64,000 bases of DNA, from assembly GCA_000196815.1 (NCBI GenBank), contig FP929003.1, positions 2,069,501 through 2,133,500 on the forward strand, given 5' to 3'. The notes beneath the pieces are model-generated. The model worked only from the letters and a program-made list of their open reading frames with translations. It did no database searches and was not told the origin of the DNA. Positions 1 to 64,000 of the stretch are shown here, one piece after another; the first letter of the stretch is position 1, and the number at the start of each line of letters is the position of its first letter. Source of the stretch: Nitrospira defluvii. GTDB taxonomy: Bacteria > Nitrospirota > Nitrospiria > Nitrospirales > Nitrospiraceae. The position numbers and the translations under genes were made by a program.

Positions 1-1629
1 CGGAAACGGGAGCTGGGCTCGAACGCCTGGGCTGTGGCCGGTGCGAAAACCGAAGACGGTCGCGCCATTCTGGCCAACGATATGCACCTTGATGTCGGGG
101 TGCCGAATATCTGGTACCGAGTTCAGTTGCGATATGGACGGGTCGAAGTGGCCGGCGTGATCGTGCCGGGGATTCCCGTGGTGATCGCCGGATCCAACGG
201 CCTGGTCTCCTGGGGCATGACCAATGTCGAGGGAGATTTTCTCGACCTTGTGCGCCTCGATCTCAATCCGAACAATGCGGACGAGTATGCGACCCCTGAC
301 GGCTGGCGTCGGTTCACGATCCGCAACGAAACCATTGCCGTCAAGGGCGATCGAGACCGGGTGGTGGAATTCAAAGAGACGCTCTGGGGGCCCGTAGCCG
401 AGAAGCCATTGATGGGACATCCCGTCGCGCTACGTTGGATCGCCCTCGATCCTGACGCGGTGGACCTCGGCCTGTTGCAGATGGATCAGGCCCGGACGGT
501 GAAGGAGGCGATCGCCGTCGCCAATCGTGCCGGCGGGCCGCCGAACAATGTGGTGCTCGCGGCCGCAGATGGGCACATTGCCTGGACATTCATGGGAAGA
601 ATTCCGGTCAGGCGCGGATTCGACGGATCCGTCAGTGTGTCCTGGGCCGATGGACGGACGGGCTGGAATGGATTCATCGCGCCGGACGAACTGCCGCGGA
701 TCATCGACCCGCCATCGGGGTTCCTCGTAAGCGCCAATCACCGCATGGTGGGAGAAGAATATCCCCATGTCATCGGTCATGCCTTCGCAAACGGATACCG
801 GGCTTATCGCATCACGCAACGATTGCGCGAGAAGGACCGCTTCCATGAGACGGATTTGCTGGCACTGCAACTAGATACGACGGCGCAGTTGTACGAATTT
901 TATCGAGACCTTGTGAAACGTCTGCTGAGCGAGTCCGTCATCGAGGAGAACCCCGATCTGGCCGACGTGCGCCGTGTCGTGGCGGCGTGGGAGGGCAGGG
1001 CCGATAGCGATAGCAAAGGCTTCGGCCTGCTGGTGGCGTTCCGCCGGACGTTAGCGGCGTCCGTCTTCGCACCGTTCTTACACAGTTGCCGGGAACAGGA
1101 CGCGGGGTTCGTCTATGACGGCGACCTCGATACCCCCCTGAGGACGTTGCTGACGGAACAGGCTCCCGCCGTTCTCCCTGACCCGGCTCGATTTGCGGAC
1201 TGGAACACGTTCCTCCTCTACCAGTTGAAGCAGACCGTGGAAACGCTCAGGACCGACTACGAGCAGCTCGGTCCAGGCGACCTGAGGTGGGGAATGATGA
1301 ACCGCGTGCGTATGACCCATCCCTTGAGCGAGGCGATTCCCGGACTGGGGCGTTGGCTGGATATGAGGGATGAGGAAGCGTCCGGTTGCGGCCAATGCGT
1401 GCGGGTGCTCAGCGGAAGCCTTGCGGCCAGTCAGCGGATGGTGGTGTCGCCCTCGCACCACTCGGATGCCATCTTTCACATGCCGGGGGGCCAATCGGAA
1501 CATCCCATGTCGGCACATTACCGGGATCAACAGCGCAATTGGAGCGGGGGGCTCCCCACGCCGTTGCTGGCAGGAAGGCCGACCCACAACCTGACGTTGC
1601 AGCCGTCGGATCGTGGCGGGGCGTCATAA
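1..1629 (+). CDS. Penicillin acylase family protein (Ntn hydrolase), 5' end outside window
   Basis: The reading frame is open from base 1, so the gene starts upstream. Residues GSNAWAV (Ser codon at 19-21) match the conserved start of the beta chain of penicillin/AHL acylases, where a Ser freed by self-cleavage becomes the N-terminal nucleophile. They are followed by the family segments ILANDMHL and [12 protein letters not shown]. About 540 residues are visible, roughly a full beta chain; the signal peptide and alpha chain would lie upstream. The stop is 34 bp before the MbtH gene, on the same strand as the synthetases. In pseudomonads the relative PvdQ removes the fatty acyl chain from pyoverdine precursors, so maturation of an acylated siderophore is plausible here (inference). 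AHL or beta-lactam side-chain hydrolysis are alternatives. The family call is secure; the substrate is unknown. Confidence 0.88.
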
Positions 1630-1663
1630 CGTTGCAGTTCATTCTCACCAACAAGGAGGCATC

Positions 1664-1909
1664 ATGGGACAGGACGAGCAGGAAGATATGACGGTGTACA
1701 AGGTCGTGGTGAACCACGAAGAACAGTATTCGATCTGGCCTTCTTATCGCGAAAATCCATTGGGATGGCAGGACGCGGGCAAGACCGGCCTGAAGGAGGA
1801 GTGCCTGTCATACATCAAGGAAGTCTGGACGGATATGCGGCCGCTGAGTTTACGCAAGTGGATGGCGGAGCAGGCCGAACAGGCGGACAAGACGGCGGCC
1901 CCATGCTGA
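1664..1909 (+). CDS. MbtH-like protein
   Basis: An 81-residue protein carrying the MbtH signature: N-x-E-x-Q-x-S-x-W-P ([10 protein letters not shown]), then P-x-G-W (PLGW) and W-T-D-x-R-P-x-S-L-R ([10 protein letters not shown]). MbtH proteins bind adenylation domains and are often needed for their folding or activity. The start at 1664 is chosen because AAGGAGG lies at 1653-1659 with proper spacing; the upstream in-frame codons run into the end of the acylase gene. The 3' end overlaps the thioesterase start at 1903 by 7 bp, indicating translational coupling. It probably serves several of the eight A domains encoded downstream. Confidence 0.95.
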
Positions 1910-2664
1910 CGGCGGCGGATCGGCGGCCTTGGATCGTCACATGCCGTCGCGGTGATGGTCTGCGGCTGATCTGTTTCCCCTATGCGGGGGGCGGGCCGTC
2001 GCTGTTCCGTGGTTGGCCGTTGGAGGTCTCTCAGCAGGTCGAGATCTGTGCCGTGCAACTGCCGGGCAGGGAGGCGCGGATGAAGGAACCGCCGATCGGC
2101 GACCTTCGTCGGCTGGTGGCGGAGTTGGCCGATGTGATCGAACCGTCTCTCGACCGGCCTTTCGCCCTCTTCGGTCATAGCGTCGGAGGACTGGTCGCCT
2201 TCGAGTTCGCGCGTGAACTGCGTCGCCGTTACGGCGTTGAACCCGTGCACCTCTTCGTCTCCGGATGCCCTGCGCCGGAGTTGACCGACGACGACCGCCT
2301 CAGCGAGTTGCCGGACGGCGAGTTTCTCGAACGGATGCGACGGTTCAACGGCACGCCGCGTGAGATCCTGGAGCATACCGAAATGATGGAGTTGGTCCTG
2401 CCGACGCTCCGTGCAGATTTCTCCCTGCGCGACACCTACCGCCATCGCACGGAATCGCCGTTGGGCTGCGCCATCTCGGCATTCGGAGGCATGGCCGACC
2501 GGGCCGTCGCGGTCGATAAGCTGACTCCCTGGAGCGCGCATACGACCGGGGGATTCCAACTGTGGCTGTTCCAAGGCGATCACTTTTTTGTCCGCACCGC
2601 TCAAGCGGCGGTGGTGGAGGCCGTGATGTTGCTTCTGCAACCGCACATGTCGCCGCGGCTGTGA
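1903..2664 (+). CDS. Type II thioesterase (NRPS editing)
   Basis: A 253-residue alpha/beta hydrolase of the RifR/GrsT type. Visible features are the N-terminal [14 protein letters not shown] stretch typical of external thioesterases, the nucleophile motif GHSVGG, and a C-terminal GDHFFV that supplies the catalytic His. Type II thioesterases clear wrongly primed or stalled thiol arms of synthetases. The start is the ATG at 1903, inside the last codons of the MbtH gene, giving the usual total length; an earlier in-frame start would add about 46 residues of MbtH-overlapping sequence with no family match. The next gene starts 51 bp downstream. It is distinct from the integrated terminal TE of the fourth synthetase. 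Confidence 0.93.
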
Positions 2665-2715
2665 GGCAGACGGTCGGCAGCACGCAGGCATTCAACCATG
2701 AGGGGGAGGTATTCG

Positions 2716-3750
2716 ATGAACCATGAGTCAGGAGCGTCCTGCGGAACGCGTCCCGGAGTGAACGGCATGGTGACGAGGAACGGCGGTCTCATGATCGAGC
2801 CCCTCTCGTCCGACGGCAGTCTTCCCCTGGTGGTGACACCGGTGGAGGAGAGAGCACTGGACGGCTACCTCGCCGCCGCGCGCCACTATGCGGAGGCATT
2901 TCTGCCGGTCAGCGGTGGCCTGCTCTTCCGCGGCTTGCCGATCCGATCCGTTGCGGACTTCGAGTCGTTCGTCGGCGGGTTCACGTCGTCGTTGGTGTCC
3001 TACGAATTCGGCTCGACCCCCCGGTCGCGCGTGCAGCGACAGGTCTACACCTCAACCGAATACCCGCCGCATCAACATATCCCGCTCCACAACGAACAGG
3101 CCTATACGAGGGAATGGCCGATGAAGATCTGGTTTTATTGCGGGCAGGCCCCCGAGGAGGGAGGCTACACCCCGATTGCGGACAGCCGAGAGGTCTATCG
3201 CCGGATTCCGGCCTGCATCCGGGAACGCTTCAACCGGAATCAGATCATGTATGTGCGCAACTATGGCAACGGCCTGGATGTGCCCTGGCAAAAGGTGTTC
3301 AACACGGAAGACCCTGCGGTGGTGGAAGCATTCTGCCGGACGAATGGAATTCTGTACGAGTGGAAAGCCGACGGCGAATTGCGCACCAGGCAGGTGGCGC
3401 AGGCGATCGCGGTCCATCCCCTGACGGGCGAAACGGTCTGGTTCAATCAGGCGCATCTGTTTCATGTCTCCAATCTGGAACCGGCGGTGCGTGAGGACCT
3501 GTTGGCCGTCGTGGCGGAGGAAGACCTGCCCCGAAATGCCTGTTACGGAGACGGCAGCCCGATCGAGTCCGATCTGCTGGATGAAATTCGCGACGTCTAT
3601 CGGAGCGTGGCCGTGCAATTCTCCTGGCAGGAGGGCGATGTGATGATGCTCGACAACATGCTGGCCGCCCATGGCCGCACGCCTTTCAAGGGCCGGCGGA
3701 AGATTCTGGTGGCCATGGCGGAATCTTGCAGAGTCGGTCGTCCATGCTAA
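2716..3750 (+). CDS. SyrP-like Fe(II)/2-oxoglutarate-dependent aspartyl beta-hydroxylase (stand-alone)
   Basis: A 344-residue enzyme of the TauD/clavaminate-synthase-like superfamily, closest in style to SyrP, which hydroxylates carrier-bound Asp at the beta carbon. The metal triad is visible as HNE (H125, E127) and a distal His at about 319 ([11 protein letters not shown]), with Arg residues behind it for 2-oxoglutarate. Family segments [21 protein letters not shown] and [12 protein letters not shown] are present. The ATG at 2716 is preferred over 2698 because GGGGGAGG lies at 2702-2709. The gene sits between the thioesterase and the first synthetase, and its stop overlaps the next start. 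Two Asp modules exist downstream and a second hydroxylase is fused to the third synthetase, so each probably serves one Asp. Beta-hydroxyaspartate is a common bidentate iron ligand in siderophores. Confidence 0.92.
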
Positions 3751-6700
3751 TGCCCCACGATCAGACGCAAGACCCGCTGGCCGATGTTCATGGATCGGAG
3801 CCGGAGCAGTACCTGTTTCCCATGAGTTTCGGGCAACGGCGGCTCTGGTTTCTTTCGCAGTTGGAACCGGAGAGCGCCTCCTATAACACGGCCATTGCTG
3901 TGCGGATGAAGGGGCGGGTGGATCGCCGGCTCCTGGTGGATTGTTTCAACCGCATCGTGGAACGGCATGAAGTCCTGCGCACGAGCTTCAGCACCGAACA
4001 CGGGGAGCCGGTTCAGATCATCGCGACCGTTGGTCGAGTGACATTGGAGACCGACCTGGTGGCGAATCAACCGGAAGCCATCCTGGTCGCCGCGCGTGAC
4101 GAAGCGCAACGTCCGTTCAATCTTCAGCAGGCGCCGCTGCTCCGGTTACGCCTGTTCGACATCGCAGACGATGATCATCTGTTGGTCGTCACTCTGCACC
4201 ATATCGTGTGTGACGGATGGTCGGCACAGATCCTGGCGCGGGAATTTGCGCAGCTGTATGTCGAGGCGGTGGAGGAGACCGATGCCCCCTTGCCTGCGCT
4301 CCCCATCCAATATGCGGACTATGCGGAATGGCAACGCGGGTGGCTGCAGGGAGCGGTCCTCGATCGGCACCTGGCCTATTGGACCCGGCACCTGGCTGGA
4401 GACCTCCCGGTCATCGAACTCCCGACCGACCGTCCGCGCGGGGCCGTGCAAACGTCGTCGGGCAGCCGGTATGTCTTTACTCTGCCGCAGTTCGTGGCCG
4501 ACGGGTTGCGGGAACTCAGCCGGCGCCACAACGTGACTCTCTTCATGACCCTGTTGGCCGCGTGCCAGACCTGGCTCATGCGCTATACGGGCATCGGCGA
4601 TGTCTGTGTCGGCACCCCCATTGCCTGCCGGACCAAACGCGAGACGGAAGATCTCATCGGCTTTTTCGCGAATACCCTCGTCCTGCGTACGGATCTTTCG
4701 CAAAATCCGACCTTCCCGCAGTTGCTCGAACGGGTCCGTGAAGTCGTGCTCGGAGGGCAGGAGCATCAGGAGTTGCCGTTCGAGGAACTCGTCGATGCGT
4801 TGAAGCCCGCGCGGGCCCTGAGCCATTCGCCGCTCTTCCAGGTGTTGTTTGCGCTACAGACGACGTTGGCTGAAGCCGTTCGCTTGCCCGGGTTGCACGT
4901 CGAGATCACCGAGGTCGATGCGGCAGCCGCGAAGTTCGATCTCTCGCTGGACATGGCCGAGACGGAGGCGGGCCTGGAGGGAGCCCTCGAATACAACACC
5001 GATCTGTTCGATGCGGCGACCGTTGCCCGCATGGCCGGACATTTCCAGACCCTGTTGGCCGGCATCGTCGAGACGCCGGATTGCAGACTGCATGAGTTGC
5101 CGCTTCTGTCGGTCGAAGAGCGGCAAGAGGCTCTGCTGGTCGGGCCTGATGACCGCGTCACAGACGAGTGTTTCGACTTTGCCGCCGCATTCTCGGCCCA
5201 AGTCGAGCGGAGTCCGGATGCCGTTGCCGTCGAATGCCGGGGGGAAATCAGGACGTATGCCGAGTTGAATCGGGAGGCCGAGCGGATCGCTCGCGCACTG
5301 ACCGTCTCCGGCATCGGCCCGGACAAGATCGTCGCCCTGCTGCTGGACCGCGGCATTGGTCTCCTCACGGCCATCGTGGGGGTGTTGAAGGCGGGCGGGG
5401 CGTACCTGCCGCTGGATCCCTCCCACCCTCCGGCCCGTTGGGGCGAATTGATTCACTCGAGCGCGGCGTCCGTTGTCATGGCGAGTGAGTCCTATCGCGC
5501 TCGTGTCGCGGAGTCCTCTCCGCGGTTCGCATCCGGCGACACGATTCTGCTCGCTATCGAGGACTGTGAGGGAAATACAGAGAACGCGTCGCCTCCTCCC
5601 TGTATCTGCTCGCCGGACCAATTGGCCTACGTCATCTACACCTCCGGCTCGACCGGCATTCCCAAGGGCGCCATGGTGACGCAGCGAGGCTTGATGAACC
5701 ACCTCTGGAGCAAGCGGGACTCGTTGGGGCTGGGTGCCGATGACGTCGTCGCACAGACGGCCTCGGCCTGTTTCGACATTTCCGTCTGGCAGCACCTGGC
5801 CGCGCTCATCTGCGGTGGACGGACCCTGATCGTGCCGGATGACGAGGCCCGTGATCCGGTGCGGCTCGTGATCTGTCTCGAACGCGATGCGGTCACCGTC
5901 GCAGAAACTGTGCCGGCGCTGCTCAAGGGCATAGTGGATGGGCCACAAGCAGCCGACGTCCCCCTGCGATCGTTACGGTGGCTGTTGCCTACGGGTGAAG
6001 CGCTGCCGCCGCCGCTCTGCCGCGAGTGGCTGCGACGGTACCCCCATGTGCCGCTGGTGAATGCCTATGGCCCGGCCGAATGTGCCGATGACGTCGCGAC
6101 GGCGACGATCGCCTCGCCTCCGGCTGCCGATGAGCTCTGTATGCCGATCGGGCGGCCCATTCGGCGGACGCGACTCATCGTGGTGGATCGATGGCTGGCG
6201 CCGGTGCCGGTCGGAGTGCCCGGTGAACTCTGCATCGGCGGCATCGGGGTCGGACGGGGCTACCTGCAGGATCCTGCTCGCACGGCTGCCGCCTTCGTGC
6301 CCGACCCCTTCGGAACGGAGCCTGGTGCGCGCCTCTACCGAACCGGAGACCTGGTGCGCCGTCGAAAAGACGGCAGCCTGGAATTTCTTGGCCGGGTGGA
6401 CCATCAAATCAAATTGCGCGGGGTGCGGATCGAACCGGGAGAAATCGATGCGCGTCTTCGGGAGCTGGCGGGAGTTCGGGACGCCGTCACGGTGGTGCGA
6501 GAAGATCGGCCGGGCCAGAAACGCTTGGTGGCCTATGTCGTGACGAGCGACCAGGCGGCGTCGTCGATCGAGACATGGCGCGCTCCGCTACGCTCTCAAT
6601 TGCCTGAAGTGATGATCCCGTCGCGGTTCGTCCGACTTGATGCTCTTCCCCGCACGCCGAACGGCAAGGTGGATCGAGCGTCGTTGCCGGTTCCCGACGA

Positions 6701-9700
6701 CCCGGGTGACGAGGGCTACGCGGCCCCCCGTAACTCAGTTGAAGCGCAGGTGGCGCTGATCTGGGCGGAGGTGTTGCAACGGGATCGGGTCGGAATCCAC
6801 GACAACTTTTTCGAGCTCGGCGGCGATTCCATTTTAAGTCTCGAGGTGGTGAGCCGGGCCCGGCAGGCCGGTTTCAACCTGACGCCGCGGCAGGTCTTCC
6901 AACATCAGACTGTGGCGGAACTGACAGCATTGCTGGCGCAGTCGATCGAAGTCCCTCCGGCGATCACTGACGAAGAGCTCTCGGCTGAACTGGTCGACGC
7001 GGCGACGGGCGCGGCGGCGAAGGCCGCCTGCGCGAATTATGAGGATGTCTACCCGCTGAGCCCTCTGCAGCAGGGGCTTCTCTTTCATAGTCTGTATGCC
7101 CCGGCCTCCGGCGTCTATATCGAGCAGATGAGTTGGCGGATGGCGGGCGAACTGGACGTGCCGGCGTTCCGCGAGGCGTGGCAGCAGACCGTCGCTCGTC
7201 ACCCGCTGTTACGGACGAGGTTTCTGTGGCGGGAAGTGTCGTCGCCGATTCAGATCGTGCTGCCGGCCGCCGAGATTGCGTGGCGCGAGGTGGATGGACA
7301 GGACGGTTCACCCAGCGACCGGGCGGCCCGGTTCAGCCGATTGGTGGAGGAGGATCGGCTGACGGATTTCGACTTCGAACGGCCGCCCTTGATGCGGATC
7401 CTGTTGTTTCGCGTCGGCCGGGACTCCTACGACGTGCTCTGGACGCACCACCACATCCTCATGGACGGATGGTGTCTGCCGATTCTGTTGCAGGAAGTCT
7501 TGACGGCATACCAAGCCTTGCGGCGAGGAGCGGCTCCGTTGTTCGAACCTGTCGTGCCCTATCGGCATCACATCGTTCGGCTTCTTGGACAGGATCAGGC
7601 CGAGGCCGAGCGATTTTGGCGTACGGCCTTGAAGGGAGTCACGACGCCGACGGTTCTGGGCGAAGAGGTCGCGCCCGAAGAGGCCGGTCAACAACGCTCA
7701 AGCGGCACCGCCGCCATCACGCTGTCGCCCGAGGCCAGCGCGCAGTTGCTCCTGTTCGCACAGAGGCATCATGTGACGCTCAATACCCTCGTGCAGGGCG
7801 CGTGGGCACTGTTGTTGAGCCGGTACAGCCGAGAGTCGGAGGTGCTGTTCGGTACGACCGTGTCCGGCCGGTCTGCCGACATGCCCGGGATCGAACGGAT
7901 GGTCGGTCTATTCATCAACACCCTTCCGCTGCGGGTCCGGGTGGCTCCGGACGCCGTCCTCTCTGAATGGCTGCGAGCTCTGCTGGAGCACAACAGTGAA
8001 CTACGGCAATTTGAACAGACGCCCCTGGTGCAGATCCAAGGCTGGAGCGGCGTGCCTCGCGGGCAAGCCCTCTTCGAGAGTCTCATCGTCTTCGACAACC
8101 ACCCGTTGGATGAGTCGTTGGAGCAAACAACGGGCCTCACCATTCACGCGGTCACACTCCAAGGACAGACGAATTATCCCCTGACGCTCAACGTGTTACC
8201 CGGACAGGAACTGACGCTCTCGCTCTGGTATCACCGGAACCGGTTCCGCGACGAGACTGCTACCCGCATGGTGCGGCAGCTCGAGACGCTGCTCACGGCC
8301 ATGATACAGAACCCTCATGCGCGCCTGGGTCTCCTTCCGCTGCTGGCGGCGGCGGAGCGGTCGCAGGTGGTGGAGGCGTGGAACCGGACGGGGCGGGCGT
8401 ATCCGGCGGGGGCGGTGCCGGCGCAGATTGCGGCGCAGGCGGCGCGGACGCCGGAGGCCGTGGCCGTGCGGGCCGGCCGGACGACGGTGACCTATGCGGC
8501 CTTACTCGCGCAGGCGTCCCGACTCGCCCAAGCGCTCCAGGCGCGCGGGATCGGCCCGGAAGGCCTGGTCGCCGTGGCGCTGGAACGGTCGGTGGATTTG
8601 GTCGTGGCGCTGCTCGGCACCTGGTACGCGGGCGCCGCCTTCGTGCCCCTGGATCCGACCTATCCCACCGAGCGGCTGCGGTACATGCTGCAGGACAGCC
8701 AGGCCGCGCTGCTGCTGACCGACGCCGTCCAGGCCGCGCGCCTGGCGCACGACGGCCCGACCCTCTGCCTGGATCGGGACCGCACCACCCTCGACGGGTA
8801 TCCCCTGACCCCGCCGGTACAGGCGACCACCGGAACGCAGCTGGCCTATGTCCTCTACACCTCCGGCTCCACCGGGCAGCCGAAAGGCGCCGGCAACAGC
8901 CACGCGGGCCTCCGCAACCGGCTCCAATGGATGCAAGAGGCCTATGGGCTGACGCCGGCGGACCGCGTCCTCCAGAAGACCCCGATCAGCTTCGACGTCT
9001 CCGTGTGGGAATTCTTCTGGCCGCTGCTCGTCGGCGCCGAACTGGTCATGGCCGAGCCCGGCGCCCACAAGGACCCGGCCCGGCTGATCCAGCATATCGT
9101 GGAGCAGGGCATCACCACCCTGCACTTTGTCCCGCCCATGTTGCAGGCCTTCATCGACCAGCCCGGCGTCGAGACCTGCCGGAGCCTCCGGCAGATGCTC
9201 TGTAGCGGCGAAGCCCTGCCGGCTACGCTGCCGCCGCGGGTGCAGCAGCGGCTGCCGGAGGTCGCCCTGCATAACCTCTATGGCCCCACCGAAGCCGCCA
9301 TCGACGTCACCGCCTGGACCTGTCCGACGCCCCCCGCCGCTACTGTGCCCATCGGGCGGCCCATCGCGAATCTCCAGATCTATGTGCTGGATCCCCAGGG
9401 CGAACCGGTGCCGATCGGCGTGCCGGGGGAGTGCTACATCGGCGGGATCGGGGTGGGGCGGGGCTACCATCGGCGGCCGGACCTGACGGCCGCGCGGTTT
9501 GTGCCGGACCCCTTCAGTGAGCAGCCGGGGCAGCGGCTCTATCGGACCGGCGATCTCGTGCGGTACCGGCCCGACGGCGCCATCGAATACCTGGGGCGGT
9601 TGGACCATCAAGTCAAGATCCGGGGCGTGCGCATCGAGTTGGGCGAAGTGGAGGCGGCCCTGCGGCAGCAGCCGGGGATCCGGGAGGCCGTGGTGCTGGC

Positions 9701-10262
9701 GCGCCGGGACGGTCCCGGCGGAGCCCGGCTCGTCGGGTATGTGACGACGGTCCCGGAGCCGCCCTTCGACGCGGCCGGCTTGCGGCAGGCGCTCGCGCAG
9801 ACGCTGCCGGAGTATCTGGTGCCGGCGGTCATCGTACGACTGGCGCAGCTGCCCCTGAGCCCGAACGGGAAGGTGGATCGCCGGGCCCTGCCCGCGCCGG
9901 AGGTGGAGGCGCAGCGCACCCAGGCCTATGCCGAGCCGACGACGGCCACCGAGCAGCAGCTGGCCGCTATCTGGGCCCAGGTGCTCGGCCTCGCCCGGGT
10001 CGGCCGCCACGACAACTTCTTCGAACTCGGCGGCGATTCGATCACAAGTTTACAGGTCCTCGCCAAGGCTCACCGTGAGGGCATCACGCTGACTCCGAAG
10101 CAACTCTTTGAGCATCCGACCATCGCGTCGGCCGCTGCCGTCGCGGTGATCGGAACCGCCGAGGCCATGCCCCCGTTGCCGGATGAGAAGCGGGCGGATG
10201 GGATTGTGGACGTGGAATTGAGCGACGAGGAGATGGAGAACCTCTTGAAGGAGATTGGATAG
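3744..10262 (+). CDS. Non-ribosomal peptide synthetase 1, C-A-T-C-A(Ser)-T
   Basis: A protein of about 2172 residues with two modules. C1 has intact HHIVCDG at residues 152-158. A1 has TSGSTG near 632 and a FDISVW core at 678; reading it against GrsA gives DIWELTADD plus Lys, where E278 and D331 resemble codes for diamino acids (Orn/Dab), but I cannot name the residue. T1 carries its phosphopantetheine Ser at 1029 (GGDS). C2 has HHILMDG at 1236. A2 has TSGSTG near 1705 and code DVWHLSLID plus Lys, the classical serine code. T2 Ser is 2099. The C terminus is acidic ([14 protein letters not shown]), a possible docking tail. There is no starter A domain, so C1 may condense an acyl starter, although its [10 protein letters not shown] start looks like an ordinary LCL domain. 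The ATG at 3744 overlaps the hydroxylase stop; 3750 is an equal alternative. Confidence 0.95.
8335..10042 (+). repeat. Direct repeat copy 1: serine A-T block
   Basis: A 1708-bp segment running from the C-A linker (TTCCGCTGCTGG) through the whole Ser adenylation domain to just after the phosphopantetheine Ser codon of the T2 carrier domain. It is repeated at 14856-16563. The only difference I found is T at 8806 versus C at 15327 (Leu to Pro, in GYPLTPP versus GYPPTPP). The flanks diverge at once on both sides. Confidence 0.97.
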
Positions 10263-10264
10263 GC

Positions 10265-13200
10265 ATGCAGGCGAACAGGATCGAGCAGGGAACGGCCGAA
10301 CGCGCGGCGAGCGGAGGGCTCAAGAACATCGAGGCAATTTATCCGCTCTCTCCCATGCAGGAGGGCATGCTGTTCCATACGCTGATGAATCCCGGCACCG
10401 GCATCTACCTGATGCAGAACCGTTACTACGTGGAAGGGGAGATGGACGCCGAGCTGTTTCGGAAGGCATGGGAACAGGTCATCGCGCGTCATTCGATTCT
10501 GCGCACCTCCTTTGTCTGGAAAAGTCAGAAGCGTCCCTTGCAAGCCGTCCACAAGGAGATCGAGGTCCCGCTCGATGTCATGGACTGGAAGGGGAAGGAA
10601 CGGGCGGAGCAGACGGCCGACCTTGACGCCCTGCTGCAGCAGGAACTGGAGCAGGGGTTCGACTTCGGCAAGGCGCCGCTCATGCGCCTGCGGTTGATCC
10701 GCCTGACCGATCGCACCTATCAGTTCGTGCATAGTTTTCACCACATTCTGCTCGATGAATGGTGCATCTCACCGCTGCTGATGGATTTCCTGGCTCACTA
10801 CGAAGCCTGCGCTCAAGGCCTCGTCTGCCGGGCGGAGAAGCCCAGGCCCTATCGGGACTATATCGCCTGGCTGCAAAAACAGGATCTGGATGACGCGAAC
10901 CGGTTTTGGCGCGACTACCTGCGCGACTTCTCCACACCCACGCCGCTCGCCTACGACCGCCCGCCGCAAGGATTGGCCGATCAAAACGACGATGCGGCGG
11001 ACCACTGCGTTCATTTGAGTCCCGACCTGACGGCGAGACTCACAACCCTGGCGCAACAACATCGCGTGACGCCCAACACCTTCGTGCAGGGGGCCTGGGC
11101 GATTCTGCTCGCATATTACAGCGGAGAGCGGGACGTATTGTTCGGGGTCACGGTGGCCGGTCGTCCGACGCAACTCCTGGGTGTCGAATCGGTGCTGGGG
11201 TTGTTCATCAATACCCTGCCTCTGCGGGTCTCGGTCTCGCCGGAACAGCCGGTGCTGGCCTGGCTCAAGAATTTGCTGGCGGAGAACATCCGGCTTCGTG
11301 AGTACGAATATACCCCGCTCATTCAGATTCAACGCTCCAGCAAGGTTTCGCGCGGAGAAGCCCTCTTTCACAGCCTGTTCGTGTTCGAGAACGCGCCGGT
11401 CGACCCGGCGCTCTGCGAAGGGCGGATCATGTTCCGGGCCGAGGAAGAGCAGTATCGGGTCCACACGAACTATCCCATGACGGTCATGGGCTGGCCTGGC
11501 AAGGAACTGGGACTCAAGCTCTCCTACGACCGCCGGTTGTTTGATTCGGAGACGGTCCTCCGGATGATCGGGCACCTCAAGCGCATCCTGGAAGGTCTTA
11601 TCATGCGGCCGGACGCCCGCATCGGCGACCTGCCGTTGCTGGATCATGAGGAACGGGCATCGCTGTTGGCGCATGGGACCGGCCAGACGGAAGGACCTCG
11701 GGACGAGCGCAGTTTCGCGACGCGTTTCGAAGCGCAGGTGAGGCGGAACCCGCAAGCCGTAGCGGTGACCTGTGGCGACGGGTCGTTGACCTATGAGGCG
11801 TTGAACCGCCGGGCCAATCGACTGGCGAAGCATCTGAGGACGGCCGGAATCGACCCGGACTCGATCGTGGCCCTGCTGGATGAGCGGGGTCCGGACCTCC
11901 TGACCATGATCGTGGGTTGTTTCAAGGCCGGCGCCGCCTATCTGCCCCTCGATCCGCACCATCCGGTCGCGCGCATCGCGCGGCTGCTGGAGTTGAGCCG
12001 CGTAGCTGTCGTCGTGACTTCGTATGGGCTGAAGGCCTACCTCGACCAAGTGCTGTCGGCGATGCCGGCAGCGTCCCGCCCGCTGGTGCTGACGTTGGAC
12101 GACCTGTGGTCGGGACAGGGGTGCGACGATGATCGCCCGATACCCTCTCGGATGGATCAGCTGGCCTATGTCATCTACACGTCCGGATCGACCGGCGTCC
12201 CTAAGGGGGCGATGGTCACGATGGGCGGCATGCTCAACAACATGGAGAGCAAGCTGACCTCCCTGTCGATCGGGCCGACGGGTGTGATCGCGCAGACCGC
12301 ATCGCAATGTTTCGACATTTCAGTCTGGCAATTCCTGACCGGGCTGCTCTGCGGCGCGCGGACCCATATCGTGTCCGACGAATTGGTGCGGGAGCCGGCA
12401 CGGTTGCTCGCGCACCTGGACGAGGCCGGCGTCACCATCTATGAAGCCGTACCCGCGGTGCTGCAGGCCTTACTGGATGCGGGCGACCGGTCTGAATCCC
12501 AGCGGAGGTTCTCGCGCCTGCGCTGGGTCCTGCCGACGGGCGAGGCCCTGCCGCCGGCCCTCTGCCGCCGCTGGTTCGAGCGCCACCCGGACATTCCCTT
12601 GATGAACGCCTACGGCCCGGCGGAATGTGCCGACGATGTGGCCGTCCATCCCATTCTGGCCCCGCCGCCGGAGGATGCCGTCAGGGTCCCGATCGGGCGG
12701 GCCATCCAGCACCTGCGGCTCTATATCCTCAATCGGTTTTTTGCGCCGGTCCCGCTTGGGGTCTCGGGGGAATTGTGCATCGGCGGGGTCGGCGTCGGTC
12801 GTGGATATGTGGAGGATCGGCTCCGCACGGCGCAGGCGTTCGTGCCGGATCCCTTCTCAACTGAGCCGGGGGCGAGGCTCTATCGAACCGGCGACCTGGC
12901 CCGCTACCGTCCCGACGGCACGATCGAATACGTAGGACGCATGGACCATCAGGTCAAAGTCCGCGGATTCCGTATCGAGCTGGGTGAAATCGAATCCTGT
13001 CTCACCGATCAAGACGAGGTTCGCGAAGCGGCGGTCATCGTCCGCGAAGATCGTCCTGGGGAGCGGCGGTTGGCCGCCTATGTCGTGCCGCAGGACGGGC
13101 GGTCGATCGACAGCGAACAGCTGCGAACGGCGCTTCAGACGCAGCTCCCCGAGTACATGGTGCCGTCGATCTTCCTGACGCTCGATGCGCTGCCGCGGAC

Positions 13201-16200
13201 ACCGAACGGCAAGGTGGACCGGAAGGCCTTGCCCGCTCCCGACCTGGATGGCGCCGGCGGATCAATCTACGTGGCGCCCCGGAGCGTCACGGAAGAGTTG
13301 CTGGCCGGCATCTGGGCGGACATCCTCGGCCTGGAGCGGGTGGGGGTGCGGGACCATTTCTTCGAGCTTGGGGGGCATTCCCTCTTGGCCACCCAGGTGG
13401 TCTCCCGTATCAGGAGTGCGTTTCAGATCGAGCTTCCATTGCGGGCCGCCTTCGAATGTCCGACCGTCGCCGACCTGGCCGCGACGGTGGATCGGGTTCG
13501 CGCGGAAGGAAACGGCAGACAGGTTCCCGCCTTGACGGCCGGGCGTCGAGAAGGGCCCGCTCCGTTGTCCTTTGCGCAACAGCGGCTCTGGTTCCTGGCG
13601 CAGCTGGATCCGGAGAGCTGGCTCTACAACCTCTCGTTCGGACTCCGGCTCCGGGGGCCGCTCGATGTGGACGCGTTGCGTGGCAGCTTCGGAGCCGTCG
13701 CGATGCGGCATGACCAGTTACGCACGCGGTTTCTCCGTGCCGAGGGCCGCCCGGTGCAAGTGACAGCGGAGTCTCCAACGCTTCCATTCGAGCGACAGTT
13801 TGCCGATCCGGCGCCCGGGGTTTCTTTGGACCAGCACGTCGCCGATCTGGCCGCAGACGAGGCTCGACGGCCCTTCGCCCCGGAAGGCAGCCTCTTATGG
13901 CGCGTGAAGCTGGTGCAATTGAGCGAACAGGACCATCTGTTGCTCGTGACCCTGCACCATGTCATTGCCGACGGCTGGTCGTTGAATCTGTTGCTGTCGG
14001 ACATGGTTGCGGCTTACGACGCCTTGCGCGCGGATCAGCCTGTTCCATGGACGGCTTCAACGTTGCACTACGCCGATTATGCGCAATGGCAGCGCGGGTG
14101 GATGACCGGCGACGTACTGGAACGCGAGTTGGAATATTGGAAGCGGACGCTCGCGGGAGCGCCGTCTATGCTGAGCCTGCAACCCGACCATCTCCGTCCT
14201 ATTGTCCAGACCTTCCGCGGTGCGCGACACACCTTCACGATCCCCCGGGAGCTGACCTCCACGCTGCAGACACTCGGCCGTCGACAGGGCACCACCCTGT
14301 TCATGACCCTGCTCGCGGCCTTCCAGGTTCTACTGCATCGCTACAGCGGCGAGGTGGATCTCTCCATCGGGACGCCGATTGCGAATCGCACCAGCCTCGA
14401 AACGGAGGAGTTGATCGGCTTCTTCGTCAACACTTTGGTGCTGCGTACCGACCTGAGCGGCAATCCTCGGTTCGTCGACCTCCTCGAGCGGGTGCGGGAA
14501 ACGGTGCTGGGCGCTCAGGCCCATCAGGACGTGCCGTTCGAGCAGGTGGTCGATGCGCTCAAACCGGAGCGTGATCTCAGCCATGCACCGCTCTTTCAAG
14601 TGATGTTCGCCCTGCAGACGCTCGGGCGGCAGGCGATGGAGATTCCGGGTCTCACGATCGAGGCGGTCGAGGTCGATCCCGGGAGCGCCAAGTTCGACCT
14701 GTCGTTGGAGATGACGCTGGCCCCGGAGGGACTCACCGGCTTTTTCGAATTCAATCTCGATCTCTTCGAAGCGGCCACGATCGGCCGCATGGCCGACCAT
14801 TTCCTCACCCTGCTTGCAGGTCTCGCGGCGGAACCGCAACGGAAGCTGGTCGAGTTTCCGCTGCTGGCGGCGGCGGAGCGGTCGCAGGTGGTGGAGGCGT
14901 GGAACCGGACGGGGCGGGCGTATCCGGCGGGGGCGGTGCCGGCGCAGATTGCGGCGCAGGCGGCGCGGACGCCGGAGGCCGTGGCCGTGCGGGCCGGCCG
15001 GACGACGGTGACCTATGCGGCCTTACTCGCGCAGGCGTCCCGACTCGCCCAAGCGCTCCAGGCGCGCGGGATCGGCCCGGAAGGCCTGGTCGCCGTGGCG
15101 CTGGAACGGTCGGTGGATTTGGTCGTGGCGCTGCTCGGCACCTGGTACGCGGGCGCCGCCTTCGTGCCCCTGGATCCGACCTATCCCACCGAGCGGCTGC
15201 GGTACATGCTGCAGGACAGCCAGGCCGCGCTGCTGCTGACCGACGCCGTCCAGGCCGCGCGCCTGGCGCACGACGGCCCGACCCTCTGCCTGGATCGGGA
15301 CCGCACCACCCTCGACGGGTATCCCCCGACCCCGCCGGTACAGGCGACCACCGGAACGCAGCTGGCCTATGTCCTCTACACCTCCGGCTCCACCGGGCAG
15401 CCGAAAGGCGCCGGCAACAGCCACGCGGGCCTCCGCAACCGGCTCCAATGGATGCAAGAGGCCTATGGGCTGACGCCGGCGGACCGCGTCCTCCAGAAGA
15501 CCCCGATCAGCTTCGACGTCTCCGTGTGGGAATTCTTCTGGCCGCTGCTCGTCGGCGCCGAACTGGTCATGGCCGAGCCCGGCGCCCACAAGGACCCGGC
15601 CCGGCTGATCCAGCATATCGTGGAGCAGGGCATCACCACCCTGCACTTTGTCCCGCCCATGTTGCAGGCCTTCATCGACCAGCCCGGCGTCGAGACCTGC
15701 CGGAGCCTCCGGCAGATGCTCTGTAGCGGCGAAGCCCTGCCGGCTACGCTGCCGCCGCGGGTGCAGCAGCGGCTGCCGGAGGTCGCCCTGCATAACCTCT
15801 ATGGCCCCACCGAAGCCGCCATCGACGTCACCGCCTGGACCTGTCCGACGCCCCCCGCCGCTACTGTGCCCATCGGGCGGCCCATCGCGAATCTCCAGAT
15901 CTATGTGCTGGATCCCCAGGGCGAACCGGTGCCGATCGGCGTGCCGGGGGAGTGCTACATCGGCGGGATCGGGGTGGGGCGGGGCTACCATCGGCGGCCG
16001 GACCTGACGGCCGCGCGGTTTGTGCCGGACCCCTTCAGTGAGCAGCCGGGGCAGCGGCTCTATCGGACCGGCGATCTCGTGCGGTACCGGCCCGACGGCG
16101 CCATCGAATACCTGGGGCGGTTGGACCATCAAGTCAAGATCCGGGGCGTGCGCATCGAGTTGGGCGAAGTGGAGGCGGCCCTGCGGCAGCAGCCGGGGAT

Positions 16201-18136
16201 CCGGGAGGCCGTGGTGCTGGCGCGCCGGGACGGTCCCGGCGGAGCCCGGCTCGTCGGGTATGTGACGACGGTCCCGGAGCCGCCCTTCGACGCGGCCGGC
16301 TTGCGGCAGGCGCTCGCGCAGACGCTGCCGGAGTATCTGGTGCCGGCGGTCATCGTACGACTGGCGCAGCTGCCCCTGAGCCCGAACGGGAAGGTGGATC
16401 GCCGGGCCCTGCCCGCGCCGGAGGTGGAGGCGCAGCGCACCCAGGCCTATGCCGAGCCGACGACGGCCACCGAGCAGCAGCTGGCCGCTATCTGGGCCCA
16501 GGTGCTCGGCCTCGCCCGGGTCGGCCGCCACGACAACTTCTTCGAACTCGGCGGCGATTCGATTCTCGGGCTGCAGGTGATCACGCAGGCGAAGGAAATC
16601 GGGCTGTTGCTGACGCCGCGGCAGTTATTTCAGCAGCAAACGGTTGAGCGCCTCGCGGCGGTGGTGAATCTGGAGTCGCCTGCCATGCCTACAATCCAGG
16701 CGGAGCAGGGTTTGGTGTCGGGATTGGTGCCGATGACTCAGGCCCAGCGCTGGTTGTTCGAACAACGGCTGTCCGAACCCCATCACTGGAACCAGTCGCT
16801 CATGGTCACCATGTCGGAAGCGCCGGATCAGGCCAGGCTGACGCGCGCGCTACGGAGGGTGATCGAACAGCACGATGCCTTGCGCACCCGCTTCGACCTC
16901 TCGAACGGTCCGACCGCAAGGATCGAGGCAAGCGTTCCATGTGGGGATCTTTTGTCGTCCGTCGATCTCAGTCGGGTCTCCGATCAAGAGTTAACGGCCG
17001 CTGTCTCCAACGAGGCCGAAGGGTACCAGCAGAGCCTCAATCTGGAGGAAGGGCCTTTATTTCGAGCGGTGCTGTTCGATCTGGGGCCGAACCGGCCCGG
17101 CAGGCTCCTATTGATCGCCCACCATCTCGTGGTCGACGGGGTGTCGTGGCGTATTCTCCTGGAGGACCTTGAGCGGGCGTATGGCGTGGAGCAGGGAGGC
17201 CAACCGGTCTTTCCACCCAAGACCACATCGATCAAACAGTGGACCGATTCGGCACAGGCCTTGGCTGAATCCGGAGTGCTCCTGGGTGAGCTGGACTTCT
17301 GGGCCAAACAGGACCAGTCCATGGATCGTTCGTTGCCGCTTGATGATCCGGCGGGAGAACGGACCGAAGCCTCGGCGGAGACCTGTCACGTCGGGTTCAG
17401 TAGGGAAGAGACGGAAGCCCTGTTGCGGCAAGCGCCGGCTGCCTACAGGACCCAGGTGAACGATCTCCTGTTGGCGGCCTTGGTCCAAACGTTCCATCGC
17501 TGGACGGGCCAGGAACAGCTGTTGCTGGATCTTGAAGGACATGGCCGTGAGCCGGTCATTCCGGGGACCGATCTCTCGCGTACCGTCGGGTGGTTCACGA
17601 GCATCTTTCCACTCCTGCTCCGGCTTCCGGGCGGCTCGATGGGCGAGGTCGTGAAAGGGATCAAGGAACAATTGCGGGCCGTGCCGTCCGGCGGGGTCGG
17701 GTATGGAGTTCTTCGGTATCTGGCCCGTTCGCCCGAGACGGATCGTCTCCGGCGTCAGTCGGCGGCGCAGGTCTGCTTCAACTATCTGGGGCAGCTCGAT
17801 CGAGGCAGCAGTGAACAGGCCCTGTTCGGGTTGGCGTCAGAGCCCACGGGGAGGGAACACGGTTCATCGAACCGGATGCGATATGAACTTAGCATCAACG
17901 CGGATGTCACGGAGGGGCGGCTGAGCGTGAACTGGACTTACAGCCGCGCGCGAATCAAACCGGCGACGATCGAAATGCTTGCCGCCTCGTACCGGCAGCG
18001 GTTGTGCAACCTGATCGTCCATTGCTGCGCGCCGGACGCCGGCGGGTATACCCCGTCTGATTTTCCGGACGTTGCAATCGAACAGGATGCCCTCGACAAC
18101 ATTCTTGAGATCATGGAACGGAATCATGCGCGATAA
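10265..18136 (+). CDS. Non-ribosomal peptide synthetase 2, C-A-T-C-A(Ser)-T-E
   Basis: A 2623-residue protein starting 2 bp after the previous stop. C3 begins [18 protein letters not shown] and its active-site motif is HHILLDE (159-165), with Glu replacing the usual last Gly. A3 (TSGSTG near 638) reads DIWELTADD plus Lys, the same as module 1. T3 is of the GGHS type (Ser 1039). C4 has a normal HHVIADG at 1231. A4 reads DVWHLSLID plus Lys (serine) and is the second copy of the 1.7-kb repeat. T4 Ser is 2099 (GGDS). The C-terminal epimerase is shown by [13 protein letters not shown] (2286 on), GYGVLRYL and CFNYLGQ, so residue 4 should be D-Ser. The 3' end overlaps the next start by 11 bp. Confidence 0.96.
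14856..16563 (+). repeat. Direct repeat copy 2: serine A-T block
   Basis: Second copy of the 1708-bp block at 8335-10042, offset exactly 6521 bp. It again spans the linker, the full A domain and the carrier domain up to GGDS. One base differs (15327 C versus 8806 T). Because the two gene starts are also 6521 bp apart, the block occupies the same residue range (about 1531-2100) in both synthetases. Confidence 0.97.
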
Positions 18137-21100
18137 ACAGCAGATCGAAGCGATGTACTATCTGTCCCCGCTGCAACAGGGACTCTTGTTTCACCGGCTC
18201 GCCGACGCGGAGGCCGATCCCTACTTCTATCAATATGCCTACCGGCTGCAGGGCGATCTGCGGCTCGATGCCTTCGAAGGGGGCTGGCGCCATGTGGTCG
18301 AGCGCCATGCGGTGCTCCGCACGGCGTTCGTCTGGGAGGGAGTGGAGAAGCCGCTGCAAGTCGTGCGTCGGCAGACCGCTCTGCCCATCGAGCGGCATGA
18401 CTGGCGCGGCGTGCCGGAGGAAGAGCAACGGTTGCGATTCGCGGCTCTCCTCGATGGCGATCGCGCCGCCGGACTCGACCTATTGCGGCCGCCCCTCATG
18501 CGACTGCACGTCATTCGCAAGACGGAGCGAGAATGGCTGTTGGTCAACAGTCATCATCACATCCTTCTGGATGGGTGGAGTATGGCGCTCGTGCTGCGCG
18601 ACGTCTTGACGGCCTACGAGGCGCTGGTGCGGGGGGCCGCTCCGACAGTCGAGTCGCCGCGGCCATACCGCGACTACATCAGCTGGGTCAATCGGCAGGA
18701 TCTGGTCCAGGCCGAAACATTTTGGCACGCGATGCTGGCAGGGATTCAGCGTCCAACGTCCATCGTGATCGAGGCGCCGTCGCAAGACACTCCAGCCGAG
18801 ACTCTGCCCTTTGCCGAGCAGTCCTTAGGTTTATCGATTGACAGGATGGAGGCGCTCCAATCCTTGGCGAAGCGAGTGAAGGTCACGGTGAATACCCTGC
18901 TGCAAGGGGCCTGGTCCCTCTTGCTGCATCGCTACAGCGGAGAGAGCGACATTCTGTTCGGAGCGACCGTATCGGGGCGCCCGCCTGAACTCGCCGGCGT
19001 CGAGGAGATGGTCGGGTTGTTCATCAACAGCCTGCCGATTCGAGTGACCATCCGGCCGGATCAGCCGCTCGGGGACTGGCTGCGTGACTTGCAGGAGCGG
19101 AACGCGGTGTTGCGCCAATATGAATGGACCCCGCTCAGCGATATCCAACGATGGAGCGACGTCCCCAATGGGACGCCTCTGTTCGAGAGCCTGGTCGTGT
19201 TCGAAAGTTATCCGGAGGGCTCGCATGACGGGGAACCATCATCGTTGAGCATCGAGCCCTTGGCCGCGCGGTCGGGCGACGTCTATACGCTCACGCCGGG
19301 ACGCAACAACTATCCCCTTTCGTTGATGGTGGAACCGGGGCGGGATCTGCGCCTCATCGTCTGTTACGCCCACCGGCGGTTTGCGCATGCGGCAATCGCC
19401 CGCATGCTGGGTCATCTCGATCGCTTGCTCGCAGCCATGGCGGAAGCACCCGAGGCGAGGTTGTCAGACCTCTCTCTGCTGACGGATGACGAACGAAAAC
19501 AACTGATCGAGTGGAACGGAGCTTTCACGTCCGACGAGACCGGGGCACGCTGCATCCACGACCTGATCGCCGCCCAGGTGGAGGCAAGGCCGGAGGCCAC
19601 GGCGGTGGTGACCAAGCAGGGGCAGGTGACCTATCAGGAACTTGACCGGCGAGCGGCTGCGCTGGCGCGATATCTGCTGGCGCAGGGTGTGAGACCGGAT
19701 GATCGGATCGGCCTCTGTCTGGACCGTTCGTTGGATTTGGTGGTCGGGATCGTTGCCGTGCTCAAGGCCGGCGGCGCCTATGTCCCGCTCGACCCGACCT
19801 ATCCCCGTGAGCGGCTGGCCGCGATGGTCGCCGATAGCCAGGCCCGCCTCATCGTCACCCGGGGCGACCAGGCACAGGGCGTATCTGATTTTTCGGAACG
19901 GCTGATCCTGCTCGATCGTCAAGCGGAGGAGATCGCAGGATGTAGCGAAGGGCCAACGGCCGTTCCACTGTCACCGTCGAATCTTGCCTATGTGATCTAT
20001 ACCTCCGGCTCCACCGGTCGTCCCAAGGGAGTGGCCGTGGAACATCGGCAGGTGACGGCCTATGTCCGCGCGATCCTGCAACTCGACCCGGTGGCCGCCG
20101 GTGCGAGCATGGCTGCGGTCTCGACGGTGGCCGCCGATCTCGGCAACACGGCCTTGTTCGGTGCGCTCTGTTCGGGGCGTACCCTGCATCTGCTTTCGAC
20201 GGAGGACGGCTTCGACCCCGACGCGATGGCCGCTGCCATGCATGGGCGGCAGGTCGAGGTCCTGAAGATCGTCCCGAGCCACCTCAGGGGACTCCTCCAT
20301 GCGGCGCAACCAGAACGGGTGTTGCCAACCCGTTGCCTCATCCTCGGTGGCGAGGCCCTGCGCCGTGACCTCGTGCAAGAGATCCGCCGGCTCGTGCCCG
20401 GCTGCGCGATCGTCAATCACTACGGCCCGACCGAAACGACGGTCGGCGTGTTGACCCATCTGGTTGAAGCATCGCAGGGCCAATCCGAGAGCGACGTGCC
20501 GATCGGTCGCCCACTCTCCTTCAACCAGGCGCATGTGCTCGACAGCGATGGACAACCGGTCCCGCTCGGTCTGCCGGGAGAACTCTACATCGGCGGGCAG
20601 CAAGTCACGCGTGGGTATCTCGGCCGACCAGAGGCGACGGCGGAGCGTTTCATTCCCGATCCTTTCAGCCGCGTGCCTGGAGCCAGGATGTACCGTACGG
20701 GCGACCGGGCGAAGCGGCGAGCCGACGGCACGGTTGAATTTCTGGGACGTGTCGATCATCAGGTCAAGCTGCGCGGGTTTCGCATCGAGCTGGGCGACAT
20801 CGAGGCGCAACTGCGACGAGAGCCGGGGGTGTCCGATGCCGTTACGATGGTCCGCGAGACCGGCGACGGCACGCCGCAACTCGTGACCTATCTGGCCGGA
20901 CCCTCGACGCTGGATACGGCCGGCATTCGGGCCAGGCTTGCGCATAGCCTGCCGGACTACATGGTGCCGCAACACTTCGTCCTTCTCGACGCCTTTCCCC
21001 TGACTGCGAACGGCAAGCTGGACCGGGCCGCGTTGCCTGATCCCGGACAGCAGACTGCCGCGGCGCTGCCATCCTATGTTGCGCCGCGCAACAGGACCGA

Positions 21101-24100
21101 GGAAATCCTCGCCGCCATCTGGCAAACCGTGTTGCAGGTCGAACGGGTGGGTGTGCACGACAACTTTTTCGCGCTGGGAGGCGACTCGATCCGCACGCTG
21201 CAGGTCATTGCGCGCGCCAACCGGCAAGGCGTGAAACTGACGCCCAAGCAACTCTTCGAACATCAAACGGTGGCGGCCGCCGCGGCGGTGGCGCAGGTGA
21301 AACCGGCCATGCCGATCGAAGCCGGGCAAGCGTCGGTGCAGCACGAGGACACCCGGCCGACGGCAGGCGATCCCACCTCAGCACAGACGATGCCGGAGGC
21401 GACGGCTCTTGTCATGCCGGTCTTTCCGCTCACCGGGTTGACGCCGGAGGAGCTGGCAGGTCGGCGTGAGGATTGGGGGGAGATCGAGGACTGTTACCCG
21501 CTGTCGCCGATGCAGGAAGGCATGCTGTTCCATACGTTGATGAACCCCGGTTCCGGCATTTACCTCATGCAGCAATTTTACGCCTGGGAAGGGCGTCTGG
21601 ATCGGGAAGCCTTCGGCCGCGCCTGGCAACGCGTCATCGACCGGCACCCGATGCTCCGCACCTCATTCATGTGGAAGGATTTGCAGGCGCCCCTTCAGGT
21701 CGTCCATCGGCGTGTCGCTGCGGAGGACGTGATTCAGGACCTGGATTGGGCGGACATGAGTGACGAGCAGCAACCGATCCGCATGGGGGAGATGCTGGAG
21801 CAGGAATTGAAAGAAGGGCTGGATTTCGAACAGGCGCCGCTCATGCGCATTCGTTTGGTCCGCCGTGGTCATGACCGGTACGCCATCGTGCGGAGCTTCC
21901 ACCATATACTCACCGACGACTGGTGCTTCTCGCTGCTGATGATGGATTTTCTTGCCCACTACGATGCCTGCATCCAATGGCGTACGCTGGCGCTGCCTCC
22001 GCCGCCGCCCTATCGGGACTACATCGCCTGGCTGCAACGACAGGACCAGGCTGCGGCTGAGCAATTTTGGAAACAGGAATTGGCCGGCTTCACCACGCCG
22101 ACCCCGTTGGGGATCGAACGGCTCGACCCCGATACCTCCGCAAGCGGGTCCGAAGTGCGCGACGAGTTCATGGAGTTATCGCCGGAAGTGTCCGCGCGGC
22201 TGCGAACCTTGGCTCAGCAACATCACGTGACTCCGAACACCTTTGTGCAGGGAGCCTGGGCCATTCTGCTGTCGCGTTACAGCGGGGAGGCACAGGTGTT
22301 GTTCGGCGTGACCGTCGCCGGGAGACCGACCGACCTGCCCGGTGTCGAGGACATCGTAGGGCTCTTCATCAACACCCTGCCGCTTCGTGTGACCCTGTCG
22401 CCCGATCTGCCGGTGATGACGTGGCTTCAGCACCTGTTGGCGGAAAACTATCGCATCCGGCAGTACGAATACGCGCCGCTGGTCCGCATTCAACAATGGA
22501 GCGAGATCCCGTCCGGACAGGCGCTCTTCCGCAGTCTGCTCGTGTTCGAGAATGCCCCGAAGGACGCGCGTCTCGGCGAAGAACGGGACGATCGCGCCCT
22601 CTCGTACGACCAGGACCGCGTGCACACGAATTACCCAATGACCGTGGTCGGGTATCCGGGCGAGTCCATGGGAGTGCGGCTGTCGTATGACCGGCGGCTC
22701 TTCGAGCGCGCGGAGGTGGCCCGCATGTTGGAGCATCTCAAGCGATTGCTCACGGCCATGGCGGCGTCTCCCGAGGCGTCGATACAAGACCTGCCGATGC
22801 TGGATGAGGCAGAGCGTCACCGCCTGCTGGTGGAGTGGAACGGGCGCGACCGCAGTGAGCCGGCGGCCGCGGATTTTTCCACCCGGTTCGAAACCCAAGT
22901 GCGACGAACCTCGGAGGCCGTTGCGGTGGAATGCGGCGACGACCGTCTCACCTACGACGAACTCAACCGCTCCGCCAATCGGATTGCCCATGGACTGCGC
23001 AGGCGCGGCGTGGGGACGGACGGCATTGTCGCGCTGTTGGACGACCGGGGGCCGGCGCTGCTGTCGATGATCGTGGGCGTGCTGAAGGCCGGTGGTGCCT
23101 ATCTGCCGTTGGATCCGCATCATCCGGGTGAGCGACTGGCGGAGATCCTGGCGTCTGCCCGAGTGAAGGCCGTGATATTCGGGAACCGGCAGGCGGCCTT
23201 GGCTGAGACGGTCGCGACCATGCTGCCGGCGGGTGTCGGACCGGATTTCGTTTCAGTTGAAAACTTCGAAAGGGATGCGCAAGGGGAGTGCAATCTTACC
23301 CCGGTGACGGCACAGCAACGCCTCGCCTATGTCATCTTCACGTCCGGGTCGACCGGGGTGCCCAAGGGGGCGATGGTCGAAACCCGGGGGATGATGAATC
23401 ACCTTCTGACCAAAATTCCGACACTCGCGCTTGGTCCCGCCGATGTGGTCGCCCAGACCGCTTCACAATGTTTCGATATTTCCGTGTGGCAATTCCTGAC
23501 CCCGTTGCTCTGCGGCGCCAAGGTTCAGATCATTCCCGACGAAGTGGTGCGCGATCCGCAACGCCTGTTGGCTGAGGTTTCGGTTCGCGGCGTGTCGGTG
23601 CTTGAGGTGGTGCCCTCGTTATTGGGCGGCCTCTTGGAGGGCCCGTCGTCGCCCCTGCCGCGACTGCGGTGGTTGCTGCCCACGGGAGAGGCCCTGTCAC
23701 CGGACCTGTCGCGTCGATGGTTCGCCCGCTACCCGACCGTGCCGCTCGTGAACGCCTACGGTCCGGCGGAATGTTCCGACGACGTGGCGCTCGCCTGCAT
23801 TCGCGAGCAGCCCGCCGAGGCTGAATTCAGGATGCCGATCGGGCGGCCGATCGAGGGGGTGCAACTGTATGTTCTGGATCGCCGTCTGGATCTCATGCCG
23901 GCCGGAGTAGCCGGAGAGTTGTATGTGGGTGGAGTGGCGGTGGGTCGCGGGTACCTGAGTGATCCGGCGAAGACGGCCGCGTCGTTCGTCCCGGATCCCT
24001 TTTCATCCCGGCCGGGGAGCCGGCTCTATCGGACCGGAGATCTGGCCCGTCACAGGCCGGACGGCGCGCTCGAATTCGTGGGACGTCGTGATCACCAGGT

Positions 24101-27100
24101 CAAGATACGCGGATTCCGCATCGAGCTGGGCGAGATCGAAGCGAGACTGGCGCAGCATCCCGAGGTAGACCGTTGCGTCGTGGTCGTGGCCGAGTCGCGA
24201 CCGGGGCACAAGCAGTTAGTGGCCTATGTGGCGACGACGGCGACCGTGAACGCCGACCGGCTGCGGCTGTTCCTGCGGCGGACCCTGCCTGAGTACATGG
24301 TGCCGGCCACCTTCCTGTTTCTTCACTCCTTGCCGCTCACGCCGAATGGAAAAATCGACCGGAAGGCTCTGCCTGCACCGGACGCGGACCGGCTGGCCGA
24401 TGATTTCGAACCGCCGGCGACACCGACGCAAGACCTGGTCGCGGGAATCTGGGGCGAGATCCTGGGCCTGGAACGCATCGGGCGGCGGGATCAGTTTTTT
24501 GAACTGGGCGGCCATTCGCTTCTCGCCACGCAAGTCATGTCCCGCGTGCGCACGGCGTTTCGCATCGAACTGCCTTTGCGGACGCTGTTCGACCATCCGA
24601 CGGTCGAGGCCTTTGCCTCGGCTATCGACCGGGCCGGGCTCGAAGGGGAAAGCGGACAGATTCCTCCGCTCGTGCCGGTCCCGCGGACCGATCATCTGCC
24701 GCTCTCGTTTGCGCAGCAACGCCTTTGGTTCCTGACGCAAATGGACCCGGAGAGCGGGGCGTACAATCTGCCGTTCGCCCTTCGTCTTGGCGGAGCGCTC
24801 AATCATCCAATCCTGGAACGAAGTTTTCTCGCACTCGTACGCCGGCACGAAACTCTTCGCACCACCTTTCCGGCCGTGGATGGGGAACCCAGGCAGGTGG
24901 TCGTCGAGGTCGACCGCTTTGCGATTCCGGTTGAAGACCTCACGGCCCTGTCGGAGTCGGAGCGGGGCACGGCGATCGGTCGCCATGCCGGAGCCCAGGC
25001 GCAGCGGCCGTTTCACCTGGATCGTGACCTGCCGATTCGTGCACTCCTGCTCAGGGTGAGTGCCGACGCCCATATCCTGCTCGTGACGGTCCATCACATC
25101 GCGGCCGATGCCTGGTCGCTGGCGGTGGTGACTCACGAGGTGGCGACGATCTATAACGCCCTGGCGAATGAGAACGATGGAGCCGGTATTCAATCCGGAG
25201 ACGAGCCGGAAGCCCTGCTTCCAGTCTTGCCGGTCCAGTATCGCGACTTCGCGGCCTGGCAACGGCAATGGCTCCAGGGGGCCCTGTTGGAACGGGAGAT
25301 CGGCTACTGGAAGCAGCGGCTTGGTTCCACGCCGCCGCAATTGATGCTGCCGACCGACCATGCGCGGCCCGAGCGACAGAGCTATCGGGGCGGCCGTCTC
25401 ACGTTCCACGTGCCGGGAGAAATTCTTGAACCGCTGCGGCGAGTGAGCCGGCGTCAGGGCGTGACGCTGTTTATGACGCTGCTGGCTGCCTTCAAGCTGC
25501 TGCTGTCCAAGTTGTCGGGGCAGACCGATATTCTGGTCGGTACGGATGTGGCCAACCGGAACCGCGCTGAGACGGAACAACTTGTGGGGTTCTTCGTCAA
25601 CCTGTTGCCCCTGCGTACGGATCTCAGCGGCAACCCGTCCTTCGTTCAGCTCTTGGGGCGGGTGCGGGAGACAGCCTTGGGCGCCTACGCCCATCAGGAT
25701 GTGCCGTTCGAAAAGATCGTGGATTCGCTCAAGCTCACGCGGGATCTCGGTCGGAACCCGCTGGTCCAGGTTCTGTTCGTCCTGCAAAACGTGCCGCCGC
25801 CCTCGCTGCAGTTGGCCGGCGTGAATGTCGAGTCGCTGGAGTTCGAGCACGAGGTGTCGCGGTTCGACGTGGGGCTCTTCATGGAAGAAACGGAGGATGG
25901 CTGCGCTGGGCTCTGGAAGTTCAGCCGCGACCTGTTCGAGTCCCAGACGATTGCCGGATGGACGCAGCGATTTCTCCGGTTATTGCAGCAGATCGGTTGC
26001 TCGCCCGAATGCGGGATCGAAACTCTTGAAATGGATGACGCGGAGGTCAAGGAGGCGCGCAGGATGGATACAAAACAGCGAAACGACGAGCGGCTGCAAC
26101 GGTTCAAGGCCATCAAACCGAAACCGGTCGCGCTGGCCCAGCGCACGTTGGTGAGCGGTCGGCCGCTCGTGGACGGCCGTGCGATGCCGTGGCTCTATAC
26201 ACCGGCGGTGGACGATGTCGACCTGGCCGGATGGGTTCTGGAACAGCGTTCCCGTCTGCGGCGCGAACTGCTGCAGTCCGGCGCCCTGCTGTTCCGCGGG
26301 TTCGCGATGAAGACCGTGCAGGATTTCGAGTCCGTCGCGCAGGCCTTCTGCGGCGAGTTGTTCGGTGAGTACGGAGATCTGCCGCGGGAAAAGAGCGGAC
26401 GCCATGTCTATGGGTCGACACCCTATCCGCCGGACAAACCGATTCTCTTCCATAACGAAAGCTCCCATATGCATCGCTGGCCGCAGAAGCAATTCTTCTT
26501 TTGCCTGCAGGCGGCGCAGGAAGGGGGGCAGACGCCGATCGTGGATGGCCGGCTGATGTTCAAGGGGCTCCGGCCGGACCTGCGTGATCGGTTGCGCGAA
26601 AAGCAGCTGATGTACGTCCGCAATTTCGTGCCGGGCGTGGATGTGAGTTGGCAGGATTTATTTCGCACCTCCGACAAGGCCGAAGTGGAAGCCCTGTGCG
26701 CCAGGAACGGCATGGACTGGCAATGGCTTGAAAAAGACGGCCTGCGCACCAAGCAGGTCTGTCCGGCGATCATCGAACATCCCGACACCGGCGAATCGGT
26801 CTTCTTCAACCAGATCCAGCTCCACCATGTCTCCTGTTTGGAGCCGGCGGTGCGTGACTCGCTCTTGTCGATGCTCGGTATCGATTCCCTCCCGCGAAAC
26901 GTCTATTACGGTGACGGCACCCAGCTCGAAGATGAGGTCGTCGAAGAGATCGGCCTGTTGTACGAACAGACTGCCGTGCGGTTTCCCTGGCAGGAGGGGG
27001 ATCTCATCATGCTCGACAACATGCTGGTGGCCCATGCGCGCGATCCCTTCGTGGGACCCCGCAAGATCGTCGTGGCGATGGGTGACATGATCGCGCAATC

Positions 27101-27125
27101 AGCCGTTCACTCCATGACGTCATAG
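18126..27125 (+). CDS. Non-ribosomal peptide synthetase 3, C-A(Asp)-T-C-A-T-C with C-terminal SyrP-type beta-hydroxylase
   Basis: A 2999-residue protein. C5 has HHILLDG (144-150) and follows an epimerase, so a DCL role is expected. A5 (TSGSTG near 625, core AADLGNTAL with D671) reads DLTKIGHVG plus Lys, an aspartate code. T5 Ser is 1021. A Pro/Ala-rich linker leads to C6, whose motif is HHILTDD (1259-1265), Asp replacing Gly. A6 reads DIWELTADD plus Lys, the same as modules 1 and 3. T6 Ser is 2131 (GGHS). C7 has HHIAADA (2323-2329). A charged linker (about 2630-2650) leads to a hydroxylase domain with metal ligands H2776, E2778 and H2970, similar to the stand-alone enzyme at 2716. The start at 18126 overlaps the previous stop by 11 bp. 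No A-T pair follows C7 here; these domains lie on the next protein. Confidence 0.95.
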
Positions 27126-27133
27126 GGGGAGGC

Positions 27134-30100
27134 ATGCATCAGGACATTGAGATTGAAGGGCTGCGGCTCTCGCCGCACCAGAAACGACTCTGGTTGTGGC
27201 AGTCACGCGGTCATGTCGGGCAGGCGCGAGCTTTGTTCAAGCTGGACGGTGTCTTTGACGATGAGGCGGTGCAGAAGGCGCTGGCCCACACGATTGCCCG
27301 CCACGATAGTCTTCGTACGACATTCTACCGGGAACCCGGCATGAAGGTTCCCTTCCAGGTGATCAACGAGGAGAGCGACGTGCTCTGGCGACGGGTCGAC
27401 CTTCGTCATCTGCCTGATGAGCGCGATCGCGAACAGGCTGCCAATGAAGCGGCGCATCGAACGGACGACCGGGATTGGGAGGCGCGACCGTTGGTACGGG
27501 CCACCCTGTACCGATTGACGGATGACCACGCGCGGTTGGTTCTCGACCTGCCCGGCCTCTGCGCCGATACCTGCTCACTGTCGAATATGGCGATCGAACT
27601 TGGCCGGCTTCTGGATGGGGACGACGGCGGGTGGGAGGGAGAGGCGCCTGTCCAATATAGTCAGTTTTCAGAATGGCACCATGACCTGCTGGAAGGAGCG
27701 GAGGCGGACCAGGGGAGGGCCTGGTGGGCTCGACGCAGACCAACCGGCGACCAGGCCGTGCCGTTGCCCTTCGAGCAGGCAGGCCGTCCGGAAGGCCGGG
27801 AGCCTGCGGCTCGCCCGGTCCATCGTATCTGCTCGGCTATGGAGACGGAGGGATTGCGGGGTGCCGCCGCGACGGCGCAGGTTTCCCTACCGGTCCTTCT
27901 ATATGCCTGTTGGTCGGCGCTCCTCTATCGGCTGACGAGCCGCCGCGACCTGATCTGCTGGTGGCGAACCGACGGGCGCCCCTACGAGGAGTTGCAGGGA
28001 GGCATCGGATTGTTCGAGCGCTGGTTGCCGCTGCACCTTCGAATCGAGGGGAATATGGCGCTGCAGGACCTGTTGGCCTTGGCTGCGCGGGAGCATGGGC
28101 AAGCTGAGGATTGGCAACATTATTACCCCGCGGAGCAGGACGATGAGGAGGCGGTGGCTGTGCGGGAGGGGATCGGATTCGAATATGGTCGTCGAGCGAA
28201 GCCCAACCGGACGGTCGCCGGCGTCATCACCCTTGCCGGAAGCACATTCTGCGCCGAGCCCTTCAAACTCAGGCTCGCCTGTCTTGAAGACGAGGCGGAT
28301 CTCGCATTGACCTGGCATATTGACGGGGAACGCATCCCCTCCGAGATGGTCCAGTCCCTAGCCGATCGTTATGTGGAGCTGCTGCGCACCATTCCCGGCC
28401 GTCTCGCGGTGGCGATCGACGACTTGGACATCGTGGGGACTCGGGAGCGGATCAGGCTGACGCGAGAGTTGAACCAGACGGCCCGCCCGCTGGACTCTTG
28501 CCTGCCGATGCACCGCTTGATCGAAGCGCAGGCTGCGCGGCGGCCGTCATTTCCCGCCCTCGTCGCCGGCGAGCGACGGTTGTCCTACGATGACCTCAAC
28601 CGGCAGGCGAACCGGGTGGCTCATGGACTGAGGCGGCGCGGCGTGCAACCCGGCGACCGGGTCGGCCTCTGTCTCGACCGCTCTGCCGACATGATCGTGG
28701 CCATGTTGGGGGTGCTGAAAGCCGGCGCGGCCTATGTGCCGGTCGATCCGGCGCATGCGGCTGTGCGGCTCGCGCCGCAAATGGCGCACAGCGGCGCCAG
28801 GCTCCTCGTGACCCAGGGCGGATCCGCCCAGGCCCGGCCGGTCTTCGACGGAGTGATCTTGGACATCCGCGAAGCTGTTGCGCACGAACCAGACGGCAAT
28901 CTCGATCTGGCGTTCTCACCGGACGACCTGGCTTACGTGATCTACACATCCGGCTCGACCGGTCAGCCCAAGGGTGTTGCGGTCTCCCATCGCAACCTCG
29001 CCAATTACACCTTGGCCATATCGCGCCAGCTGGACCTTCGGGAACCCTTCCACTTTGCGACCGTTTCCACCTTGAGCGCTGATTTGGGACATACGGCGAT
29101 TTTTCCCGCCTTGACCTCCGGCGGTTGTCTCCATGTCATCGGCTATGAGACCGCGACCGATGGTCGGCTGTTCGCCTCCTATCTCCAGGAACATCCTATC
29201 GACGTATTGAAAATCGTGCCGTCCCATTTCAAGGCCCTCATGGCCACTGGCGACGGGCAGGCCTTGTGGCCGCGAAGGTTTCTCCTGTTCGGAGGGGAAG
29301 CGCTGTCGTGGGACTTGGTCGAGCAGGTGCGGCGGCAAGCAGCCTGCATCGTCGTCAACCACTATGGTCCGACAGAGACGACCGTCGGTGCGTTGACCAC
29401 GGTCGTAACCGACAACAAGGGTGTACGCCTCGCCCGCACGGTACCCATCGGCCGCCCCATCGACAACCTCGAAGCCTACATCCTCGACGCACGGCAGGAG
29501 CCGGTGCCCGTCGGCGCAGCGGGAGAGCTGTATCTGGGCGGTGCCGGTGTCGCGCGTGGCTACTGGGAGCAACCGGAGCGCACGGCCGAACGCTTCCTGC
29601 CTCACCCCCATGCGTCGCAGCCAGGCGCACGCCTCTATAGAACCGGCGACCTCGCGAGGCGTTTGCCGGACGGCTCGATCGAATTCCTGGGGCGGGCGGA
29701 CCACCAGGTCAAGATCCGCGGGTTCCGGATCGAACTCGGCGAAATCGAATCGGTGCTGCGACGGCATCCTGCGGTACAGGATGCCGTGGTGATGGCACGG
29801 GAGGACGGGAACGCGGAACTGTATCTGGCCGCATACCTCGTGGCGCGGACGACGGAGCCGGACAGGCAGGCGATCCAGGACTTTCTTCGCTCGCACCTGC
29901 CGGACTACATGGTTCCGACGGCGGTGACCTCTCTGCCGGCGTTGCCGTTGACGGCAAACGGCAAGGTCGATCGGCGCGCCTTACCTGAGCCGGACCGCGA
30001 GGGGGGCGGAACGAGCCGGTTCGTGGCTCCCGGATCGGTCACCGAAGAGATCCTGGCCGCCATCTGGAGTGAAGTGTTGAAACGAGAGGGGATCGGCATC

Positions 30101-33100
30101 CATGACAATTTCTTCGACTTGGGCGGCCATTCGCTCCTGGCCACGCAGGTCATGTCGCGGCTGCGGCAGGCGTTTCGCGTGGATCTGCCTCTGCGGACCG
30201 TCTTTGAGTCGCCCGACATCGCGCAATTAGCCGGGGTGATCGATGCGACAAAGGGGATTGCAGGGGGCGACCAACCGCCTCCCATACAGCCACGGCTGCG
30301 AACCGGTTCGCTCCCGCTTTCCTTTGCGCAAGAACGCCTGTGGGTGCTGGCGCAGTTGGATCCGGAGGGTGTGGCCTACAACATTCCCATCGCCTTGCGC
30401 GTCACCGGACCGCTCGACGTCACGGCCCTGGAGCGGAGTTTCAACGAAGTCGTCCGGCGCCATGAATCGTTGCGTACGACCTTTCAAAGTCTCAATGGAG
30501 TGCCGGTGCAGGTGGTCGCGTCATCTCTGCGGCTGCCCGTGACGGTGATCGACCTGCAACATCTTCCTGTCGAAGCGCGTGACCAGGCTGCCGTCAGGTT
30601 GGCCGGCGTCGAGTCCCAGCGTCCATTCGATCTCCGATACGGGCCGCTCCTGCGGGTCAGTCTCATCCGGCTGCAGCCGAACGAACACGTGTTGTTGCTC
30701 ACGTTGCACCATATCGTGTCGGACGCCTGGTCTGCCCATGTGCTGGTGAAGGAAGTGACTGCGCTCTACGATGCCTTTGCGGCCGGGCGCGCCTCCTCAC
30801 TCCCTGACTTGCCTCTGCAGTACGGAGATTTTTCCCAGTGGCAACGGGCCTGGTTGAGCGGGACCGTTCTCAAGCGGGAGCTGGAGTTCTGGCGGACATC
30901 GCTGGGCGGCGATCTGCCGGTCATGGAATTGCCGACTGACAGGCCCAGACCTGCCTTGCAAACATCGCGGGGCGCGATGGCCGGCGCCACCATCCCTGCG
31001 GAGCTTTCGGCGGAGGTTGCGGCGCTGAGTCGCAGGATGGGCGCCACGTTATACATGACGCTGTTGAGCGCCTTCTTCATCCTGTTGACCAGAATGACTG
31101 GGCAGACCGATCTCATCGTCGGGACGCCCATCGCCAACCGGACCAGGAAGGAAACCGAAGGCCTCATCGGGTTCTTCGTCAACACGCTGGCCATACGAAC
31201 CAAGGTGTTTGGACATTCCAGCATGGCCGACGTGCTGGCCAACGTGCGCGAAGCCTGTCTGGACGCCTACGCCCATCAAGACATGCCGTTCGAGAAGCTT
31301 GTGGACGCGCTGCAGCCGAAGCGCGATGTCAGCCGGTCGCCGGTCTTTCAGGTGATGTTCGACCTGCAGAACGCCCCGGTCTCAGAATTGAACATCCATG
31401 GCTTGGAGTTTCAGCCGATCGAGATCGAGACCACGACCGCCAAGTTTGACCTGTCGATGACGGTTCAAGATCAAGATGGCCGGCTGCTCGTCGCGATGGA
31501 ATACAATAGCGACCTTTTCGAGGCTGCGACGATCGAACGCCTGCTGGACCGCTATCAGCAGGTGCTGGCCGGAATGACGGGGGACATACGAACCGGAATA
31601 GGCTCGATCCATCTGTTGACCGCGCAGGAGCGGCAAGCGGTGCTGGCGGTGAACCGGACGCATGCGTCGAGTGAGCCATCGCAGTCCCTGCCGGCGCTCA
31701 TCGAGCGTCGGGCGGCGCAGACGCCGGATGCTCCGGCCCTGGTGTTGCAAGACCATGTGATGTCCTATCGAGACCTGAACGACAAGAGTAACCGCCTGGC
31801 GCGATGGCTTCGCAAACGAGGTGTGGAGCCGGAACGGCGGGTCGGGATTTCCATGGAACGTTCGTTTGACATGGTCGTCGCCTTACTCGGAATCATGAAG
31901 GCAGGCGGTGTCTATGTGCCGATCGATCCGACGTACCCGGCCGGGCGGCAACACAATCTGGTGGTCGATGCGGGCGTGGATCTGATTCTCAGGCATGGGA
32001 CCGCCATGCCTGAGGCCGATTCATTTCCGGTTCCGGTTCTGTCGCTCGACCGACTGAATGCAGAGTTGGACACAGTGAGCGGGGAGAACCTCGACAGGCC
32101 GATTTCCATGGAGCAAGCCGCTTACGTGATCTATACGTCCGGCTCGACCGGCACACCGAAAGGCGTCGTGGTCTTCCATCGGGCCCTGTGTCAGCATCTC
32201 ATGGCCGCTGCGGCTGCCTATGAGCTTTCTCCGGCAGACCGGGTACTGCAATTCGCGGCCGTTAGCTTTGACGTGGCCTCAGAAGAAGTATGGACGACCT
32301 TAATCTCCGGGGCTGCAGTGGTGCTGCAGCCCTGTCGTCTCTTCGATTCCATCCCGGCATTTCTGGACTTTCTCGATCGCCAACGCGTCACGGTGGCAGG
32401 ATTGCCGGCCTCTTACTGGCACCAGTGGGTGGACGCGTTCGAGCAAGCCGATTGCTCCGTGCCCTCACGTGTGCGCCTGCTGATCGTAGGAAACGAGCCG
32501 GTGGCATCATCTGATTTGAAGCGCTGGCGGCGACGGGTCGGCCGCAACGTCCGGTGGTTGAATGCCTATGGTCCGACGGAAGCAACCATTACCGCGAGTC
32601 TGTATGACCCTTCGCTGTCAGGGGAAGAGCTTGCCCTTCATACGGTTCCGATCGGAAGGCCTTTGCCGGGCCGGTCTATGTACGTCCTCGACCGGCACCT
32701 CGAGCCGGTGCCGTTTGACGTACCCGGCGAAGTGTATATCGGGGGCGAGACTCTGGCCCGCGGCTATCTCGCCGATCCGGAACGGACCGCCGGCCTGTTC
32801 ATTCCCGACCCCTTCGGCGGTCGGCCCGGCGCGAGACTCTACAGGACGGGAGATCGCGCATTGGTCAGAAGCGACGGCACCATCGAATTCCACGGCCGTT
32901 TTGACGATCAAGTCAAACTGCGCGGGTTCCGTATCGAACCGGGGGAGATCGAAGAGCGATTGCGCCGGCATCCGGACGTGCGAACCGGTCTCGTTGTTCC
33001 ACGGGACGATGCCGAGGGACGGACCAGGCTTGTGGCCTATGTCGTCGTTCGAGAGGACGCACAGTTCGACGAGCCGGACCTCCGTCGCTGGCTCGCCTCG

Positions 33101-34312
33101 ACCCTGCCGGACTATATGGTTCCTTTCCTGATGCTCCCGCTGACCGAGCTGCCGCGGACACCGGGTGGCAAGGTGGATCGAGGGGCCTTACCTACACCGG
33201 ACTGGTCCGGCGTCAGCCGGCAATCGTATGTGGCTCCCGCAACGCCGTTGCAGCGCCAGTTAGCCGCGATGTGGAGCGAGGTGCTGGGTGTCGGCCGGAT
33301 CGGCCTCCATGATAATTTTTTTGATGTAGGCGGACATTCCCTCCTCGCCGTCCAGTTGATTGCACGCATTCAGAACGTCGTCGATGGGCCGCTGGCGTTG
33401 ATGGAGTTGTTCCAGTTTCCCACCCTGGCGACATTGGCTGAGCACCTCGAAGGGGAGCGTCGTGACCTGTCGCCGGAGATCCTCCTGCTGCGCGAAGGAG
33501 GCCACGCGCCGCCGCTGTTTTGTTTTGATCCGACCGGCACGCATGTTCAGGCTTACCGCCCGCTCGCGCTCTCGATGGCGAATGAACGTCCGGTATACGG
33601 ACTCTCGTTGAGCCATCTCTTCACCATGCGCTGGCAGGACGTGACCGTTCAACAGCTCGCGGAGCAACAGGCACGGTTGATTCGCGAACGTCAGCCGAAG
33701 GGCCCCTATCATCTCCTCGGCTGGTCCAACGGCGGGGTACTTGCCTTGGCGGTAGCGCGGCTGCTGGAACGGGCCGGTGAATCGGTTGCGTTTCTGGGCC
33801 TCTTGGATACGCAACCGGATCAGGCCGTTTCTGCGGCCGATGATTCAACTCCTGTCGAGGAGTTGGTGCGTTACATCCGGCGAGACCGGAAGGGCGACTT
33901 CGAGTCGATCCCTCAGCAGGAACGAGAGTCGCTGCAGCAGCGACTGACGACGCTCGCGGACGACGAGCGTCTGGAGTACGCCATTCAATGGGCCAGGGAA
34001 CGGAATTTCCTTTCCGATGAAGAAGCCCAGGCCTCGATCGGATCCCTTAAACTCGGGTATGCGCTGGCGAGGGAGGCTGCACGGTTCTTGACCGTCACCC
34101 GATCCAGTCCGGTTCAGGCATCGATCCATGTCTGGTGGACGACGAGCACCTTGGCGAGACACGGTAAGGGCCCGGTCGACTGGTCGGCCCATACCACGGG
34201 CGTCGTGTCGGTGGACACGGTGGTTGGAGATCACGTGGACGCCGTCCACAGCATTGACGTTCATCAACGGATCGGCGACAAGCTCGCCGGCCTTCGCGCG
34301 CCGTCGGCATAA
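27134..34312 (+). CDS. Non-ribosomal peptide synthetase 4, degenerate C-A(Asp)-T-C-A-T-TE
   Basis: A 2392-residue protein preceded by GGGGAGG at 27125-27131. Its first 420 or so residues are C-like (LSPHQKRLWLWQ, RHDSLRTTF), but the catalytic HHxxxDG position reads PGLCADT (140-146), so condensation activity is unlikely. This resembles the interface-type C domains reported beside siderophore beta-hydroxylases (my inference). A7 (core SADLGHTAI) reads DLTKLGHVG plus Lys, Asp-like. T7 Ser is 1000. C8 has HHIVSDA at 1192. A8 (TSGSTG near 1667) has an atypical core FDVASEEVW and reads about DVEGIGAIT plus Lys; D-x-E..G..I is shared with hydroxyornithine codes, but I leave it unassigned. T8 Ser is 2069. 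The terminal thioesterase has GWSNGG (Ser 2198) and GDHVDAV (His 2367), releasing the peptide by hydrolysis or cyclisation. Confidence 0.95.
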   Translation: MHQDIEIEGLRLSPHQKRLWLWQSRGHVGQARALFKLDGVFDDEAVQKALAHTIARHDSLRTTFYREPGMKVPFQVINEESDVLWRRVDLRHLPDERDREQAANEAAHRTDDRDWEARPLVRATLYRLTDDHARLVLDLPGLCADTCSLSNMAIELGRLLDGDDGGWEGEAPVQYSQFSEWHHDLLEGAEADQGRAWWARRRPTGDQAVPLPFEQAGRPEGREPAARPVHRICSAMETEGLRGAAATAQVSLPVLLYACWSALLYRLTSRRDLICWWRTDGRPYEELQGGIGLFERWLPLHLRIEGNMALQDLLALAAREHGQAEDWQHYYPAEQDDEEAVAVREGIGFEYGRRAKPNRTVAGVITLAGSTFCAEPFKLRLACLEDEADLALTWHIDGERIPSEMVQSLADRYVELLRTIPGRLAVAIDDLDIVGTRERIRLTRELNQTARPLDSCLPMHRLIEAQAARRPSFPALVAGERRLSYDDLNRQANRVAHGLRRRGVQPGDRVGLCLDRSADMIVAMLGVLKAGAAYVPVDPAHAAVRLAPQMAHSGARLLVTQGGSAQARPVFDGVILDIREAVAHEPDGNLDLAFSPDDLAYVIYTSGSTGQPKGVAVSHRNLANYTLAISRQLDLREPFHFATVSTLSADLGHTAIFPALTSGGCLHVIGYETATDGRLFASYLQEHPIDVLKIVPSHFKALMATGDGQALWPRRFLLFGGEALSWDLVEQVRRQAACIVVNHYGPTETTVGALTTVVTDNKGVRLARTVPIGRPIDNLEAYILDARQEPVPVGAAGELYLGGAGVARGYWEQPERTAERFLPHPHASQPGARLYRTGDLARRLPDGSIEFLGRADHQVKIRGFRIELGEIESVLRRHPAVQDAVVMAREDGNAELYLAAYLVARTTEPDRQAIQDFLRSHLPDYMVPTAVTSLPALPLTANGKVDRRALPEPDREGGGTSRFVAPGSVTEEILAAIWSEVLKREGIGIHDNFFDLGGHSLLATQVMSRLRQAFRVDLPLRTVFESPDIAQLAGVIDATKGIAGGDQPPPIQPRLRTGSLPLSFAQERLWVLAQLDPEGVAYNIPIALRVTGPLDVTALERSFNEVVRRHESLRTTFQSLNGVPVQVVASSLRLPVTVIDLQHLPVEARDQAAVRLAGVESQRPFDLRYGPLLRVSLIRLQPNEHVLLLTLHHIVSDAWSAHVLVKEVTALYDAFAAGRASSLPDLPLQYGDFSQWQRAWLSGTVLKRELEFWRTSLGGDLPVMELPTDRPRPALQTSRGAMAGATIPAELSAEVAALSRRMGATLYMTLLSAFFILLTRMTGQTDLIVGTPIANRTRKETEGLIGFFVNTLAIRTKVFGHSSMADVLANVREACLDAYAHQDMPFEKLVDALQPKRDVSRSPVFQVMFDLQNAPVSELNIHGLEFQPIEIETTTAKFDLSMTVQDQDGRLLVAMEYNSDLFEAATIERLLDRYQQVLAGMTGDIRTGIGSIHLLTAQERQAVLAVNRTHASSEPSQSLPALIERRAAQTPDAPALVLQDHVMSYRDLNDKSNRLARWLRKRGVEPERRVGISMERSFDMVVALLGIMKAGGVYVPIDPTYPAGRQHNLVVDAGVDLILRHGTAMPEADSFPVPVLSLDRLNAELDTVSGENLDRPISMEQAAYVIYTSGSTGTPKGVVVFHRALCQHLMAAAAAYELSPADRVLQFAAVSFDVASEEVWTTLISGAAVVLQPCRLFDSIPAFLDFLDRQRVTVAGLPASYWHQWVDAFEQADCSVPSRVRLLIVGNEPVASSDLKRWRRRVGRNVRWLNAYGPTEATITASLYDPSLSGEELALHTVPIGRPLPGRSMYVLDRHLEPVPFDVPGEVYIGGETLARGYLADPERTAGLFIPDPFGGRPGARLYRTGDRALVRSDGTIEFHGRFDDQVKLRGFRIEPGEIEERLRRHPDVRTGLVVPRDDAEGRTRLVAYVVVREDAQFDEPDLRRWLASTLPDYMVPFLMLPLTELPRTPGGKVDRGALPTPDWSGVSRQSYVAPATPLQRQLAAMWSEVLGVGRIGLHDNFFDVGGHSLLAVQLIARIQNVVDGPLALMELFQFPTLATLAEHLEGERRDLSPEILLLREGGHAPPLFCFDPTGTHVQAYRPLALSMANERPVYGLSLSHLFTMRWQDVTVQQLAEQQARLIRERQPKGPYHLLGWSNGGVLALAVARLLERAGESVAFLGLLDTQPDQAVSAADDSTPVEELVRYIRRDRKGDFESIPQQERESLQQRLTTLADDERLEYAIQWARERNFLSDEEAQASIGSLKLGYALAREAARFLTVTRSSPVQASIHVWWTTSTLARHGKGPVDWSAHTTGVVSVDTVVGDHVDAVHSIDVHQRIGDKLAGLRAPSA

Positions 34313-34326
34313 CGAACACCGACGGC
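34300..34326 (+). terminator. Hairpin over the stop codon of synthetase 4
   Basis: GCCGTCGG (34300-34307) and CCGACGGC (34319-34326) form a perfect 8-bp stem whose loop contains the TAA stop. No T-tract follows, so this is a terminator-like hairpin rather than a textbook intrinsic terminator. It lies between convergent genes, at the end of the 34-kb synthetase operon. Confidence 0.45.
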
Positions 34327-34456
34327 TCTGTCTCGAAGCGGGTTTCCTGCCGTTCTTGCGGCCATTAAGCCGGAAGACTCTTTGACCCTCCGTTTTCCAC
34401 GACTTTCACGCGTTTATCCTGAAGACATCAGTCCGGCCTTGCAGGGGCCGTCGCTG

Positions 34457-37400
34457 TCAGCCTTGTGAAGGAGAGTGACGCGGCAGGACTTCCGGGAATG
34501 GCTCGGGCACCGCTGCGGACTGTCGGACTGGAGCAGTCCCGGCAAAAAGGAGGTAGACCACCGGCACCAGGAAGAGCGTGAGGAGCGTTGAGAGGACGAG
34601 CCCGCAGATCACGACCAGACCGATGTGCCAGCGTCCGGCTGCGCCGGCCCCTGTCGCCAGCGCCAACGGCAGGGCGGCCAGAATGGTGGACAGTGTGGTC
34701 ATAACGATAGGCCGCAGGCGTAACACGGAGGCCTCGACGATGGCAGCGCGCGGAGGTGTGCCGCCCTGGCACAGCTGGTTGGCAAACTCCACGATGAGGA
34801 TGGCGTTTTTCGTGACGAGCCCGATCAGAATCATCAGCCCGATCTCGCTGTAGATATTCAAGGTGCCACGGAACAGCAGCAGCGCCAAGAGCGCGCCGGC
34901 CAGCGCCGGGGGAACCGAGAGCAGAACGGTGATCGGGTGGCGGAAGCTTTCGAACTGCGCGGCCAGGATGAGGTAGACGACGAGCAGTGCCAGTAAAAAC
35001 GTCATATGCAGGTTGCCCGACGACTCCAGAAATTCTTTCGATTCTCCCGCATAACTGATGGTCGCGCCGGGAGGTAGGTGTTTGCGTACCGTCTGTTCCA
35101 GCGATTCGATGGAGCGGCTGAGCGTCGAATCCGCCCCCACTCCCGCACTGATCGTGACGGCCCTCAGTTTCTCGTAATGGTTCAGCTGTTTCGGGGCCAC
35201 GGTTTCCCGCACCGTCACGAGGTTGCTCAGGGGAATCAACTCCCCCTGCGTGCCCCGCACCTGCAGCTGTTCGATGTCGGATCTGGTGCCGCGTTGGTGG
35301 GGACGCGTTTGCATGATGACGGGATACTCTTTGCCTTCGCGCATGAACATGGAGGCTTTTCTCCCCCCTAGAAAGACTTCCAGCGTCCTGCCGATCGTCT
35401 CAACCGGAATGCCAAGGTCCGCGGCCTTGTCGCGGTTGATATCCACCCGGAGCTCCGGTTTGTTCAGATCCAAATCGCTCTCGACATTGACCACCAGCTG
35501 GTTTCCGGTGAGGTCGTGACGGACCTGCCTCACGATGTTGTCCAACACGTCGTACGAAGGACCGCGGATCACCAATTGCACCGGTGTCTTGCTGTCCTCC
35601 TGGTTGAACGGGGGTGGATTGATGGCAAAGACCGTGGCGCCGGGGATGGCGGAGAGGGCAGGTTGCACGTCATCGACGATCTTCTGCTGTACGCGGTTGC
35701 GATCGGACCAATCCTTCAGCGTCACCCAGGTCACGGCCCGGTTGACCAGGGTTGGCCTCCAGCCTCGCGCGACCACCGTATAGTAGGAATCCATTTCGGG
35801 GATCCGTGCGGTGGTCTCCTCGGTGTCCCTGGCGTATCGGTCGGTGTAGTCGAGTGTGGATCCTTCCGGCGCGCTGACATGGACGGCGAACCAGCCGGTA
35901 TCCTCAAGGGGAGCCAGTTCGCTCGGAAGTCCCAGCATGAGGACTGCGCTGACGATCAGCGACAGGGCCGCCCCGCTCAAGATGGTCGAGGGCCGTTTTA
36001 ACGCGATCTCCAGGGCGAGACGATACCGATGGGTCATCCAGCGGAGCCAGGCGGAGGCGTCCAGCGCGGAGCCTCGCGGCGGCGATGCGGTTCCGACGGT
36101 CTTGCCCAGCAAACGCGCACACATGGCCGGGGTGAGGGTGAGCGCGATAAACCCGGACAGGAGCACTGAGCCGGCGACAGCGATACCCAGTTCGGCAAAC
36201 AGACGGCCGACGATACCGGGCAGAAAGATGATCGGAAAGAAGACCGCTGCGAGTGTCAGGGTTGTTGAGACTACGGCAAACCCGATCTCCCGACTGCCCT
36301 CAACCGCCGCCTGCGTCGGGCTCAACCCCTGTTCGATGCGGCGGTAGACGTTTTCCACCACGACGATGGCGTCGTCTACCACCAATCCGATGGCCAGCAC
36401 GAATCCCAAGAGGGTGATCGTGTTGATCGAACTGCCGGTCATCTGCATGATGACGAACGTACCCAGGATCGAGCCTGGAATGGCGACGGCGGGAATGAGC
36501 GTAGCTCGTGCGCTGCGCAGGAAGAGGAACACCACCAACACGACCAGGATCAACGACAGTCCGACGGAGGTGTAGACCTCGTGTAACGACCGTTCGATAT
36601 AAATCGAGCTGTCGAATGCCGTGACAAGCTGCATCCCTTCCGGCAGCAACGCTTCCATCGCAGGGAGGGTGCGTTTGACGCCGCGCGCTGCTTCGAGGGT
36701 ATTGGCCTTGGACTGTTTCATGATGCCGAGGCCGATGGCGGGTTTGCCGTTCACGCGCACGAGTTTTCGATCGTCTTCCGGACCGATCTCGGCGGCGCCC
36801 ACGTCCTGCAGCCGGACCGGATAACCGTCCCGATAGGCCAGAATCAGTTGGTTGAACTGCGGCGGTTTCTCCAGGCCTCCGCCCATGCGCACACTGAACT
36901 CGCGCTGGGTGCTTTCGATCCGGCCGGTGGGCATGGAGACGTTTTGTGTCCGGAGCGCGTCTTCGACGTCCTGCACGGTGAGAAGGCGGGACGCGAGCCG
37001 GTCGGGATCCAGCCAGATGCGCATCGCATACCGCCGTCCTCCGTCGAGCATGACGCTGGAGACGCCGGGCAGGGGTGCCAGTCGATCCTTCAGCTGCCGT
37101 TCGGCAAAGTCCGTCATTTCCAGTTCGGTATGGCGGTCGCTGATCAGTGCCAGCCACATGATACCGTCGGCGTCGCTGTCCTCCTTCATCACCAGGGGCG
37201 ATTCGATGCCTTGCGGAAGCAGGTGTTGCACTCTCGTCACGCGGTCGCGTACGTCGTTGGCGGCCGCGTCCAGGTTACGCGTCAGGGAGAATTCGAGGCC
37301 GATCGTGGACAGTCCCTCGCGACTCGTCGAACGCAACGTCCGGAGTCCCTCGACGCCGCTCAGCGCATCTTCCAGCACCGAAGTAATATCCGTTTCCACC

Positions 37401-37573
37401 AATTGGGCGTCCGCGCTGGGATACACGGTCATGACCGAGACGATGGGGAAGGTGGTGTCGGGATATTCGCGGACCGGCAAGCGGGAATAGGAGAGCAGTC
37501 CGAACAGCATGAGCAGGAGCGTCGCGACGGCGGCGAGGACAGGTCGCTCGATGGAGAGGGCGGAGAGTCTCAT
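34457..37573 (-). CDS. RND efflux pump inner-membrane subunit (HAE1/AcrB type)
   Basis: A 1038-residue protein with the AcrB-family layout: N-terminal transmembrane helix (LSALSIERPVLAAVATLLLM), large periplasmic loop, a TM4 region with the proton-relay pair in GLVVDDAIVVVEN, a second periplasmic half, and the late GLVTKNAILIVEFANQ helix. It is drug/proton antiporter-like rather than a metal (CusA) pump. The start at 37573 (MRLSALS) fits the family; longer versions read into the end of the adaptor gene. It lies 22 bp downstream of the adaptor subunit and ends the exbB-to-pump operon. Its position beside the synthetases suggests siderophore or precursor export (inference); no outer-membrane channel gene is in the window. 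Confidence 0.93.
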   Translation of the reverse strand: MRLSALSIERPVLAAVATLLLMLFGLLSYSRLPVREYPDTTFPIVSVMTVYPSADAQLVETDITSVLEDALSGVEGLRTLRSTSREGLSTIGLEFSLTRNLDAAANDVRDRVTRVQHLLPQGIESPLVMKEDSDADGIMWLALISDRHTELEMTDFAERQLKDRLAPLPGVSSVMLDGGRRYAMRIWLDPDRLASRLLTVQDVEDALRTQNVSMPTGRIESTQREFSVRMGGGLEKPPQFNQLILAYRDGYPVRLQDVGAAEIGPEDDRKLVRVNGKPAIGLGIMKQSKANTLEAARGVKRTLPAMEALLPEGMQLVTAFDSSIYIERSLHEVYTSVGLSLILVVLVVFLFLRSARATLIPAVAIPGSILGTFVIMQMTGSSINTITLLGFVLAIGLVVDDAIVVVENVYRRIEQGLSPTQAAVEGSREIGFAVVSTTLTLAAVFFPIIFLPGIVGRLFAELGIAVAGSVLLSGFIALTLTPAMCARLLGKTVGTASPPRGSALDASAWLRWMTHRYRLALEIALKRPSTILSGAALSLIVSAVLMLGLPSELAPLEDTGWFAVHVSAPEGSTLDYTDRYARDTEETTARIPEMDSYYTVVARGWRPTLVNRAVTWVTLKDWSDRNRVQQKIVDDVQPALSAIPGATVFAINPPPFNQEDSKTPVQLVIRGPSYDVLDNIVRQVRHDLTGNQLVVNVESDLDLNKPELRVDINRDKAADLGIPVETIGRTLEVFLGGRKASMFMREGKEYPVIMQTRPHQRGTRSDIEQLQVRGTQGELIPLSNLVTVRETVAPKQLNHYEKLRAVTISAGVGADSTLSRSIESLEQTVRKHLPPGATISYAGESKEFLESSGNLHMTFLLALLVVYLILAAQFESFRHPITVLLSVPPALAGALLALLLFRGTLNIYSEIGLMILIGLVTKNAILIVEFANQLCQGGTPPRAAIVEASVLRLRPIVMTTLSTILAALPLALATGAGAAGRWHIGLVVICGLVLSTLLTLFLVPVVYLLFAGTAPVRQSAAVPEPFPEVLPRHSPSQG

Positions 37574-37595
37574 GGGGACGTCCGATGGGTTGTCG

Positions 37596-38675
37596 TTAGT
37601 GAGGCGATGAGGACAGGGCCAGGATCGGGTCGCCGTTCTGCAGCTTGTGGTGGCCGACCCGGACCACCGTATCCTGTTCCGTGAGTCCGTCCAGCACTTG
37701 CACAAAACCTCTGGTGCGGGTGCCCAGGGTGATCTCTCGCTGTCGGGCGGTTCCGTCCTGCGCGAGGTAGACGTAGGTCTTGTCCTGTTTCGGCATGACG
37801 GCCTCTTCCGGAATGACGAGGGCCCGTTCTTCCTGCCCGAACGTTAGGAGCACTTGCGCGAACATGCCGGGTCGGAGCCGCTGCTGCGGATTCGGAATTC
37901 TCGCCCGCACCTGAACGGACCTGGTGCTCATATCGACTTGGGGATCGATCACATAGACCGTGCCATGGAATGTGTCCCCCGGATAGGCGTCTGTTGTCAG
38001 ATCGATGGACTGACCCGGGGCGAGGTGGCGAAGCAGCGTCTCAGGCACCTTGAAGTCGATCTTCAAGGTGTCCAGATCTTCCAGGTTCACGAGATCCCGG
38101 CCCACCCCGACGAAGTCACCGGGGGAGACACGCCGGATGCCGGTCATGCCGGCGAAGGGGGCTCGAATTTTGGTTTTGGCCGACCGGGTCGCATAGAGGG
38201 CGTGGTTGGCTTGGCTGACTTGGAGTGCGCCGGCCGCTTCATCCAGTTGCTGCTTCGTGACGTATCGTTTTCCATCCAGATCGAGCTGTTTGAGCCGCTC
38301 GTAGGTGAGGCGGCTGACTTTCAGTTGTGCCGCGGCTTGAGTCAGTTCCGCCTGGAGTTCCGAATCGTCCATTTCGACGAGCAGCTGGTCTTTCTCCACC
38401 GCTTGGCCTTCTTGAAACCAGACCTGACGGAGCCGCCCCGCGATCTCCGGCCGGATCATGATGCTCTCATTGGCCCGCAAGGAGCCCACGGCCTTGATCG
38501 TGTGCCGGATCGCCTCGGTGGTGACCTGGGCGAGTACAACGGTCGTCGCCTCCGGCAGGCTTCCGGTCACCTCCGAGGCAGGGACCGGTGTCAGAACGGT
38601 CCATTTCACGGCGAGCATCGCGGAGAGTGCGAGCAGCGTGAAGATGATGAGATAGGTGGTCCGACGGGGCGTCAT
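37596..38675 (-). CDS. RND periplasmic adaptor (membrane fusion protein, HlyD/AcrA family)
   Basis: A 359-residue adaptor. MTPRRTTYLIIFTLLALSAM gives an N-terminal membrane anchor. It is followed by a lipoyl/barrel-sandwich half (MIRPEIAGRLRQVWFQEG), a coiled-coil hairpin (about residues 100-160), the second lipoyl half (KIRAPFAGMTGIRRVSPGDFV), and a beta-barrel and membrane-proximal domain. It links the RND pump to an outer-membrane channel. ATG 38675 is chosen for the clean anchor; a GTG at 38717 would add 14 polar residues. The pump gene follows after 22 bp. Confidence 0.92.
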   Translation of the reverse strand: MTPRRTTYLIIFTLLALSAMLAVKWTVLTPVPASEVTGSLPEATTVVLAQVTTEAIRHTIKAVGSLRANESIMIRPEIAGRLRQVWFQEGQAVEKDQLLVEMDDSELQAELTQAAAQLKVSRLTYERLKQLDLDGKRYVTKQQLDEAAGALQVSQANHALYATRSAKTKIRAPFAGMTGIRRVSPGDFVGVGRDLVNLEDLDTLKIDFKVPETLLRHLAPGQSIDLTTDAYPGDTFHGTVYVIDPQVDMSTRSVQVRARIPNPQQRLRPGMFAQVLLTFGQEERALVIPEEAVMPKQDKTYVYLAQDGTARQREITLGTRTRGFVQVLDGLTEQDTVVRVGHHKLQNGDPILALSSSPH

Positions 38676-38723
38676 GAGCGGTGGTGCTGGTCTCGACTCC
38701 TGTTGGTCCGGCCTCACGCTGTT

Positions 38724-38740
38724 CCCGATCGTCGATCGGG
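38724..38740. other. Perfect inverted repeat between hypothetical gene and adaptor gene
   Basis: CCCGATCG-T-CGATCGGG, an 8-bp perfect palindrome with a one-base centre. It lies in the gap between the 151-residue hypothetical gene and the adaptor gene. It could be an operator or an mRNA processing hairpin; nothing further can be said. Confidence 0.35.
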
Positions 38741-38757
38741 AGGGAGCCAGGGGCTAT

Positions 38758-39213
38758 TTACTTAAACTCGAGCTTCTTGAGGCCGTGGACCGGCAATTCA
38801 ACCTGGCCGAAATCCGAGTCGCCTTTGAAACTGCCGTCGATCGCCAGGGGAAAGTCGCCCGTTTTCCCGTTGGTCAAGGTGATGTGGAGCGTCGGCAGCG
38901 CCTTGTCCGCTCCGGGAGTCACCTCGACTTGTTTGACCCCGTCGAACTTGATGTTGACCGTGGCGGTCCCGCGTTTCACCGGCAGGTGCTTCAGCTCATG
39001 GGGGATGAACGAGGTCTCGCTGACTTTTTCTTCCCAATAGAACAGCACATTCTTTAGGTCGGTTTGCATGTCTTTCGCATCGGTCACGAGGGCGTGAAAC
39101 GGTTTATCGCCGTTCTGCTGCGCGGAGGCCTGGAGTGCAGTCCCGCAGAGCAACGCGGCGAGGGCGGCGACAGCGGCGACGGCGGATCGTAGTGAATGAC
39201 ATCGTTGCAACAT
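38758..39213 (-). CDS. Exported hypothetical protein in the tonB-RND operon
   Basis: A 151-residue protein with a clear signal peptide (hydrophobic AVAAVAALAALLCG, likely cleavage after ALQASA) and a mature part of about 120 residues predicted from its pattern to be mainly beta strand. I do not recognise the family. Repeated strand-like segments such as ATVNIKFDGVKQVEVTP and LHITLTNGKTGDFPLAIDG are visible; there are no cysteines in the mature part. AACGGAGGAACTC directly precedes the ATG, a strong ribosome site. It sits 32 bp after tonB and just before the pump adaptor, so it may be a periplasmic helper of siderophore export or of the pump, but that is inferred from position only. Confidence 0.75.
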   Translation of the reverse strand: MLQRCHSLRSAVAAVAALAALLCGTALQASAQQNGDKPFHALVTDAKDMQTDLKNVLFYWEEKVSETSFIPHELKHLPVKRGTATVNIKFDGVKQVEVTPGADKALPTLHITLTNGKTGDFPLAIDGSFKGDSDFGQVELPVHGLKKLEFK

Positions 39214-39245
39214 GAGTTCCTCCGTTGTTCAGTCGGACGTGATGA

Positions 39246-40277
39246 TTATTCCATGCGATAGGAGAAGGGTAAATCGACCTCTAATTTGGATTGCGCGAGC
39301 TGGTGTTTGACCTGCAAGGGAAAGGCGTTTCGCACCATATCCAATGTGTGTCGATCCAGGACGGTGTGTCCGGAACTTTCTTCCAGGACCAGATTGAGCA
39401 GGTGGACGGCAGCTCCCCGTTGCTCGAGCGTCAATCGCAGGATGACGCGCCCCTCCCAATGGTTCCGCTTCGCCTCCGCCGGGTAGCGCTTGCGTTGATC
39501 TACCGAAGACCAGAGCGCCTGTGACAGCCAGCCGTAATCGGGGCGTTCACCCGGTCGCGATTGCACCGTCCGCTGTTGAACGATCCGGTGCTGCACAGTG
39601 TTTGCCGGCCGCTGAACGATCGCCTGTTCAACCTGTTGTAACGCCTCCACCGGCGCGGGTGCCGCTTCGACCGCCGGCGCGTCGTTCACGACGGCGGCGA
39701 CCTGGGCGACCGGCTCCGCCTGTCTGGTGACCGGTTCGGCTGAAGCGACGGCTTGGGGTGCGGAGTACTGTTGCACGACCGGAGCCGCTTGTTCCACGAC
39801 CGCAGTGTTCTCTATGACCGTCTGCTCCACTTCAGTGGTGGGAGTGACCGTCTCTTGGATCGTCTGGGTAACCGTTTCCACACGTTGGGTGGTGACCTGT
39901 TGAATGGCCTGGGCGTTCTGAACGGGCAGGCTCTCCTGAACCGGCTGGATCTGTTGCACCGGCTGCACTTCGCGGGTCGGTTGGACCGGCCGGACAACGG
40001 GCTGGGGTTTCACCGGTTGCACCTGTTTAGGCGTAGGCGGTTGCGGGGTCGGGGGAGGCTGCGATTCCACGGGAGGTGGAGGCGCCGGTTCGGCGGCAGG
40101 AGGTGGAGACTGCACCACCGCGACATCCCACTTAAAAGTAGGCGGAGGCGGAGGAGGCAACTCCGTGAGCAGGACCATGGCCAGGCCCACGAAGAGACCG
40201 TGCGTCGTCATGGAGAATGCCCAGCACAGCGAGGTACGTTGGCGGGGCGACGAGTCCCATTGAGCTGTCAGGCTCAT
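39246..40277 (-). CDS. tonB: TonB family energy transducer
   Basis: A 343-residue protein with a short cytoplasmic start, one transmembrane segment (HGLFVGLAMVLLTELP), a long Pro/Gln/Val-rich periplasmic spacer (PPPPPPTFKW followed by many P-x-P and QPVQ units), and a C-terminal TonB domain (YGWLSQALWSSVDQRKRYPAEAKRN, then LRLTLEQRGAAVHL). It transmits proton-motive-force energy to TonB-dependent receptors, three of which lie downstream in this window. Its ATG overlaps the exbD stop by 4 bp (ATGA), so the two are translationally coupled. A second TonB-like gene lies at 61705. Confidence 0.93.
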   Translation of the reverse strand: MSLTAQWDSSPRQRTSLCWAFSMTTHGLFVGLAMVLLTELPPPPPPTFKWDVAVVQSPPPAAEPAPPPPVESQPPPTPQPPTPKQVQPVKPQPVVRPVQPTREVQPVQQIQPVQESLPVQNAQAIQQVTTQRVETVTQTIQETVTPTTEVEQTVIENTAVVEQAAPVVQQYSAPQAVASAEPVTRQAEPVAQVAAVVNDAPAVEAAPAPVEALQQVEQAIVQRPANTVQHRIVQQRTVQSRPGERPDYGWLSQALWSSVDQRKRYPAEAKRNHWEGRVILRLTLEQRGAAVHLLNLVLEESSGHTVLDRHTLDMVRNAFPLQVKHQLAQSKLEVDLPFSYRME

Positions 40278-40648
40278 GAACGGACCACCTCCAGGTTGAC
40301 TTGTTGAAATCCCAAGCCTCGAATTTCATCGACCACCGCCACAAATCGATCCAGCACGGTCACCCTGTCGGCACGCACCAGCACGGACGATTCGCGCGGA
40401 TGAGGATTGAGCACGATCCGCAGTCCGTCCGGCGGCACCGGCTGGTCGTTCATAAAGAGCGAGCCCTCCGCGGTCATGGTAATCACCAGCGGGACGTCCT
40501 TGCGCTCTCCGGACTCCTTGGCCTTCGCCAGTTGGACGGGCACCTGGCCGGTGGTAATGAAGGTGGCCGTGGTCAGGACGATGACCAGGAGGACCAACAT
40601 GACGTCTACCAGAGGGATGACATTGATCTGGTCGATGTCACGTCCCAT
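40274..40648 (-). CDS. exbD: ExbD/TolR biopolymer transport protein
   Basis: A 124-residue protein with one N-terminal transmembrane helix (INVIPLVDVMLVLLVIVLTT) carrying the proton-conducting Asp in PLVDVMLVLL, followed by a periplasmic domain of the usual length. It works with ExbB to energise TonB. The start MGRDIDQINVIPL at 40648 matches the family; upstream in-frame sequence belongs to the exbB overlap. It overlaps exbB by 11 bp and tonB by 4 bp. Confidence 0.94.
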   Translation of the reverse strand: MGRDIDQINVIPLVDVMLVLLVIVLTTATFITTGQVPVQLAKAKESGERKDVPLVITMTAEGSLFMNDQPVPPDGLRIVLNPHPRESSVLVRADRVTVLDRFVAVVDEIRGLGFQQVNLEVVRS

Positions 40649-41063
40649 GTTGAACCTTGAACTGGGTGAGGAGCTCCGTGACGCGCCGACGAAGCACGTT
40701 GTTGAGGACGACACAGGGGATGGCCACCAGGAGACCGACGGCCGTGGCCTTAAGTGCCAGGCTGAGGCCGACCATGATCGATTGGACCGCCATCGTGCCC
40801 GAGGTGCCCATGCTATGGAACGTCAGCATGATGCCGAGCACGGTCCCGAGCAGGCCGATATAAGGGGCGTTGGCCGCAACGGTGCCGATCACGACCAGGT
40901 GTTTCGTGAGCGCCACCTCGAATTCCTGCTCGTTCTGAAAGCGTCTGAGATCCACACGTCGAAAGTAAAACCATCGTTCTGTCGCCACGGCGACAGCCCA
41001 GAGACTCAGGGCGATCAGGAGCCCGATGATGCCGTAGTCGATCAGATGCTTCAGTCCCTCCAT
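40638..41063 (-). CDS. exbB: ExbB/TolQ proton channel protein
   Basis: A 141-residue MotA/TolQ/ExbB family protein with a first helix (LIDYGIIGLLIALSLWAVAVATERW), the conserved APYIGLLGTVLGIMLTFHSMG segment and a third helix (AVGLLVAIPCVVLNNVL). It forms the proton channel with ExbD. It is shorter than E. coli ExbB (about 244), as in many compact versions. The ATG at 41063 has AAAGGA just upstream. First gene of the operon exbB-exbD-tonB-hypothetical-MFP-RND. Confidence 0.93.
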   Translation of the reverse strand: MEGLKHLIDYGIIGLLIALSLWAVAVATERWFYFRRVDLRRFQNEQEFEVALTKHLVVIGTVAANAPYIGLLGTVLGIMLTFHSMGTSGTMAVQSIMVGLSLALKATAVGLLVAIPCVVLNNVLRRRVTELLTQFKVQHGT

Positions 41064-41377
41064 TAGAATGGATCCTTTCTGGTTACTCCGATCACGCTCT
41101 GCCGGTGCCCATGCATGTGACAAAGCTCCAGCGCGTAGCACATCGTTACTAAAGACGTATGAGCGGGCCGGTTCAACACCACGCCATGAAAAAAATCTTA
41201 ACCGGTTGAAATGTCGATATATTTTTCATGGAAGAAAGGAGGTCGAATGCAGGCGGGGCCGTGGCCTGTTTTTGCGCTGCAGGATTCGATCGTGAGATTG
41301 ACCGTTTTCCAGTCCCTTCCTACACTGGGCTTTGCTCTCGCACTCAATGCTGTCTTCCCAATTTCAGGAGGCGTGCC
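41064..41377. promoter_or_regulatory. Divergent intergenic region between exbB and S9 peptidase genes
   Basis: About 314 bp holding the promoters of two diverging units. An inverted repeat pairs CCATGAAAAA (41184-41193) with TTTTTCATGG (41222-41231), flanking AT-rich sequence; CCGGTT also occurs on both sides (41169 and 41202). I see no good Fur box here. Confidence 0.4.
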
Positions 41378-43465
41378 ATGCGGGGTTGTTCATATTCCGT
41401 GGCGGTCACCGTTCCGGTTCAGCACCGGCCGTCGAGCCTCGTCAGGTCGATCCGGGCTGCGCAGGTTGCCGCGCTATCGACCATGGTGATGATGACCATC
41501 GCGTTCATTGGCGGGTGCAAGACGGCCGAGCGGCAGAATCCCGGCCCCTTGCCTGTGGAGGTCATTGAGGAGCCGTCCAGTCGGATTCCGCTCAAGGCGT
41601 TTGCCTCGCTCCCTCAGGTCCAGAGCATGGCGTTATCGCCATCCGGAACCTCTCTGGCCCTTCTCCAGAATATCGAGGACCATACCTACTTGGTCACGAC
41701 AACCCATGACGGAAAAGCCCGCCGCAAGCTCTTCGAGAGCGACAATAAGAAATTTTCGATCCGGTGGTTCGATTGGGTGAATGACGAGCGGCTCATCATC
41801 GGGGTTGTGGTGGCGGATGTGACGTATGGTTTGGAAGGGCCGTTCCGATGGACACAAACACGTCTCCTGGCTGTCAATCGCGACGGGTCTGAACTCAAGA
41901 CAGATTTGGTGATACCCTCCGACGACATTCGTGGGTTGAGCCGCGACCATGTCCCGCAGCTCCAGGATAGGATTATCGGAAAAATTCCCGGTGACAACCG
42001 GTCCGTCCTGATCGCACTCGATCTTGCTCATCAGACCTATCCCGATGTCTACAAATTGGATGTGTACACCGGCCGGCGTGAGTTGATCGAGCGAAGCACC
42101 CATGGGATTCGGGATTGGATGGCCGATCGACAGGGGGGCGTGCGATTGGGAACGGCCGTCGAAGGGACCATCGTCCACATCCTGGTCAAACCGGTGGGTC
42201 AGGATCGCTGGCAGACACTGCGGAAGTATGATGCACTACGTGAGCCGGATATGACTCCGCTGGGATTTGACGAGGATCCCAACAGGCTCTTTGTCGCACA
42301 ACCTCTCGATGGAAGAACCGCAGTCTACAGCATCGACATTTCCGAACCGCATGCGCCGCCAATACTCCGTGCATCACATGCCACGTACGACATCGAGGGC
42401 GATCTCATCTATTCGTCCTGGCTCAAACACGTTGTCGGGGTTCGCAGTCGCCTAGACGAATCTGCCAGCATCTACTGGAATCCTATGGCGAAAGAACTGC
42501 AGCGCAGGGTCGATCTGGCCCTTCCTGGACGAATCAATGAAATCCAGGGAAGCAGTCGGAATGGCCGAAGACATATCGTCGTCTCCAGTCATGCTACGCA
42601 ACCTCCTCAATGGTATCTGTACGACGAGGATCTCAACCAGCTCATTTTGATGGTGGACGGGTATCCGAAGCTGATCTCGAATGAACTGGTCAAGCCCATG
42701 CCGGTCACTCTCAAGGCCAGAGACGGCACGGTCTTGCATGGGTACGTGACTCGTCCGGCGCATGCTCAGCAGCCTGGGCCGTTGATTTTGTTGCCTCACG
42801 GTGGACCGGCCAGCAGAGATGTGCTGGATTTCGATTACTGGACTCAGTTTCTCGCCAGTCGCGGCTGGGCTGTGTTGAAAGTGAACTTCAGGGGGTCCAG
42901 CGGCTACGGCGGGGATTTCTTGCAAGCGGGATTCAAGCGGTGGGGACTCGAAATGCAGGACGATCTGACGGACGCCGCGCAATACGCGATCGACCAGGGA
43001 ATTGCCGATCCTGAACGCATCTGTATCGTCGGTGGGAGTTACGGGGGCTATGCGGCGTTGATGGGAGTCGTCAAAACACCGCAGCTCTTTCGTTGCGCGG
43101 TGAGCTTTGCGGGAGTGTCGGACCTCCGTGCGCTGCTGAAAGAAAAACGGCGGTTTTTGGGGTATGAGCTGGGATCGGAGCGGCAGTTAGGCGCCTGGTG
43201 GTCCGATCGCGACCGGCTGAAGGCCACGTCTCCGGTCAATCATGCCGACAAAATACGCACCCCGCTCTTGATCGTTCACGGGGCCGAAGATCGGACTGTT
43301 TCCGTCGAGCAATCCCGCGCCATGGTGGATGCCCTGAAAGATGCTGGTTTTACCCGCATGCAATATGTCGAACTGCCTGATGGCGATCATCACCTGAGCC
43401 GGCAAGACGATCGACTCACGTTTTTTCGTGCAATGGAACGGTTTCTGGCGGCCTATCTCGACTAG
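41378..43465 (+). CDS. Lipoprotein S9-family (prolyl oligopeptidase) peptidase
   Basis: A 695-residue protein with a lipoprotein signal (AFIGGC lipobox near residue 47), an N-terminal beta-propeller-like half (repeats such as MALSPSGTSLALLQN) and a C-terminal alpha/beta hydrolase domain: GGSYGGYA with Ser 554, Asp 638 in GAEDRTV, and His 671 in DGDHHL. It is related to dipeptidyl/acylaminoacyl peptidases. The ATG at 41378 is chosen because AGGAGG lies at 41366-41371; the frame is open to 41228, but that leader has no family match. The odd long leader before the lipobox leaves some doubt about the start. It may trim peptides in the periplasm; a link to siderophore turnover is only contextual. 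Confidence 0.88.
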   Translation: MRGCSYSVAVTVPVQHRPSSLVRSIRAAQVAALSTMVMMTIAFIGGCKTAERQNPGPLPVEVIEEPSSRIPLKAFASLPQVQSMALSPSGTSLALLQNIEDHTYLVTTTHDGKARRKLFESDNKKFSIRWFDWVNDERLIIGVVVADVTYGLEGPFRWTQTRLLAVNRDGSELKTDLVIPSDDIRGLSRDHVPQLQDRIIGKIPGDNRSVLIALDLAHQTYPDVYKLDVYTGRRELIERSTHGIRDWMADRQGGVRLGTAVEGTIVHILVKPVGQDRWQTLRKYDALREPDMTPLGFDEDPNRLFVAQPLDGRTAVYSIDISEPHAPPILRASHATYDIEGDLIYSSWLKHVVGVRSRLDESASIYWNPMAKELQRRVDLALPGRINEIQGSSRNGRRHIVVSSHATQPPQWYLYDEDLNQLILMVDGYPKLISNELVKPMPVTLKARDGTVLHGYVTRPAHAQQPGPLILLPHGGPASRDVLDFDYWTQFLASRGWAVLKVNFRGSSGYGGDFLQAGFKRWGLEMQDDLTDAAQYAIDQGIADPERICIVGGSYGGYAALMGVVKTPQLFRCAVSFAGVSDLRALLKEKRRFLGYELGSERQLGAWWSDRDRLKATSPVNHADKIRTPLLIVHGAEDRTVSVEQSRAMVDALKDAGFTRMQYVELPDGDHHLSRQDDRLTFFRAMERFLAAYLD

Positions 43466-43550
43466 ACGGTAGGGGCCTGAGGAATCTTGGCATCTATTGT
43501 GCCAGGGGACATAAGTTCGACCTAACGGACTGATCTACAGAGCAGGCGTC

Positions 43551-43580
43551 GGGCCATGTCGAGGTGCAGCGACATAGCCC
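43551..43580. terminator. Bidirectional hairpin between convergent genes
   Basis: GGGCCATGTCG (43551-43561) pairs with CGACATAGCCC (43570-43580) with one mismatch and an 8-base loop. It lies between the ends of the S9 peptidase gene and the cupin gene, where a shared terminator is expected. There is no T-tract. Confidence 0.4.
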
Positions 43581-43643
43581 GGGGGTTCAGCCTGGCAGTC
43601 GCGCCTCACAGGCCTGCGGCAATCGTGCAACCGGGAAACGGGA

Positions 43644-44045
43644 CTATTTCAACGAAGTCCGACCGTCGTAATGATGGTCGTGATCCGCGTCGGCTTCCTG
43701 CTTCGTTTTGTGAACGATTCCGTCTTTATGTTCCGGAGGGCTATAGAGGCTGTAGAGTTTGAGCGGTGTCGTTTTCCCGCTATTGACGACATTGTGCCTG
43801 GTGCCGGCCGGGATGACGACCGCAAAGCCGTCGCTCACCGCATGCTTTTCTCCGTCCAGGACCACAGTTCCCTCGCCCTCCTCGAAGCGAATAAACTGAT
43901 CCAGCTCATGGACCTCTTCGCCGATTTCTTCGCCGGGCTTGAGATTCATCAACACCAGTTGAGAATGTTGCGCCGTAAAGAGCACTCGGCGGTAGTGCTG
44001 ATTGTCGCGCGTGGCCGCTTCGATCTGAACGATATAACCTTTCAT
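43644..44045 (-). CDS. Cupin-domain protein
   Basis: A 133-residue single-domain cupin. The barrel motifs are visible: LVLMNLKPGEEIGEEVHELDQFIRFEEGEG (motif 1, His and Glu ligands) and AVVIPAGTRHNVVNSG (motif 2, His). It resembles the mannose-6-phosphate isomerase-like cupins often annotated without a proven reaction. The C-terminal tail is His/Asp rich (DADHDHHYDGR) and may bind metal. AAGGGAG precedes the ATG at 44045. It shows no operon link with its neighbours except the short lipoprotein gene upstream. Confidence 0.85.
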   Translation of the reverse strand: MKGYIVQIEAATRDNQHYRRVLFTAQHSQLVLMNLKPGEEIGEEVHELDQFIRFEEGEGTVVLDGEKHAVSDGFAVVIPAGTRHNVVNSGKTTPLKLYSLYSPPEHKDGIVHKTKQEADADHDHHYDGRTSLK

Positions 44046-44111
44046 GACAATACTCCCTTCGATGATGAATCCTTCTAACAAGGGCCAGAACGATCCCCCG
44101 ATCGGCACCCG

Positions 44112-44423
44112 TCATCTTCCCTGCACGCCGCTCACGTTACGTAACGCATCGCCGACAGTCAGCGCTTTTTGATCCTCGATGACCGGCCGCGTGATGACCT
44201 GCGCGGAGTAGGGAATGTCTCGAATCGGAGTATCCGATTCACGAGACATGGTCGAGACGCAGGCGGCGACGTAGCTGCGGTCGCGAGCCGGTTGATCGCA
44301 GACCCTCGGTGCCGATGGTTCGGATGCGGAGATTTCCCGGTCAGCCTGGATTGAGGCACAGCTCGTGAGGCCGGCAGCCAGCAGGATCGTCAACGACAAA
44401 GGCCTTGTGGTTGGGGTAGCCAT
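44112..44423 (-). CDS. Small lipoprotein with orphan TonB-receptor plug segment
   Basis: A 103-residue protein. It starts with a lipoprotein signal (LTILLAAGLTSC) and a Cys-containing spacer, then has about 40 residues matching the start of a TonB-receptor plug: DTPIRDIPYSAQVITRPVI and DALRNVSGVQ. The same stretch in the receptor at 44883 reads DTPIRDVPQSIQVITRKVI and NTLENISGIN. The stop falls just after SGVQGR, so the rest of the plug and the barrel are absent. It could be a remnant of a receptor gene that gained a signal peptide, or a real small outer-membrane protein. Coding status is uncertain. Confidence 0.55.
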   Translation of the reverse strand: MATPTTRPLSLTILLAAGLTSCASIQADREISASEPSAPRVCDQPARDRSYVAACVSTMSRESDTPIRDIPYSAQVITRPVIEDQKALTVGDALRNVSGVQGR

Positions 44424-44517
44424 GGTGTCACCAGGTGTGGAGGGTGCTCTGCATCTTACACTGTCAGCCTCTCGACCGTGGAGTCAAGGACCAGATTGAG
44501 CCGTCGGAGTAGTTTCC

Positions 44518-44775
44518 CTAGCGGGGTGAAGGAGTACCCGAACCGGCGGCTTGCGGCACGTGATCATCAACGTAGCGGTACCCTTTTTCATGCATGCAGC
44601 CGCTCAGGTTGATACCGCCTGCCAGGGTTTCCTTGTTATGTTCCTGCCCCGAGAGCACCTCCGCCTTGCAGAGTTCCCAGTCCTGCGCGGTTTGCTCTGC
44701 GGTATTCTCCGGATGAATCCAGCGGCCTTCGGCACAGCCGGACAGGAGGAGAAGAATAACCACGAGGTAGTGCAT
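44518..44775 (-). CDS. Small lipoprotein, hypothetical
   Basis: An 85-residue protein beginning MHYLVVILLLLSGC, a clear lipoprotein signal with lipobox LSGC. The mature part has two further Cys (WELCKAEV, NLSGCMHEKGYRYV), and the C-M-x-x-K-G-Y-R-Y ending is seen in other small envelope lipoproteins. No function is assigned. The start at 44775 has AAGGA upstream; longer forms lack the signal at their N terminus. Confidence 0.75.
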   Translation of the reverse strand: MHYLVVILLLLSGCAEGRWIHPENTAEQTAQDWELCKAEVLSGQEHNKETLAGGINLSGCMHEKGYRYVDDHVPQAAGSGTPSPR

Positions 44776-44825
44776 GGGAGTCCTTTTCAAAGAATCGTCC
44801 ATTGTTTCCCCGACGGTGGCAGATC

Positions 44826-44859
44826 AGGCGGACCACGGGATAGCACCGGTGGCCCGCCT
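44826..44859 (-). terminator. Hairpin downstream of receptor 1
   Basis: AGGCGG-A-CCAC (from 44826) pairs with GTGG-C-CCGCCT (ending 44859) with one mismatch. It lies between the receptor-1 stop and the next gene. No T-tract. Confidence 0.35.
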
Positions 44860-44882
44860 CCTGTCCTCCGTACCGGGACGGG

Positions 44883-47450
44883 TCAGAACCGCAGCCCCAC
44901 GGTCGCCAGCACGGTTCGAGGTTCGCCGAAGAAGAACTGCGACGAGCCGTTGTAAGAAGTGGCGACGTACCGCTGATCAAGAAGGTTCCGGATGTTGAGT
45001 GCGAGGTGCAGGCTCTTCGCTCCCAGCCAATTGCCCTTCTGTAAGTCATGGTTGTAATAGAGAGCTGCATCGGCGCGGATGTAACCGGGCATTTCAGTTT
45101 GATCTCCGAAGATCGAGGCGTTGCGGCCCGTGTAGGCGAAGAGTCCTCCGCCGACTCCGAAGCCTTGCAGCAGCCCTTCCTGGACATGATAGGTCGACCA
45201 GAGGGTGAATTTGTTGTAGGGCACGTTGGCCAGCCGTTTGGCGACCAGTGACAGATCGTTATCCTTGGTCACCTCGGCGTCGGTATAGGCATATCCGGTG
45301 ATGAGGTTCCACCCCGGTGTGATCTGCGCGGTCACGTCTAATTCCACGCCTTGACTGCGTTGTTCACCCGTTTGGACCGAAAAACCCTGAAGGGCCTGCG
45401 CCGGATCCGGGCTGGGCGTGACCAGGTTTTCTCGCGTCAAGTGGAACCAGGCGAGGGTGGCTGTGACACGATTGTCGAACATGAACGTCTTGACGCCGAC
45501 TTCATATTGAGTCGATCGTTCAGGCTTGAACAATTCGCCATTCGGATTGAAGGCGGATGCGCTGCTGGGTTGGAAGCCCTTCGTCCATGACGTGTAGAGG
45601 GAGACCGGTTCAATCGGTTGATACACGAGTCCCAGTCTGGGACTGACCGCATGGTTGTCCGAGGTCTGTTGCGGCTCACCTACGGACTGCTGAAATTGGT
45701 GCACATAATCGAAGCGGAGGCCGCCCATGAATTTCAGGTTCGGCAGAATGGTGACCTGATCCTGCACGTAGAAGGCGGCGGTCTTATTGTCGGCGTTCAG
45801 GCTGGCTCCGTTGCCGGTAAATGGTAACGGGTTGAGCGAATAGTCGGGGGCGAACAGATCCAGCGGCGGGGCTCCAGCGAAAATAAATCTGAACTGGTCG
45901 GTCTTTTCTTGTCGCAGTTCCACACCGGTCAAGAGCGTGTGGTCCATGTTTAAAACATGGACATGTCCCACTACATTCGTCACCATCGAATTGGCATGTC
46001 GGCGGGCGACGCCCGGCTGCAGGACCTGAAACCTGCCGATCGTTCGTTGATCCGGTTCCAGAATGCCGTTAAAGCCGGAGTACAGGTTGTTCGCGTCGTC
46101 TTCGGCGATCGTATGCCGGAACGCGTTGCGAATAGACCATTTATCGTTGAATTGATGCGTGAGATCGTAGCCGACACGGTAGGAAGTGCGATTGAACGAA
46201 CTGAAGTCGCCGAGCGTGGTGGAGCGGTTCCGGGGGATCGCTCCGTTGATGTTCGGCAGAAACGTCCCCTGTGCCGGTAGGCCATAGGGGTCGTTGCTCC
46301 AGCGGCGTAAGTAGTCCGCCTCGACCGTCAACGTAGTGCGGGAACTCATGAGCCAGGTCACGCTCGGCGCGATGGCCGCCAGATCGCGATTGGCGTAGTC
46401 CATGAAACTTCCGGCCTTCTGCCCCGCCACGTTCAATCGATAGAGAACCGTCTTACTGGCGTTGAGCGGGCCGGTGGCATCAAGCTCGGATCGGTAGAAG
46501 TTGAAGTTCCCCAACGTGACATTGGCCGAGTAAGCGGCGTTTGGCTGAGCCTTGTTGGTCACGATATTGATCACACCGCCGGGATCGCCCTGCCCGTAGA
46601 GGACGGCGGCCGGCCCTTTGAGTACTTCAAGCCGGCGGATATTGTACGTGTCGGAGGCCGTGAACTGGGCGAAGGGATCAAGCAGGCCGTTCCGGAAGTA
46701 GCTGCGATCCGTGGCGGCGAACCCCCGAATGATCAATGAATCGTACAGCGAGGCTGCGGACTCCGTGGCGTTGATGCCGGAAATGTTCTCCAGCGTGTTC
46801 TGGAGCCGGAAGGTGCGCTGTTCTTCGATGACTTTGCGTGTGATCACTTGGATCGACTGCGGCACATCCCGAATCGGCGTATCGGTCCTGGTTGCGGTCG
46901 TGGACTCCTCGGCAACGTAGGTATGAGCATCGTCGTCTCGCTCGCGGACGTCTTTCACGACGATTTCAGGGACTTTCACCGACTTCTGAGCGGCGGGCCG
47001 TGGCGCGGCCTGCGGCGCGGGGTCTGTCGGCGGACTTTGAACTACCGGAGCGGGCACGGTCGGGAGGCCGGCGGCCTGTTCGAGCGTGACGCTTCCGGCG
47101 CTCGTGGTGCGATAGGAGAGGCCTGTGTCATGCAACAGCAGTCGAAGGGCGTCTTCGGGGGCGTAGTCGCCGGAGACGCCTTGTGTCTGGATATCGCGGG
47201 CGATGGTCGCATCGAACAGCACTTCGATGTTCGTCGCCTCTGAAAACTGCAGCAAGGCGGAAGACAGGGGTTGAGGGGCGATCGCAAAGGAGCGCGAGGC
47301 TGTTGAAGACGGTTCTTGCGCGTGGGCCGGGGCGCCCTGATTCGAAAGTATGAGAAGCAGGCTGCAGAGTAGTATGTGAATCGTCGTGCAGGTGCCTGGT
47401 CGGGCCGGGGTTTGCCGACGAGTACAGAGCGTCGTGATGGTTCCGAACAT
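44883..47450 (-). CDS. TonB-dependent siderophore receptor with N-terminal signalling (STN) domain (receptor 1)
   Basis: An 855-residue protein with a signal peptide (IHILLCSLLLIL to AHA), a secretin/STN signalling domain (about 50-125: FAIAPQPLSSALLQFSEAT), a Pro-rich linker, a TonB-box/plug region (DTPIRDVPQSIQVITRKVIEEQ; IRRLEVLKGPAAVLYGQGDPGGVINIVT) and a 22-strand barrel ending in the aromatic VGLRF. This is the FpvA/FoxA siderophore type, which both imports a ferric siderophore and signals through FecR to an ECF sigma factor. AAAGGA precedes the ATG. FecR and sigma genes lie directly upstream on the same strand. A likely candidate for uptake of the locally made siderophore. Confidence 0.94.
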   Translation of the reverse strand: MFGTITTLCTRRQTPARPGTCTTIHILLCSLLLILSNQGAPAHAQEPSSTASRSFAIAPQPLSSALLQFSEATNIEVLFDATIARDIQTQGVSGDYAPEDALRLLLHDTGLSYRTTSAGSVTLEQAAGLPTVPAPVVQSPPTDPAPQAAPRPAAQKSVKVPEIVVKDVRERDDDAHTYVAEESTTATRTDTPIRDVPQSIQVITRKVIEEQRTFRLQNTLENISGINATESAASLYDSLIIRGFAATDRSYFRNGLLDPFAQFTASDTYNIRRLEVLKGPAAVLYGQGDPGGVINIVTNKAQPNAAYSANVTLGNFNFYRSELDATGPLNASKTVLYRLNVAGQKAGSFMDYANRDLAAIAPSVTWLMSSRTTLTVEADYLRRWSNDPYGLPAQGTFLPNINGAIPRNRSTTLGDFSSFNRTSYRVGYDLTHQFNDKWSIRNAFRHTIAEDDANNLYSGFNGILEPDQRTIGRFQVLQPGVARRHANSMVTNVVGHVHVLNMDHTLLTGVELRQEKTDQFRFIFAGAPPLDLFAPDYSLNPLPFTGNGASLNADNKTAAFYVQDQVTILPNLKFMGGLRFDYVHQFQQSVGEPQQTSDNHAVSPRLGLVYQPIEPVSLYTSWTKGFQPSSASAFNPNGELFKPERSTQYEVGVKTFMFDNRVTATLAWFHLTRENLVTPSPDPAQALQGFSVQTGEQRSQGVELDVTAQITPGWNLITGYAYTDAEVTKDNDLSLVAKRLANVPYNKFTLWSTYHVQEGLLQGFGVGGGLFAYTGRNASIFGDQTEMPGYIRADAALYYNHDLQKGNWLGAKSLHLALNIRNLLDQRYVATSYNGSSQFFFGEPRTVLATVGLRF

Positions 47451-47554
47451 TGCTGGGTCCTTTCCGTCGTGGTGCGATGGATGATGCGCCGTCTTGACGG
47501 CTCACTCACTACGACGGACGACATGGAAGGAAGGTCTAGTGCCCGAAGAAAATT

Positions 47555-48544
47555 TCAGGATTTCTTGGGGAGGCCCCGATACAGGAGGATGACGCGATCG
47601 GCGAAGGTGACGATCCGGACGGGAAGACTTTCTTCGATGGCAGGAAGGAGGTGATCCAGTCGCTCGGTGTCGAAGGAGCCGGTGACGGGAAGCGTATTCA
47701 AGGATTCATCCCGGAGGATCACGAGCCGGCCTGAACGATAGCGTGCCACTTCGGCCAGGACTTCAGGTAACGGTTGGTTCTCGAAGATCAGGCGATGGTG
47801 CCTCCACGCCAATGTCCGGTCCACGTCCGCCTCTTCCACCTGATCGATCCCTCCATTCGACCGATACCGAAGGCGTTCTCCCGCGTGAACATCGGCAGAC
47901 GTTTCTTTCCCCACGCGGAGCCGGATGCTGTGTTCAGTGACCGTGACGGTGGTGCGATCGGGGCCTGTTCTCACGTTGAACGCCGTACCCAACGCTCTGA
48001 TCGTGCCGCTGCCGGCTTCAACTTCAAATGGGCGAGCCGCGTCCGGTGTGACGGTGAAGAATGCTTCTCCCCGATGGAGCCTTAACCGCCGCCCCTGTTC
48101 CGTCATCGACACGGACAGGGCCGTATCCGTATTCAGTTGCACGATCGATCCATCGGCCAGCGAGACCGTTCGTTGTTCTCCGACGGCAGTGCGGTAATCG
48201 CCGAGGGGCAACCAGGCGGTTGTGATCCAGAGACCGATCCCTGTGACGAGCAGGAGGCTTGCCGCCATCGCCGTGACGCGCTGCCAGGGGCGTGAATGTC
48301 TTCGCGGAGTCGTTGGCGCATCCTCTGTGAGGTAGTGATCGAACTGACGGATGTCGTCGGGATTCATCTGATCCAGCCCGTGCCAGAATCGCTCCGCCTT
48401 CCGATAGGCCTCCAGATGGGAAGGGTCGGAGGAGAGCCATTCTGCGAAACGCAGCCGCTCGGCGTCCGTGACCGTGCCGGACTCCATCCGTACCAACCAC
48501 TCGGACGCAGTCGAGGGGAGTGTGTCGTGTTCTGGTGTATCCAT
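47555..48544 (-). CDS. FecR-family anti-sigma factor / signal transducer (cassette 1)
   Basis: A 329-residue protein with a cytoplasmic sigma-binding N terminus (about 1-80, including EWLSSDPSHLEAYRKAERFW), a single transmembrane helix (VTAMAASLLLVTGIGLWI), and a periplasmic FecR domain (DYRTAVGEQRTVSLADGSIVQLNTDT, GEAFFTV, RALGTAFNVR). It relays the ligand-bound receptor signal to the partner sigma factor. It lies between the sigma gene (112 bp upstream) and receptor 1 (104 bp downstream). Confidence 0.94.
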   Translation of the reverse strand: MDTPEHDTLPSTASEWLVRMESGTVTDAERLRFAEWLSSDPSHLEAYRKAERFWHGLDQMNPDDIRQFDHYLTEDAPTTPRRHSRPWQRVTAMAASLLLVTGIGLWITTAWLPLGDYRTAVGEQRTVSLADGSIVQLNTDTALSVSMTEQGRRLRLHRGEAFFTVTPDAARPFEVEAGSGTIRALGTAFNVRTGPDRTTVTVTEHSIRLRVGKETSADVHAGERLRYRSNGGIDQVEEADVDRTLAWRHHRLIFENQPLPEVLAEVARYRSGRLVILRDESLNTLPVTGSFDTERLDHLLPAIEESLPVRIVTFADRVILLYRGLPKKS

Positions 48545-48656
48545 TGGGGTGGTTATGGTAGCGCGTCGATTCTTGCCCTGTCACCTTCCGGTTGAACAGG
48601 TTCCCATTCATAGTAGACGAGTGAGGCGGGAGGAACATCCATTCGGGCGGCGACGC

Positions 48657-49175
48657 TTAGGATGACAGATCCTCGAGTCGGCTTCTGCAAAAGTCCACCG
48701 CCTTGACCATGTGTTTGACGACGGTGCTTTGAGAAATGCCCAGCTTGGCGGCCACATCGGCATGGCTCACGTGGTGAAACTTGATGAGCACAAACACCTG
48801 CCGGCATTTGGGCGGAAGTTCCTCAATGGCCTGTTGCAGCCGCGCCACCTGCTGCTTCGACCAGACGACGGTTTCGATCGAGGGCGCGGGGTCTGCCTGG
48901 TCGATCGGGCGTTCCGGATCGTCCAGCGTCACGGTCTCGCGGTATTGGCGCCGGCGATGATGGTCGATGACGAGATTCGTGGCGATGCGAAAGAGAAAGG
49001 CGCGCGGATTCGTGAGGACCTCCCCGGACCTGTTCTGCAGGAGGCGAACAAACGTATCCTGAACCAAGTCCTTGGCGGTTTCCGTGCAACCCAGGCGACG
49101 CGTCAGGAATTGCTGCAGGTCGTGGCCGTGCTCCCGGACTAGCGTCGACATTTCCAGATGGGTACGTGCTTCCAT
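48657..49175 (-). CDS. ECF RNA polymerase sigma factor, FecI type (cassette 1)
   Basis: A 172-residue sigma-70 group 4 protein. Region 2 is visible as AKDLVQDTFVRLLQN and AFLFRIATNLVIDHHRRR; region 4 as ELPPKCRQVFVLIKFHHVSHADVAAKLGISQSTVVKHM. Such sigmas transcribe their partner receptor gene when the cognate siderophore is bound. The start at 49175 is the longest ATG and gives the usual length; 49151 is possible. It is divergent from the Fur-family gene, sharing a 190-bp upstream region. Confidence 0.93.
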   Translation of the reverse strand: MEARTHLEMSTLVREHGHDLQQFLTRRLGCTETAKDLVQDTFVRLLQNRSGEVLTNPRAFLFRIATNLVIDHHRRRQYRETVTLDDPERPIDQADPAPSIETVVWSKQQVARLQQAIEELPPKCRQVFVLIKFHHVSHADVAAKLGISQSTVVKHMVKAVDFCRSRLEDLSS

Positions 49176-49366
49176 TCAGTGTAGTTCCGTCGCCGAACAG
49201 GGTGTGCGATCGTGATTCGCGGCGGTTGGATAGTAGTGGCGGGCAGACGCAAAAGGGAATGTTCGTTTTCCAGGTGCATTTGGACGGAGCCGAATAGTGA
49301 GGTGTGGTCGAAGCCCCCCTATGCGTCTTATTCAACAAGAACTGGACGAGCGAAGGGGGACGACCT

Positions 49367-49885
49367 GTGAATCGTGCAACTGCCGCAGTCGGGAAATCGG
49401 TATTTCCGGATACGACCTCCGGGAAGAGAGCCCTCGTGACTCAAGAAGCGATCGAGCGGGTGCGGTCGAGCCTGGGACGTTCCCGCTTGAGGTGGAGTCC
49501 ACAACGGGAACAGATTGTCTTGGCCTTTCTCAAGCAGGATCACATTACCATCCGCAGTTTGTACGGTTTCCTCAATCGAAACGGGCGCCGAACTCCGCTG
49601 AATACGATTTACCGGACGATGCGTGTGCTGTGCGAAAACGGATTCGCGCAGGCGCGACGCTTCGGCGAGGAGACCCAATATGACAACATTTCGACGAAGG
49701 GAGATCACGATCATCTGATCTGCACAGGCTGCGGGCATATCGTGGAGTTTGAGGATCCGGCAATCGAAGAGTTGCGGCAACAGGTCGCCCTGGCGAACGG
49801 GTTTCATCTCACCGGACGGAATCTCGAATTGTACGGACTCTGTGCCGGATGTCGCTCTTATCCGGTACCACCGGCCATGGCGTGA
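49367..49885 (+). CDS. Fur-family metalloregulator
   Basis: A 172-residue winged-helix regulator. The DNA-binding half shows TPLNTIYRTMRVLCENGFAQ. The dimer/metal half shows HDHLICTGCGHIVEFED with the regulatory His/Cys set, and a C-terminal LCAGC giving the second half of a structural Cys4 zinc site. The GTG at 49367 is chosen for AAGGGGGA at 49353-49360. It may be Fur itself or a close paralogue (Zur/PerR). It sits inside the iron region, opposite the FecI-type sigma, so iron-dependent control of the surrounding Fur boxes is likely. Confidence 0.9.
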   Translation: MNRATAAVGKSVFPDTTSGKRALVTQEAIERVRSSLGRSRLRWSPQREQIVLAFLKQDHITIRSLYGFLNRNGRRTPLNTIYRTMRVLCENGFAQARRFGEETQYDNISTKGDHDHLICTGCGHIVEFEDPAIEELRQQVALANGFHLTGRNLELYGLCAGCRSYPVPPAMA

Positions 49886-49921
49886 GCGTCGTCTGGCAGC
49901 GTTCCATGCCGTCACCGCCAG

Positions 49922-51163
49922 TTATCGGCCTCGCTGCCGCACTCGTGCGGCTCTCTTCAGCCACCACACCCGCAATGCCGTGACATACAGAATCAACGGC
50001 ATGATACCGGTGATGCACACGAGCCAGCGTCCGGTCAGGCCGAATGCCTCGCCGTTGTGCAGGGGAAAGAGCCAGGACAACAGGGTTTCTCCGCGGGTGA
50101 ACCCTCGCCAATCCTGGACTCGCCGCACCGCCCCGCTGTATTGATCGATCCACACCTCGGTTTGCCCGCCTGCTTGACGCACCTCTCCCGGTTGCCGCAG
50201 TCCGACTGAATAACTGTCCCGCTCATGTTGCGGTAAACCGATCCACATCGGCGTGGCGTCAGGGAAGACGGTGTGAGCGATTGCGACGGCCTGCTCGGGC
50301 TGGATCTTGGAGGCTTCGGCCTGCAGTTCGGACAGTGGCTGCAGTTCGGGCGCGGTGTCCCGCACAGGCGAGAACCAACGGACGACCGAGGTGACGGCGT
50401 AGGGAAACTCCAAATAGAACCCGGTCAAGGCGAGCAAGGTCAGCAGGAGGGCGCCGGCCAGGCCGGTGAGTTTGTGAACATCGTAATGTCTTCTGATGGG
50501 GCTACCGCCGGATTGAAACGACAGGGCACGGCGCAGTTTGCCCGGGGCGGGACACCAGAGATACAGCCCGGTCCCGATCGAAACGAGGAGAAAGACGGCC
50601 ATGATCCCGAGAAAGATCTCGCCTGGTTTCCCGAGCAAGAGCTCCTGGTGCAATTCGTAAATGAACGAAACGAAAAAAACGCCCCACTGCCGATCACTCA
50701 GGGGGCGAGCGGTAGAGGGGTCGACGGCGACGACGTGCCAGCGCTCTTCTGTCGGCGCGGCAGCAGGATCCTTGAACCAGGCATGGAACGTGTCACGATC
50801 GTGGAGCGGAAAGATGAGAGTGTCAGGGGGAGACCAATCCGGATGCATGGTCCTGGCGCCCGCTACGATGTCCCTCAGGGACTGATCGCTGCCGGCACTC
50901 CGGATCAATTGCTCCGGGTTCAGCCATTCATCGATCGTCTTGTAGAACACCAGGAGGCTACCGGTGAGGCTCGTCAGCACGAAAAGGGCGCCGGCCACCA
51001 GGCCGATATAGAGGTGGAGATTGAGCCACAGCTTCTTCCACGATGTACGAGAAGGCCGGTTCTGTGGGAGCGGGACAGTCGGTGGGACATCCATAGCCTT
51101 GCCTGAACCGCGCATGGTGCGTACCGGTCGGAGGTGTTCCGTCACCGTGGTCATAGAGGCCAT
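49922..51163 (-). CDS. PepSY-associated membrane protein (FoxB/PiuB-like, candidate ferrisiderophore reductase)
   Basis: A 413-residue inner-membrane protein with four main helices: NLHLYIGLVAGALFVLTSL, IFLGIMAVFLLVSIGTGLYL, HKLTGLAGALLLTLLALTGF and LVCITGIMPLILYVTALRVWW. A periplasmic PepSY-like domain lies between helices 1-2 and 3-4. His residues sit near the membrane faces (LHLY, ELHQE, DVHK, PLHNGEAFG), as expected for haem ligation in this family. FoxB-type members reduce ferric siderophores on the periplasmic side. It ends 36 bp from the convergent Fur-family gene. The start is uncertain: 51163, 51154 and 51094 are all possible. Confidence 0.87.
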   Translation of the reverse strand: MASMTTVTEHLRPVRTMRGSGKAMDVPPTVPLPQNRPSRTSWKKLWLNLHLYIGLVAGALFVLTSLTGSLLVFYKTIDEWLNPEQLIRSAGSDQSLRDIVAGARTMHPDWSPPDTLIFPLHDRDTFHAWFKDPAAAPTEERWHVVAVDPSTARPLSDRQWGVFFVSFIYELHQELLLGKPGEIFLGIMAVFLLVSIGTGLYLWCPAPGKLRRALSFQSGGSPIRRHYDVHKLTGLAGALLLTLLALTGFYLEFPYAVTSVVRWFSPVRDTAPELQPLSELQAEASKIQPEQAVAIAHTVFPDATPMWIGLPQHERDSYSVGLRQPGEVRQAGGQTEVWIDQYSGAVRRVQDWRGFTRGETLLSWLFPLHNGEAFGLTGRWLVCITGIMPLILYVTALRVWWLKRAARVRQRGR

Positions 51164-51326
51164 TCTCCCGCGCGAGACCGATCGTTCACCTCAATCGGTG
51201 ACCGGCCTCCTTCTATAACGACGCATGAGGGCGGGCAAACCACACCCGGGCGCGCTTGAAAGGACTGAATTGTCGTCGGCGATGGGATCCGGCAGGGAAG
51301 GGGATGTCCGGGACGAGATAGCCTTT

Positions 51327-51565
51327 AGCAGGTGGCGGAAACACTTGGGGTTTGTCTAAGAGGTCCCAATCAACTCACGTGCTTTATTGGCCTCAGGATC
51401 GCCCGCAGGATGCGCAAAATGGGCGTTTTCCTAGTTCGTCGCTCGTGAAACGTCGCTCGTCACTGGTTGCAGAACCGGCTGCGGGATGTCGGCGACATCC
51501 GCTTCACCATTCACGTTTCACGGGGGGTGAGCACGCTGCCGGCGGCCTTGTACCGCATCCTGTTA
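51327..51565. repeat. Composite intergenic inverted-repeat element, copy 1
   Basis: A 239-bp element in the 528-bp gap between the PepSY gene and receptor 2. It starts TAGCAGGTGGCGGAAAC and ends ACCGCATCCTGTTA, the reverse complement of TAACAGGATGCGGT, so the ends are terminal inverted repeats. An internal copy, GCAGGATGCGCAAAA, lies near 51411. Layout and motifs match the element at 59836-60040, although the middle parts differ. It encodes nothing convincing. Bases 51164-51326, up to the element, hold only the PepSY upstream region. Confidence 0.7.
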
Positions 51566-51604
51566 GGGGATGATCAGCCCAGGCGGCCGCTGAATGAATG
51601 TCTG

Positions 51605-51672
51605 GCACCTCGTCTGCCAGGGGGCCAGACGAGGTGCGCCTCGATGCCTCGGCCCTGTGCCGAGGCGGCATC
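51605..51672 (-). terminator. Tandem strong hairpins after receptor 2
   Basis: Hairpin A: GCACCTCGTCTG (51605-51616) pairs perfectly with CAGACGAGGTGC (51626-51637), 12 bp with a 9-base loop. Hairpin B: GATGCCTCGG (51643-51652) pairs with CCGAGG-C-GGCATC (51660-51672). Both lie just beyond the receptor-2 stop (51692) in its direction of transcription. The stems are very strong but have no T-tract. Confidence 0.6.
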
Positions 51673-51691
51673 GGTCACATGGACGCCGACC

Positions 51692-54286
51692 TTAGAACGT
51701 CCACTTGGCGCCGGCTTGCCAGAGCGCCGGGAGGCCCGGGTAGATGCCGCGGGTCCGGTCCATAATAGTGGCTTGATCCAGCATGTTCTTCGCCACAAAG
51801 AAAAAGGTGGTGTTGATCTTCTTCACATGCTGGTTGATGGAGGCATTCATCATGCACCATCCACTCAGGATCCCGCGTTGGCCGTTCGACGTCGGGGCGA
51901 CAAGGTTCCGGTCGTCCCCGAACTGATCGCTGATGCACTGGGCTTCCAGTCTCGCGTTGAACGCGCCGAGACTGAACGACCGATTGGCATACCCGATTCC
52001 CGCCGTCAGCAGATGTTTGGGCGAGTAGGGCAGCCGATTGCCGCTGACACTGACGACCGCCGCCTCGGTGGGCAGGAGCGCCGCACCGGTGATCGAGCTG
52101 TTGCGGGTACCGATAAATTCCGCCTGTGCGATCCACGTATAGTTCAGATCCAGGGTCACATCCTGATCCTTGTCTCGTCCCTTGACCGCATCCCACAGGT
52201 CCAAGCTGGTCGCGAACTCGATGCCCCGGTGTCTGGTTTCCCCTGCGCTCGTCAGGGTCGCGCCGGTGCCCCCTGCCGCGGATTGCGAGATGATCTGGTT
52301 ATCGAAATCCATCTGGAAGAGGGTGAATTCATACCCGGCCCAATGGGCCAGATTGCCTCTGGTGCCAAGTTCATAGGTCCAGCTCAGTTCCGGTCCCAGA
52401 TCGACCACGGCGCCTGTGCCGGTAATGGCATCTGAAATCTGGGGCGGTGACATACCGCGATGTGCGCCGAAGAAGAACGTGTGGTTTTTGAACGGGGCGT
52501 ACGTGATGCCGATCCCGGGCAGCACTTCGGTAAAATTGGCTTTCCCGAATGCGCCGTTGCCGCTGTTTTGCAGCCGGTCGTACTGGTCGTAGTTGATGTG
52601 CTCGACGCGCACGCCCGGCGTAATCGTGAATTGGCCGAAGATGAGGCGTTCCTGGAAGAACAACGCATAGGCGTTGGTCGTCCGCAGGTTGTTTTCGTTC
52701 AAACAGGTGGCGCCGGCCACGGCCAGAAAGCAGCTCGAGGTGACGCCGATGCCCGATGCCGTATTGCGGAACTGTTTCCGGTCTGATTGCTCATACATGT
52801 ACCGTGCGCCGAAATCGGCCGTCGCGTTGACTCCGAGGAATGAGTGATCGTACTTGAAACGAGATTCGACCCCATAGACCCAGTACTCACGTTCATTGGT
52901 AAAGCGTGCATTGCCGGGGACGGCGCCCGCGGCGGTGGCCGGAATGGCGTTGCCGAATTGCAGTGCCCCGTTAAGGCTTCCGTCGGCGTTGATCCCCTGC
53001 GTCGTCTGCCTGGTCCAGTCGCGGGACATGTAATGTCCGAAGAAGTTGGTCGTCGACGTCAGGTTCGCGGTGAACATATGATTGACCGCGACATGCGCGC
53101 CCATCCGACGGAAGTCAAAGTGATCGTTCTTAAAGAGCGTCTGCCTGTCTTGGCCGCGCGGAGACCCCCATTCCGATTCCGTCAATCCCTGGTACCCGAT
53201 CCCGGAATCTTCGCGGTAATAATTGAACTTCGCCATGATTTGCGTCCGGTCGCTCAGTTCCTGAACGGTTTTGAAGGTGATGTCGTCCACCTTGGCCCTG
53301 ACATTGGTGAACCGCGGCGTGTCGCTCTGATAATGGGTGTAGTCCACCATATAGCCGCTTTTACCCCAGGTGCCTCCATAGTCGAAGTGCGTATTGAAGT
53401 AGTTGTTATTGCCGCCCCAAAATTGGAAATTGCCCTCCGGCTTCGTCGACGGCATTCGGGTGATGAAGTTCATGACGCCGCCGATGGTCTGCGGACCATA
53501 CAGTAATTGCCCGCTGCCTTTGAGGACTTCGATACGGTCGAAACGGAAGATGGGAGGAAAGTAATACGATGACGGATCGGCGTAGGGCATCATCATGATC
53601 GGCACGCCGTCTTCCATGATGTGCACCTTGCGGCTTCTGGTCGGATCCAAGCCCCGGATGCCAATGTTGGGCCGGATACCCAGTCCGTCTTCGTCCCGGA
53701 CATGCACGCCCGGCACTTCGCGCAGGGCTTCATTGATGGTCAGGCGATGGTTTTGTTCGATGCTCTCTTTGGTGATCACGCGGCCGGAACCGGGAATGTA
53801 ATCGAGGGCATTCTCCGATGTTCCGATGATTTCGACCAGCGGCACTTTCAATGCGTCTTCTTCTGTCCGGGACTTCAACGATTCATCGCCGGGCAAAGTG
53901 GCGGCGGCCATGACGGTCTGTCCTCCCGCGTCGGCTGAAGCGGGTGCTGTCGATGCCCGTTCGAGGATCACGGTTCCGGACTCGGCAGCATAGTAGGTGA
54001 GTCCGGTTCCCCTGAGCAGGATTGCGAGACCGTCATCTGCGGAATACCGTCCGACGACTCCGTTGGATTGTTCGGACCGGATCAGCTCAGCCCGGTGGAT
54101 GAATCGTATGCCGCTCTGATCGCGAAATACGTGCAGCGCCTGGGTGAGCGGTTGAGGTGGAATATCGAACTCGACAGGATCTCCCCGCAAAGCTGCGGCT
54201 TGCTCGGCGGCTGCGGTTTCATACGCACCGGCGGCGACATAGATCGTACTGAACAAAATGAGTACGATCCCAAACATGAACTGCAT
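51692..54286 (-). CDS. TonB-dependent receptor, FecA-like, with N-terminal signalling domain (receptor 2)
   Basis: An 864-residue protein with a signal peptide (MQFMFGIVLILFSTIYVAAG), an STN domain (EFDIPPQPLTQALHVFRDQSG), and a plug with RVITKESIEQNHRLTINEAL, GIRPNIGIRGLDPTRSRKV and IEVLKGSGQLLYGPQTIGG. These plug features are closer to FecA (ferric citrate) than to the FpvA-like receptors 1 and 3. The barrel ends in AKWTF. The ATG at 54286 is preceded by AAGGAGA; a GTG at 54301 is a weaker alternative. A Fur-box-like site lies about 100 bp upstream, and cognate FecR and sigma genes lie further upstream. Confidence 0.93.
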   Translation of the reverse strand: MQFMFGIVLILFSTIYVAAGAYETAAAEQAAALRGDPVEFDIPPQPLTQALHVFRDQSGIRFIHRAELIRSEQSNGVVGRYSADDGLAILLRGTGLTYYAAESGTVILERASTAPASADAGGQTVMAAATLPGDESLKSRTEEDALKVPLVEIIGTSENALDYIPGSGRVITKESIEQNHRLTINEALREVPGVHVRDEDGLGIRPNIGIRGLDPTRSRKVHIMEDGVPIMMMPYADPSSYYFPPIFRFDRIEVLKGSGQLLYGPQTIGGVMNFITRMPSTKPEGNFQFWGGNNNYFNTHFDYGGTWGKSGYMVDYTHYQSDTPRFTNVRAKVDDITFKTVQELSDRTQIMAKFNYYREDSGIGYQGLTESEWGSPRGQDRQTLFKNDHFDFRRMGAHVAVNHMFTANLTSTTNFFGHYMSRDWTRQTTQGINADGSLNGALQFGNAIPATAAGAVPGNARFTNEREYWVYGVESRFKYDHSFLGVNATADFGARYMYEQSDRKQFRNTASGIGVTSSCFLAVAGATCLNENNLRTTNAYALFFQERLIFGQFTITPGVRVEHINYDQYDRLQNSGNGAFGKANFTEVLPGIGITYAPFKNHTFFFGAHRGMSPPQISDAITGTGAVVDLGPELSWTYELGTRGNLAHWAGYEFTLFQMDFDNQIISQSAAGGTGATLTSAGETRHRGIEFATSLDLWDAVKGRDKDQDVTLDLNYTWIAQAEFIGTRNSSITGAALLPTEAAVVSVSGNRLPYSPKHLLTAGIGYANRSFSLGAFNARLEAQCISDQFGDDRNLVAPTSNGQRGILSGWCMMNASINQHVKKINTTFFFVAKNMLDQATIMDRTRGIYPGLPALWQAGAKWTF

Positions 54287-54377
54287 AGCGTCTCCTTTCA
54301 CCTGAACGAGGAATACGAATGAACGGTTTCAGGAGAAGGACGATGCGGCGAGGGGGAATCCCCTATGAGGGAGCAGA

Positions 54378-54396
54378 ATTTTTTATAATCATTCTC
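54378..54396 (-). promoter_or_regulatory. Fur-box-like site upstream of receptor 2
   Basis: ATTTTTTATAATCATTCTC matches the 19-bp consensus GATAATGATAATCATTATC at 13 of 19 positions, with the right half nearly complete. On the minus strand a TATAAA, usable as a -10, lies inside it. It lies between the FecR-2 stop and the receptor-2 start, so it would give receptor 2 its own iron-controlled promoter. Confidence 0.6.
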
Positions 54397-54462
54397 AAAA
54401 TAGTTCGCCCGGATGGATGGGCCGGCTTGGAACTCACGAATGAATGTTGGAGGAATGATGAG

Positions 54463-55482
54463 TTAACGGGAAATAAACGTCAGGTAGGGGGTCACGCGCG
54501 TGATTCGAAACGGCAAAACGTGTTGGAGCATGGCCAGTGAGCGATCAGGGTCAGTGAGGGCGATGCTGCCTGACAACCGCTGCGCACGGAGCCGCGAGTC
54601 CAGGATCACAATGGGGCCGGACCGATACCGATTCAATTGATCGATGATTTGATCGAGCGGCATATCATCGAAAATGAGTTCGTGCCGGTGCCACGCGGTG
54701 ATGCGGGGAGGGTTGAACGGTTCGAGAGCGCTGGGTTGGCCGTCGGTTTCATAGGTAACCCGGTAGCCTGCCGGAATATCCAGCGTTTCATTCTTGCGTA
54801 ACAGACGGACCGCTCCTTCCAGAACGCTGATGGCCGTCCGGTGGTCGTGATGGTCGATATTGAAGGTCGTTCCGATCGCTCTTACCACCCGGCCGTTGAC
54901 TTCAACTTCGAACGGGCGGGAGGGATCGTGTGCCACCTCAAAGAGGGCCTCTCCTCTTTTTAACGAAAGACCTCGACGCTGAGCCGACAGACGGACGGAC
55001 AATGCCGAGCGTGTATTGAGATGGACGGTTGAGCCATCGGCAAGGGAGAGCGATGTTTGTTCGCCGGCATGCGTCTGATAGTCACTGAGCCACACGTCCA
55101 CTGTCGGCCACAGCATCACGACCAGGGCAGCTAGTGCCAGCGTGGCGGCGACGCCGGACGACCACCGACGCCATGATCGAGGTCGTAAGAATGGAGGCGT
55201 CGCGCGTCGAGGCCTATCGTCGGCCCATCCGGAAGGGGCATAGTCCAGCGGTTCTGGACGAGTCACTTGATCTGCCAAGCCATTCAGCGCTTCCCAGAAT
55301 CGTTCGGCTTTCTGAAATTGGGCCTCATGAAGCGGAGTACACCGGCGCCAGGCGGCGAATTCCTGTTGCTCCTGCTTCGACATCATTCCGGAATGCAGGC
55401 GCAACAGCCAGGCGTTCGCTTCCTGCCATGCATCGAGAGTGTCAGAGGGATGATGAGTCGCCTGGTCTTCGCGCTCGGACAT
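54463..55482 (-). CDS. FecR-family anti-sigma factor / signal transducer (cassette 2)
   Basis: A 339-residue protein with a cytoplasmic N terminus (QEFAAWRRCTPLHEAQFQKAERFW is the family segment), one transmembrane helix (GVAATLALAALVVMLWP), and a periplasmic FecR domain (DYQTHAGEQTSLSLADGSTVHLNTRS, GEALFEVAHDPSRPFEV, RAIGTTFNI), then a C-terminal STN-like part (FDDMPLDQIIDQLNRY). It lies between its sigma gene (88 bp upstream) and receptor 2 (176 bp downstream, with the Fur-like site between). Confidence 0.93.
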   Translation of the reverse strand: MSEREDQATHHPSDTLDAWQEANAWLLRLHSGMMSKQEQQEFAAWRRCTPLHEAQFQKAERFWEALNGLADQVTRPEPLDYAPSGWADDRPRRATPPFLRPRSWRRWSSGVAATLALAALVVMLWPTVDVWLSDYQTHAGEQTSLSLADGSTVHLNTRSALSVRLSAQRRGLSLKRGEALFEVAHDPSRPFEVEVNGRVVRAIGTTFNIDHHDHRTAISVLEGAVRLLRKNETLDIPAGYRVTYETDGQPSALEPFNPPRITAWHRHELIFDDMPLDQIIDQLNRYRSGPIVILDSRLRAQRLSGSIALTDPDRSLAMLQHVLPFRITRVTPYLTFISR

Positions 55483-55570
55483 GATGACTCCGGACCTATG
55501 CGTTCAGATTGCGGAAGGAAGCGTTGGTGCGAGAATAGTCGAGACGGTGGCGATCACTCAATGGGGTGGG

Positions 55571-56176
55571 TCACTCTCTTTCTTCGAGCTGATCCAACGA
55601 TTCGAAGCGGGCACGGCAGTAGGTCATGGCCTTGGTAAGATGATTCTCCACGGTTCTGATGGAAATGTGTAGCTCGTGGGCAATCTCCACATAGGTTTTG
55701 TGTTCGAATTTAAACAGGATAAACACGGCACGACGCTTGGGAGGCAGTTCTTCGATCGCTTGTAATACGGCCGCCAAGCGGTGTTTGGCATCGATGGCCG
55801 TCTCGGCGTCCGGAGTCGAGGCTGGAACAGACACGGCCTGGTCGAGCGGTTGAGAGCGAGGCCGGGCACGATCTTTTTTCCGGAGATAGTCGATCGCCAG
55901 ATGTTTGGCTGTTGTATACAGGAAGGTGCGCGGGTTTCGAATGGTGACAGGGTTTGCGAGCGTGACGACGCGGAGGTATAGCTCTTGAACCAAGTCGGCC
56001 GCAGCCGAGGGGCAATTCACTTTCCAGGTCAGAAATCGAAGTAGCTCAGACTGTTCAGCCCTGACAAACTCGATGAGGCTGTCGACAGTGATCGATGCGG
56101 GAGCGCACGTGTCGTCTGTCGGGGGACAGATCAAGTGCGCGGCGGCAGTGTGGGAGTAGTTCGACCAGTGTGACAT
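55571..56176 (-). CDS. ECF RNA polymerase sigma factor, FecI type (cassette 2)
   Basis: A 201-residue group 4 sigma factor with region 2 (AAADLVQELYLRVVTL; NPRTFLYTTAKHLAIDYLRKK) and region 4 (ELPPKRRAVFILFKFEHKTYVEIAHELHISIRTVENHL). It has about 30 extra N-terminal residues compared with the other two sigmas here, including a Cys pair. AAGGGG precedes the ATG at 56176. It heads the sigma-FecR-receptor 2 cassette. Confidence 0.92.
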   Translation of the reverse strand: MSHWSNYSHTAAAHLICPPTDDTCAPASITVDSLIEFVRAEQSELLRFLTWKVNCPSAAADLVQELYLRVVTLANPVTIRNPRTFLYTTAKHLAIDYLRKKDRARPRSQPLDQAVSVPASTPDAETAIDAKHRLAAVLQAIEELPPKRRAVFILFKFEHKTYVEIAHELHISIRTVENHLTKAMTYCRARFESLDQLEERE

Positions 56177-56517
56177 GGATGGCCCCTTGGGAAGCAGGGC
56201 GAGACTAACAGATTCAACGCATATGCCTGAATGTTCATTTTCCGGAATTCAAAAAAAGTCTGGTGCATCTGCAATCCCGCGTGGAGCGGTTCGGCCTCGC
56301 CGGCATGATGAATGGACCGACTGCGCCGCAAAGGAGATTCCGTGACCGCGCGTTTGTTTTAATCCCGGCACTGCTGGTGTAGCTTGGTGTGACACCTCCC
56401 TCGTCGGATGCGGAGCGGGCAGCAGAGCGTCGAATCATTATTGGAGGTGATGTTTTGTCGATCTGAAACGTCATTGTAAGAGAGGGCCTGTGCCCGTTCG
56501 TCACTGGCGAGATTGAC
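56177..56517. other. Intergenic region, no gene seen
   Basis: About 340 bp upstream of sigma 2. It must carry that gene's promoter on the minus strand, but I see no clear Fur box or strong -35/-10 pair. No supported coding sequence on either strand. Confidence 0.4.
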
Positions 56518-56691
56518 ATGAATAAAACTGATATACCTGCGTCCGGTAAAGATGTCCGATGTATCTGTGGTCGAATGACGGCCCGGATCGAACCCCAAGG
56601 ATTGGTCATTAAGTGCCAACGGTGCGGAAAGCTGGTGGTGATACCCCTGTCAAAGATTACAGGTCTGAAGAAACTGGTCAATTCTCGGTAA
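56518..56691 (+). CDS. Small zinc-ribbon protein, Com-like (57 residues)
   Basis: A 57-residue protein reading MNKTDIPASGKDVRCICGRM and onward, with two CxC/CxxC knuckles: RCICGRM and IKCQRCGKLV. The spacing (C-x-C-G, about 18 residues, K-C-x-x-C-G) matches the small zinc-finger proteins of the phage Mu Com type and related stand-alone ribbons. It is the only gene on the plus strand between 49885 and the right edge. The ribosome site is weak (GGCGAG). It may bind RNA or act as a small regulator; its role is unknown. Confidence 0.6.
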   Translation: MNKTDIPASGKDVRCICGRMTARIEPQGLVIKCQRCGKLVVIPLSKITGLKKLVNSR

Positions 56692-57094
56692 CGGTCCGAT
56701 GCCTGCACTACAGCCACGCCGTGTAGGCCAGCTTGAGGGCTCGTCCCGTCGCGGGAACCATTCATCTTGCTGCTTCGTGTGACGGCGTTGAATCTCTCCG
56801 ATTGTCCGCTCTCGTACGTCACCTCATAGAGAACCTGCCTTGCAGGCTATTTCTTGATCCTCGCATCGCCTCCGGAGACGCGAGAGATTTCAAAGGCCCC
56901 TGAGTTCCCCCTCACTCTGTCCGAAATGGCGGGCCCTCTCGATTCGGCTTCTCATGCCACATGAATCTCCATGGGGATCCAGCTACTGTAGGCAGTCTCC
57001 AGCTGCACATGCCGGCCTCTTGCGAGGCCGGCGGAGTGCGGAGGAATGGAGAATGTTCGGGTGTGTCGCTGTTCGCACCGAGGCCTGTCAGATT
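56692..57094. other. Intergenic region with one strong hairpin
   Basis: About 400 bp between the small zinc-ribbon gene and the end of receptor 3. Apart from the hairpin at 57011-57032 I see no gene; a weaker stem CTCGC/GCGAG lies near 56862-56886. Confidence 0.4.
57011..57032 (-). terminator. Perfect 9-bp hairpin after receptor 3
   Basis: GCCGGCCTC-TTGC-GAGGCCGGC is a perfect 9-bp GC-rich stem with a 4-base loop, 62 bp beyond the receptor-3 stop in its transcription direction. No T-tract follows on either side. Confidence 0.5.
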
Positions 57095-59671
57095 TCAGTG
57101 GAACTCGAACTTAAGCGATCCGATGGCCGTAAACGGCGCGCCGGTGTAGACGATCTCGCGGAAGTCCTGCGCCCCGCTGAAGTACCGATGGTCGAGGACG
57201 TTGGTGAAATTGATCGCAGCGAGCAGGTTGGTCTTGTTGAACACTTCCTGCTTGCGATAGTAGAGGGCGGCGTCCATGCGGACATACCCGGCCATCTCGA
57301 ATGGTGCCTGGCAGTTGGCCGGATCCTGACATTGGAAAATGCCGTTCCGCTTGCCTTGCGCGTACATACCGATGCCGGCGCCGAACCCCTGCGCGATGCC
57401 TTCCTGGAAGAAGTAGGTCGTCCAGAGGCTGCCTTGGTGCAGCGCGCTGTTTGGCGCGCGGCTGCCTTCTGCGAAGAGCAGATCTTTCGTCACACGCGTG
57501 TCGATGTAGGCATAGTTCGCGATGATGTCCCATCCAGGCAGGATTTGCCCCGCGATGTCGAACTCCACGCCTTTGCTGCGTTGTTCTCCCGTCGCGACGG
57601 AGAAGAAGAAACCGTTGAGCGGATCGGCCGTCAGCACATTCTTCTTCTTGATGTCGAACAGTGCGACCGTGGACCGTAACTTTCCTCCGAAGGCCTGGTA
57701 CTTGATACCGCCTTCATAGGACTTGCCGCGTTCGGGGTTGAACAGGTTGCCGTTTATGCTTCGCGAACCGGTGCTCTGTGGTGCGAACGATTCCGTGTAG
57801 TTGGCAAAGAGCGTGATGGGTTTTACCGGTTGATATGCGATGCCGACCGAAGGGCTGAAGGCCGTATCGGTTTGGTTGTTTTGGCTCCTGGTGGCGGTGA
57901 AATCGTCCGGATGATTCGTGATGGTTTGATCGAAGAGGTCGAACCGGCCGCCGAAGTGCACGTGCAGGTTGTCCAGCAAATCGACCTGGTCGCCGAAGTA
58001 CGCGCCCAGGATGTTGTTTTGTGTGCTGGCATCGCTGAATTTCGTGAGGGCCGGATTCAGAAACAGCCGATCGTTCGTATTGAAGATGTTGATATAGCTA
58101 AACGCTCCCGGAGTGCTCGTGTCGCCCCCGAAATCTCCCGAGGCCGTGGCCGATGAGTTTTCCCGGCCGAGTTCGATTCCGATGATCGTTTTATGTTTGA
58201 TCGAGCCGGTCGTGAAGTTGCCATGCAGTTCATTCTGCAAGTAGTGGCTCTGGACCGTCGTCGGAATCTCATACCTCGCCAGATTCAAGATGCCGTCGCT
58301 CTCGGCTCCGACCAGGAAGTTTGATTCAAGGCTGGAATAGCGGCTGCTGGTGACGGCGGTTCTGAAGGCGGTTCGCCATCGGAACAGATTGCTGATGTCA
58401 TGCCACAGGGTGATCGTGGCCTTCCCGTGATGGGTCTCCAGTTTGCGGGATGGATCGCCCAGGAAGCTGGAGACCGGAATTGGGGCGACTCCGTTGCCGA
58501 AGGCGACGAGGCCGCGATCAATCGGGGCTCTGTCGTACATATACTCGGCTTCGAAACGTAAGTTCGTGCGTGAACTCATCTCCCACCCGAAGGTCGGCGC
58601 GAGGAAGATACGTTCGGTGTTGACGCCGTCGCGATAACTCCCCCCAGACTCGTACATGCCGTTGAAGCGATAGGTGAGGGTTTTGCTTTCGTTGAGTGCC
58701 CCGCCCATGTCGATCTGCGGACGGTACAACCCGTAACTTCCGACAATCATTTCCGCGGAATAATAACGATCCTTCAGGGGCGCCTTCGTGACTTGGTTGA
58801 TGACACCGCCCGGATCGGAACGTCCGTAGAGGTACGACGGCGGACCTTTGACGACTTCCACGCTCTCGATATTGATAATGTCGCGTTGCGCGCGGGCGCT
58901 GAAGTTGCTGTCGTCCCGGAAACCGTTCTTGAAGACGTTGAGTTCCGATGCAAACCCGCGGATCATGAACGTGCCGCCTTGTCCGCCCTGTGTACTGGAC
59001 TGGGAGACGCCGCTGACGTTTCGGAGGGCTTCGCTGAAGCGAATCACTTTTTGATCGTCCAACACCTGTCTGGTTACGACCTCCACGGAACGCGGTGTAT
59101 CATGGATCGGAGCAGGAATACGCGTGGCCGAAGAGGATTCATCGACGGCATACCCACGATCTTCGACTTCCTTCACGACGATTTCCGGCACTTTCACGGG
59201 CTTGGGCGCCGCCTGCACCTGTGTGTTCGGAGTGGACCGGAGGGGTTCCTGACTCAGGGGAGCTGGAGCTAAGGGCGTTGCCGCCATGGGTTCCAACGTC
59301 ATCGTTCTGGCCTCGGTCATTCGATAGCTAAGGCCGGTTCCGGCAAGCATCAGCGTCAAGGCGTCCTCGGGCGTGTGACGTCCGCTGACGCCGCTGGTGC
59401 TCCTTCCTTCAGCGAGGTCGGACGGCAGCAACAGACGATAGTTGGCTTGATCGCCGAATGCGGTGATGGCGGACCCTAAAGGCTGCGGCGGAATGTTGAA
59501 TTCCATTGGTTCTGATGTCTCGGGAGCCGCGGTGGCCTGAGCAAGGAGAAGGGGACTGTTGTTCGAGGTGGTGAGACGCTCGCTTCGCGCTTCAGCCAGG
59601 TTTCCAGTCGTATGCACCAGAACGGCCGATACGGAGAGTGTGACGACGACTTGCCATGAGAGATGCATCAT
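57095..59671 (-). CDS. TonB-dependent siderophore receptor with N-terminal signalling domain (receptor 3)
   Basis: An 858-residue protein with a signal peptide (VVVTLSVSAVLVHTTG), an STN domain (MEFNIPPQPLGSAITAFGDQA), a Pro-rich linker and a plug with TPRSVEVVTRQVLDDQKV, MIRGFASELNVFKNG and VEVVKGPPSYLYGRSDPGGVIN. The barrel is of the same FpvA/FoxA class as receptor 1. The last residue is His (LKFEFH), unlike the usual aromatic end, which may affect BAM recognition. Two ATGs abut (59671, 59668) behind GAGGGGG; the second is better spaced. FecR and sigma genes lie upstream, separated from it by a repeat element. Confidence 0.93.
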   Translation of the reverse strand: MMHLSWQVVVTLSVSAVLVHTTGNLAEARSERLTTSNNSPLLLAQATAAPETSEPMEFNIPPQPLGSAITAFGDQANYRLLLPSDLAEGRSTSGVSGRHTPEDALTLMLAGTGLSYRMTEARTMTLEPMAATPLAPAPLSQEPLRSTPNTQVQAAPKPVKVPEIVVKEVEDRGYAVDESSSATRIPAPIHDTPRSVEVVTRQVLDDQKVIRFSEALRNVSGVSQSSTQGGQGGTFMIRGFASELNVFKNGFRDDSNFSARAQRDIINIESVEVVKGPPSYLYGRSDPGGVINQVTKAPLKDRYYSAEMIVGSYGLYRPQIDMGGALNESKTLTYRFNGMYESGGSYRDGVNTERIFLAPTFGWEMSSRTNLRFEAEYMYDRAPIDRGLVAFGNGVAPIPVSSFLGDPSRKLETHHGKATITLWHDISNLFRWRTAFRTAVTSSRYSSLESNFLVGAESDGILNLARYEIPTTVQSHYLQNELHGNFTTGSIKHKTIIGIELGRENSSATASGDFGGDTSTPGAFSYINIFNTNDRLFLNPALTKFSDASTQNNILGAYFGDQVDLLDNLHVHFGGRFDLFDQTITNHPDDFTATRSQNNQTDTAFSPSVGIAYQPVKPITLFANYTESFAPQSTGSRSINGNLFNPERGKSYEGGIKYQAFGGKLRSTVALFDIKKKNVLTADPLNGFFFSVATGEQRSKGVEFDIAGQILPGWDIIANYAYIDTRVTKDLLFAEGSRAPNSALHQGSLWTTYFFQEGIAQGFGAGIGMYAQGKRNGIFQCQDPANCQAPFEMAGYVRMDAALYYRKQEVFNKTNLLAAINFTNVLDHRYFSGAQDFREIVYTGAPFTAIGSLKFEFH

Positions 59672-59835
59672 TCCCCCTCTATTGGTCCGGTATGAATAAG
59701 CGCACGTATCCGGGCATGGGCCGAACGGCGCGCACTCGGCGTTTCATTAGGTAAAGACGGACCGGGCCGAAAAACTTGTAACCAAAATCGTGTGCGTTGA
59801 AAAAAAACTGGAAGAAGATGACGGTAGACAGCGTC

Positions 59836-60040
59836 TAACAGGTTGCGGAAAAACTCATTTTGAGTCCCAAAGCCACCACAGATACGCGGTGTGGGACGAC
59901 GTTGAACAGCCTCGCAGGATGCGCAAAAAGGCCGTCCAGCAAGGCCGCAGCGAGCACAGGGGCGAATCGTACTCTTGCGGTACGGTGAGCCGCTGAGCGA
60001 TGCGAGAACGCCGCTGGCGGACTTTTTCCGCATCCTGCTA
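59836..60040. repeat. Composite intergenic inverted-repeat element, copy 2
   Basis: A 205-bp element between FecR 3 and receptor 3. It begins TAACAGGTTGCGGAAAAA and ends TTTTTCCGCATCCTGCTA, whose reverse complement is TAGCAGGATGCGGAAAAA: terminal inverted repeats with two mismatches in 18. An internal third copy, GCAGGATGCGCAAAAAGG, lies near 59914. It has the same order of parts as the element at 51327. I recall similar sequences in Nitrospira intergenic DNA, but cannot check this. The rest of the 59672-60085 gap shows no gene. Confidence 0.72.
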
Positions 60041-60085
60041 ATTGTGAAGAGGATGAATGATGTCTTCGGGAAGCTGCAGTGTCTG

Positions 60086-61075
60086 TTAGTGCAAGAGGAC
60101 GAGGTAGGGCGTCAGGGTGGTGTCGTGAATTCGTAATGTCTGTTCAATCATTCGGAGCGCGGCATCCGGGTCGCCAATGTCGAACACACCTGTCACGTTC
60201 AGTGAGCGAAGCGCCGGGTTCAGAATCACAATGCGCCCGGCTCGGTACCGGTTGAGCTCTTCGACGACTGCAGCCAGCGGTTGGACTTCGAAGATCATTT
60301 TCCCGCGTTGCCAGGCGGCGATGGCATTGGAGTCGATGGCGTGGGCCCTACCCATTCCGGCCTCGGCACTGTAGGAGATCTGCTCGCTTTGTCGGACCAC
60401 CGCCGCGGGAGCCCGGCGGCCGTCCGTTGCCGATACCTGAACGGCATGCTCCGTGACGGTCACGGTGACGGCATCTTGGTGGCGCTGAACCAAAAAGCTC
60501 GTTCCGAGCGCGCGGGTGCTCACATTTCCGCTCTGTACCGTGAACGGCCGTACTGTCTCGGGAGTGACGGTGAAACTGGCTTCTCCGGTGAGCAGTCGGA
60601 TGGTTCGCTGCTGCGGGGTGAAGGCGACGGCCACCGCGGTATCGGTGTTGAGATGGATACGACTCCCGTCCTCAAGCCTGACGTGTCGTTGTTCCCCCAC
60701 TGCGGTGCGGTAATCGGCTGACGCGAGGTCGAGTCGTTCCTGAACGACTCCCCATGAGAGCCACCCGGCGGCGAGTACAACACAAGCGGCCAGTCCCCAC
60801 TTGATCCTGCGTCGTGCACGCGGGAGCGTGCCGTGCGGCATCGATGCCGTCAGGTCGGCTGAACCGGCGCAATCGCCATTCGGCAGCAAGCCGATATCAC
60901 GCCATAGGATTTCCGCCTCTGCGTAGGCGAGGCGGTGGGCGGAACTTTTCGTCCGCCAGGCAGCGCACGCCCGGCGCTCTTCATCGGAGGCGTGACCGGA
61001 ATGGATGCGGACCAACCAAGCGAGGGCTTCGTCGATCAGTGGAGAGGAGGCATCTGGAGGTGTCGAGTCAGGCAT
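60086..61075 (-). CDS. FecR-family anti-sigma factor / signal transducer (cassette 3)
   Basis: A 329-residue protein with the family N-terminal segment (ACAAWRTKSSAHRLAYAEAE), one transmembrane helix (WGLAACVVLAAGWLSWGVV) and the periplasmic FecR domain (DYRTAVGEQRHVRLEDGSRIHLNTDT, GEASFTVTPETVRPFTV, RALGTSFLV). It is the partner of the sigma factor 99 bp upstream and of receptor 3 downstream. The 414-bp gap before receptor 3 contains a repeat element, so receptor 3 may have its own promoter. Confidence 0.93.
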   Translation of the reverse strand: MPDSTPPDASSPLIDEALAWLVRIHSGHASDEERRACAAWRTKSSAHRLAYAEAEILWRDIGLLPNGDCAGSADLTASMPHGTLPRARRRIKWGLAACVVLAAGWLSWGVVQERLDLASADYRTAVGEQRHVRLEDGSRIHLNTDTAVAVAFTPQQRTIRLLTGEASFTVTPETVRPFTVQSGNVSTRALGTSFLVQRHQDAVTVTVTEHAVQVSATDGRRAPAAVVRQSEQISYSAEAGMGRAHAIDSNAIAAWQRGKMIFEVQPLAAVVEELNRYRAGRIVILNPALRSLNVTGVFDIGDPDAALRMIEQTLRIHDTTLTPYLVLLH

Positions 61076-61174
61076 CCATCATACCGTTGTGCACACGACT
61101 GCCCCTGAACGGGATACTGGTCGATGCACGCTTACTCTATAAGACGGATGGCGCTCGGCTTTCAACAGTTAGGA

Positions 61175-61696
61175 TTATCTGGTGGATTCCTCCGGATGCA
61201 AGCGGGCGCGGCAGTGCCGCAAGGCTTGGACGATATATTTCGCGACCATACTCTCGGAGACCTTCAGACTGTCGGCGATTTCCCGGTGTGTTCTCCCTTC
61301 CAACCTGTTGAGCAGCAAGGCTCTCCGGCATTTTGGCGACAGTTCGCGCATGGCTATTTCCAACTGGGCAACCCGTTGCTTGGCGTCCAGGGTATCCTCG
61401 GCCGACGGGGCCGGACTGGCTGTTTCTTCAGGGGGCGGTTCGATGCTGAGCGCCCCCCGACGGGTGCGAAGTTTTCGCAGATTGTCTACCGCGAGATTGG
61501 CTGCGACACGAAAAAGGAAGGCTCGCGGGTTTTGGACATCGATGGAAGGCCGCATGCGCACGAGATGCATGTAGGTATCCTGAGTGCAATCGGCAGCGAG
61601 ATCACGACAGCCGAGCTTGTGGGTGAAGAACCTCAAGAGATCGTTGTGATGCTCTTCGAAGGCAGTGAGACAGGGAAGTGTCTGTTCATTCTGCAT
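61175..61696 (-). CDS. ECF RNA polymerase sigma factor, FecI type (cassette 3)
   Basis: A 173-residue group 4 sigma factor with region 2 (LAADCTQDTYMHLVRM; AFLFRVAANLAVDNLRKL) and region 4 (ELSPKCRRALLLNRLEGRTHREIADSLKVSESMVAKYI). It starts 8 bp after the stop of the second TonB gene, so the AraC regulator, TonB 2, sigma and FecR 3 look like one transcription unit. A TAGGA lies just upstream of the ATG. Confidence 0.93.
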   Translation of the reverse strand: MQNEQTLPCLTAFEEHHNDLLRFFTHKLGCRDLAADCTQDTYMHLVRMRPSIDVQNPRAFLFRVAANLAVDNLRKLRTRRGALSIEPPPEETASPAPSAEDTLDAKQRVAQLEIAMRELSPKCRRALLLNRLEGRTHREIADSLKVSESMVAKYIVQALRHCRARLHPEESTR

Positions 61697-61704
61697 GATG
61701 GATC

Positions 61705-62631
61705 CTATTCCAGGCGATAGCCGATGGGGATGTGGACGATAACATGGGACTGACCGAGTGGATACTTCAACTGGACCGGGGACGCTTGTTCGAGCAGGGC
61801 AACCGCGTCGAGATCGAGAATCGAATGGCCCGATGGCGTGACGATCGTAATGTCGCTGATGCTGCCGTCTTCATGGATCACGGCTTGAAGCATGACATTG
61901 CCCTGCCAGCGACGGTTTTTGGCGAATGTTGGGTAACGTTTGCTCTGTTCGACCTTTGCGAACAACATTTCGGCGAGCCATCCGTAATCGGCATGGAGTA
62001 CCCGTGAGACGGTGGCTTCGCGGGCGCGAGGCGTCGGACGGTTGACGAGTCGGATCGATTCAGGCATGGAAGGCACGGAGGTTGTGAGGGATGCTTCGGC
62101 GGCATCGACGCTCGGGGGCGGGACGTCCGACGATTCCCTTGTGGTAACCGGCAGAGTATCGGGTGTTGCAGGAGTCGTGTCGATCCTTGACGCATCGGAT
62201 GTGAGGCTGGTCGAGGCGACGATCGGAGTGGATGAGGGACTTTCTACGGCCTCGGAGGCATTTTCTGTGGCATGTGGTCGAATGAGGGCATCGTGGGACG
62301 CAGGCGAATCCGTTCCGGAAAGAGCCTTCAGTGGGCGTGGCGCTTCGGTATTGGCGACGTTTGGACGCGAAGAGACCTGGCGTGGGGATCTGCCCTTCGG
62401 CATGAATGAGGGGGAGTCGGACGATGCGGATAGGGGGGTGGGTACGTCCGCTGCAACCGGTTGCATGGCCGGTGCGCTGACCAGCGTGACATCCCAGCGG
62501 AAGGGGCGCTGTTCTGGAAGAATAGAGAATTCAGCCGCCAGGACCAATGCCGTCCCGAGGCTCAGGCCATGGAGGGTCAGCGACACCAGCCATCCCCCCA
62601 GTCGTGCCACATGCTCTCCCTTGTCCGTCAC
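61705..62631 (-). CDS. TonB family protein 2
   Basis: A 308-residue protein with one N-terminal transmembrane helix (LGGWLVSLTLHGLSLGTALVLAAEF), a Ser/Thr/Pro-rich spacer of about 150 residues (not the Pro-Gln type of TonB 1), and a C-terminal TonB domain (YGWLAEMLFAKVEQSKRYPTFAKNRRWQG, LQAVIHEDGSISDITIV). The GTG at 62631 overlaps the stop of the AraC gene by 4 bp (GTGA) with GGAAGCAGG upstream, so I prefer it to the ATG at 62682, which lies inside the regulator gene. No exbB/exbD accompany it; it probably borrows the pair at 40274-41063. Confidence 0.88.
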   Translation of the reverse strand: MTDKGEHVARLGGWLVSLTLHGLSLGTALVLAAEFSILPEQRPFRWDVTLVSAPAMQPVAADVPTPLSASSDSPSFMPKGRSPRQVSSRPNVANTEAPRPLKALSGTDSPASHDALIRPHATENASEAVESPSSTPIVASTSLTSDASRIDTTPATPDTLPVTTRESSDVPPPSVDAAEASLTTSVPSMPESIRLVNRPTPRAREATVSRVLHADYGWLAEMLFAKVEQSKRYPTFAKNRRWQGNVMLQAVIHEDGSISDITIVTPSGHSILDLDAVALLEQASPVQLKYPLGQSHVIVHIPIGYRLE

Positions 62632-63134
62632 TTCAAACCTGCTTCCGCCGGATGTTGCTTTCGAAATTCGCTCGGCGAACATCCGATGGCTCGTTTGAAG
62701 AAGTGACTGAACGCAAACGCGTCGCTGAATCCTACAGATTCCGCAATCTGGGCGATGGTCAGATGCTGCTTGTTGAGCAGTTGTGTTGCCTTGGCGAGAT
62801 GCTGTTGCTTGATGTATTCAGAAAAGGAGACCCCCATGTATTTGCGAAATATCTCGGACGCGTATTTTTCCGAGTATCCCAGGACGGTGGATAATTCTTT
62901 CAGCGTGAGGCGGTCGCCACGGTGCGTGGATAGCAGGGCCGACAAGCGAACCGCCGGGGAAGTGGAATCGAGAGGCGTGATCTGCGGAGTCGGCCAGAAC
63001 GGCTGTGGTTTGGCCCGTGTTCTATGAATCAAGGGCTGATGTCGTGACCGTTCGAGTGAACGCGCAGGACCCCCGGATGAGGCGATATCGATGATGGACG
63101 TGTCGAGAGTTCGTGCCCGGCGGTCTTGGTTCAT
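62628..63134 (-). CDS. AraC-family transcriptional regulator (short)
   Basis: A 168-residue protein with the two-helix-turn-helix AraC DNA-binding domain in the C-terminal 105 residues (LTLKELSTVLGYSEKYASEIFRKYMG; LTIAQIAESVGFSDAFAFSHFFKRAIG, SPSEFRKQ). The N-terminal 60 residues are basic and look disordered, so there is no room for the ligand-binding domain of PchR/AraC. GGGGA precedes the ATG. A Fur-like site with a promoter and a short hairpin-terminated leader lies directly upstream. It is coupled to tonB 2 by a GTGA overlap. It is likely iron-controlled and may regulate cassette 3. Confidence 0.9.
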   Translation of the reverse strand: MNQDRRARTLDTSIIDIASSGGPARSLERSRHQPLIHRTRAKPQPFWPTPQITPLDSTSPAVRLSALLSTHRGDRLTLKELSTVLGYSEKYASEIFRKYMGVSFSEYIKQQHLAKATQLLNKQHLTIAQIAESVGFSDAFAFSHFFKRAIGCSPSEFRKQHPAEAGLK

Positions 63135-63145
63135 GGTTTCCCCGC

Positions 63146-63230
63146 AAAAAATAAAAAGCCCGCGATCGTATGACCGTGGGCTCTGGGAATTAAATTCCTC
63201 GGGCCTCTGCTGAAAGAAGCGGCAGAGACT
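63146..63230 (-). ncRNA. Candidate Fur-controlled small RNA or attenuated leader
   Basis: On the minus strand, downstream of a promoter with a Fur-like box, about 85 nt contain three stem-loops. SL1 is CTCTGC...GCAGAG (bases 63205-63227). SL2 is GGAATTTAATTCC (63186-63198). SL3 is AGCCC...GGGCT, extended inward by CG/CG across one mismatch (63157-63182), and is followed by a T-rich tract TTTTTATTTTTT (63157-63146). Stem plus T-tract is a good intrinsic terminator, 12 bases before the AraC gene start. The layout (Fur box, about 85 nt, terminator) is that of RyhB/PrrF-type sRNAs; a transcription attenuator for the AraC operon fits equally well. No sequence homology is claimed. Confidence 0.55.
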
Positions 63231-63235
63231 ATCTC

Positions 63236-63264
63236 GTTATTGAGTACGATTCTCAATATCACAA
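63236..63264 (-). promoter_or_regulatory. Promoter with embedded Fur-like box
   Basis: On the minus strand, TTGTGA (-35, bases 63259-63264) and AATAAC (-10, 63236-63241) are 17 bp apart, each matching 4 of 6 consensus positions. Between and over them lies the perfect palindrome TATTGAG-TACGATT-CTCAATA (63238-63258), close to the TTGAGAATnATTCTCAA form of Fur sites. Iron-bound Fur here would block transcription towards the sRNA/AraC side. Confidence 0.6.
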
Positions 63265-63352
63265 TTTTGGAAAATATGTCAAGCGGGCTGTGGAGCAAAG
63301 CGTCAGGCTACCAAGTGATCGTTTGGAAATGTATCCGGAACGGAGCGGAGTA

Positions 63353-64000
63353 TTAGGAGCGATGTCCGCCGACTAATGTCAGAAACATGGCCGTCATGGC
63401 CATAAGTGCAATGCCTGTCCACACACCATAGGCCATGTGAAGCTTGCGGGAGCTCGTGTAGGTCATCGCCACCAATGCAAACACGACGTATAAGAGCGAT
63501 CCGGCGGCTAACGCATACCAGACGAGAGAGAGGTATGGCGATATGGTGAGTCCGCTCAGGACCGTTCCGATACAGGTCGGCGCGCCACCGGTCAAGCCGA
63601 GTAATACAGCTGTGCGTGCAGTAATCGGAGATAGTCCGGCGGCCCCGACGATGCCGAATCCTTCGGTTCCATTGTGGAGGGCGAATCCGGCCACCAGGAG
63701 TCCGCTCAACGCCCATTCTCCGCCGGCGTAAGCGGTTCCGATCGCCAGTCCTTCACCCAGGTTGTGAAGACCCATGCCCGCCGCGATGACGAATGGGAGT
63801 GCCAGTGCCTGGCCTGCGTGCCGGCTCGTTAGAAGTCGGTGTTTTTCGAGGTGGACAAGACCGACAAAGCTGAGGAACAGGCTGCCTAGAAACAGCAGCC
63901 ACGAGAAGGGATCGCGCGCTCCCATCAACTCCACGGCTTCGTGCATCAAGTCGAAGAAGAGATAGGTCAGTACCCCGGTGGAGAGCCCGATCAGGCCGGC
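63353..64000 (-). CDS. ZIP-family metal transporter, 5' end outside window
   Basis: The frame is open through base 64000, so the N terminus is cut off. About 215 residues show several transmembrane helices and the ZIP metal-path motifs AAGMGLHNLGEGLAIG (TM4 type, HN-x-x-E) and ALHNGTEGFGIVG (TM5 type). The visible start, AGLIGLSTGVLTYLFFDLMH, also belongs to a membrane helix. ZIP proteins (ZupT-like) bring Zn, Fe or Mn into the cytoplasm. A downstream TTG at 63949 is not the real start, because the family sequence continues upstream. It adds a divalent-metal uptake route to the iron region. Confidence 0.9.
   Translation of the reverse strand, partial: AGLIGLSTGVLTYLFFDLMHEAVELMGARDPFSWLLFLGSLFLSFVGLVHLEKHRLLTSRHAGQALALPFVIAAGMGLHNLGEGLAIGTAYAGGEWALSGLLVAGFALHNGTEGFGIVGAAGLSPITARTAVLLGLTGGAPTCIGTVLSGLTISPYLSLVWYALAAGSLLYVVFALVAMTYTSSRKLHMAYGVWTGIALMAMTAMFLTLVGGHRS

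What the first reader, a model, noticed from the sequence alone, without database searches (positions are those of the whole stretch)
8335..16563. 1708-bp serine A-T block duplicated with a single base difference
8335-10042 and 14856-16563 are identical except 8806 T / 15327 C, while the flanking C, T and E sequences are unrelated at base level. The block runs from the C-A linker to the carrier Ser codon, so a whole A domain plus most of T has been swapped as a unit. This is recent gene conversion or duplication and marks natural recombination boundaries for module exchange. The block also sits at the same residue range in both proteins.
Basis: seen in the sequence. Interest (0 to 1): 0.75.

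Follow-up and report, generated by a model that had tools for sequence, protein, structure and literature searches.

The report
Self-homogenising serine cassette in peptide synthetase
Two enzyme modules that both appear to add serine to the same small peptide (probably an iron-scavenging one) keep overwriting each other's DNA between nearly the same two points, in several related bacteria independently, which is a clean new case of an already known way in which these assembly lines evolve.

Summary
It is not a one-off duplication. The two modules are old: their upstream C domains sort by position in all genomes compared, but the A-T block sorts by genome. In 7 of 9 genomes with two full copies, the copies are at least 99.6% identical (dS 0-0.006), while between species the block differs by 6-35%. 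So the pair is homogenised again and again (concerted evolution, best explained by gene conversion), with edges at nearly the same bases: C-A linker on the left, just after the carrier Ser on the right. Exceptions are informative: one genome seems to have imported module 4 from a relative; one carries the in-frame two-module contraction that crossing over between the blocks predicts; one has the block pasted into module 8, changing its predicted specificity. A different cluster in the genus has A-T repeats, some ending at the same place. Precedents exist (mcyB1/mcyC; concerted evolution of assembly lines), so this is an unusually clear new member of a known kind.

The parts
3726..10262 (+). 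NRPS gene 1: modules 1 and 2, C-A-T-C-A-T (2178 aa, listed with a TTG start)
   Evidence: ORF; Pfam C x2, A x2, T x2; A codes DIWELTADD and DVWHLSLID
7020..8348 (+). Module 2 condensation domain, position-specific left flank of copy 1
   Evidence: Domain query used; in the tree of the 1300 bp upstream of the block the 14 module-2 rows and the 12 module-4 rows are parted by one 100/100 branch
8335..10042 (+). Copy 1 of the homogenised A-T block (Ser-type A plus about the first half of T)
8806..8806 (+). Only difference from copy 2: T (CTG, Leu) against C (CCG, Pro) at 15327
   Evidence: the residue varies in relatives: A, P, S, V, T, R
10043..14855 (+). 4813-bp loop between the copies: end of gene 1, module 3 (C-A-T) and module 4 C; the part missing from the six-module relative G029
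   Evidence: Coordinates
10265..18136 (+). NRPS gene 2: modules 3 and 4, C-A-T-C-A-T plus a third condensation-family domain read as E (2623 aa)
   Evidence: ORF; Pfam Condensation x3, A x2, T x2; motif [10 protein letters not shown] at residue 2286 (reading it as E is recalled and no family model confirmed it, one search lists only 25 of 107 families)
14856..16563 (+). Copy 2 of the homogenised A-T block
16564..18136 (+). Second half of the module 4 T domain plus the E-type domain, position-specific right flank of copy 2
18072..27125 (+). NRPS gene 3: modules 5 and 6 (codes DLTKIGHVG and DIWELTADD), then a C-like domain and a TauD-type dioxygenase domain
27134..34312 (+). NRPS gene 4: modules 7 and 8 and thioesterase; the module 8 A position is where relative G004 carries a third copy of the block
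2698..3750 (+). Free-standing TauD-type dioxygenase gene upstream; a TauD match lies at the same place in the relatives whose fetched stretch reaches it

Best explanation
The two blocks are the Ser-type A domains plus the first half of the carrier domains of modules 2 and 4 of one eight-module peptide synthetase, probably for a siderophore. Being alike, they can recombine, and one is copied onto the other. This ectopic gene conversion recurs, so the copies inside each genome stay nearly identical while species diverge (concerted evolution). The tract stops where homology stops: on the left in the C-A linker, on the right just after the phosphopantetheine Ser. The left (C) and right (second half of T, E) flanks stay different by position. 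SHOWN: identity, edges, tree conflict, near absence of silent divergence, and in relatives a contraction and a third copy in module 8. INFERRED: homologous recombination of the RecA type as the machinery, functional fit as a reason why flanks stay unconverted, the direction of the contraction, and the chemistry of the product.
For: Nine genomes have two full copies. Seven are homogenised; mismatches over the maximal segment: G000 1 in 1708, G004 0 in 1708, G006 0 in 1706, G011 4 in 1703, G024 0 in 1699, G057 0 in 1729, G075 0 in 1711. Block dS within these genomes is 0-0.006 against 0.39-1.01 between them. Block tree of 22 rows: the c1/c2 label needs 9 changes, above the shuffled mean of 7.0; tree of the 1300 bp upstream (27 rows): 14 c1 rows against 12 c2 rows, one change, 100/100. 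Right edge relative to the first base of the Ser codon: +4 in five genomes, +5 in G057, +1 in G006. After the Ser, each of the 13 module 2 reads has one type of sequence and each of the 13 module 4 reads another (part of the genomes). Same predicted specificity alone is not enough: the three DIWELTADD A domains are 57-63% identical as DNA in the three genomes where all three were compared. The predicted by-product, an in-frame fusion of module 2 C-A-T to module 4 E, is found in G029, one contig. G004 has a third copy in module 8, 1 mismatch in 1656 bp.
Against: Two of nine genomes are not homogenised: G016 (80.1%, dS 0.62) and G111 (86.5%, dS 0.40). G016 is accounted for by an imported segment; G111 is not, though its copies are still sisters. 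G025 (partial copies) shows 10 mismatches in 408 bp, so less complete homogenisation. No reads were available, so error cannot be excluded for any one genome; 'one contig' is no proof of completeness, since G009 is one record with N runs. The tree tool warned of long branches meeting in the upstream tree and the downstream tree has no starred branch. Direction of conversion was not determined. Identical edges could be one inherited homology limit. Not every A-T repeat ends at the Ser: G004's third copy ends 50 bases before the Ser codon and one G007 unit ends in the A-T linker.
Confidence: 0.9

Rival explanations
1. A single recent duplication or transfer of the A-T block from one module to the other in this strain.
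For: One difference in 1708 bp is what one recent event in this genome would give.
Against: Modules 2 and 4 with Ser-type A domains, in the same order and 6521-6536 bp apart in the seven homogenised genomes, are also in other species of the genus, in other genera of the family and in another family, six of them with their own near-identical pair.
Confidence: 0.03
2. Assembly artefact: one repeat consensus was copied into both places.
For: G006, G009, G019 and G025 break or mis-join at this block, so assemblers struggle here; no reads could be examined.
Against: Three one-contig genomes without N in the stretches used (G000, G004, G075) show it; the copies in G000 differ at one base; relatives with diverged copies (G016, G111) are assembled as diverged.
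Confidence: 0.04
3. No conversion: purifying selection keeps two old copies alike.
For: Both copies carry the same predicted specificity code.
Against: Silent sites are nearly identical within genomes (0, 0, 0, 0, 1, 1 and 2.7 synonymous differences) but 30-56% different between the same genomes; protein selection cannot do that.
Confidence: 0.01
4. The A-T pair is kept as a recombination switch: crossing over between the direct repeats loops out module 3 and the C domain of module 4, giving a shorter synthetase in part of the population, so that one locus makes two peptides.
For: The repeats lie in the same codon phase in both genes, so deletion is in frame; a six-module form exists in G029; in draft G019 the contig reads module 2 C - block - module 4 E, with the loop as a separate 5066-bp contig that overlaps the block by about 127 bases at each end.
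Against: The G019 picture is also what a short-read graph collapse gives; no genome shows both forms with read support; G029 may be a simple fixed loss.
Confidence: 0.08

Closest known systems
mcyB1/mcyC recombination in the microcystin synthetase cluster (Fewer et al. 2007, PMC2174460; passages read)
   Same: Recurrent exchange of A domains in two modules of one NRPS cluster, in a range of producers; [quoted passage not shown]
   Different: There breakpoints are inferred statistically in 10 strains, with further breakpoint sets inside A in some; here edges are read to the base and recur in seven genomes, and the two modules keep the same predicted specificity.
Concerted evolution of PKS/NRPS domains (Medema et al. 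2014, PMC4256081; abstract and passages read)
   Same: Domains of one cluster group together instead of by module position; the authors describe modules trapped in a cycle of divergence and internal recombination.
   Different: In the passages read it is shown by domain trees (KS, AT, A, C); here one sub-module unit is homogenised to 0-5 differences with sharp edges while same-code neighbours in the cluster are not.
Landscape of natural NRPS recombination (Baunach et al. 2021, PMC8097286; passages read) and recombination hotspots (Calcott et al. 2020, PMC7486941; passages read)
   Same: A domains exchange independently of C domains; one exception (BP18) exchanged Asub with a large part of Acore and part of T; hotspots include the C-A junction.
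   Different: The usual unit there is Acore, with native C-A linker and Asub-T interface kept; here the whole A domain goes with part of the linker and the first half of T.
XUT engineering site, T1/2-C-A-T1/2 (passages read in PMC11355689, and PMC11761351; the original paper was not read)
   Same: Fusion inside the T domain.
   Different: Engineered; here a comparable mid-T boundary occurs naturally, and the unit is linker-A-T1/2 without a C domain.
Natural module losses: two modules before nodularin, mentioned in PMC8097286, and one module (3.4 kb) before type IV pyoverdine, mentioned in PMC11366639
   Same: Contraction of an assembly line, as in relative G029.
   Different: In G029 the junction lies within the A-T block whose two copies are kept alike in relatives, which suggests the substrate of the crossover.

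Membership tests
Concerted evolution by gene conversion | Paralogues within a genome more alike than orthologues between genomes | tested here: met
   7 of 9 genomes at least 99.6% against 65-94% between species; the two copies are sisters in 8 of 9. Not met in G016.
Concerted evolution by gene conversion | Flanking sequence keeps the orthologous relation | tested here: met
   Upstream tree: 14 c1 against 12 c2 rows parted by one 100/100 branch, with a long-branch warning; downstream tree: one change, support 93/84, no starred branch
Concerted evolution by gene conversion | Silent sites homogenised as well | tested here: met
   dS 0-0.006 in seven of nine genomes; 0.62 and 0.40 in G016 and G111
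Concerted evolution by gene conversion | Dependence on homologous recombination (for example recA) | not testable with these tools
   Needs a genetic experiment
A-domain exchange unit of NRPS recombination | C domain excluded from the unit | tested here: met
   Left edge in the C-A linker; left flank 34-42% identical in the six c1-c2 comparisons with a readable left flank
A-domain exchange unit of NRPS recombination | Native C-A linker and Asub-T interface of the recipient kept, as in the majority reported by Baunach et al. | tested here: not met
   The unit includes part of the linker, all of A and the first half of T
Mid-T exchange site (XUT-like) | Boundary inside the T domain next to the active Ser | tested here: met
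   +1 to +5 bases from the first base of the Ser codon in seven genomes; in a different cluster (G007) two of five unit pairs end at GG|HS against GG|DS. Not met by the third copy of G004 (50 bases before) nor by the two G007 pairs with unit 4 (A-T linker).
Phase-variable recombination switch | Both arrangements present in one population | tested here: inconclusive
   Only the ambiguous G019 assembly

The most novel reading that the evidence does not exclude
The homogenised A-T pair is kept as a recombination substrate that lets one locus alternate between an eight-module and a six-module synthetase, so that a population makes two siderophores and the lineage can gain or lose two residues in one in-frame step.
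Probability: 0.08. Interest if true: 0.8.

Novelty: new member of a known kind. Interest (0 to 1): 0.55.

Why it matters
How NRPS modules exchange parts, and where they can be cut, is a practical and long-debated question. This locus is a replicated natural experiment: the same pair, homogenised in at least seven lineages, with edges legible to the base. It marks a workable natural unit (part of the linker, A, first half of T) and supports splitting T at the Ser, the second half staying with what follows. It also shows, within related genomes, three outcomes of such a repeat: homogenisation, contraction by two modules, and a copy in a third module with a change of predicted specificity.

Tried and rejected
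Recent duplication: rejected, because the two modules are orthologous by position across genera and families. Purifying selection alone: rejected on silent sites. Same specificity as sufficient cause: rejected, same-code DIWELTADD and DLTK-type A domains are 55-63% identical as DNA in the genomes compared. Donor deduced from the LGGDS carrier motif: given up, because modules 1 and 5 of this cluster carry the same motif. A rough repeat background: of 80 NRPS loci from other organisms (chosen by similarity to module 4 C, at most 10 kb each side), 5 held 7 internal direct repeats of at least 400 bp and 93% identity, the best 98.4%, with varied edges. The first edge-finding script stopped several bases early by its look-ahead and was replaced by a maximal-segment score. 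In one search the upstream C-domain figures that involve G004 module 2 are unreliable (that stretch holds an in-frame stop) and none of the upstream figures is used here.

Organism: not established. The genome-contig scan may leave out the window's own genome and near ones and returned none of them. The contig length 4,317,083 reminds me of the published genome of Candidatus Nitrospira defluvii; that is recall only.

Rows dropped: of the 21 of 269 class genomes with a match at E 1e-80 or better (own genome included), nine have two full copies and were compared; G019 and G025 have collapsed or partial copies; G020 and G029 have one Ser copy in modules 2/4; G084, G110, G113 and G135 have a DIWELT-type A in module 4; G089, G134 and G152 were not fetched; G007 is a different cluster. 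G009 (seen) shows only the edges of the block around N runs. G020's module 8 copy was left out of the block trees because the stretch cut for it was out of frame (18 stops).
Full report
1. Observation. The two stretches are as described: 1708 bp, one mismatch, ends maximal, no other repeat with an exact 25-base match in the window. The mismatch changes Leu to Pro about 50 bases before the A3 motif, at a residue that is A, P, S, V, T or R in relatives, so it looks harmless. The own genome is one contig with two full copies.

2. Context. Four collinear NRPS genes encode eight modules. Codes read by alignment: modules 1, 3 and 6 DIWELTADD, 2 and 4 DVWHLSLID, 5 and 7 DLTKIGHVG and DLTKLGHVG, 8 DVEGIGAIT. 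By recall these suggest diaminobutyrate, serine and aspartate, the last a known target of TauD-type dioxygenases such as those fused to gene 3 and free upstream. A penicillin-amidase-family gene, an AcrB-type pump, TonB-dependent receptors and FecR-like regulators lie around. A peptide siderophore with hydroxyaspartate is my reading; it was not tested.

3. Relatives. Searches covered 61 genomes, 29 of the genus, 235 of the order and 269 of the class, own genome included each time; the block reached E 1e-80 in 21 of 269. Nine genomes have two full copies in modules 2 and 4: six of the window's genus (G000, G004, G006, G011, G016, G024), G075 and G111 from two other genera of the family, and G057 from another family of the order. 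In seven the copies are near-identical over 1699-1729 bp with 0-4 mismatches, although between genomes the block is far more different (70-85% among the six of these; dS 0.39-1.01 over all pairs of the seven). The closest relative seen, G019, is 93.6%.

4. Trees. In the block tree (22 rows) copies join by genome in 8 of 9; in the upstream C-domain tree (27 rows) they join by position without exception (earlier version without G075 and G111; the tool warned of long branches). That is the classical signature of concerted evolution. Each of the seven pairs must have been homogenised after its lineage left its nearest sampled relative (inference). For the window's genome, one difference between copies against 6.4% to G019 puts the last conversion at about a hundredth of the time since that split, if rates are even (inference).

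5. Edges. Right edge: 4 bases past the first base of the Ser codon in five genomes, 5 in G057, 1 in G006. Left edge: in the C-A linker, 512-538 bases before A3. After the Ser the sequence is position-specific: module 2 reads I(T/N)(S/T)LQ, module 4 reads I(L/V).LQ in the 13 genomes where both were read, including four with a DIWELT-type A in module 4 and G020. Two readings fit: an old homology limit that confines later tracts, or selection against tracts that enter the half of T facing the next domain. A separate cluster in G007 bears on this (five pairs of units): two pairs with 1 mismatch in 1673 bp begin at the WN motif of the linker and part at GG|HSLL against GG|DSIL; one pair of two HSLL modules runs from inside the C domain to three residues past the Ser; the two pairs with a fourth unit end earlier, in the A-T linker. 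G004's third copy ends 50 bases before the Ser codon. So the mid-T edge is common, not exclusive.

6. Exceptions. G016 (80.1%): its module 4 region, from about 200 bp before the block to the end of the stretch compared (inside E), is 85-100% like G024 per 100 bp, while further upstream it is more like G006; G016 and G024 are also sisters in the E tree. An import from a G024-like donor replaced one copy. G111 (86.5%): sister copies, older, unexplained. G020: module 4 C, A and E are 49-58% like the window's as proteins while modules 1-3 are 90-95%. G029 (one contig): module 2 C, one Ser A-T, then a module-4-type second half of T and E in one open frame of 2646 residues, with no module 3; its C side resembles G111 module 2 and the part after the block G111 module 4. 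The two copies of the window lie in the same codon phase in genes 1 and 2, so a crossover between them gives this in-frame fusion. G029's E is sister to G111's (100/100) and its block sister to G111's pair; eight-module forms lie on both sides of the midpoint root, so contraction is the simpler direction, though that root is for drawing only and transfer of the cluster is possible. G004: the block also sits in module 8, 1 mismatch in 1656 bp from copy 1; module 8 carries another code in G000, G011 and G016, and an older Ser-type A in G020.

7. Drafts. G019 joins module 2 C through one block to module 4 E and leaves the loop as a 5066-bp contig overlapping the block by about 127 bases at each end. 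I read it as a graph collapse, but a mixture of forms is not excluded. G006, G009 and G025 also end or gap at or inside the block.

8. Literature. Searches: (open-access library only). Concerted evolution in NRPS/PKS and an A-to-mid-T exchange unit are in print (PMC4256081, PMC2174460; passages read); the predominance of Acore swaps and the BP18 exception are in PMC8097286 (passages). The terms nonribosomal, concerted evolution and adenylation domain occur together in two papers of that library, of which I read passages of one (PMC9205934). No paper on this cluster turned up in these searches, but as the organism is not identified this says little.

9. Verdict. Observation confirmed; interpretation partly supported and enlarged: not one recent duplication but recurrent homogenisation with nearly constant edges, plus in relatives a natural contraction and a third copy in module 8.

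Noticed in passing
G004, locus L021 (reverse strand), module 2 C of gene 1: Gene 1 of this one-contig genome has one in-frame stop inside the condensation domain (open stretches of 1091 aa, from the start of the part scanned, and 1062 aa in the same frame), although its A-T copies are identical; pseudogene or sequence error.
   Followed up: partly
L123 and L124 (G007:C1:848000-880000): A different NRPS cluster of the same genus has at least four A-T units over 99% alike and a repeat of about 3.1 kb at 98%; two of five unit pairs part at the carrier GG(H/D)S.
   Followed up: partly
L033 (G019:C2, 5066 bp) and L032: The loop between the blocks is a separate small contig while the main contig carries the fused module; collapse or real heterogeneity.
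   Followed up: partly
L034, L035 (G020:C9): Mosaic cluster: modules 1-3 90-95% like the window, modules 4 and 5 only 49-59%, then an A domain with code DILQLGLVW before the TauD domain, and a Ser-type module 8.
   Followed up: partly
window 24690-27077: Gene 3 ends in an extra condensation-like domain followed by a TauD-type dioxygenase, resembling the hydroxylase-with-interface arrangement of hydroxyaspartate siderophore synthetases (recalled).
   Followed up: no
window 39249-62682: Three TonB-dependent receptor genes, each with a FecR-like gene next to it, and two genes for TonB C-terminal proteins follow the cluster.
   Followed up: no
own genome G000:C1:1649225-1653900: Further partial matches to the block (66-83%) about 420 kb away suggest a second NRPS locus.
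   Followed up: no
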